Below, in pieces: positions 1-32,896 of a stretch of 32,896 bases of DNA. Each line of letters starts with the position of its first letter. The stretch's first letter is position 1. Below the pieces are notes generated by a model that worked only from the letters and a program-made list of their open reading frames with translations, was not told the DNA's origin and did no database searches. The translations under genes and the position numbers were made by a program. The DNA comes from Desulfobacterales bacterium (GTDB taxonomy: Bacteria > Desulfobacterota > Desulfobacteria > Desulfobacterales > Desulfosalsimonadaceae): contig JALOPH010000007.1 of the NCBI GenBank assembly GCA_025453995.1, positions 1-32,896 of the forward strand. Direction: 5' to 3'.

Positions 1-6
1 GCGGGG

Positions 7-37
7 GATTGCTTCGCTTCGCTCGCAATGACGATGG
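7..37. repeat. Short dispersed repeat, copy 1
   Basis: This stretch shares the core GATTGCTTCG ... CTCGCAATGAC with a second copy at 408-439, and the two bracket the GIY-YIG gene. Inside it, ATTGC and GCAAT can pair as a short stem. From memory, similar sequences are scattered in intergenic DNA of many bacteria, including Desulfobacterota. Its function is unknown. Confidence 0.6.
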
Positions 38-120
38 TATATTTAGGTCATGAACGGGTCGGACCAAAGGATTACTACCCCATTACCTGTTCTCTGCCCG
101 GCTTATAAAATCAGAGCCCT

Positions 121-407
121 ATGTCTAAACAATTCTTTGTCTACATTATGACCAATAAACACAATTCAGTCTTGTATACAGGCGTTACCAGCGATCTGAA
201 AAACGAGTATATGAGCATAAGGAAAAGCTGGTTGAGGGCTTTTCAAAAAGATATAACATTACAAAACTTGTTTACTATGAAATTTTCAATGACCCTAAAA
301 ATGCAATCAAGCGGGAAAAGCAGTTAAAAGGCGGTTCACGAAAAAAGAAAATTGATTTGATAGAAAGCAAAAACAAGAGTTGGGATGATTTGTACGAGGG
401 AATTTGA
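121..407 (+). pseudogene. GIY-YIG endonuclease-like protein, frameshifted
   Basis: The first reading frame gives MSKQFFVYIMTNK...LYTGVTSDL, the N-terminal half of the small UPF0213/YhbQ-type GIY-YIG domain (YIM and YTG are the family signature). After codon 26 the frame changes. Reading on from position 204 gives RVYEHKEKLVEGFSKRY, then an IKREKQLKGG segment and a tail ending WDDLYEGI at the stop at 405-407. That is the expected second half of a protein of about 95 residues. The break lies in a run of five A at 199-203, where six would restore LKKR, so one base has been lost or miscalled. The downstream half keeps its family motifs, so the event is recent or is a sequencing error. The predicted role, DNA cleavage, comes from the family only. 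The upstream ribosome site is weak. Confidence 0.8.
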
Positions 408-439
408 GATTGCTTCGTCGCTTCTCTCCTCGCAATGAC
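408..439. repeat. Short dispersed repeat, copy 2
   Basis: This copy begins at the base after the stop codon of the GIY-YIG reading frame. It matches copy 1 at the start (GATTGCTTCG) and end (CTCGCAATGAC), with a few extra bases in the middle. Both copies lie in the same orientation. The remaining gap up to 574 is AT-rich and shows nothing else recognisable. Confidence 0.6.
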
Positions 440-574
440 TATGATTTTAGATGGTAGTGTAATAAAAAAATGACTAATAACTTTAAATATTTATATTGTT
501 TTGGATTTTTTTTATGACCCTCGTGATGGTTCAAGATTACAGAATAAAAATTTCAAACAAATAAGGAGAAAATC

Positions 575-1339
575 ATGTTCGAGTTGACTGGTAAAACAGC
601 CATAGTCACCGGCGGGGCAAGGGGAATCGGAAAAGGGATATCCATGACGCTGGCGAAACAGGGCGCTAATGTTGTGATTGCGGATTTATTGGTGGACCAG
701 GCAGAAGAAACGGCCGCTGAAATCCGAAAATCAGGCGCAAAAGCCCTGGCCGTGCAGACCGATATTGCGGATCTGGCGTCGGTGAAAGCCATGGTGGAAA
801 AGGTCAATTCAGAATTCGGGAAAATCGACATTCTGATCAACAACGCCGGTTGGGACCGCATGAAGCCTTTCATGAAAACAACGCCGGATTTCTGGGACAA
901 GGTCATCAACATCAATTTCAAGGGCGTATTAAATACCGTGTATGTCGTGGCCGAAGGGATGATCGCGCAGAATTCAGGCAGAATCATCAATATTGCCTCA
1001 GACGCGGCCCGGGTGGGGAGCATGGGCGAATCGGTGTATTCCGGCGCCAAGGGGGCGGTGCTGTCATTCTCCAAGACACTGGCGCGGGAGCTGGCGCGAA
1101 ATTCAATCACGGTCAACGTATTGTGTCCCGGCCCCACGCCCACGCCGCTGCTGGATGACATGAAGGCCGAGGACAGCTTTGCCGACAAGGTGCTGTCGAG
1201 CATGGACAAGATCATCCCGCTCAAGCGCATGGGCACGCCCGATGATATCGCAGCAGCTGTGGTGTTTCTGTCATCGGAAGAAGCCGGGTTTATCACGGGG
1301 CAGGTGCTCAGCGTCTCCGGCGGTCTAACAATGTGTTAA
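575..1339 (+). CDS. SDR dehydrogenase, BadH-like (2-hydroxycyclohexanecarboxyl-CoA dehydrogenase-like)
   Basis: This 254-residue classical short-chain dehydrogenase has the NAD-binding motif TGGARGIGKG (residues 12-21), NNAGWD (89-94), and the catalytic Ser142, Tyr155 and Lys159 of the Ser-Tyr-Lys set. NNAGWD...KPF, ASDAARVGS, VLCPGPT and the end FITGQVLSVSGGLTM closely resemble, from memory, BadH of Rhodopseudomonas palustris. BadH oxidises 2-hydroxycyclohexanecarboxyl-CoA to the 2-keto thioester during anaerobic alicyclic and aromatic acid breakdown. A FabG-type 3-oxoacyl-ACP reductase is the main alternative. ATAAGGAG lies just upstream of the ATG. The next gene, an acyl-CoA dehydrogenase, supports a role in beta-oxidation-like ring degradation. 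Cytoplasmic, with no signal peptide. A hairpin begins at the stop codon, so read-through into the next gene may be limited. Confidence 0.85.
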   Translation: MFELTGKTAIVTGGARGIGKGISMTLAKQGANVVIADLLVDQAEETAAEIRKSGAKALAVQTDIADLASVKAMVEKVNSEFGKIDILINNAGWDRMKPFMKTTPDFWDKVININFKGVLNTVYVVAEGMIAQNSGRIINIASDAARVGSMGESVYSGAKGAVLSFSKTLARELARNSITVNVLCPGPTPTPLLDDMKAEDSFADKVLSSMDKIIPLKRMGTPDDIAAAVVFLSSEEAGFITGQVLSVSGGLTMC

Positions 1340-1378
1340 TTTTTCTTTTGCTGAAATAATTTCAGCAAAAGAAAAATT
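1338..1378 (+). terminator. Hairpin starting in the stop codon of the BadH-like gene
   Basis: Two 19-base arms (1338-1356 and 1360-1378) are perfect inverted repeats separated by TAA. The left arm starts within the TAA stop codon. The stem is AT-rich with a GC centre (TTTTGCTG/CAGCAAAA). It could end or attenuate transcription, or protect the 3' end of the message. Confidence 0.6.
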
Positions 1379-1419
1379 TAATCCCCCTCCTTTTGCAAAG
1401 GAGGGCCGGGGAGGATTTT
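1379..1419. repeat. C-rich/G-rich palindromic repeat
   Basis: Nested inverted repeat: an outer pair AATCCCCC / GGGGAGGATTT and an inner pair CCCTCCTTTT / AAAGGAGGG. It is the same style of element as at 5145-5220 and 19925-20006. The ribosome site of the following gene is not obvious, and this element occupies most of the gap. Confidence 0.65.
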
Positions 1420-1438
1420 CAAAAAAGGATCAAACCAA

Positions 1439-2602
1439 ATGGATTTTTCATTCTCCAAAGAACATGACATGCTCCGCCGGGCGGTTCGGGAATTTGCCGC
1501 CGGAAAAATCGCGCCTTTTGCCGACCAGTGGGACGCGGACCATTATTTCCCCTATGAAGAGGTCATCAAGCCCATGGGGGAACTGGGATTTTTCGGCATG
1601 TGCATCCCGGAGGAATACGGCGGCGAAGGGCTGGACTGGACGTCGGCCGTGATCATTACCGAGGAAATCGCCCGGGCGTCGAGTTCTTTGCGGGTTCAGG
1701 TGAACATGCAGTGCATCGGGTCGGCCTATACCATTTATAAGTATGGTTCTGAAAGTCTGAAAAAAAAATATATAAAAAAACTGGTAAAGGCCGAATATCT
1801 CGGCGGGTTTGCCATCACCGAGCCGGATGCGGGGTCGGATGTTATGGCCATTTCATCTGTGGCTGAAGATAAGGGCGACCACTGGCTTTTAAACGGCTCC
1901 AAAACCTGGATCTCCAATGCAGACCTGGCGGATGTCATCATCTATTACGCATACACAGATAAATCCAAAGGCTCTAAAGGTCTTTCCGCATTTGTCATTG
2001 AAATGAAAAATTTCAACGGCATTAAAACATCCCGGCTGGAAAAAATGGGCTCCCATTCCTCGCCCACCGGCGAAATTTTTCTCACCGACACCCGGGTGCC
2101 CAAGGAAAACATCCTGGGCAATCCCGGCGACGGGGCAAAAATTGTATTTGGCTCATTGAACCAGACCCGCATATCTGCCGCTGCCGGGGCTGTGGGCGTG
2201 GCCCAGGCGTGTTTGGATATTGCCCTGAAATACTGCAATCAGCGAAAGCAGTTCGGCAAGATCATCGGTGAATATCAGATGAACCAGGACTTGATCGCTC
2301 AGATGTCCACCGACATTGAAGCGGCCCGGCTGCTGGTTTACAAGGCGGCCTGGGAAAAAGACCGGGGGAATTTAAACAACGGCCTGGACGTGGCCCAGGC
2401 CAAGTATTTTGCCGGAGAGACCGCCATGAAATGCGCCAATGCGGCCATGCGCATCCTCGGGGCGTATGGCTATTCCACCGAATACCCCCTTGCCCGGTTT
2501 TACCGGGACATCCCCACCTATGTGATCGTGGAAGGCTCGGCCAATATCTGCAAATCCATTATTGCCATGGACAAACTGGGCATCCGCAAGGCGAACCGGT
2601 AA
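1439..2602 (+). CDS. Acyl-CoA dehydrogenase, glutaryl-CoA / cyclohexanecarboxyl-CoA dehydrogenase-like
   Basis: The 387 residues span a full FAD acyl-CoA dehydrogenase: helical N-terminal domain (about 1-120), beta domain with GGFAITEPDAGSD and WLLNGSKTWISNA, and C-terminal helical domain with QTRISAAAGAVG and RKQFGK. VEGSANIC near the end carries the likely catalytic base Glu365. The sequence strongly resembles, from memory, the non-decarboxylating glutaryl-CoA dehydrogenase of Desulfococcus multivorans (ends in KLG-RKANR-like residues). The cyclohexanecarboxyl-CoA dehydrogenase AliB is a second candidate given the BadH-like neighbour. It would desaturate a CoA thioester and pass electrons to an electron transfer flavoprotein. 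Whether it decarboxylates cannot be settled by eye. Cytoplasmic, 99 bases downstream of the SDR. Confidence 0.88.
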   Translation: MDFSFSKEHDMLRRAVREFAAGKIAPFADQWDADHYFPYEEVIKPMGELGFFGMCIPEEYGGEGLDWTSAVIITEEIARASSSLRVQVNMQCIGSAYTIYKYGSESLKKKYIKKLVKAEYLGGFAITEPDAGSDVMAISSVAEDKGDHWLLNGSKTWISNADLADVIIYYAYTDKSKGSKGLSAFVIEMKNFNGIKTSRLEKMGSHSSPTGEIFLTDTRVPKENILGNPGDGAKIVFGSLNQTRISAAAGAVGVAQACLDIALKYCNQRKQFGKIIGEYQMNQDLIAQMSTDIEAARLLVYKAAWEKDRGNLNNGLDVAQAKYFAGETAMKCANAAMRILGAYGYSTEYPLARFYRDIPTYVIVEGSANICKSIIAMDKLGIRKANR

Positions 2603-2617
2603 ATTTTTCTGAGATAA

Positions 2618-3760
2618 TCACCCCAACTCCCTCAAAAACACATGCGCCGCACACATGCGGATGTCCTCCTTGCTCATCACGTCCGGCCGGTCTTCAAGTG
2701 ATACCTGGGTGGCTTTGACATTGGGGAAACGGGCTTTTAAATATTTCAGCGGCAATGCCGGATGCTTGTCCGCTGACCGTTTGCATTCGATGAAATGAAC
2801 GGGCTTGTTTTTGTCCATAATGACAAAATCCACCTCCCGGCGGTCGATATCCCTGAAATATCGCAGTTCCATGTCCCGGCCCTGGATATCCTGGAGAAAA
2901 TAGACCCATTTTAAAAGATGGCAGGCCATGAGATTTTCAAACCGGGCGCCGGGGTCGTCCACAACCGTCCAATCCAGATGATAGTGCTTGGCCTCTTTTT
3001 TTACCGCCCTGATTTTCGGCGCGCCGAATGGATATATCCTGAAAATCATGTAAAGGTTTTCAAGGATCTTGATCCAGCGGGTAACTGCCGGATGGGACAC
3101 GTGAAGGTCTTCCCGAAGCGCGTTGATGGAAAGGGGCGATCCCACCAGTTCCGGCAGCCGCATGGCCATGAGTTCGATGAGGCTTAAATCCTGCACCCGT
3201 TCCAGATCCGCCAGATCTTCCCTGATGATCCGGGTACGGTATTCACGGCTCCATCGCCGGGTTTCATCTTCCGACTGTGTTAAAAAAGGCTCTGGGAACC
3301 CGCCGTATGCAAGCAATTCCTTCACTCCATTGATGCCGGGGGTTCCCAGCTCCGCATAGCTCAATGGCAAAAGCCGATAAAAATGATACCTTCCCTGAAG
3401 TGAATCGCCGCCCCTGCGGTAATAATCCAGGCGGGCGCTGCCGGTCACCAGGATGTTGAGTTCATCGCCCCGCTTGTCATATAATCCTTTCACGGTCTGA
3501 CGCCACCGGGAATATTTGTGAATTTCATCAAGGATCAACATTCCCGGACCTGTTGGAAACTGCTCCCGCATAATCATTTCCCTGTCCGCCAGGGAATCCC
3601 AGTTAAGATAACGGGTTTTTGGATCACATCCTGCTTTTCTGCACAAATTTTTGGCCAGGGTGGTTTTGCCGCACTGGCGGGGACCGGCGACAAAAACCAT
3701 TTTTCGGCCCAGGTCCTCAGTGATGTTTTTTTCAATATTGCGGATAATATGTTCGGGCAT
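2618..3760 (-). CDS. AAA-family ATPase with DUF4143 domain
   Basis: The 380-residue protein has Walker A GPRQCGKTT (26-34) and Walker B MLILDEIHKY (about 74-83) in an AAA_14 domain. A DUF4143-type C-terminal half follows, ending in a DRREVDFVI...HFIECK segment that resembles a PD-(D/E)XK nuclease fold core. This architecture is very common in bacteria and archaea, often strain-variable, and its role is not established. A good ribosome site (AAGGAG, about ten bases before the ATG) supports the start. The gene converges on the acyl-CoA dehydrogenase with only 15 bases between stops, and its own promoter region carries an inverted repeat (3785-3818). It may have been acquired separately from its neighbours; that is inference from context only. 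Confidence 0.85.
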   Translation of the reverse strand: MPEHIIRNIEKNITEDLGRKMVFVAGPRQCGKTTLAKNLCRKAGCDPKTRYLNWDSLADREMIMREQFPTGPGMLILDEIHKYSRWRQTVKGLYDKRGDELNILVTGSARLDYYRRGGDSLQGRYHFYRLLPLSYAELGTPGINGVKELLAYGGFPEPFLTQSEDETRRWSREYRTRIIREDLADLERVQDLSLIELMAMRLPELVGSPLSINALREDLHVSHPAVTRWIKILENLYMIFRIYPFGAPKIRAVKKEAKHYHLDWTVVDDPGARFENLMACHLLKWVYFLQDIQGRDMELRYFRDIDRREVDFVIMDKNKPVHFIECKRSADKHPALPLKYLKARFPNVKATQVSLEDRPDVMSKEDIRMCAAHVFLRELG

Positions 3761-3784
3761 TTTTCATAACTCCTTAAAATAATC

Positions 3785-3818
3785 GCGAGTTTTTTTATGT
3801 ATTATTCAATATACTCGC
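3785..3818 (-). promoter_or_regulatory. Inverted repeat in the promoter region of the DUF4143 ATPase
   Basis: GCGAGT (3785-3790) and ACTCGC (3813-3818) face each other across 22 AT-rich bases that, on the minus strand, include TATATTGAATAATAC-like promoter sequence. It lies 25-58 bases before the ATG. It could be an operator overlapping the promoter. No binding protein is identified. Confidence 0.35.
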
Positions 3819-3927
3819 TTTTGATTTTAGGTCAACAATAAAATCCATTTCTTGTTATCGGAGTTTATTTTTTGTAAAGTCATCAAATCCCAACAATAAT
3901 TCATTTAAATATACAGGAGTCGATGCC

Positions 3928-5088
3928 ATGCCCACCGTCTCATTATTGCGCTGCGATAAATACGAAAACCGTGTGTTAAAAGACGTCATCCGCCAAAGCC
4001 TTGCCAATATCGGGTTTGATTTGAAAAGCCTTAAAAAAGCACGGGTAGTGGTCAAGCCCAATCTACTGATGCCGGCAAAAGATGAAAAAGCCATCATTAC
4101 CCATTCGGAATTTTTCAGGGCTGTGGTGCAGATTGTGAAGCAAAGCGGCGGCATACCGGTTCTGCTGGAATCACCGGCCATCCATTCTCTGGAACGTACC
4201 ATCAAAAAGACCAGTTACGCCCAGGTGGTTGAAAGCGAAGGCATTGAGGTGGGCAATCCCACAAAGACCCGGACCCTGCATTATGAAAGCGCAAAGAAAT
4301 TTAAGCATCTGGATATATCCGGGGAGTATTTTGGCGCAGACCTGATTTTAAACCTGCCCAAATTCAAAACCCACGGGATCACTTATATTACCGGCGCGGT
4401 GAAGCTCCTGTTCGGCGCCATCCCTGGCGTGGAAAAATCAAAAATGCATCTGCGGGCGCCCACGCCCGAGGAGTTTTCCGAATTCATTCTGGACTTATAC
4501 GGCGCCATGACATACGGGTTCTCCCCGCCCAAGCCCATCATCCATATCATGGACGCGATCTTAGCCCAGGAAGGGGAAGGGCCGGGGCCGGCCGGAAAGC
4601 CCAAGCGTCTCAACGCCGTACTGGCAGGGGACAACGGGATTGCAGTGGATTATGTGGCATCCCGGGTGGCGGGCGTGGATATCAAAAAAGCCCTGACCGT
4701 GGTCAACGGATTTAAAAGAAATTACGGGGTATCATCCGCCGATGAGATTTCAGTGGTCGGCGAAACCATTGAAACCCTTCGGCCGTCGCACTTTGAACCT
4801 GCCACCGGCGGCTCCATCTTCTCCAATATGTTCCGCTGGCCGTTTACCACGCCCACATTCAAGAACCTGTTTCTGGACCGGCCGGCGCCGAGGGAGGAAA
4901 AATGCACCCTCTGCTATCAATGCAAAAAAATCTGTGCGTCGGGCGCCATCAGCGAATCGGACGGCCGGAAAAAAGTCCCGTCCTATGACTACAATACCTG
5001 CATCCGTTGCTACTGCTGCATGGAGATCTGCCCGGAAGCAGCCATCCGAAAGGAGCGGGGGTGGCTGCAGTGGGCGCTGGGTTCCTGA
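3928..5088 (+). CDS. DUF362 protein with C-terminal 2x[4Fe-4S] ferredoxin domain
   Basis: Residues 1 to about 300 form a DUF362 domain (VVVKPNLL near the start, NLPKFKTHGITYITGAVKLLFG in the middle, GDNGIAVDYVA later). The last 70 residues hold two cysteine clusters, CTLCYQCKKIC and CIRCYCCMEICP, typical of a two-cluster ferredoxin; the first has Ala where Pro usually follows the fourth Cys. The 386-residue length is usual for this fusion in anaerobes. It is probably a cytoplasmic redox protein, but the reaction is unknown. AGGAG precedes the ATG. It stands alone, divergent from the ATPase on its left and convergent with the minus-strand genes on its right. Confidence 0.88.
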   Translation: MPTVSLLRCDKYENRVLKDVIRQSLANIGFDLKSLKKARVVVKPNLLMPAKDEKAIITHSEFFRAVVQIVKQSGGIPVLLESPAIHSLERTIKKTSYAQVVESEGIEVGNPTKTRTLHYESAKKFKHLDISGEYFGADLILNLPKFKTHGITYITGAVKLLFGAIPGVEKSKMHLRAPTPEEFSEFILDLYGAMTYGFSPPKPIIHIMDAILAQEGEGPGPAGKPKRLNAVLAGDNGIAVDYVASRVAGVDIKKALTVVNGFKRNYGVSSADEISVVGETIETLRPSHFEPATGGSIFSNMFRWPFTTPTFKNLFLDRPAPREEKCTLCYQCKKICASGAISESDGRKKVPSYDYNTCIRCYCCMEICPEAAIRKERGWLQWALGS

Positions 5089-5334
5089 GAAGTTGTTTCA
5101 AAACCTCATCTAATACTATATCGAATCTGCGATCAGCGCGCTTTAAATCCCCCTCAATCCCCCTTTTGAAAAGGGGGACTTTAAATCCCCTCTTTAGCAA
5201 AGAGGGGGCAGGGGAGATTTCAATGGTATATTTTTAACGACGCACTTGCATAAAGCCGGATAGCATGATGCTGCGCTTTTTCATCGGCCTGCGCCTTGCT
5301 TTCCAGCTTGATCCGAAGTTTTCAAACAGCTTCT
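5088..5334. repeat. Intergenic island bounded by 20-base imperfect inverted repeats
   Basis: AGAAGTTGTTTCAAAACCTC at 5088-5107 recurs inverted at 5315-5334 with 16 of 20 matches. Between them lie two C-rich/G-rich palindromes (5145-5220). No gene is seen in the gap. The left arm starts at the last base of the DUF362 stop codon. It could be a miniature non-coding mobile element, or two unrelated repeats next to each other. Confidence 0.4.
5145..5220. repeat. Two tandem C-rich/G-rich palindromic repeats
   Basis: Unit 1 (5145-5182) pairs CCCCCTTTT with AAAAGGGGG. Unit 2 (5183-5220) pairs CCCTCTTT with AAAGAGGG and has outer AAATCCCC / GGGGAGATTT. Both begin with AAATCCCC and match the elements at 1379-1419 and 19925-20006. 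Confidence 0.7.
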
Positions 5335-5338
5335 ATCT

Positions 5339-5938
5339 CTATTGCATGGCCGCCAGCTTTTTATAATCAATTTTCGCGGCGTACGCTTTTAAATCTTCCA
5401 AAGATACATCATTTCCGTCCAGTGTTACCAGGAAGCGGTTGGCAACAACCAATTTGATGTCTCCGGATTTATCCGCGGCGTTGTATTTGACAATGGCCTT
5501 TTCGCCGGCGATTTTTTCCAGCTTTCCGCCGTCCGCGCCCGCCAGCATGGGATTGCCGAACATCATCATCATGCTTTGAAGCATGGGAGAGTCGGTCACA
5601 ATCTGAATCCGAACAGAGCCCGACCCTTTGTTGTATTGACGTTCAGCGGATACGCCGCCGCCCAGCATGGCCGCGCCCACGGATTGGGACGTGGCTTCTT
5701 CGGCCTCCCACCCGGCAAGGGGCTGGGGCAGGAAGGATTGCAGATCCCCGCCTTTTTTCTGCCCGATCAGTTGGGATGCATAATTTAAGCTGGTCATGGC
5801 ATCGGAATACTTTCCATCCTGATAATATTGCAGCGCTTCATTGATGGCATCCGTCACATCATCTGCAAATGCAAGTCCTGAAAAAAACATGCTGCAAAAT
5901 AAAACCACCAACATTGTCCGGATTTTGAATTGATTCAT
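5339..5938 (-). CDS. Small exported protein of unknown function
   Basis: The start is placed at 5938 because AAAGGAGGAAG lies just before it and the product then begins MNQFKIRTMLVVLFCSMFF, followed by SGLAFADD, a standard signal peptide cut near residue 26; a longer reading frame from 6004 would bury it. The mature part (about 173 residues) opens with a helical stretch ALQYYQDGKYSDAMTSLNYA that resembles a TPR-like helix pair. It continues into a beta-rich region with VRIQIVTDSPM, GEKAIVKYNA and KLVVANRFLVTLDGND. I do not recognise the family with certainty. The gene begins 62 bases after the end of the PEP-synthase-like gene on the same strand, so the two are probably co-transcribed, although one product is exported and the other is cytoplasmic. 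Confidence 0.8.
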   Translation of the reverse strand: MNQFKIRTMLVVLFCSMFFSGLAFADDVTDAINEALQYYQDGKYSDAMTSLNYASQLIGQKKGGDLQSFLPQPLAGWEAEEATSQSVGAAMLGGGVSAERQYNKGSGSVRIQIVTDSPMLQSMMMMFGNPMLAGADGGKLEKIAGEKAIVKYNAADKSGDIKLVVANRFLVTLDGNDVSLEDLKAYAAKIDYKKLAAMQ

Positions 5939-6000
5939 AAGGCTTCCTCCTTTGTTAAAATGATTGATGATTGCCGGCTGCGCTTTCCCCTGATCAGGGA

Positions 6001-8607
6001 TCAATTCTTCTTGGATAGCACGGCGGTTTTAATGTCATTGTCAATTTTGGACCTGTAATAATTGATGGCCGATTCGTTGGACATGATCATGTCCAGCTGG
6101 CGGGCGTGCATGGTGAGATATCCGAGAATTTTGAGCCGTTCAATCATGAAATCCATGTCAAACCCTTCAATCCGGGCCACCAGGTTGTCTTCACGAAGCT
6201 CGACCCTGAAGGAATGATCCGTGAGAATGTCTGCAATAAACTGGATCCGCCGGATCCGGCGCTGGTTGTCGGCTGCGCCTCCCTTGAACCTGAAAGTGAT
6301 GTAGTTTTCCGCCGTCCGTTCGCTTACCAGGGCTTCCACAATGGAAAAATGATACCCCAGCCGGGACGTGAAAGAGCAGAAATTTTTTGAAATCATGAAA
6401 TAGTTGCGCTCTGTATAGGCTGATTTCATGCCCGGCACAAGGTCCCGGTTGGTGGTCGACCTGAACATTACCGCGGCCAGGCCTTTGCCGTCAATGGGCG
6501 GCGGGCCGTCCCATGGGACCGCGACAATGCCGTCCCACAAGGCCATCATGGGGACGGAGGTAATGTCTTCCAGCCGGATGTATTTCCCTTTGGCCTCCTC
6601 CCTGACGCCGTCATCCAGATTTAAAATCCACCATTGCATGGGGACTTTGTAAAAAAGCTGCTTGCTGGACCGTTCGGAAAAATTATGTTCCTTGCCGAAA
6701 TTAAACATTTCCTGAACGGATTTTTCATGGGCAAACCGCGTGATGTCATGGAAGGTTTTGCAGTTTTCCGGCTTGAAATCCGAGGCATAGGGGTCCAGTA
6801 AATTCAAGGGAATGATGTGCTTGCTGACCTCCAGAAGGATGTTGTACACCGGGCTCCCCTCGATAATGCTTTTTTCAGGCGCTGCCACATGGGCCGGGAC
6901 ATCTATTTTTCCCGCATAAACGCTTAAATGGTTGGTGTCCACGGTAATCAGGTCGCCGGTTTTTAATTTGGACATGGCGTCTTTCAAGCCGAAGATGGCA
7001 GGCACCTTGAATTCCCGGGCCACATTGGCCAGATGGCCGGCGAAGGTGCCATGCTCGGTGAGAACGGCCGCTGCCTTGTTGAGCAGGGATGCCCATAACG
7101 GAAGGGCCTGGCGGGCGACTAAAATCGCCCCTTTTGGGAAATTGACCGTGTCTCCGGGGCTGTTGACGGCAAATGCTTCTCCGCTGGCAAAACCCGGACA
7201 AATGGCGATGCCGCCTGACACAATCACGTTTTCCTTGGTCTTCCAGATCAGCTCATCCGGGTAGTCCATTTTCAGGGTTTCCATCTGCTGCAGGGGCCGG
7301 CATTGAAGGATATAAATGCTGCCGTCCCTGGCCACCGCCCACTCGATATCCTGGGGCGAGCCGTAATACTGCTCCATGCGGACAGCCAGTTCCGCAAGCC
7401 GCATGGCCTCATCATCGCTGATGGACGGCTGGTCTTTGGTATGTTCGGTGATGTCAAACTGGCACACGCCGTTGTCGGCAAAACAGAGAAACTGGTTCTT
7501 TTTTTCCTTGATATCCTTAAAAGATATCTGAATCGGGCCTTTTCGGCCCACCACAAACAGGTCGCAGTCCACGCTGCCGTCCACCACGGCCTTGGGCAGC
7601 CCCCAGGCCGAGTTGATGAAAACAGAGCTGTCGCTGGTATCCAAGGGGTTGCGGGTATACATCACGCCTCCGGAACGGGCGTCCACCATGGCGATGCAGC
7701 CCACGCTCATGGCGATATCTTCATCCCGGATTCCCTTGTTGAGCCGGTAGGTGATGGCGGTGAGACTGTATTTGCTGGCCATGATCTCTTTGTATTTATG
7801 AAAGAGATTTTCAGAGCGGACGTTCAGCTCGGAGCGATACTGCCCGGCAAAAGAGTTGGCGGCCGAATCCTCTCCCATGGCGCTGCTCCTTAGGGCCACG
7901 GCAACCGGCACGCCCATTTCCTGTTCAAGGGCATGATATGCGTTTTGGATTTCAGTTTCCAGGTCTTTGGGGATTTCAGCTTCAATAATGAGTTTCTGAA
8001 TGTCCGCGTTCAAGGTATAAAGCGCTTCCATGTTGGTGATGTCGGTGGCGATGAACCGGCGGTCGATTTCAGACTGGAGATCGTTGTGATCAATGAAATA
8101 CTGATACGCATGGGCGGTAATGGCAAACCCGGACGGCACTTTGAGGTTTACCTTATTTAGAATTTCTCCGAGGTTGGCCATTTTGCTGCCCACCAGGTCA
8201 GCCATGGTTCGGTCAACGGCCGTGAGCGGGATGACGAAGCGTTCGTCTTTGCCTTCTTTTTTTTGTTCAATTAATACGCTAATTTTATTCCATATATCGT
8301 CAAACCTCGCATAGAGCTGGTTGTATTTGCCTTCGCTGAGCTGTTCGAGGTTTTTTATAAGGCGCATGAGGCTGACCGTGATGGCGATGCAGTTGCTTTT
8401 GACAAACGACATGCCGAACGGCTGCTTTCCCGCCAGCGCCTGCTCAATGCCGGTCATGATTTCAAGGGCGCTGTTGTTGGCGTTTAACAGCAGCTTGAAA
8501 TGATGGTACCGCTCCTTAAATGCGATCCGCAGTTCTTCAGCGTCCGGACCTTCGACGTCAGGTTCTTTTTTGAAGCGGTTTTTAAAAAATTCGACCAGTT
8601 TTTTCAT
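6001..8607 (-). CDS. PEP-synthase-like protein (PPDK N-domain plus phosphohistidine domain, no PEP-binding barrel)
   Basis: This 868-residue protein has an unassigned helical N-terminus (1-120). A pyruvate/PEP-dikinase ATP-grasp domain follows (about 125-445), with GSKMANLGEIL (140-150), ALRSSAMGEDSAANSFAGQY (238-257), GVMYTRNP (314-321) and IEWAVARDGSIYILQCRP (421-438). A swivelling phosphohistidine domain comes next (about 460-575), with TEHGTFAGHLANVAREFKVP; His525 aligns with the phosphorylated His of PEP synthase. The final 290 residues do not resemble the usual PEP/pyruvate TIM barrel and I do not recognise them. The enzyme could transfer phosphate from ATP to a substrate other than pyruvate, as rifampin phosphotransferase does. 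No membrane segment was seen. The ribosome site is weak. The exported protein gene follows. Confidence 0.85.
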   Translation of the reverse strand: MKKLVEFFKNRFKKEPDVEGPDAEELRIAFKERYHHFKLLLNANNSALEIMTGIEQALAGKQPFGMSFVKSNCIAITVSLMRLIKNLEQLSEGKYNQLYARFDDIWNKISVLIEQKKEGKDERFVIPLTAVDRTMADLVGSKMANLGEILNKVNLKVPSGFAITAHAYQYFIDHNDLQSEIDRRFIATDITNMEALYTLNADIQKLIIEAEIPKDLETEIQNAYHALEQEMGVPVAVALRSSAMGEDSAANSFAGQYRSELNVRSENLFHKYKEIMASKYSLTAITYRLNKGIRDEDIAMSVGCIAMVDARSGGVMYTRNPLDTSDSSVFINSAWGLPKAVVDGSVDCDLFVVGRKGPIQISFKDIKEKKNQFLCFADNGVCQFDITEHTKDQPSISDDEAMRLAELAVRMEQYYGSPQDIEWAVARDGSIYILQCRPLQQMETLKMDYPDELIWKTKENVIVSGGIAICPGFASGEAFAVNSPGDTVNFPKGAILVARQALPLWASLLNKAAAVLTEHGTFAGHLANVAREFKVPAIFGLKDAMSKLKTGDLITVDTNHLSVYAGKIDVPAHVAAPEKSIIEGSPVYNILLEVSKHIIPLNLLDPYASDFKPENCKTFHDITRFAHEKSVQEMFNFGKEHNFSERSSKQLFYKVPMQWWILNLDDGVREEAKGKYIRLEDITSVPMMALWDGIVAVPWDGPPPIDGKGLAAVMFRSTTNRDLVPGMKSAYTERNYFMISKNFCSFTSRLGYHFSIVEALVSERTAENYITFRFKGGAADNQRRIRRIQFIADILTDHSFRVELREDNLVARIEGFDMDFMIERLKILGYLTMHARQLDMIMSNESAINYYRSKIDNDIKTAVLSKKN

Positions 8608-8642
8608 GCGTATGGAGAAAAAAAGAACGATTACTATATGGT

Positions 8643-8782
8643 TTCATAAATATGGTTGCATATTATGAGTTTTGTAGGGCGGGCGTTAAGCCCTCCCCTA
8701 CGAAGGACAGTCATTTTTTTATGGAGGGGCGGGGTTAACACCCGCCCTAAAATCGCAATTGAATATTTGGTATATTTATGAA
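8643..8782. repeat. Candidate miniature element with 11-base terminal inverted repeats
   Basis: TTCATAAATAT at 8643-8653 is repeated exactly in inverse as ATATTTATGAA at 8772-8782. Between them are two G/C palindromes: GTAGGGCGGG...CCCTCCCCTAC (8674-8701) and GGGGCGGGG TTAAC ACCCGCCC (about 8726-8746). There is no coding potential. No target-site duplication is evident at the borders. Confidence 0.45.
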
Positions 8783-8838
8783 TCACCCCCACCCTGACCC
8801 TCCACACCGTTCAAGGGAGAGGGGATAAGGGGGTATTC
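8783..8838. repeat. CCCTGACCCTC / GGGAGAGGGG repeat
   Basis: A C-rich half (CACCCCCACCCTGACCCTCC) is followed by a G-rich half (AAGGGAGAGGGGATAAGGGGG) that can fold back on it. From memory, related CCCTAACCCTCTCCC-type repeats are widespread in bacterial intergenic DNA. With the element before it and the hairpins after it, it fills the 8608-8920 gap, where no gene is seen. Confidence 0.5.
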
Positions 8839-8852
8839 ACTTATCCTGTATA

Positions 8853-8878
8853 TCGGCGCAGCGAATCCGCTGCGCCGA
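8853..8878 (-). terminator. GC-rich hairpin downstream of the membrane-protein gene
   Basis: TCGGCGCAGCG (8853-8863) and CGCTGCGCCGA (8868-8878) form a perfect 11-base stem with a four-base loop. It lies just past the stop-codon hairpin of the operon that ends at 8921. It lacks a long T-run on the minus strand, so its role as a terminator is tentative. Confidence 0.4.
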
Positions 8879-8882
8879 AAAT

Positions 8883-8925
8883 ATTAATTTATCTTTGGCT
8901 TTCCAAAAGCCCAAGATAAATTAAT
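8883..8925 (-). terminator. Hairpin starting at the stop codon of the TauE-linked membrane protein
   Basis: ATTAATTTATCTT (8883-8895) and AAGATAAATTAAT (8913-8925) are perfect arms, extended inwards by GGCT/AGCC. The stop codon at 8921-8923 lies inside the arm. Probable end of the operon 8921-11759. Confidence 0.6.
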
Positions 8926-9610
8926 GGCTGATCTGCAGACCCCAGCCTTCAAAAATAAACAATATCGCATACCCGTACCACAGGGTATAGATCACATAAA
9001 AAACCAGAGAAAAGATCACTAATCCCAGCTTGCTGGTCATGCTTTCGGGAATGACTTTGTAGTAATTATAACTACATTCCACGGCGCGGGTCATGACCGT
9101 GTAAACGGCTTTGCCTTCATTAAACTGTTCCTGTTTGTCGAGATCTTTTTTCATGGATTTCAGGCCGGTCCACCAGTTAAAGAGAGTTTTTCTGCCCTCC
9201 GTGCCGTATTTTTCCTGAAGCTTTTCTCCCAGGTTGTTAAAAAGGGTATCCGCATCTTCTAAGCAGTTGGCAAGAATCTTGCCAAGATCGCCGGTCACTT
9301 TCAGGTTTTTTCCTTCCCCGTCCACGGTTGCGCCGCCGTTGGTAAACAGCAGCATGCTTTCCCGGGCCTGTTCTTCGGAATCAAATGAAAGGTTGACGGT
9401 GATATTTTTTCCGGCCTCGGTTTTCGCCACATCCTCTTTGATCTTGGGGATGTAGTAGGCCGATCCCTTTGAAATGGAGTTAAACAGGTTGTCCAGATAA
9501 TCCAATCCATTGTGGCCGTGATAAATGGGCATAAAAAAGATGAACAAGACCACTAAAAATCCTGCCATCATGGCGATGCCGCCGGTGAATTCTTTTTTAT
9601 TGGCAATCAT
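8921..9610 (-). CDS. Two-helix membrane protein of unknown function, paired with TauE/SafE
   Basis: The 229-residue protein has one hydrophobic helix near each end: AMMAGFLVVLFIFFMPIYHG (13-32) and GLVIFSLVFYVIYTLWYGYAILFIFEGW (about 196-223). A soluble loop of about 160 residues rich in Lys, Asp and Glu lies between them, probably outside the cytoplasm. I do not recognise the family. Its ribosome site (GGTGAGGAGG) is the end of the TauE/SafE gene, three bases away, so translation is likely coupled. A partner or accessory subunit of the permease is the simplest reading. No catalytic motif was noticed. Confidence 0.8.
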   Translation of the reverse strand: MIANKKEFTGGIAMMAGFLVVLFIFFMPIYHGHNGLDYLDNLFNSISKGSAYYIPKIKEDVAKTEAGKNITVNLSFDSEEQARESMLLFTNGGATVDGEGKNLKVTGDLGKILANCLEDADTLFNNLGEKLQEKYGTEGRKTLFNWWTGLKSMKKDLDKQEQFNEGKAVYTVMTRAVECSYNYYKVIPESMTSKLGLVIFSLVFYVIYTLWYGYAILFIFEGWGLQISH

Positions 9611-9613
9611 GAT

Positions 9614-10894
9614 TTAAGCCTCCTCACCTTTTAATTTTTTAATGTTCATTACAAATGTGCCGATAACCCAGATGGCGAAAATGGAAATAAAGATGAAGAA
9701 CAGCCAGATGCCGAGGGTATCCAGAAGGGCGGCGGTTTCCTTGGAAAGGGGAAACGCGCCCACAGACGCCAGTTTGGCCGGCAGGGCGAAAAACCGGTTG
9801 ATAAATCCGGCCAGAACCGCCATGGCGTAGAATCCGCGGATGGTGATGCCTTTGACCACTTTGGTGGCCAGGGCGCCGATCTGAATCCCCAGCAGAGATC
9901 CGAGCAGCATGCCCATGGCCAGGGTGTAGAAGATAAACCCATAGATCGCGTACTGGCCGATGGCCGCATACCCTGCGGTGAAGATGATCTGGAAGATGTC
10001 GGTTCCCACGGTGGTCATGGACGACACCCCAAGCACGTACACAAAGATAGGGAAGGTCAGAAACCCTCCGCCCACGCCCATGATGGCCGCGCACAGGCCC
10101 ACAAAAAAACCGCTGATAATAAGGAACCAGGATGAGATGCGGCGTCCGCCGGGGGTGACTTCCTGGTCAAAAGTAACCATGGGCGGAAGGTTGATGGCCT
10201 GGAGTTTTTTGGGGAGATTTCCCATGGCCGCGCCCTCGGCTTTTGAGCCGTGAAATTCGCCGCCGGTGTCTGCTTTCCGGGCTTTGAGAAAGTCAATCAG
10301 CGAATAAAGCCCCAATGCGCCCAGCATGAGCACGTAAATGGTGGTGATGAACGCGTCGCTGATCACGGGGTTGATTTCATATAACACCCGGTTGATCCAT
10401 CCGCCCAATGTGGCCCCGAAAATAGATCCGATCAGGAAGATGACGGCCAGCGCCACGGAAATATTGCCGAGCTTCTTGTGCAGCACGCTTCCCATGATGG
10501 CCTTGGCGAAAATGTGGAACAGGTCCGTGCCCACCGCCAGAATACCTTTGATTCCCGCGCTCATCAATGCCGGGGCGATGATGAACCCGCCGCCCGCGCC
10601 GATGCATCCGGTGATGAGCCCCGCGCACAGCCCGATGAGGATGGACGCGATAAAGATTTTCATGGTGAAAAATGACGGGCTGTAGGCGGTCTTGCCACCG
10701 AGATACTTGGGGAGTTCTCCGGCCACTTCATCGGCAAACACAATCCCGCCGATAAGGATCGGCAACAGCATCAACCCCAGCACCAGGAGCCGCTTTTTAT
10801 CACCCAGGATGGTTTTTGCCGTCCTGATTTCCCAGTCTGCATGGGCGCGTGCGCCTTCATACAGAAACTGGCCTGTTTTGGTCAGAAAATTCAT
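9614..10894 (-). CDS. TauE/SafE family sulfite/organosulfonate permease
   Basis: This 426-residue multi-pass membrane protein contains the duplicated TauE/SafE signature: GLITGCIGAGGGFIIAPALM in the first half and GLCAAIMGVGGGFLTFPIF in the second. VGTDLFHI and VGTDIFQI are the matching second motifs, so the internal duplication is intact. It is longer than the usual 250-300 residues because of an N-terminal cytoplasmic stretch and helix (1-55), a hydrophilic linker of about 60 residues between the halves, and a final helix near 395-415. Family members are thought to move sulfite, sulfoacetate or other anions; the substrate here is unproven. AAGGAGGAATG precedes the ATG. The two response-regulator genes lie directly upstream and the two-helix protein directly downstream. 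Confidence 0.9.
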   Translation of the reverse strand: MNFLTKTGQFLYEGARAHADWEIRTAKTILGDKKRLLVLGLMLLPILIGGIVFADEVAGELPKYLGGKTAYSPSFFTMKIFIASILIGLCAGLITGCIGAGGGFIIAPALMSAGIKGILAVGTDLFHIFAKAIMGSVLHKKLGNISVALAVIFLIGSIFGATLGGWINRVLYEINPVISDAFITTIYVLMLGALGLYSLIDFLKARKADTGGEFHGSKAEGAAMGNLPKKLQAINLPPMVTFDQEVTPGGRRISSWFLIISGFFVGLCAAIMGVGGGFLTFPIFVYVLGVSSMTTVGTDIFQIIFTAGYAAIGQYAIYGFIFYTLAMGMLLGSLLGIQIGALATKVVKGITIRGFYAMAVLAGFINRFFALPAKLASVGAFPLSKETAALLDTLGIWLFFIFISIFAIWVIGTFVMNIKKLKGEEA

Positions 10895-10931
10895 TGAACA
10901 TTCCTCCTTCTTATAAATTCAGTTAGATTGG

Positions 10932-11348
10932 TTAAACTTTTTCCTTCATCATATTTTCAATCCCTTTGATTTTCGATTCCTGGAGTGATTTTTTCTGGTG
11001 GGCATCCTTTATCTTATAGTAAAGTTCATCAATGTCCGCCGGCTTGACCATGTAGTCAAACGCCCCGCTTTCCATGCCGGCCCGGGCCGCGTCGAGCATG
11101 GCATGTCCCGTGAGCATGATGACTTCAATGAGCGGCCACCGGCATTTGATGTCCTTTAATATGTCAATCCCGCTCTTAAAGCCGGGCATTTTAACGTCCA
11201 AGACCACCACGTCGCAAGGATCTTTTTCAATGCGCTCGATGGCTTTTTCTCCGTCTGATACGCCGGAGGCGTCGATATTTCTCTTTTTCATCCGCTTGAT
11301 GATGATATCCAAAAAATCGGTTTCATCGTCTACAAATAATACTTTCAT
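10932..11348 (-). CDS. Single-domain response regulator (CheY-like), copy 2
   Basis: The 138 residues are a receiver domain with the acidic pair Asp7-Asp8, phospho-acceptor Asp51 (VVVLDVKMPG), switch Thr80 (MLTGHA) and Lys102 (VKPAD). A short helical tail follows but no output domain. It would be phosphorylated by a histidine kinase that is not encoded in this window and act by protein contact. It lies 12 bases after another receiver gene and 37 bases before the TauE/SafE gene, all on one strand, so the regulators may modulate this transport system. It resembles its neighbour across the whole receiver domain, suggesting an old duplication. Confidence 0.9.
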   Translation of the reverse strand: MKVLFVDDETDFLDIIIKRMKKRNIDASGVSDGEKAIERIEKDPCDVVVLDVKMPGFKSGIDILKDIKCRWPLIEVIMLTGHAMLDAARAGMESGAFDYMVKPADIDELYYKIKDAHQKKSLQESKIKGIENMMKEKV

Positions 11349-11360
11349 TATTTCACCATC

Positions 11361-11759
11361 CTATTTATGGCGGATTTTTTCCTCATTTATTTTTCTTTTT
11401 TCATGGGCTTCCCCGATTTTTTGAATCAGTTCGCTGATCTGACAGGGCTTCATGAGATAGTCGCTGGCGCCGATTTTAAGGCCGGATACCGCGGATTCAA
11501 ACGTGGCATGGCCGGTCAGCATGACCACTTCAACCAGGGGAAAACGGTTTTTAATTTCTTTAAGAAGGGTAATGCCGTCCATGCCCGGCATTCTGACGTC
11601 TAAAACCGCCACATGAACGTCGTGGGTTTCAAGAATGTTTAAGGCTTGTTTTGCATCCAGCGCCGTTAAAATATCATAGCCCCGCTTGCTCAAGAGCTTT
11701 GCGTTGGATGTGACAAACTTTTCCTCATCATCAACCAGCAACACGCTAATAGGGTTCAT
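11361..11759 (-). CDS. Single-domain response regulator (CheY-like), copy 1
   Basis: The 132-residue receiver domain has Asp10-Asp11, phospho-acceptor Asp54 (VAVLDVRMPGMDG), Thr82 (MLTGHA) and Lys104 (LMKPC). There is no DNA-binding or enzymatic output domain. It is the first gene of the four-gene minus-strand run ending at 8921. Both regulators share DVxMPG, the xPLxEVxMLTGHA stretch and a Lys/Glu-rich tail. Two tandem lone receivers suggest a phosphorelay or two inputs to one target. The cognate kinase is probably elsewhere in the genome. Confidence 0.9.
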   Translation of the reverse strand: MNPISVLLVDDEEKFVTSNAKLLSKRGYDILTALDAKQALNILETHDVHVAVLDVRMPGMDGITLLKEIKNRFPLVEVVMLTGHATFESAVSGLKIGASDYLMKPCQISELIQKIGEAHEKRKINEEKIRHK

Positions 11760-12114
11760 GGGGTCTATTCCTGCGATTTGATTTGATCAAAATTAAAAAA
11801 ATAACCATATTTAAAAGAAAATGTTTTTGCAATCTTTTTTATTGTTCTATTTTCAATATGTTAGAAACCAATCTCAGTAATCCCGCCTAATGAAAGAAAT
11901 GGTGAGAATGACAAATTTGTTATTGCAGCTTTCGATAAAATTACATAATTGTAATCATTATGGCCGTTTCTCAGGTAAGCTTTGTGTATTTACTTGATAA
12001 ATCAATAAATTAATATTTATAACCCTTTGGCATATATTTTGAATCTATCTTTACGCCGCAGAAGCCATTTCCCGGCAGAGGCGGCTTATTGATGTAAATA
12101 ATAAGGAGTTGAAT
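11760..12114. promoter_or_regulatory. Divergent control region between the regulator/TauE operon and the glt operon
   Basis: This AT-rich gap of about 355 bases has no credible gene. It must carry promoters in both directions. Visible structure: a near-palindrome ATTACATAATTGTAAT at 11940-11955, TTTGATCAAA at 11782-11791 close to the minus-strand start, and a sigma-54-like site at 12028-12042. Confidence 0.5.
12028..12042 (+). promoter_or_regulatory. Possible sigma-54 promoter for glutamate synthase
   Basis: TGGCAT, five bases, TTGA lies 72 bases before the glt start. This agrees with the TGGCAC-N5-TTGC pattern in the key GG and spacing, but has A in place of the C at the -12 element. A nitrogen-controlled promoter would suit glutamate synthase genes; the match is imperfect. 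Confidence 0.35.
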
Positions 12115-13245
12115 ATGTGTCGGTTGTTTGCCATCACCAGCGATACGCCGGTGTCACCCATGAAGGCCCTCTATGCCTTGGACGTCATGCGGGAAGGTCA
12201 TGACGGGTCCGGCGTGGGGTTGTTTTTAAGGGACCTGGCCGGGCCTTTTGAGGAGATGAAGGATGCGCCGATCCTTTCTGGGATTTTCACTGAGGACGGC
12301 ATCAAGCGATTAGACAGCTATATGATTGATATCGGATTCCTCACCAAGTATCGGATCACCTTTAAGATATCCAAAAACCCCCCTCCCGGCGTGCCCAAAC
12401 GGGATATTTACCTGATCCGGGCCTATGAATACCCGGAGGAATGGGAGGGGCTGAGTCAGACGGAAAAGCAAGACCGGCTGCTGGGGTTGCGGCTTACGCT
12501 CCAGGATCTGGGGCGGGAGAAAAAGGATATGATCGTTTTTTCCTTCTGGCCGGACACCATCATGATCAAGGAAATCGGCGATCCCATGACCGTGGGGAAA
12601 TATCTGGAATTGGACAACGAACGGCTCAAAGCCCGTGTGATCATGGCCCAGGGCCGCCAGAACACCAATTATGCCATTGACCTGTATGCCTGTCATCCTT
12701 TCTTTATTCAGGGATTCTCCACCATGACCAACGGCGAAAACACGGCGTTTGTGCCTATCAAAGAATACCTGATGTCACGGGGGGTCAATGGCTATACAGG
12801 GTTTTATTCGGATTCGGAGGTATTCGTCCATATCCTCCATTACATGACTAACCGGCTGGGGCTTGATGTCGAATCCTACAAGCATATCATCACGCCGCTT
12901 CAGGATGACGCCCTGGAGGAACATCCCAACGGGATGTTTTTGAAGCATTTAAAAAAGAGCTGCAGAAAGCTCATCATCGACGGGCCCAACTGTGTCATCG
13001 GCGTGCTGCCGGACAACACCATGTTTATGGTTCAGGATAGAAAAAAATTGAGGCCGGGCGTCGTGGGCGGTCGGGCCGGCACATTTGCGTTTTCTTCAGA
13101 GATCTGCGGCCTGGACGCATTTATGCCGTACCGGGATAAAACAAAAGATTTCCAGCCCATGCACTTGGATACGGTGGTGGTTAAACCGGACCGCAAAGAG
13201 GTGAACATATGTCATCAAACACAACGATTATCCCATCTTCATTAA
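12115..13245 (+). CDS. Glutamate synthase, glutamine amidotransferase part (class II), separate ORF
   Basis: The start is set at the ATG followed directly by the TGT codon, because class II amidotransferases use an N-terminal Cys exposed after Met removal; the product begins MCRLFAITSD. AAGGAG sits six bases before it. MREGHDGSGVG (25-35) is the substrate-binding loop typical of the family. In ordinary bacterial GltB this domain is the N-terminal third of a 1,500-residue chain; here it is a 376-residue protein of its own, as in archaeal-type glutamate synthases. It would release ammonia from glutamine for the synthase domain. Its last 37 bases overlap the next gene, so translation is probably coupled, and its extreme C-terminus is probably not conserved. 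Confidence 0.88.
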   Translation: MCRLFAITSDTPVSPMKALYALDVMREGHDGSGVGLFLRDLAGPFEEMKDAPILSGIFTEDGIKRLDSYMIDIGFLTKYRITFKISKNPPPGVPKRDIYLIRAYEYPEEWEGLSQTEKQDRLLGLRLTLQDLGREKKDMIVFSFWPDTIMIKEIGDPMTVGKYLELDNERLKARVIMAQGRQNTNYAIDLYACHPFFIQGFSTMTNGENTAFVPIKEYLMSRGVNGYTGFYSDSEVFVHILHYMTNRLGLDVESYKHIITPLQDDALEEHPNGMFLKHLKKSCRKLIIDGPNCVIGVLPDNTMFMVQDRKKLRPGVVGGRAGTFAFSSEICGLDAFMPYRDKTKDFQPMHLDTVVVKPDRKEVNICHQTQRLSHLH

Positions 13246-14843
13246 GCGTCAAAGATCTGCCCTGGCAGATTGTCTGGGACAAGGACAAATGCACCCTGTG
13301 CGGCAAATGCACGGCCATATGCCCGGTTCATGCCATTGAACTGGGGGTGTTTCGAAAAAGAATGGTGGATGTTTCCCTGGGCATCGGCGCGCCGCCGGGG
13401 AACGTGTTTAAAACATTCTACGGCATCCGCCAGAAAACCGCGCCTGCCTATCACTGCATCGGGTGCGCCATGTGCGCCATGGTCTGCCCGTCCGATGCCA
13501 TCATGCCCTGTCGAACCGATGAAGCGGATAAACTCAGATTTCATATCAACCAGGGAGGGGAACCCGAGCGCCGGGGCGGGCGAAGAAACTCGCCCGGCGG
13601 GGTGTTGGACCGGATCAAGTTCATCCGGATCTCCATGCTCACCGACCCGGCACTGGACGCCGGACGCCATGAATTTGAAATGCGCACCCTTTTGGGAAGG
13701 ATTCTGCCACCGGAGGAAAATATCCGGTTTGTCCGGGAACACGGCTGGATTCCGCCGGTTCGGGAGATATATCCGCTGATTATCGGCGGCATGTCATTCG
13801 GCGCGCTGTCGCCCACCATGTGGGAAGGGCTTCAGATGGGGGTGGCGTATCTCAATGAGGAGCTGGGCATGCCGGTGAGGATCAGCACGGGCGAAGGCGG
13901 GTGCCCGCCCCGGCTGCTGAGGTCCCGATTTCTGCAATATGTGATCTTGCAGATTGCCAGCGGTTATTTCGGGTGGGATGAAATCATCCATGCCATTCCT
14001 GAAATGAAAGTCGATCCATGCGCCGTTGAAATCAAATACGGTCAGGGCGCAAAGCCCGGCGACGGCGGACTGCTCATGTGGCACAAGGTCAACCGTCTCA
14101 TTGCGGCTATTCGCGGTGTGCCGCCCGGGGTCAGCCTGCCGAGCCCGCCCACCCATCAGACCAAGTATTCCATCGAAGAATCCGTGGCCAAAATGATCCA
14201 GTCCATGTATATGGCCTGGGGGTTCAGGGTGCCGGTGTATCCCAAGATATCGGCTACATCCACGGCCCTGGCGGTACTCAACAATCTGACACGCAACCCC
14301 TATGCAGCCGGGCTTGCCATTGATGGCGAAGACGGGGGCACCGGCGCTGCGTATAATGTTTCCATGGACCACATGGGCCATCCTATTGCCAGTTGCCTGC
14401 GGGACTGCTATCAGAATCTTGTCTCGGTTGGACAGCAGAATGAAATCCCCCTGTTTGCCGGGGGCGGGATCGGCAAATCCGGCAACCTGGCGGCCAATGC
14501 GGCGGCTCTGATCATGCTGGGCGCTTCCGGCATCCAGGTGGGCAAGTACATCATGCAGGCGGCCGCCGGGTGCGTGGGATCTGAATCGGGAAGGTGCAAC
14601 ATCTGCAACATCGGGCTGTGTCCCAAGGGGATCACGTCCCAGGATCCCCGGCTCTATCGCCGGCTCGACCCGGAGGATGTGGCCCAGCGGATCGTGGATA
14701 CTTTTGTGAGCTTTGACACCGAACTGCGGAAAATCGTGGCGCCTCTGGGGCGGTCCACGTCGCTTCCCATCGGCATGTCCGATGCGCTGGGCGTTGATGA
14801 TGCCGCGGTGGCGGAGCGATTGAAAATAAAGTATGTTGTGTAA
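13209..14843 (+). CDS. gltB: Glutamate synthase, FMN/Fe-S synthase part with N-terminal ferredoxin domain
   Basis: The 544-residue protein starts with two [4Fe-4S] motifs: Cys28/31/34/38 followed by Pro, and Cys83/86/89/93 followed by Pro. The glutamate synthase FMN barrel follows, with GGMSFGALSP, ISTGEGG, EIKYGQGAKPGDGG, AIDGEDGGTGAA, PLFAGGGIG and LGASGIQVGKYIM. CNICNIGLCPKGI near residue 460 corresponds to the cysteine loop that binds the 3Fe-4S cluster. It converts 2-oxoglutarate and ammonia to glutamate using electrons from the partner subunit or ferredoxin. This is the archaeal-type arrangement. It overlaps the amidotransferase gene by 37 bases and is followed 39 bases later by the third gene. 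The symbol is used in the broad sense of the large-subunit catalytic part. Confidence 0.9.
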   Translation: MSSNTTIIPSSLSVKDLPWQIVWDKDKCTLCGKCTAICPVHAIELGVFRKRMVDVSLGIGAPPGNVFKTFYGIRQKTAPAYHCIGCAMCAMVCPSDAIMPCRTDEADKLRFHINQGGEPERRGGRRNSPGGVLDRIKFIRISMLTDPALDAGRHEFEMRTLLGRILPPEENIRFVREHGWIPPVREIYPLIIGGMSFGALSPTMWEGLQMGVAYLNEELGMPVRISTGEGGCPPRLLRSRFLQYVILQIASGYFGWDEIIHAIPEMKVDPCAVEIKYGQGAKPGDGGLLMWHKVNRLIAAIRGVPPGVSLPSPPTHQTKYSIEESVAKMIQSMYMAWGFRVPVYPKISATSTALAVLNNLTRNPYAAGLAIDGEDGGTGAAYNVSMDHMGHPIASCLRDCYQNLVSVGQQNEIPLFAGGGIGKSGNLAANAAALIMLGASGIQVGKYIMQAAAGCVGSESGRCNICNIGLCPKGITSQDPRLYRRLDPEDVAQRIVDTFVSFDTELRKIVAPLGRSTSLPIGMSDALGVDDAAVAERLKIKYVV

Positions 14844-14869
14844 ATTTTTCGTCCCCAGGATGAAAAATT
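14843..14869 (+). other. Hairpin starting at the gltB stop codon, inside the operon
   Basis: AATTTTTC (14843-14850) pairs with GAAAAATT (14862-14869), extended by a wobble-containing GTCC/GGAT inner stem. The stop codon is at 14841-14843. It sits before the ATG at 14883, so it could adjust the ratio of the two proteins by attenuation or RNA processing. Confidence 0.45.
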
Positions 14870-14882
14870 CATGGAGCAATAG

Positions 14883-17297
14883 ATGGAAAGCGAGCAATAT
14901 CATATTATTTCAGGAAAAGAAAAAGATGTCCGGCTTGAATCCAGGGTTCTTGAGGAGCGGATTCAGGCGGCCGTGGAACAGGGCCATCGGCATATCGAGG
15001 TCCATGCATTCGGCCAGCACGGCATCGGCGGCAGGCTATGGAAAGCCGGTTCAGAAAAAGTTCATGTCCGGGTGACCGGACATACCGGCCAGCGCCTTGG
15101 ATCTATGGGCTTTCCCGGTACACGCATTGAGGCAATGGGCCCTGCATCCGATGATGTGGGATGGCTTAATGCCGGCGCCCAAATCATTGTTCGCGGTAAC
15201 GCGGGCAACGGCGTGGCCAATGCCATGGCCCAGGGGAAAGTCTATATCGCCGGGAATATCGGCGCCCGAGGCATGACCATGACCAAGCACAATCCAAAGC
15301 ATGCGCCGCCGGAACTCTGGGTGCTGGGCTCTGCCGGAGATTATTTCGGAGAGTTTATGGCCGGCGGCATTGCCGTGATCTGCGGAATCGATGGCCAGAG
15401 CCCGGATAATATTCTGGGATACAGGCCCCTGGTGGGCATGGTGGGGGGTAGAGTATTTTTCCGGGGACGTCATGGCGGTTACAGCAAAAGCGATGCCAAG
15501 CTGATGCCCATAGATGATGCGGACTGGAAATGGCTGGAAGAAAATCTTAAAAAATTCCTGGAAGCCATTCACCGGATTGAGCTTTATGACGAATTATCCA
15601 TTAGGGACCGCTGGGAGCTGATCGCCGCGCGAGCGCCCCATGACAAGGTCATCCGGCGCATCCGGTCCCTTCCTGAATTCCATGATGCCGTGTGGAACAG
15701 GGAACTCGGCAAGGGGGGGCTGGTGGGAGATCTGTCTGACGCGGATATGAATAAAATCCCCATTATCACCACCGGTGAATTCCGCCGGTATGTGCCGGTC
15801 TGGGCCAACCGGAAATACAAGGCGCCTTGTGAAACCGCATGCCCTTCGGGAATCCCGGTTCAAGACCGGTGGCGCCTGATCCGGGAAGGCCGGGTGGATG
15901 AGGCCGTGGATTTGGCGTTGGCGTATACCCCTTTTCCGGCCACGGTGTGCGGATATCTTTGTCCGAATTTGTGCATGACGGCCTGTACCCGTCAAACAGC
16001 CATGATGCCCTCGGTTGACATCACCCAGCTCGGCAAGGCCAGCGTCAAGGCCAAGCTGCCGAAGATGCCCGAGGTTTCCGGGAAAAAAATCGCCGTCATC
16101 GGCGGCGGTCCGGCCGGGATTTCCGTGGCCTGGCAATTGCGGCACCGGGGGCATGAGGCCGTTATTTATGATGCTTCTGAAGATCTGGGCGGAAAAGTCA
16201 TTTCGGTCATTCCGGAAACGCGAATCCCAAAAGATGTGATCGCCGAGGAATTAAAGCGGATCAAGCAAATCATCCCCCATGTGCATCTTCAGCAGAAGCT
16301 CACCAAAGACGACATTGAGCAGCTCAAGACGGACTTTGATTTTGTGGTGATCGCCACCGGCGCGCGGCAGTCCAGGACGCTTCCCGTGCCGGGAAAAGAG
16401 AAGATGATCACGGCCTTTGACTTTTTAAAGCGCGCCAAGATCGGCGGCATCGATCCCGGCAGAAATGTGGTTATTATCGGCGCCGGAAATGTGGGATGCG
16501 ACGTGGCCACGGAAGCCCGTCGCCTGGGAGCAAAACAACTGACGCTCATTGATGTTCAGAAACCGGCGGCTTTCGGCAAGGAAAAATCCCACGCAGAAGC
16601 AGCAGGCGCAAAGTTCCGTTGGCCGTGCTTTACCAAAGAGATTACGGATAAAGGCGTGGTGCTGGATACCGGAGAAGTGATCGCGGCGGACACGGTGGTC
16701 ATTTCCATCGGCGATATGCCCGAACTGGATTTTCTGCCCGATACGGTAAAAACCGGCAAGGGGTTTATACTGGTGAATGAAGTTTACCGGACAACGGATC
16801 ACAAGATTTTCGCCGTGGGCGACACCGTAAAACCGGGCCTTCTGACGGATGCCATCGGCGCGGGCCGGAAAGCAGCGGCCGTCATATCCGACATTCTTGA
16901 AGGAAAACGACCGTCGGGAAAGGTTCAGAGCGGGCAGGGGCGGCAGGAATCATCAGAAGGCCGGGTATCCGAATACCAGGGAGTTCATGCGGGTGTTTGG
17001 GACGACCGGAAAGTCATCGATAAGGGGCGCGTGAAACTGGAATACTTTGACCCCAGAATCACCGAATTTCACGACGTCCATGAATGCGGGACCGAGTGCC
17101 TGTCCTGCGGCGCCTGCCGGGACTGCGGGATCTGCGTGGCGGTCTGCCCCCAGGCGGCCATCAGCCGGAAGAGTCTCGAAAACAATGGATATGAGTATGT
17201 GGTGGCCCCGGATCGCTGTATCGGCTGCGGTTTTTGCGGGGGCGCGTGTCCCTGCGGTGTATGGGATTTGGTGGAAAACGAGCCCATGAATGTTTGA
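14883..17297 (+). CDS. Glutamate synthase fusion: GXGXG domain + NAD(P)H-oxidoreductase subunit + ferredoxin domain
   Basis: Three parts appear in one 804-residue chain. Residues about 30-230 are the GXGXG beta-helix normally at the C-terminus of GltB (GQHGIGG, GHTGQRLGSMG, GNAGNGVANAMAQG, GNIGARGM). Residues about 300-680 resemble GltD: the N-terminal cysteines 316, 320, 356, 360, 364 and 368, FAD motif GGGPAG (407-412), NAD(P) motif GAGNVG (533-538) and the FAVGDTV segment that closes the FAD site. The last 75 residues are a ferredoxin domain with Cys739/742/745/748/751/755 and Cys779/782/785/789. The fusion would carry electrons from NAD(P)H, or from ferredoxin, to the FMN site of the preceding protein. 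The small subunit is also related to NfnB-type bifurcating flavoproteins, so the electron donor is open. Last gene of the glt operon. Confidence 0.88.
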   Translation: MESEQYHIISGKEKDVRLESRVLEERIQAAVEQGHRHIEVHAFGQHGIGGRLWKAGSEKVHVRVTGHTGQRLGSMGFPGTRIEAMGPASDDVGWLNAGAQIIVRGNAGNGVANAMAQGKVYIAGNIGARGMTMTKHNPKHAPPELWVLGSAGDYFGEFMAGGIAVICGIDGQSPDNILGYRPLVGMVGGRVFFRGRHGGYSKSDAKLMPIDDADWKWLEENLKKFLEAIHRIELYDELSIRDRWELIAARAPHDKVIRRIRSLPEFHDAVWNRELGKGGLVGDLSDADMNKIPIITTGEFRRYVPVWANRKYKAPCETACPSGIPVQDRWRLIREGRVDEAVDLALAYTPFPATVCGYLCPNLCMTACTRQTAMMPSVDITQLGKASVKAKLPKMPEVSGKKIAVIGGGPAGISVAWQLRHRGHEAVIYDASEDLGGKVISVIPETRIPKDVIAEELKRIKQIIPHVHLQQKLTKDDIEQLKTDFDFVVIATGARQSRTLPVPGKEKMITAFDFLKRAKIGGIDPGRNVVIIGAGNVGCDVATEARRLGAKQLTLIDVQKPAAFGKEKSHAEAAGAKFRWPCFTKEITDKGVVLDTGEVIAADTVVISIGDMPELDFLPDTVKTGKGFILVNEVYRTTDHKIFAVGDTVKPGLLTDAIGAGRKAAAVISDILEGKRPSGKVQSGQGRQESSEGRVSEYQGVHAGVWDDRKVIDKGRVKLEYFDPRITEFHDVHECGTECLSCGACRDCGICVAVCPQAAISRKSLENNGYEYVVAPDRCIGCGFCGGACPCGVWDLVENEPMNV

Positions 17298-17416
17298 CGG
17301 AAGTTTGGTGTTGATTTGAACGGCTGATCTGTTAAAAGGCCTTAGCCCAAATGGAAATGGGCTATCAAAGGATCAAAACCAAAACATATTGGCATGTTAA
17401 TCAATTTAAGACGGTA

Positions 17417-18070
17417 ATGTTTCAGGCGATTCTGTTTGACAGTGACGGTGTGCTTATCGATTCAGAACGGCTGTTTTTTGAAGCGACCCGTGATGCCTTC
17501 GAGTCCGCGGGAAGCTTTATTTCTCGCGGGCAATGGGCGACGTGGTATTTGAGCGAAGGGAAACGTTCCCGTGAAATCGCCGGGCTGGTTGGCATACCCT
17601 CTTCCCGTTTGGATGAGATCATCGCACGGCGGGACAAATTGTTCTGGGATCAAATTGACCGGGGAGCGCCCCTCTTGCCCGGCGTGGCGGAGACGCTGGA
17701 TCACCTTGACGGGCAATTTCGCCTTGCGGTGGTGACCGGGGCATCCCGAAAGCATTATGATCGGGTTCATGCATCAACGAACTTGCGGGATTACTTTGAG
17801 GTTATGGTCACGAAAGATGAATGCGAGCATGTCAAACCTCATCCGGAGGCATACCTGACCGCTTTGCATAAGCTTTCACTGAAACCCTGCGAATGTCTGG
17901 CTGTGGAGGATTCTCCCCGAGGCGCGACAGCGGCTTTAAAAGCGGGGATCCCCTGCGTTGTCATCCCGACGGGCCTGACGGATATAGCGCTCTGTCCGGA
18001 GGGATGCAGGATTCTGCATAACATATCGTGTCTTAAGGATTTGCTCGAAAAAGAAAGGCCAGTGGCATGA
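17417..18070 (+). CDS. HAD-superfamily hydrolase, beta-phosphoglucomutase/phosphoglycolate-phosphatase-like
   Basis: From the ATG at 17417 the product starts MFQAILFDSDGVLIDSE, placing HAD motif I (DSDGV) at residues 8-12 as usual; an in-frame ATG at 17351 would add 22 residues unlike the family. Motif II is VVTGASR, motif III the Lys in HVKPHPEAY, and motif IV EDSPRGATAALKAG. A helical cap (about 15-80) marks subclass IA. It should remove or move phosphate on a small sugar phosphate or similar substrate, which cannot be named. Its stop overlaps the ATG of the carbonic anhydrase gene (ATGA at 18067-18070), so the two are translated together. The ribosome site is poor. Confidence 0.85.
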   Translation: MFQAILFDSDGVLIDSERLFFEATRDAFESAGSFISRGQWATWYLSEGKRSREIAGLVGIPSSRLDEIIARRDKLFWDQIDRGAPLLPGVAETLDHLDGQFRLAVVTGASRKHYDRVHASTNLRDYFEVMVTKDECEHVKPHPEAYLTALHKLSLKPCECLAVEDSPRGATAALKAGIPCVVIPTGLTDIALCPEGCRILHNISCLKDLLEKERPVA

Positions 18071-18690
18071 GAACGCTCCCTCAGTTGTTTGAGAACAATC
18101 GGCAATGGTCGGCAAGGATCAATCTGTCGGATCCGGGATTTTTTCAAAGGCTTGTCCGGCAGCAAACGCCAGACTTTCTTTGGATTGGATGCTCTGATAG
18201 CCGGGTCCCCGCAAACCAAATCGTCGGTCTTCTTCCCGGAGAATTGTTCGTGCACCGGAACGTTGCCAACCTTGTCATTCACTCTGACATGAACTGCCTT
18301 TCAGTCATTCAATATGCTGTGGATGTTCTGAAAATAAGACATATCATAGTATGCGGCCACTATGGCTGTGGAGGGATCAGAGCTGCGATGGAAAGCCGGC
18401 CGCACGGTCTGATCGACAATTGGCTGGGCCACATACGGGATATTTATCATAAACGGCAGGACGAATTGATGTCGATTGCCGATCAAGAGCTGCGGATTAA
18501 CCGTCTATGTGAACTCAATGTTGAAGAACAGGTGAAGAACGTAGCCAACACAAGCATCGTTCAAGATGCGTGGCGCAAAGGTCAAACTCTGATTGTTCAC
18601 GGCTGGATTTACGGAATTTCAGACGGACTTCTAAAAGATCTCGGTTTTTCCGTATCGTCTGCCTATGACTTGAAAGGGTTGAAAAAATGA
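18067..18690 (+). CDS. Beta-class carbonic anhydrase
   Basis: The 207-residue protein contains the beta-carbonic-anhydrase motifs IGCSDSRVP (Cys42, Asp44, Arg46) and CGHYGCGG (His98, Cys101), which give the zinc ligands and the Asp/Arg pair, plus LFVHRNVANLV. It interconverts carbon dioxide and bicarbonate in the cytoplasm. It follows the HAD gene with a four-base overlap and lies 28 bases before carA. Bicarbonate is a substrate of carbamoyl phosphate synthase, so the location makes sense as substrate supply; that link is inference. Length and motifs are typical of the Can/CynT group. Confidence 0.93.
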   Translation: MRTLPQLFENNRQWSARINLSDPGFFQRLVRQQTPDFLWIGCSDSRVPANQIVGLLPGELFVHRNVANLVIHSDMNCLSVIQYAVDVLKIRHIIVCGHYGCGGIRAAMESRPHGLIDNWLGHIRDIYHKRQDELMSIADQELRINRLCELNVEEQVKNVANTSIVQDAWRKGQTLIVHGWIYGISDGLLKDLGFSVSSAYDLKGLKK

Positions 18691-18718
18691 TGCATACATC
18701 ATCGGCTGTGGATATATC

Positions 18719-19861
18719 ATGAAAGCATTACTGGCTTTAGAAGACGGCCGGACATTTGAATGCCGGAGCTTTGCCGGAGAGGGCGAAGCATCCGGTGAAG
18801 TGGTTTTTAACACAAGCATGACCGGGTATCAGGAAATTTTGACCGATCCGTCCTACCGGGGTCAGATGGTCACCATGACCTATCCGCTGGTAGGCAATTA
18901 CGGCGTCAATCCGGAGGATGTGGAATCCGACCGGATACAGGTGGCGGCTTTTATTCTGCGCGAATACCAGGATTTTCCGAGCAATTTCCGGTCTACAAAA
19001 ACGCTTAGGCAATATCTGCAATCCGAAAATGTTTTGGGCATCGACGAACTCGACACCCGGGCCTTGACCCGGCACATTCGCACCGTGGGCGCGTTGCGAG
19101 CCATGATTTCCACCATAGACCTCGACCCGGAGTCTCTTGTGGCGCGAACCCGGCAAACCCCGAAAATGGAAGGACAGGACCTGGCCAGCGCCGTCACCAC
19201 GGGCCGGCCTTATTTCTGGGAAGACGGAAAACCGGTGTTTGTGGAAGAGAAAAATCTACCCCTGACCCGATCCCTCTGGAAGGATTCCGATGGGATTTAC
19301 CGGGTGGTGGCCTTTGATTTTGGTATCAAATACAATATTTTGAGAAATTTGGCGGTTGCTGGATGCCAGACACTGGTGGTGCCGGCGGCAACAAAAGCCC
19401 AAACCATCCGGGACCTTTCCCCTGACGGGATTTTTTTGTCCAATGGTCCCGGTGACCCGGAGCCGGTGTCCTATGCCGTTTCCACCATCCGGGAACTTCT
19501 GGGGTATAAGCCCATGTTTGGGATTTGCCTGGGAATCCAACTCCTGGGACTGGCCCTGGGCGGGAAGACGTATAAGCTTAAATTCGGCCACCGGGGAGGC
19601 AACCAGCCGGTGCAGAACCTGATGACCCGGCGGGTGGAGGTCACCTCCCAGAATCATGGGTTTGCGGTCGATCCCGACAGTCTGGACGCCAATCAGGTGG
19701 AGCTGACCCATGTGAATTTAAATGACAACACCCTGGAAGGGTTCCGGCATAAAAGTTATCCGCTCTTTGCCGTTCAATATCATCCGGAAGCTTCACCAGG
19801 CCCCCATGATGCAGGATATCTTTTTGAAGAATTTTCGGAAATGATGAAAAACAACCAATAG
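18719..19861 (+). CDS. carA: Carbamoyl phosphate synthase, small (glutaminase) subunit
   Basis: The 380-residue product is a complete CarA. The N-terminal domain opens with LALEDGRTFECRSFAGEGEA and holds FNTSMTGYQEILTDPSY. The C-terminal class I amidotransferase carries the nucleophile Cys270 in MFGICLGIQLL and the His355/Glu357 pair in YHPEASPGPHD. SNGPGDP forms the oxyanion region. It hydrolyses glutamine and channels ammonia to CarB, for arginine and pyrimidine synthesis. It is separated from carB by about 220 bases filled with repeats. No clear ribosome site was seen just before the ATG, and its short distance from the carbonic anhydrase gene suggests co-transcription. Confidence 0.96.
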   Translation: MKALLALEDGRTFECRSFAGEGEASGEVVFNTSMTGYQEILTDPSYRGQMVTMTYPLVGNYGVNPEDVESDRIQVAAFILREYQDFPSNFRSTKTLRQYLQSENVLGIDELDTRALTRHIRTVGALRAMISTIDLDPESLVARTRQTPKMEGQDLASAVTTGRPYFWEDGKPVFVEEKNLPLTRSLWKDSDGIYRVVAFDFGIKYNILRNLAVAGCQTLVVPAATKAQTIRDLSPDGIFLSNGPGDPEPVSYAVSTIRELLGYKPMFGICLGIQLLGLALGGKTYKLKFGHRGGNQPVQNLMTRRVEVTSQNHGFAVDPDSLDANQVELTHVNLNDNTLEGFRHKSYPLFAVQYHPEASPGPHDAGYLFEEFSEMMKNNQ

Positions 19862-20069
19862 AAGTCAGGAGTCAGAATCCAGAATCCAGAATAAATGATG
19901 AATTAACTTAAAAAAAGGCAGAAGAAGTCCCCCTTGATAAAGGGGGATTTAGGGGGATTTAAAAAAAATCATGAAATCCCCCCAACCCCTTGTGAAAGGG
20001 GGGCATCAGCAGGAGACTTTGATATTCAGATGTCTTATTCTGGCTCCTGGATTCTGGCTTCTGAATTCT
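19862..20069. repeat. Composite repeat block between carA and carB
   Basis: A direct AGTCAGGAGTCAGAATCCAG-type block starts at about 19863, and an inverted counterpart, with CTGGCTCCTGGAT at 20040-20052, runs to about 20069. Nested between them are two C-rich/G-rich palindromes, 19925-19960 and 19974-20006, of the type also found at 1379 and 5145. No gene was seen. Confidence 0.65.
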
Positions 20070-20082
20070 AAGAATTACAACC

Positions 20083-23000
20083 ATGCCCAAGAGAACTGAC
20101 ATTCATAAAATTTTGATCATCGGCGCCGGCCCCATCATCATAAGCCAGGGGTGCGAGTTCGACTATTCCGGAACCCAGGCCTGCAAGGCCTTAAAAGAAG
20201 AAGGGTATGAAGTCGTTCTGGTGAACAGCAACCCGGCCACCATCATGACCGACCCGGATATGGCTGACCGGACTTATATCGAGCCCATCACGCCCAAAAT
20301 GGTGGCCATGATTATCGAAAAAGAGCGGCCCGATGCGCTGCTCCCGACCCTGGGCGGCCAGACAGGATTAAATACCGCAGTCGCCCTGGCTGAACAAGGG
20401 GTGCTGGAAAAATACGGTGTGGAAATGATCGGCGCCACCCTGGCGGCCATCAAAAAGGCAGAAGACAGGGATCTGTTCCGCAAAGCCATGGAAAAAATCG
20501 GCCTGCGGATTCCCAGAAGCGGGATCGCAAATGACATGGAAGCCGCGCGCCGCATCTCAGCCGATATCGGGTTTCCCATCATCGTCCGGCCGGCGTTTAC
20601 CCTTGGCGGCACTGGCGGAGGCATTGCCTACAATCCCGAAGACCTTGAGATCCTTGCCAATTCCGGCTTAGATGCCAGCATGATCCGGCAGGTCATGCTG
20701 GAAGAATCCGTGCTGGGATGGAAGGAATATGAACTGGAGGTCATGCGGGACCGATGCGACAATGTGGTGATTGTCTGCTCCATTGAAAACATGGATCCCA
20801 TGGGCGTTCACACCGGAGACAGCATCACCGTCGCCCCGGCCCAGACGTTGACGGATAAGGAATACCAGGTCATGCGGGACGCTTCCATCGCCATCCTGCG
20901 GGAGATCGGCGTGGATACCGGCGGGTCCAATGTGCAGTTCGCCGTCAACCCTCAAAACGGCGACATGATCGTGGTGGAAATGAACCCAAGGGTATCCCGG
21001 AGCTCGGCGCTGGCGTCCAAGGCCACAGGGTTTCCCATCGCCAAAATCGCCGCCAAGCTCGCCGTGGGATATACATTAGATGAGCTTCCCAATGACATCA
21101 CCGGCGAGACTGTGGCGTCCTTTGAGCCGGCGCTTGACTACTGCGTGGTGAAGATTCCCCGGTGGACGTTTGAGAAATTCCCGGATGCTGAAGATGTGCT
21201 GACCACCTCCATGCGTTCCGTGGGGGAAACCATGTCCATCGGCCGTACGTTTAAGGAAGCGCTGCAGAAAGGGCTTCGCTCCCTTGAGATCGGCAGGTTC
21301 GGCTTCGGCGCGGATGGAAAAGACGAACTGGACGAAAAGATCAATAAGGCATCGATTGAAGAAATTGAAAAAGTGCTGGCAAAACCCAACTCCAAGCGGA
21401 TCTTTCAAATCTGGAGGGCGCTGATTTCCGGAATGCCGGTTGAAGATATATGCAGGATCACCGGAATAGATCCCTGGTTTTTGCAACAGATGCGCCAGAT
21501 AATCGAGACGCAAAAAATGATTTCCGAAATCGTCGATTCCATTGCCCCGGAAATGCTTCAGCGCGCCAAGAGAATGGGATTTTCAGACGTACAGATCGGA
21601 TATCTGACAAAAAAGGATGAGGCATTTGTCCGATCCCTCAGAATCAAACACAAGATCCGTCCGGTATATAAACTGGTGGACACCTGCGCGGCGGAGTTTA
21701 AAGCAGCCACGCCCTATTATTACTCCACCTATGAAATGGAAAACGAAGCCCGGCTGTCGGACAAGAGAAAAGTCATGATTCTGGGCGGAGGGCCCAACCG
21801 CATCGGCCAGGGGATTGAATTTGACTACTGCTGCGTGCATGCCTCTTTTGCGCTGAGGGAAATGGGGATCGAGAGCATCATGGTCAACAGCAACCCCGAA
21901 ACCGTGAGCACGGATTACGACACATCCGACAAGCTCTATTTCGAGCCATTGACCCATGAGGATGTGCTCCATATTGTCGATACTGAAAAACCTGACGGCG
22001 TCATTGTTCAGTTCGGAGGTCAGACACCGCTGAATCTGGCCATGCCGCTGCTCACATCCGGAGCGCCCGTCATCGGAACCCACCCCAAAAGCATTGCCCG
22101 GGCGGAAGACCGCAAGCAGTTTCAGGTCATGCTCAAAAAACTTGGATTAAAACAGCCTGCCAATGGAACGGCCAAGTCAGTTGCCGGCGCCGTAAAAGTG
22201 GCCCATAAAATCGGTTTTCCGGTGATTGTGCGTCCGTCCTATGTGCTGGGCGGGCGGGCCATGAAGATCGTCTATGACAAAAAGGCGTTAGAAAATTTCA
22301 CCCGTCTGGCCATGCTCGCGTCCCCCGGATATCCGGTGCTGATTGATAAATTTCTGGAAGACGCCATAGAGGTAGATGTGGACGCAATTTCAGACGGACA
22401 CATAACGGTCATCGGCGGGATCATGGAACATATTGAAGCCGCAGGGGTTCATTCCGGCGACTCGGCGTGCGTGCTCCCGCCATATAGTTTGACGGCTTCC
22501 GAAATTGATGAAATCATCGCCGCCACCAAGGCCATGGCAAAGGAACTCAACGTCATCGGCCTCATGAATGTACAGTATGCCATCAAAGGCGGCGAGTTGT
22601 TCGTCCTGGAAGTTAATCCCAGGGCGTCGCGCACCATACCTTTTGTGAGCAAGGCCACCGGCGTCCCCCTGGCAAAGCTGGCAACAAAAGTGATGGCGGG
22701 AAAAACCTTGAGTGAACTCGGCTTCACACGCGAAATTATCCCATCCCATGTTTCCGTAAAAGAAGCGGTCATGCCCTTTGACCGGTTTCCGGGAGTGGAT
22801 GTGCTGCTTGGGCCGGAAATGAAATCAACCGGCGAGGTCATGGGGATCGATACGGAGTTCGGCCGGGCCTACGCCAAGTCCCAGCTTGCCGCAGGACAGA
22901 ACCTGCCCACCGATGGCGCCGTGTTCATCAGCATTCAGGATTCGGACAAACAAGCCGTGCTTCCGGTGGCCAAACAATTCAGGGATATCGGTTTTACCGT

Positions 23001-23337
23001 TCTTGCGACCCGCGGGACATCGGCGTTTTTCAATGAAAACGGGATTGAAAATGAAATGATCGACAAAGTCTCCGCAGGCCGGCCCCACGTGGTAGATGCC
23101 ATCATGAACAAGAAGGTCCAGTTTGTGATCAACACGGGAACCGGAGACAGGACCCGGGAGGACGGATATCTAATCCGCCGGGCGGCTCTCAAATACTCCA
23201 TCCCCTATGCCACCACCATAGCAGGCGCCAAAGCCATGGCGCGGGGAATCTCGGCGCTGAAGGGGAAGGCGTTAACGGTGAAGCCGCTCCAAGAGTATCA
23301 TAAATCCAGGAGCCAGGCCTGCTTGGCGCGGGACTGA
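20083..23337 (+). CDS. carB: Carbamoyl phosphate synthase, large subunit
   Basis: The 1,084 residues cover the duplicated CarB: an N-terminal carboxyphosphate half ([58 protein letters not shown]), an oligomerisation region, a carbamoyl-phosphate half ([48 protein letters not shown]) and the allosteric domain with [18 protein letters not shown]. It uses two ATP, bicarbonate and ammonia from CarA. The final residues after LKPLQEYH-like sequence ([12 protein letters not shown]) lie in a repeat element that also supplies the stop codon, which explains the slightly extended end. It is followed 29 bases later by purF. The expected length is about 1,070-1,075. Confidence 0.96.
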
Positions 23338-23346
23338 CTCCTGGAT
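23304..23346. repeat. Palindromic repeat forming the end of carB
   Basis: ATCCAGGAGCCAG (23304-23316) and CTGACTCCTGGAT (23334-23346) are arms with one mismatch. The first arm matches exactly, in inverse, the CTGGCTCCTGGAT at 20040-20052. The carB stop codon (23335-23337) lies in the second arm. Confidence 0.6.
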
Positions 23347-23366
23347 ATAAACGGGAATTTTGCACC

Positions 23367-24797
23367 ATGTCAGCAGCAAGTGATTATGACGACAAACCCA
23401 GGGAAGCCTGCGGGATTTTCGGGATTTACAATCATCCGGAAGCCGCCCGGTTGACCTATTTCGGAATTTACGCCCTTCAGCACCGGGGACAGGAAAGCGC
23501 CGGAATTGCTGTTTGCATGGATCAGCGCATCCGGTTCCACAAAGGGATGGGGCTGGTTCATGAAGTCTTTGACGATGCATCATTGAGCGCCCTTGATGGC
23601 AAGTGCAGCGCCATTGGCCATGTGCGGTATTCCACCACCGGAGATTCCATCTTGACCAATGCCCAGCCGTTTGTGATCAAACACAGAGGAAAATCCTACG
23701 GAGTGGCCCATAACGGCAATCTCGTCAATGCCCATATTTTAAAGCAGGAACTGGAGGAGCAGGGTTCCATATTCCAGACCACCATGGATACGGAGATTTT
23801 CCTCCATCTGTTTGTTAAAAACCTTCAGTACGGATTCGAAGAAGCCCTCACCCGGTCCGTGACCTGTCTCAGGGGCGCCTATTCTTTTGTGCTTTTGACG
23901 AGCCGGGGAGAAATCGTCGGCATCAAAGATCCCAACGGTTTCCGGCCCCTGTGCCTTGGCCGCCTGCAAAACGGTGAGTATGTGCTGGCTTCTGAAAGCT
24001 GTGCGTTGGACCTGGTTCAGGCGGAATTTATCCGTGAACTCGAACCCGGTGAAATGCTCATCATCAGTGAGAAAGGTCTGAAAAGCATTTATCCGCATGC
24101 CAAAACCCAGCGCTCCTGCTGTATTTTCGAGTTTATCTATTTTGCGCGGCCTGACAGCACCATTTTCGGCAAGAACGTTTACCAGACCCGCAAAGCCCAT
24201 GGCCGGATGCTGGCCCGTGAAGCGCCGGTGGATGCTAACCTGGTCATGCCGTTTCCGGATTCCGGCAATTATGCCGCATTAGGGTATTCTGAAGAATCGG
24301 GCATTCCCTATGATCTGGCCATGATACGGAATCATTATGTGGGCCGCACATTCATTCAGCCGACCCAGAGCATGCGCGACTTCAGCGTCCGCATGAAGCT
24401 CAACCCTGTAAAAGAGTTGCTAATCGGAAAAAATATCATTATTATTGAAGACTCGATTATCCGGGGAACCACCGCCAAAACCCGTGTCAAGTCGCTGAGG
24501 GAGCTTGGCGTGAAACAGGTTCACATGCGGATCAGCTGTCCGCCGCACCGTTTCCCCTGCCATTACGGGATAGATTTTTCGACAAAAGGGGAGCTGATTG
24601 CGGCGAAAAAATCAATTGAGGAGCTCAGGGATTACCTGAACCTGGATTCGTTGTATTATCTGAGTCTCAAAGGGCTTCTGGAATCCACCGGGGTGGATTC
24701 GCCGGAAAGAAATTTTTGTAAAGCTTGCTTTGACGGATGTTATCCTGTAGAATTCGATAAAAATATTTCAAAAGAATGTCTTGAAAACCGGGGGTAA
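23367..24797 (+). CDS. purF: Amidophosphoribosyltransferase (glutamine PRPP amidotransferase)
   Basis: The 476-residue enzyme starts with a 14-residue propeptide before Cys15 (REACGIFGIYNHP), to be removed to free the catalytic Cys. LQHRGQESAGIAV and the RYSTTG region complete the class II amidotransferase half. The C-terminal half has IIIIEDSIIRGTTAK, the PRPP-binding loop. Cysteines in SCCIF, ISCPPHRFPC and CKACFDGC fit the Bacillus-type enzyme with a [4Fe-4S] cluster. It commits PRPP to purine synthesis. It follows carB after 29 bases and may belong to the same transcript. Start and length are as expected. Confidence 0.96.
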   Translation: MSAASDYDDKPREACGIFGIYNHPEAARLTYFGIYALQHRGQESAGIAVCMDQRIRFHKGMGLVHEVFDDASLSALDGKCSAIGHVRYSTTGDSILTNAQPFVIKHRGKSYGVAHNGNLVNAHILKQELEEQGSIFQTTMDTEIFLHLFVKNLQYGFEEALTRSVTCLRGAYSFVLLTSRGEIVGIKDPNGFRPLCLGRLQNGEYVLASESCALDLVQAEFIRELEPGEMLIISEKGLKSIYPHAKTQRSCCIFEFIYFARPDSTIFGKNVYQTRKAHGRMLAREAPVDANLVMPFPDSGNYAALGYSEESGIPYDLAMIRNHYVGRTFIQPTQSMRDFSVRMKLNPVKELLIGKNIIIIEDSIIRGTTAKTRVKSLRELGVKQVHMRISCPPHRFPCHYGIDFSTKGELIAAKKSIEELRDYLNLDSLYYLSLKGLLESTGVDSPERNFCKACFDGCYPVEFDKNISKECLENRG

Positions 24798-24898
24798 GAA
24801 CTCCTGGAAAATTTTTTCTCAGTAAATAAGGATAATCAGCGGCAATCCGGTTGATCCATGTAGGGTGATTATACAAAGTCCTGGATTGGGGGTCGTAT

Positions 24899-25408
24899 AT
24901 GATTGAGTCTAAGTATTTGAAAGATAATGTTCAAAACATCCAGCGGCTTATGGCGATCCCGGGGCTTAAGGATTTTGAAACTCGAAACCTCGCGAAACTG
25001 CTTCGCCTGAGTAAAATTCGGGAATATGAGGACGGCGAACTGATCATCCGGGAAGGCGAGGAAGATCCGTGGCTCTATTTTTTGCTTTCCGGAAGAATCA
25101 AGATCAAGAAGAATGATGTTGAAATCGCCAGAATAGACCGGGTGGGCGAAATATTCGGAGAGATGCGGATTGTAGATTTTCAGAATCGATCCGCATCTGT
25201 CTTTGCCGATGGCAGAACTATCTGTCTGGGCGTGGATACATCGGCAAAGGGCCGCCTGGCCACCGCCACCGTGGAAGAAAGGGACGCCCGGCTCGATTTT
25301 CTTCTGCTTCTCTACAGGATTTTTGCCGAATATATGTCCATCCGGCTTCGCGCAACCAACGATGAGCTGGTCAAAGCCAGAACGGATTTAGAGAAGCTGA
25401 AAAAGTAA
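24899..25408 (+). CDS. Stand-alone cyclic-nucleotide-binding-domain protein
   Basis: The 169-residue protein is a single cNMP-binding beta-barrel domain (about 30-120) with YEDGELIIREGEEDPWLYFLLSG, IDRVGEIFGEM and SASVFADGRTICLGVD. The charged helical tail (ATNDELVKARTDLEKLKK) may be a coiled coil. There is no helix-turn-helix, so it is not a CRP/FNR-type transcription factor. Ligand unknown. A GGGGG stretch eight bases before the ATG may be its ribosome site. A radical SAM gene starts 57 bases downstream. It may act through protein contacts; its relation to that gene is inference. Confidence 0.82.
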   Translation: MIESKYLKDNVQNIQRLMAIPGLKDFETRNLAKLLRLSKIREYEDGELIIREGEEDPWLYFLLSGRIKIKKNDVEIARIDRVGEIFGEMRIVDFQNRSASVFADGRTICLGVDTSAKGRLATATVEERDARLDFLLLLYRIFAEYMSIRLRATNDELVKARTDLEKLKK

Positions 25409-25465
25409 ACCGACAAGCAAGCTCGGCTTGAAAACGAAGGAAGAGATTATTTAACCCATTTTTTT

Positions 25466-26458
25466 ATGCGCAAAACCGTATCGTTTTCAAGACATACCAC
25501 CAATGTTTTTTTTCACATTCTCACCCGATGTAATCTGAGCTGCCGGCATTGCTACATAAACCCCGCCCAGCATGGTGAACAAACTCTTTCACCCGATATT
25601 ATCGCCAGATGGCTTGAAGTGTTCACAGCCTCAGGCGGGAAGCCCAATTTAATCCTGCTCGGCGGTGAGCCGACCCTTCACCCGCATCTGGATCAGGTGG
25701 TTCATGCCGCACGAAGCCTGGGATACGGGTCCATTACCATAGATACCAACGGATACCTTTTTCACGGTATTTTAGATAAAACCAGCCCGGAAGAGGTCGA
25801 TTATTTCAGTTTCAGTTTAGACGGTGCGACAAAAGATACAAATGATGCCATCCGGGGAAATGGGTGCTATGAGGCCTGCACCGCAGGCATCAGGGAAGCA
25901 GTTCATCGCGGGTACGCAGCCAGCCTGATCTATACGGTCAGCAGGGACAATATCCATGAACTGACGCAGATGCCGCCGTTGCTTGAAAAGCTTGGGGTGA
26001 ATCGGTTTTTTATTCAGGTAATCGGCTTAAGGGGTCAATCTGCTGGAATGAATTCTGCAAGCCTTCAAGTGGAACGCGGCACGTGGAAAACCCTGATTCC
26101 GGATGTCGCTCGGCAGGTTGCCGATTTAGGCATTGCCGCCACCTATCCCAAGGTTTTTTTGGAGCCTGACGAACAGTTTGAATGCGCGGGGCTTGTGGCA
26201 GACAACTATTTCATCTTCCCAAACGGGCGGGTGTATCGATGCCCTCTCTGCGAGGACTATCCGATCCATAGTTTATTCATGGATCATGATAAGTTGTCTC
26301 CAACCGGCAAAATCAACGAAACTGACCTGTTTTCATTGCAGATCCCGGAAGGGTGCGTGATGAACAAGCTGCTACAGCCGGGGAATCTGTTATATAAGGA
26401 TGACGGCTCACCGGAATACCGGATCGCCTGCTGTATGCTCAAAGAAGAGATTTCGTAA
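25466..26458 (+). CDS. Radical SAM protein with C-terminal cysteine-rich extension
   Basis: CNLSCRHC (Cys22, 26, 29) is the CxxxCxxC motif for the S-adenosylmethionine [4Fe-4S] cluster. GGEPTLHP, TIDTNGYLF and FSLDGATKDTNDAIRG are further radical SAM landmarks. The C-terminal part (after about 240) has FECAGLVADNYFIFPNGRVYRCPLC and later Cys residues, resembling an incomplete or degenerate SPASM-type domain for an additional cluster. Length 330. Members of this group modify peptides or small cofactors; no substrate gene is visible nearby. The GTAAA stop is followed by an AT-rich hairpin. The upstream neighbour is the cNMP-binding protein. Confidence 0.85.
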   Translation: MRKTVSFSRHTTNVFFHILTRCNLSCRHCYINPAQHGEQTLSPDIIARWLEVFTASGGKPNLILLGGEPTLHPHLDQVVHAARSLGYGSITIDTNGYLFHGILDKTSPEEVDYFSFSLDGATKDTNDAIRGNGCYEACTAGIREAVHRGYAASLIYTVSRDNIHELTQMPPLLEKLGVNRFFIQVIGLRGQSAGMNSASLQVERGTWKTLIPDVARQVADLGIAATYPKVFLEPDEQFECAGLVADNYFIFPNGRVYRCPLCEDYPIHSLFMDHDKLSPTGKINETDLFSLQIPEGCVMNKLLQPGNLLYKDDGSPEYRIACCMLKEEIS

Positions 26459-26486
26459 AATAAAAACAACAAAAAGCGTTTTTATT
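26459..26486 (+). terminator. AT-rich hairpin after the radical SAM gene
   Basis: AATAAAAAC (26459-26467) and GTTTTTATT (26478-26486) form a nine-base stem with a ten-base loop, followed within 30 bases by a run of T. Probable end of transcript. Stem strength is low. Confidence 0.4.
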
Positions 26487-26571
26487 ATTCACAAATTTCT
26501 ATTTTTTTGAATCGTTCCGACGCGACTGCCTTGGAACGTGTGGGATGGACGATCCTGAGTCTAACTTTGCA

Positions 26572-26577
26572 TATAAT
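26572..26577 (+). promoter_or_regulatory. Possible -10 element upstream of the hydroxybutyrate dehydrogenase-like gene
   Basis: TATAAT occurs 135 bases before the ATG at 26712, in an AT-rich gap of 253 bases with no gene. No convincing -35 element at the right distance was seen. Confidence 0.25.
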
Positions 26578-26711
26578 ACCTCGAAATTCCCATCGGCCTT
26601 GAATATGAAATTCAATCTTCTTTTTCGCTGGGTTGCACTTATGGTAAACAGTGATTAAATTTCCAAATAATATGAGGATCGCTTCTGAAAGGCAGAGAAA
26701 GGAGAGTTGAT

Positions 26712-27494
26712 ATGTTGAAAGGTAAAACAGCGCTGATTACCGGCAGCACCAGCGGGATCGGAAAAAGTCTTGCCGAGGCGTTTGCGGCAGCCGGTTGCAA
26801 TATAATGATCAATGGTTTCGGGGATAAAAAGACGATTGAAGCATTAAGGGCAAAGCTTGAAAAAAAATATGGTGTTCAAGCAATATATTCAGCCGCCGAC
26901 ATGACCAAACCCGACGAGATCGCGCAGATGGTAAGGGATGCAGAAGCTGATTTTGGCAAAGTGGATATTCTGGTAAACAATGCGGGCATCCAATATGTGG
27001 CAGCGGTTGACGAGTTCCCGCCTGATAAATGGGACGCCATTATAGCCATCAACCTTTCATCTGCCTTTCATGCCATTAGGGCGGCACTGCCGGGGATGAA
27101 GGCAAAGAAGTGGGGACGTATCATTAATATCGCATCTGCCCACGGCCTGGTGGCTTCGCCGTTTAAATCCGCCTATGTGGCTGCCAAGCACGGTATGGTT
27201 GGATTAACCAAAGTGGTAGCCCTGGAAGTGGCTGAAATGGGGATCACCTGCAACGCCATCTGTCCCGGATATGTCAAAACACCCCTGGTTGAAGGGCAAA
27301 TCGATGATCAGGCAAAGGCCCGCGGCATCAGCGCCGAGGAAGTGGTGCGGGATGTGATTCTGGCTGCCCAGCCCACCAAGAAATTTGTCAGTTTCGAAGA
27401 ATTAAACGCCCTGGCGCTTTTTCTGGCAGGGGATCTGGCTGCCTCCATCAATGGCGCGGCGTTGTCGATTGACGGTGGTTGGACGGCCAAATAG
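26712..27494 (+). CDS. SDR, 3-hydroxybutyrate dehydrogenase-like
   Basis: The 260-residue short-chain dehydrogenase has ITGSTSGIGK (9-18), NNAG (89-92), Ser142, Tyr155 and Lys159. AGIQYVAAVDEFPPDKWDAI, NIASAHGLVASPFKSAYVAAKHG and the end LSIDGGWTAK fit D-3-hydroxybutyrate dehydrogenase. That enzyme interconverts 3-hydroxybutyrate and acetoacetate with NAD. GGAGAG lies a few bases upstream of the ATG. It stands alone between two gaps of about 250 and 400 bases. A general SDR is the fallback. Confidence 0.87.
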   Translation: MLKGKTALITGSTSGIGKSLAEAFAAAGCNIMINGFGDKKTIEALRAKLEKKYGVQAIYSAADMTKPDEIAQMVRDAEADFGKVDILVNNAGIQYVAAVDEFPPDKWDAIIAINLSSAFHAIRAALPGMKAKKWGRIINIASAHGLVASPFKSAYVAAKHGMVGLTKVVALEVAEMGITCNAICPGYVKTPLVEGQIDDQAKARGISAEEVVRDVILAAQPTKKFVSFEELNALALFLAGDLAASINGAALSIDGGWTAK

Positions 27495-27925
27495 CGCCGT
27501 TGCGGAAACCGTATCTGCCGGTCCCATACTTTTTTTGGATTTTTTGATCCTCGGCATTGCGCGCATATGTCCGGGTCCAAACATCGTTCGGTATTTTCTT
27601 GAATAATATCTGAGTGTTTCATTCAGACGTTGACTAAAAATAAAATTTTTCTTGACCCGAATATCAATTTATGAAATATGAGTGATTACTCACTCATGCT
27701 GTCGTCATATCATGGAACTGGCTAATCCGGACGATGACGAGTCTGTCTATTAAGTAAAAGACTTATTGTTGATAGACATTTGACGCTTAAAAAACGTCGG
27801 ATTTTTTGGGCTGACTGCAAAACAATGTTTTTTGCCATGAACATGGGTCAGCTCAGAAGAATTTTAGGATTGTAAAGTGTCGCCTAAATAACTTGAGTCA
27901 TTTTTATTTTTCGGGGGAGGGAAAA
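27495..27925 (+). promoter_or_regulatory. Gap upstream of the ceramidase gene with two operator-like palindromes
   Basis: No gene was seen in these 431 bases. ATGAGTGATTACTCACTCAT (27678-27697) has perfect eight-base arms around four bases. TCTGAGTGTTTCATTCAGA (27609-27627) is a related, degenerate palindrome. Both look like binding sites of a TetR-type regulator. TTGACC at 27652 lies between them. Confidence 0.5.
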
Positions 27926-29965
27926 ATGAAATTTTCAAAATGGCATTTGTTTAAACTTTTCAGTCTTGCCTTTCTGTTTTCCTTTTCAGCAATTTTCATC
28001 CAAACGTCACCATCAATTGCAGCCGGTCAGTTTAACATTGGAGCCGGCATCTACGACATCACAGGCCCGGCTGCTGAATGCGGCATGATGGGCTATTCCA
28101 TGCCTGACCAAAAAACCGAGGGAATCCAGATGCGGCTCCGGTCAAGGGCGTTTGTCGTGGTTGACCCCAACAACGGCAAACGGGTGGCGTTTGTGTGCGC
28201 AGAAGCAGGGATTATTCCCCAGGGCGTCAAACAGGGCGTGGTTAAAAAGCTGCTGACCAAATATGGCGGGCTTTACACGGATGAAAATGTGGCCATCAGT
28301 GCAACCCACACCCATTCCGGGCCCGGCGCCTATTCGCATTACGCGCTCTACAACCTTTCCATGCTGGGATACGATGCAAAGCACTACAACACCGTGGTGG
28401 ATGGGATTTACCAGTCCATTGTCCGGGCGCATGGCAACCTGGAATCCGGCGAGATCCGGATCAACATGGGAGAATTAAATGATTGCGGATGGAACCGTTC
28501 GCCGGCTGCCTACAACAACAATCCGGCATCGGAAAGATCGCAATATTCTTCCAACACCGACAAAACCATGATCCTGCTGCGGTTTGTATCCGCCTCCGGC
28601 GCGGATCTGGGAGCGATCAACTGGTTTGCCATTCATCCCACCAGCATGGGCAATACCAACAAGCTCATCTCAGGCGACAATAAAGGATACGCCTCCTATT
28701 TGTTTGAAAAAGCAAAGGGGACCAATTATGCGGCGTCAAAAACATTTGTGGCCGCATTTGCCGAAAGCAATGCCGGCGATGTGTCGCCAAACATCTACTG
28801 GGGGTATCCTGACGGCGTCAATGATTACGCGCATATGAAGACCATTGGCGAGCGCCAGTACAACAGGGCTTTAACTCTGTTTAACAATGCAGCGGTCAAT
28901 CTCAATGGTTCCGTGGACTTTCGCCACATGCACGTGAACATGTCGGACCAGTATGTATCCCCTGCCTATATGCCGGGACAAGCCTATGCCGGAAACACCT
29001 GCACGGCGGCCATCGGCGTATCCATGCTGGCCGGCAGCACGGAGGACGGCAAGGGAATTGACATTCCCGAAGGAATTACCTACCCCTACGACATTTCGCT
29101 GCTGGGCCAGGTTTTTCCTTGGGAGTTCACCATTTTGCCCGAAGACCAGGAATGCCACCAGGAAAAACCCATCATTCTTCCCATGGGCCGGGTTACCCCC
29201 CAGGGGATTCCGCTCACCCCGGAAATCCTTCCCGTGCAGATTTTAAAAATCGGGAATCTGGCCATCATTGCCCATCCAACGGAAATAACCACCATGGCGG
29301 GCCGCCGGCTGATCGAGACGGTTAAAAGCGCACTGGCCGGACAAGTGGATTATGTGGTCATTGCGGCGCTCTCCAACGCTTATGCCGGGTATGTGGCCAC
29401 CCGGGAGGAATACGCCATGCAGCATTATGAAGGCGCATCCACCCATTTCGGGCCTTATACCTTAAACGCCTTCCAGGAACAGTTCGCCCATATCGCAACT
29501 GCCATGAAAAACGGATATCCGGTGACACCGGGTCCCACGCCCAGGGACATCGCCAATGCTCAGATCCTCAATATCCCCGGCGTTATTTTTGACGACAAGC
29601 CGTTGTTTAAAAGCTTCGGGTCGGTTTATTCCGACGCCAGCGCATCCTACTCCAGGGGGCAGACGGTCAGTGTGACGTTTTGGGGCGGACATCCGAAAAA
29701 CAATTACCAGATCCAGAACACATTTTTAAAGGTTGAAAAAAGCACTTCTTCAGGCTGGGTTGCGGTGGCCAATGACTGGGACCCGGAAACCAAGTATATC
29801 TGGAAGCGCGACGGCATTGCCAATTCCAAGATCACCATCAAGTGGGACACTACCGGTGCAGCGCCCGGAACGTATCGCATCCGGCATTTCGGCCACTGGA
29901 AGTCCGGCTGGACCGGCGCTATTTCATCTTATACGGGAACGTCGCGGACGTTTACGGTCAATTAA
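27926..29965 (+). CDS. Secreted neutral/alkaline ceramidase
   Basis: The ATG at 27926 is preceded by GGGGGAGGG and begins a lysine-containing signal peptide (FKLFSLAFLFSFSAIF), cut near the Ala residues before GQFNIGAGIYDITGPAAE. The longer TTG-started frame is less likely. The 679-residue protein matches bacterial neutral ceramidase: THTHSGPGAYSH and HPTSMG supply the zinc ligands, AFAESNAGDVSPNI contains the catalytic Ser region, and the C-terminus (SYSRGQTVSVTFWGGHPKNNYQ onwards) is the small Ig-like domain. It hydrolyses ceramide to sphingosine and fatty acid outside the cytoplasm. The following gene on the other strand is separated by a strong terminator. No sphingolipid gene lies nearby, so the substrate source is unclear. 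Confidence 0.9.
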   Translation: MKFSKWHLFKLFSLAFLFSFSAIFIQTSPSIAAGQFNIGAGIYDITGPAAECGMMGYSMPDQKTEGIQMRLRSRAFVVVDPNNGKRVAFVCAEAGIIPQGVKQGVVKKLLTKYGGLYTDENVAISATHTHSGPGAYSHYALYNLSMLGYDAKHYNTVVDGIYQSIVRAHGNLESGEIRINMGELNDCGWNRSPAAYNNNPASERSQYSSNTDKTMILLRFVSASGADLGAINWFAIHPTSMGNTNKLISGDNKGYASYLFEKAKGTNYAASKTFVAAFAESNAGDVSPNIYWGYPDGVNDYAHMKTIGERQYNRALTLFNNAAVNLNGSVDFRHMHVNMSDQYVSPAYMPGQAYAGNTCTAAIGVSMLAGSTEDGKGIDIPEGITYPYDISLLGQVFPWEFTILPEDQECHQEKPIILPMGRVTPQGIPLTPEILPVQILKIGNLAIIAHPTEITTMAGRRLIETVKSALAGQVDYVVIAALSNAYAGYVATREEYAMQHYEGASTHFGPYTLNAFQEQFAHIATAMKNGYPVTPGPTPRDIANAQILNIPGVIFDDKPLFKSFGSVYSDASASYSRGQTVSVTFWGGHPKNNYQIQNTFLKVEKSTSSGWVAVANDWDPETKYIWKRDGIANSKITIKWDTTGAAPGTYRIRHFGHWKSGWTGAISSYTGTSRTFTVN

Positions 29966-30000
29966 ATTTTTCCGGCCAAAAGGCGGCCGGAAAAATTTAA
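29962..30000 (+). terminator. Hairpin starting at the ceramidase stop codon
   Basis: Perfect 16-base arms (29962-29977 and 29985-30000: TTAAATTTTTCCGGCC and its inverse) with a seven-base loop. The TAA stop (29963-29965) is inside the left arm. Confidence 0.75.
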
Positions 30001-30003
30001 ATC

Positions 30004-30051
30004 AAAAAAGCACCGGGCGCGAGAAAGCAAATCCGCGCCCGGTGCTTTTTT
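30004..30051. terminator. Bidirectional intrinsic terminator
   Basis: 18-base perfect arms (30004-30021 and 30034-30051), AAAAAAGCACCGGGCGCG and its inverse, with a 12-base loop. The stem is GC-rich with A-run and T-run ends, so it can terminate in both directions between the convergent ceramidase and lytic transglycosylase genes. Confidence 0.88.
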
Positions 30052-30052
30052 T

Positions 30053-31972
30053 CTATTTTCCCACGAGGCAGATCGACACCTTCTCAAACTCGCCGGCCTT
30101 GGACATGGTGTATTTTTCCCGGAAAAGCTTATCGCTTTCATAAAGCGTATTTGTCTTGTTCCGGTTTAAAAATTCTTTAAACTGCCCTGGACCGCCGTTA
30201 TACATGGCATAAACCGCACGGCCCAGGGTATCATGGTCTAAGGGATTGGCCGGGTCCATTTTTTTTAAGGCATAGTCCTTGAGATAATGGTCCAGGATTT
30301 CAGCGCCGGCCCGGGCATTGTATTCGATATTCCACCGGAGGCTGTTGGTTTTATAAAGGCCGCGCCAGACCCGCTCGTTGATCTGCATCACCCCCACAGA
30401 AGACTGGTTGTAGGAAAACAGAGGCTTGATGCTTCCATCTGATTGGATGAACTGCCGCCAGCAGCTTTCCTGCCAGGCCGTGGCCATGATCATCAAGCGA
30501 TAGAGCGGAAGATAGGATGGATCGAGCTTGCTTTTGGCAAGCGCATTATCGGCCGTTTTTTCCAGAACCTGCCGGACTCTGTCCAGATAAGGGGCAATAT
30601 CGCCTTTTGGAACGATCCATTGTCTTAAGGCCTCAATGTCCGGAGGAGCGGCTTCAGCCGCATATGCCGGCGTAATCAAAAACCGCCCAATGAATCGGGA
30701 GAGAAGTTCCGCAGGCGCATCAGTGTTTTCGTCATCCTGAAAAGGAAGTTCAGGATCCGGATAGGACGGCCCGGTTTCATCAAATGGCGGACCAAACCCC
30801 AGCAATACCCTTAGATTTGAATTCACCGCCAGCGAATATGTTAAAGAAAATTCCTGGTCTGCCAGAAGCCGCCCCAGGCGGAGGAGCCCATCACGGCTGA
30901 TTTCAAAATTAAAGGAAGGGCCTAATTGGTCCAGGGCCAGGAGCGCATCAGATGCAGTGAAAAAAGCCAGGTATTTAATTAAGTCGCCTTGACCTGCTTT
31001 TTTCACAAGATGCGTTCTTAATATCCTGGCAATATTCTGCCATGTGTAGACAAACTGCGCCCGAACCAGGTCTTTACCGGGGTTTTTTTCAGCCATAGCC
31101 CGGACAAATCCATACCGGGCATCCAGAAGTGCTTCAAAAAGGGCTTGCCTTTCTGTTTCAGACAATTGCGCTTCAAGGAGCGTTTCGAGCTCAAATACCA
31201 AAAATGCGTCCCAAGTTTCCCAAAGCGATTCAATATGATCAATCTCGTCTTCAGTGAGTTCCATAGCGGGTTGTGCAAGCGATGGCGGAGTTTTATCCAC
31301 ATTCATGGTGAGCATGAGCCGAATGGCATCCTTTTCCACATTCAATCCGCTGATTTTCAAGGATTTCATCCATTCTTCCGCCTGGCCCCGGTTTTCTTTT
31401 GAGAAGAAATACGGCAGCAGGGTCCTTATCTCGTCGACTGGAAAGGACAGATCAATGGTCACCTTGCTGAAATAAGGGTGAACATAAGTTTTGATCAGGT
31501 CCCACACCTTGGTGGCGATGACTATGGGCTGGCGGTTGGGTTTATAAACATGGGAATCCACAGTCTCCAGTTTGAGTCTGGAAGTGGCTTCATCTAATAT
31601 AACTAGCTGGGATACTTCAATATACCCTTCCCAGTTAATCAGCCGAAAGCATTTGCCCAGAATCGGGATTCCGCCCTTGACCTGGATGTTGCTGCCAATG
31701 GTGATAAGCGCGCCTTCCGGGCGAACTTCCGGGTTCCACATTTCAATATGGGCGCATTTCCCGCCGGTTTTTTCATCAACCACGATGGCCCGCTCCTCAG
31801 GCTGAGTATAGAGCTGGTCAACAAACACAGCGCGGATAAACGGGTAATCCAATGTCAGGGGGATGTTCACAGGCGTTTTTGCCGCCAGCAGAACAGACGG
31901 GAAACAGCAGGACGCAATTGCCGCTGCCATCCACAACATAGTTTTTCTGGCTGTAATTTTCATGAGCGTCAT
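30053..31972 (-). CDS. Lytic transglycosylase (SLT domain) with long N-terminal region
   Basis: The 639-residue product begins with a signal sequence (MLWMAAAIASCCFPSVLLA). IASC (19-22) fits a lipobox, so a lipoprotein is possible; cleavage after LLA is the alternative. Residues 32-480 do not match a family I can name. The SLT domain at about 490-600 has AWQESCWRQF (catalytic Glu502), SSVGVMQINERVW and AMYNGGPGQF. It would cut peptidoglycan between N-acetylmuramic acid and N-acetylglucosamine in the periplasm. Residues 425-442 (SRFIGRFLITPAYAAEAA) look like a second signal-peptide-like cleavage region inside the chain. The start could be the Met four codons later. Confidence 0.85.
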   Translation of the reverse strand: MTLMKITARKTMLWMAAAIASCCFPSVLLAAKTPVNIPLTLDYPFIRAVFVDQLYTQPEERAIVVDEKTGGKCAHIEMWNPEVRPEGALITIGSNIQVKGGIPILGKCFRLINWEGYIEVSQLVILDEATSRLKLETVDSHVYKPNRQPIVIATKVWDLIKTYVHPYFSKVTIDLSFPVDEIRTLLPYFFSKENRGQAEEWMKSLKISGLNVEKDAIRLMLTMNVDKTPPSLAQPAMELTEDEIDHIESLWETWDAFLVFELETLLEAQLSETERQALFEALLDARYGFVRAMAEKNPGKDLVRAQFVYTWQNIARILRTHLVKKAGQGDLIKYLAFFTASDALLALDQLGPSFNFEISRDGLLRLGRLLADQEFSLTYSLAVNSNLRVLLGFGPPFDETGPSYPDPELPFQDDENTDAPAELLSRFIGRFLITPAYAAEAAPPDIEALRQWIVPKGDIAPYLDRVRQVLEKTADNALAKSKLDPSYLPLYRLMIMATAWQESCWRQFIQSDGSIKPLFSYNQSSVGVMQINERVWRGLYKTNSLRWNIEYNARAGAEILDHYLKDYALKKMDPANPLDHDTLGRAVYAMYNGGPGQFKEFLNRNKTNTLYESDKLFREKYTMSKAGEFEKVSICLVGK

Positions 31973-31978
31973 AAACTA

Positions 31979-32006
31979 AAAAGGCTGCCGAAGCCGGCCG
32001 CCTTTT
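31979..32006 (-). terminator. Hairpin terminator of serC
   Basis: AAAAGGCTGCCG (31979-31990) and CGGCCGCCTTTT (31995-32006) pair with one mismatch and a four-base loop, and a T-run follows on the minus strand. It lies between serC and the transglycosylase, so these are probably separate transcripts. Confidence 0.7.
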
Positions 32007-32067
32007 CAGTTTTCCTTATTTTGATGAATATTTTTATGGGGATGATTACGTCGATTTCATTCGAAAA

Positions 32068-32896
32068 TCAGCCGTTTTTCTGTGCAAATGCCTTCATGAA
32101 ATCGATGAGGGCTTTAATCCCTTCAACCGGCATGGCGTTGTAAATGGACGCGCGGCAACCGCCCACGGACCGGTGTCCTTTAAGTCCGCCCAGCCCGCTT
32201 TTTGTCGCTTCATCCACAAATTTTTTCTCCAAATCTTCAGATCCCAGCCTGAATGTCACGTTCATCAACGAGCGGCTGTCTGAGTCTGCAGTCCCCTTGT
32301 AAAATCCAGAAGCGTCGATATAGTCATACAGCAATTTGGCCTTTTCATTGTTGCGTTTTTCCATGGCATCCAGCCCACCGACGCTTTCTTCCAGCCATTT
32401 CAAAACCAGTTGAATCGTGTATATGCCAAAGCACGGCGGGGTATTATACAAGGAATTTTCCTTTACAAAAGTTCTATAGTCGAGCATCGACGGCAGACCA
32501 TCCGGTATCAGCTTGAGCATGTCATCTCTGACGATCACCATGCAGACGCCGGCCGGGCCGATATTTTTCTGGGCGCCGGCATAAATCATCCCGAATTTCT
32601 GGGCATCAAATCCCCTGGACATGAAATCAGAAGACATGTCCGAGATGATCGGAACGCTGCCGGTGTCCGGAAATCGCCGCCACTGGGTGCCCTTGATGGT
32701 GTTGTTGGACGTGATGTGCGCGTAAACCGCATCCTTGTTGAACGCGATGTTCTTCGGAATGTAAGCGAAATTCCGGTCTTCAGATGAAGCCACCACATGG
32801 TGGGCTTTTTTCTGGATCTTGGCTTCCTTGATGGCTTTGGTGGACCACGTGCCGGTATTTACAAAATCCGCCGACCGGCCGTCTGTCAGAAAGTTC
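32068..32896 (-). CDS. serC: Phosphoserine aminotransferase, N-terminus missing at window edge
   Basis: The frame runs off the right edge: from the edge it reads NFLTDGRSADFVNTGTWSTK, typical of SerC, so the true start lies beyond 32896. Within it, GAQKNIGPAGVCMVIVRD carries the PLP-binding Lys, and SMLDYRTFVKENSLYNTPPCFGIY and HRSVGGCRASIYNAMP are family segments. It transfers the amino group of glutamate to 3-phosphohydroxypyruvate for serine synthesis. About 275 of roughly 360 residues are present. A hairpin ends the transcript. Confidence 0.93.
   Translation of the reverse strand, partial: NFLTDGRSADFVNTGTWSTKAIKEAKIQKKAHHVVASSEDRNFAYIPKNIAFNKDAVYAHITSNNTIKGTQWRRFPDTGSVPIISDMSSDFMSRGFDAQKFGMIYAGAQKNIGPAGVCMVIVRDDMLKLIPDGLPSMLDYRTFVKENSLYNTPPCFGIYTIQLVLKWLEESVGGLDAMEKRNNEKAKLLYDYIDASGFYKGTADSDSRSLMNVTFRLGSEDLEKKFVDEATKSGLGGLKGHRSVGGCRASIYNAMPVEGIKALIDFMKAFAQKNG

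Follow-up and report, generated by a model that had tools for sequence, protein, structure and literature searches.

What does a protein do that resembles the first two thirds of phosphoenolpyruvate (PEP) synthase, has no PEP/pyruvate barrel, and is encoded beside response regulators and a membrane permease? This question is raised by one gene in the 32,896-nucleotide stretch of DNA analysed here (the window). The initial annotation had placed it at 6001-8607, and this position is correct: the minus strand there is a single 868-codon frame, and the plus-strand translation contains many stops. We tentatively propose, with confidence a little short of even, that the encoded protein, here called PPSL, would be an ATP-driven phospho-histidine transferase with a new acceptor-side domain, acting in a module of response regulators and a permease.

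Domain anatomy of PPSL

The gene and its parts are as follows.

6001..8607, minus strand: PPSL gene, 868 aa, barrel-less PEP-synthase-like protein with a new C-terminal domain (open reading frame, Pfam, NCBIfam)
8248..8607, minus strand: N-terminal helical part, residues 1-120, three long helices (predicted model, alignment)
7279..8199, minus strand: ATP-grasp domain (PPDK_N), residues 137-443, with K142, R240, E422, Q435 and R437 (Pfam, alignment)
6931..7140, minus strand: PEP-utilizers mobile (phospho-His) domain, residues 490-559 (Pfam)
7033..7035, minus strand: codon of His525, the predicted phospho-histidine (alignment to the family and to PEP synthases)
6004..6894, minus strand: C-terminal domain, residues 572-868 (structure prediction, family alignment)

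As first read from the sequence, the ATP-grasp and phosphohistidine domains are both present, with His525 in place: Pfam matches PPDK_N at residues 137-443 (E 1.3e-94) and PEP-utilizers at 490-559 (E 2.4e-18). At E≤0.01 Pfam gives no third domain besides these two and, in particular, no match to the barrel family PEP-utilizers_C (PF02896), in agreement with the earlier reading that the barrel is missing. Residues 1-120 fall outside both Pfam matches too; their conserved positions in the family alignment include F37, L41, N44 and L98. Five ATP-grasp residues, K142, R240, E422, Q435 and R437, which we take to be the catalytic positions described for PPDK and PEP synthase, are near-invariant together with H525 in 116 aligned PPSL members (51 of sub-type A and 65 of sub-type B; the sub-types are an identity cut with no phylogeny behind it, A comprising members whose tails share 44% identity or more with that of the window protein). 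Position 525 is histidine in 114 of the 115 readable members and arginine in one, and in one further member the bases are masked.

The C-terminus, described at first as some 290 unrecognized residues, proved to be a tail of about 297 residues (572-868) that is conserved across the PPSL family and has no database match. Its near-invariant residues among the 116 members are H620, D621, R624, H627, E628, H753, N768, G777, R787 and D839. The full-length model (pLDDT 81.8, pTM 0.66) starts with the N-terminal helices, continues through the PPDK_N and PEP-utilizers domains, and ends in a tail in which helices are combined with a bbbb-a-bb-a arrangement; the model of residues 572-868 alone (mean pLDDT 74.7 with low stretches, pTM 0.68) has the same secondary structure, and neither prediction contains a (b/a)8 barrel. 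The structural comparison that had been suggested for this region likewise gave neither a barrel nor a match above noise. The tail matched nothing in Pfam, NCBIfam or PHROGs, its profile matched no PDB sequence (best E 0.092), Foldseek returned nothing at E≤0.001 for its model (best 0.037), and the best hit of the VIA structure comparison (Z 5.7, rmsd 4.1 over 136 residues) was treated as noise. A PEP barrel in the tail, for which none of the Pfam, PDB-profile, Foldseek and VIA comparisons gave a match above noise, was therefore rejected; the lack of fold matches for the tail model does not in itself establish that the fold is new.

The tail keeps constant company with the ATP-grasp domain. 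Of 175 open reading frames matched by its profile, 169 also carry PPDK_N, always ahead of the tail. On inspection, four of the remaining six are cut at an end and two have a diverged ATP-grasp domain. A giant fusion in one genome (G230; frame of 1,833-1,838 aa) was considered and set aside: PPDK_N lies at 1081-1400 with no other Pfam domain before it, and the frame was taken to be a long GC-rich open frame because other loci of this genome are 67% GC.

Gene neighborhood and spread of the family

Upstream of PPSL on the same strand lie four genes, and one small gene lies downstream.

11361..11759, minus strand: single-domain response regulator (REC), 132 aa, with D10, D11, D54, T82 and K104 (Pfam, alignment)
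10932..11348, minus strand: single-domain response regulator (REC), 138 aa (Pfam)
9614..10894, minus strand: TauE/SafE-type permease, 426 aa (Pfam PF01925)
8921..9610, minus strand: MEM229, 229 aa, with a hydrophobic stretch at each end (by eye) and no Pfam match
5339..5938, minus strand: small protein with an exported-like N-terminus, start set at an internal ATG, with no counterpart in the compared loci

The window order is thus REC, REC, TauE, MEM229, PPSL, with gaps of 12, 37, 3 and 313 bases. The TauE permease is 63-89% identical to its counterparts among the related loci listed. The small gene begins 62 bases past the PPSL stop, and its membership of the module is uncertain because it has no relative in the compared loci. 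Pfam detected no histidine kinase in the gene cluster of the window itself. A sigma-54 promoter scan of the window gave no signal (14 matches with at most two mismatches versus 19.3 expected); within 5000-12150, the promoter scan gave 11 matches versus 7.7 (sd 3.1) in shuffles, and the terminator scan gave 10 versus 10.3.

A search for co-occurring genes in other genomes, which the initial annotation had recommended, yielded a clear association. We tallied a 5-kb radius around 118 well-flanked PPSL genes (37 of sub-type A, 81 of sub-type B); of 167 distinct PPSL genes, 42 had flanks too short to be counted, and seven well-flanked nitrate-type genes were excluded from the A/B tally, their loci having been picked by neighbor. 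As controls we used 115 open reading frames, each 150 aa or longer, drawn from 19 of 20 stretches (20 genomes); none came from the named genomes. Within this radius, two-component genes accompany 106/118 PPSL genes (A 33/37, B 73/81) versus 30/115 controls, and single RECs accompany 75/118 (A 30/37, B 45/81) versus 14/115. TauE genes were found in 24/37 A and 51/81 B loci versus 5/115 controls, and two-component and TauE genes occur together in 72/118 versus 1/115. Genes for dCache sensor-domain proteins (A 24/37, B 25/81) and for MEM229 (A 22/37, B 4/81) are within the same distance of none of the 115 controls. In 12 of the 118 loci the 5-kb radius contains no two-component gene, and nine of these 12 lack a TauE gene as well. 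In earlier locus tables, for which the PPSL profile included ATP-grasp segments, a same-strand single REC within 250 bases was rarer (A 5/29, B 20/52 versus 2/115), the acceptor aspartate (equivalent to D54) was kept in 116 of 118 aligned neighboring single-domain RECs, and no REC/PPSL fusion was found. Example gene orders are kinase-REC-REC-REC-PPSL (L173, L174) and PPSL-kinase-REC-PPSL (L098). The partner transporters vary among paralogs, from TauE proteins of several lengths to a Na:sulfate-symporter relative (a cluster of 12 open reading frames from 12 loci, one of them scanned with Pfam). None of nine other recurring neighbors scanned is a metabolic enzyme, four of the nine having no Pfam match. 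These neighbor clusters, the symporter one included, derive from the earlier locus tables. On its own, this neighborhood does not separate regulation from metabolism.

A query with the last 330 residues of PPSL (E≤0.001) retrieved tail relatives from 131 of the 192 class genomes and 60 of the 148 phylum genomes; the pattern is therefore far beyond chance. Genomes often hold several copies, with up to 12 tail matches, and the source genome has two; tail identity among the relatives listed is 31-82%. The tail profile was also positive in 55 of 60 genomes from the class to which a further genome (G265) belongs. A scan of named genomes, which reaches close relatives only, gave 49 PPSL loci, hosted by Desulfo- genera, Desulfobacterales and Desulfobacteraceae bins, Deltaproteobacteria, bins named Proteobacteria or "bacterium," Desulfarculales-type names and one SAR324. 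The dsrA gene scored above the cut-off in 74 of the 148 phylum genomes: 56 have PPSL and dsrA, 4 PPSL only, 18 dsrA only and 70 neither. Thus, dsrA is present in 56/60 PPSL carriers versus 18/88 non-carriers, counts that carry no correction for genome relatedness, so that a Fisher test on them gives rough guidance only; the four PPSL genomes without dsrA are 62-80% complete. A large family whose tail has no domain model tracks dissimilatory sulfite reductase through the phylum. The ties to two-component systems, TauE permeases and sulfate reducers, as well as the mutant phenotype of a syntenic cluster described below, go beyond the initial annotation.

These observations bear on the reading that PPSL is itself a PEP synthase or pyruvate dikinase with a different pyruvate-binding fold. 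Residues 120-575 are nearest to PEP synthase by sequence, and no gene combining PPDK_N with the barrel was seen in the source genome, which is about 92% complete. Nevertheless, the missing barrel match, the several paralogs in many genomes, and the strong association with two-component and permease genes all speak against this reading, to which we give hardly any credence.

The nitrate cluster and a joint loss of residues

A cluster of this kind is already known genetically. Korte 2014 (PMC4001038), in its accessible text, describes a poorly annotated "nitrate cluster," DVU0251-DVU0245 / Dde_0597-0605, that contains a TauE-like permease, a PtxB-like protein, a kinase, a REC, the "pyruvate phosphate dikinase" domain protein DVU0246 and a phosphatase. 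In the same account, strains with insertions in DVU0246, DVU0247, DVU0250 or DVU0251 grew equally with and without 100 mM nitrate, the mutant of the phosphatase DVU0245 was still nitrate-inhibited, and the authors propose a leaky thiosulfate transporter. These results come with qualifications: in the data of the paper (PMC4001038), fitness signs of DVU0250 and DVU0245 disagreed between methods or strains, and pooled and single-mutant results conflict for DVU0250. The Desulfovibrio mutants are mostly transposon insertions, for which effects on neighboring genes are possible. As far as this account goes, the shared nitrate phenotype suggests that the PPDK-like protein, the REC and the permease act in one pathway. 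Korte 2014 was the only paper that turned up for the locus tag DVU0246. In the openly accessible literature searched, neither the tail domain nor the PPSL family and its spread had been described, and queries combining a PPSL-like protein, TauE and a regulator turned up no second account of the protein; these are described here.

Matching clusters in other genomes encode TauE, a protein of about 210 aa, a Phosphonate-bd protein, a kinase, a REC of 119-129 aa, PPSL and a DSP phosphatase; the kinase, REC, binding protein, DUF169 protein and phosphatase of this nitrate type were confirmed with Pfam in single examples or in three. The PPDK_N protein of these syntenic clusters carries the PPSL tail: in the nine intact loci picked by their Phosphonate-bd neighbor, it matches the tail profile and retains the C-terminal residues. 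A kinase lies beside REC and PPSL in 9/9 loci picked by the binding-protein neighbor and in 15/20 picked by PPSL similarity, and TauE lies within 7 kb upstream in 6/9 intact loci of the former kind and 13/20 of the latter. The equation of DVU0246 itself with PPSL is based solely on the order of genes and the domains listed; at 2,235 bp, its gene is also smaller than those of the intact copies in syntenic clusters. Should the equation hold, the family would provide an explanation for a previously unexplained nitrate-resistance cluster of Desulfovibrio, which bears on souring control.

The cluster also bears on whether PPSL could be a metabolic kinase that phosphorylates a small anion or sulfur compound imported by TauE, the two-component genes simply turning the operon on. 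The TauE neighbors, the DSP phosphatase adjoining nitrate-type PPSL (in the three examples scanned), and the acceptor-side histidines, conserved and lost together with the core as described below, are all consistent with such an enzyme; rifampin phosphotransferase (RPH), the closest match to the PPSL model, shows that a core of this type can serve small molecules. On the other hand, PPSL paralogs accompany different transporters, no metabolic enzyme appeared among the nine scanned recurring neighbors, and DVU0246 insertions mimic those in the permease gene, as far as the accessible text of Korte 2014 reports, an effect that need not follow from the loss of an enzyme acting downstream of transport. 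Taking these points together, we regard a metabolic kinase as unlikely, yet a reading to be kept in mind.

Further evidence on the chemistry came from 51 nitrate-type loci, chosen by the binding-protein neighbor or by similarity to the L201/L203 protein. Twelve loci of one genus encode a short PPSL of 648-654 aa, and by length and similarity the short form is present in 17/17 genomes of that genus (open frames of 650-670 aa). All 12 short copies have lost K142, R240, Q435 and His525; E422 is aligned as E in two of them and R437 as R in two. In the tail, all 12 carry H620Y, H627N and H753D (E in one), and D839 is altered in every copy (K, N, H, Y or T). D621, R624, N768, G777 and R787 are retained in 12/12 and E628 in 11/12. 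The REC gene directly upstream is missing in 11/12 of these loci and present in one (L215), and TauE and the kinase are still there in 12/12. By comparison, 20/20 relatives from other genera, picked by PPSL similarity, retain the six core residues, the three histidines and D839, and 18/20 have a REC directly upstream, one of them within a 448-aa REC/sigma-54 protein. Ten intact nitrate-type copies of the same genus are located elsewhere, nine of them with no REC directly upstream. The joint loss is confined to one genus and probably reflects one event. It nevertheless couples H620, H627, H753 and D839 to the chemistry of His525, as a second active site would predict, and it makes H525, H620, H627, H753 and D839 direct targets for mutagenesis.

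Two further readings are touched by these loci. First, PPSL might be a non-catalytic ATP sensor or scaffold: the short copies are kept in all 17 genomes of the genus and the 12 that were read do without His525, so the rest of the protein must have a use. Against this, the core residues are near-invariant in the 116 other aligned members, and a non-catalytic role for the family is very improbable. Second, PPSL might phosphorylate a REC, passing phosphate from ATP through His525 to the REC aspartate in a dikinase-fed phosphorelay that replaces a histidine kinase. The single-domain RECs within 5 kb of 75/118 genes, with the acceptor Asp kept in nearly all, are in line with such a relay, as are the RECs directly upstream of most intact nitrate-type genes of other genera and missing beside nearly all copies that lack His525. 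However, genes for histidine-kinase ATPases also lie within 5 kb of 75/118 PPSL genes, the C-terminal histidines would be left without a role, L215 keeps its REC beside a core-less PPSL, and nine of the ten intact copies of that genus have no upstream REC. We therefore consider this relay improbable, less so than a mere scaffold.

Proposed role and comparison with known systems

Based on these findings, we propose a mechanism in which PPSL would derive from the first two thirds of PEP synthase, with a new domain in place of the PEP/pyruvate barrel. The ATP-grasp domain would phosphorylate His525 on the swivelling domain, as the conserved residues suggest, and H620, H627, H753 and D839, lost together with the core, may form a second, acceptor-side active site. 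In sulfate-reducing bacteria, PPSL would act in one module with histidine kinases, single-domain RECs and an anion permease of the TauE or another type; most likely, a response regulator would gate PPSL, whose activity would be needed for the permease to work or to be made. Judged from sequence, PPSL is likely to be competent as a transferase. The earlier suggestion that another substrate is phosphorylated thus survives in part: because the catalytic residues are kept, the barrel is absent and the tail co-changes with the core, phosphorylation of a non-pyruvate acceptor is the most natural reading, and phosphotransfer itself stays a prediction. Because the mutants share a phenotype and the partner transporters vary, we lean toward PPSL regulating a permease rather than modifying a metabolite. 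A fuller version, which we offer more tentatively than the transferase itself, is that a PEP-synthase core was rebuilt as a REC-coupled, ATP-driven phospho-His switch that has a new acceptor domain, controls anion transport and multiplied among sulfate reducers as a third partner of two-component systems. If the acceptor is a regulator or transporter, this would be a new kind of step in bacterial phospho-signalling; if it is a small molecule, a new kinase activity in sulfur or anion metabolism.

Among known clusters, the nitrate cluster resembles the window in combining a TauE permease, a REC and a PPDK_N/PEP-utilizers protein; like the window PPSL, DVU0246 has PPDK_N and PEP-utilizers, with no barrel named in the accessible description. 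The nitrate sub-type adds a Phosphonate-bd protein, a histidine kinase, DUF169 (beside TauE in L203) and the DSP phosphatase, and has no MEM229, whereas the window sub-type has a 426-aa TauE and MEM229. Its gene order REC, REC, TauE, MEM229, PPSL differs from that of the nitrate cluster, making it another sub-type. The window permease, through its match to PF01925, belongs with the TauE/SafE (TSUP) permeases, and for TSUP proteins of sulfate reducers function predictions were not feasible according to the accessible text of Marietou 2018 (PMC5840216).

PEP synthase (PDB 2ols, 9dae, 8a8e) has the same order of ATP-grasp followed by phospho-His domain over PPSL residues 120-575, with the active histidine aligned. 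PEP synthase, however, has the PEP/pyruvate barrel (PF02896), whereas PPSL has the new C-terminal domain and, in addition, a helical N-terminus. The NCBIfam PEP-synthase models cover only residues 121-575 and score far below their cut-offs (365.5 of 598 and 347 of 739.75 bits). With the barrel absent and the scores under cut-off, PPSL is not a PEP synthase.

The sequence relatives of PPSL in the PDB are PEP synthases and rifampin phosphotransferases, with nothing aligned beyond residue 585. In the structure comparison of the PPSL model, RPH came first (Z 40.4, rmsd 3.1, 422 aligned; PDB 5hv3/5fbs) and PEP synthase 2ols next (Z 39.3), both over residues 121-567. The fold matches listed for the C-terminal model do not include RPH, a missing row being no proof there, and the NCBIfam model of RPH gives PPSL 224.1 of 999 bits. 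The analogy with RPH drawn in the initial annotation holds for the chemistry and fails for the domain order: like PPSL, RPH has an ATP-grasp and a swivelling phospho-His domain, and its acceptor is not pyruvate, but in RPH the substrate domain comes before the phospho-His domain, which closes the chain, whereas the phospho-His domain of PPSL (490-559) precedes the new domain. By its domain order, PPSL is therefore not a rifampin phosphotransferase, and its first two domains would work like those of PEP synthase and RPH.

Neighbours of PPSL in the window and in sub-type B loci

Next to the TauE/SafE-type permease and PPSL genes, the window encodes MEM229, which has no Pfam match and lies within 5 kb of PPSL for 22 of 37 sub-type A genes (tail at least 44% identical to the window's) against 4 of 81 in sub-type B (the remainder). 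At higher coordinates, a 378-aa ORF, also without a Pfam match, directly precedes a glutamate-synthase-like and carbamoyl-phosphate synthase region.

Window 8921-9610: MEM229, 229 aa, hydrophobic at both ends, adjoining the TauE permease
Window 12109-13245: 378-aa ORF
Window 13209-23337: glutamate-synthase-like and carbamoyl-phosphate synthase region

A DUF4881 protein recurs near sub-type B genes, in 12 loci. At 15 sub-type B loci a PF09608 (Alph_Pro_TM) protein is encoded nearby, on the PPSL strand in 14 of them; one example of each protein was scanned.

L114 13365-13985 and L120 2870-3658: DUF4881 / PF09608 neighbour ORFs, with similar ORFs near further PPSL loci

Other PPDK_N proteins in the window's genome

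The same genome (G000) encodes two other PPDK_N proteins, neither of which has a PEP barrel match; its PEP-utilizers_C matches fall within two separate open frames, 600 aa and 776 aa long.

L003 259-2469 (contig C129): 736 aa, phospho-His domain C-terminal
L004 919-3513 (contig C41): 864 aa, long N-terminal part, no phospho-His match

Altered and shortened PPSL copies

In each of the following tandem arrays one PPSL copy is altered, with other copies alongside.

L098 3890-6637: Arg in place of His525, the predicted phospho-histidine
L182 11142-13634: ATP-grasp missed by the PPDK_N profile
L190 10819-13203: ATP-grasp likewise missed

A short form of PPSL is found in 17/17 genomes of one genus; the 12 copies read (L203, L204 and L206-L215) have lost the phospho-His domain, and they persist alongside the genes for TauE and a kinase and one of Phosphonate-bd type. 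Such short copies may have taken on a new, non-catalytic role.
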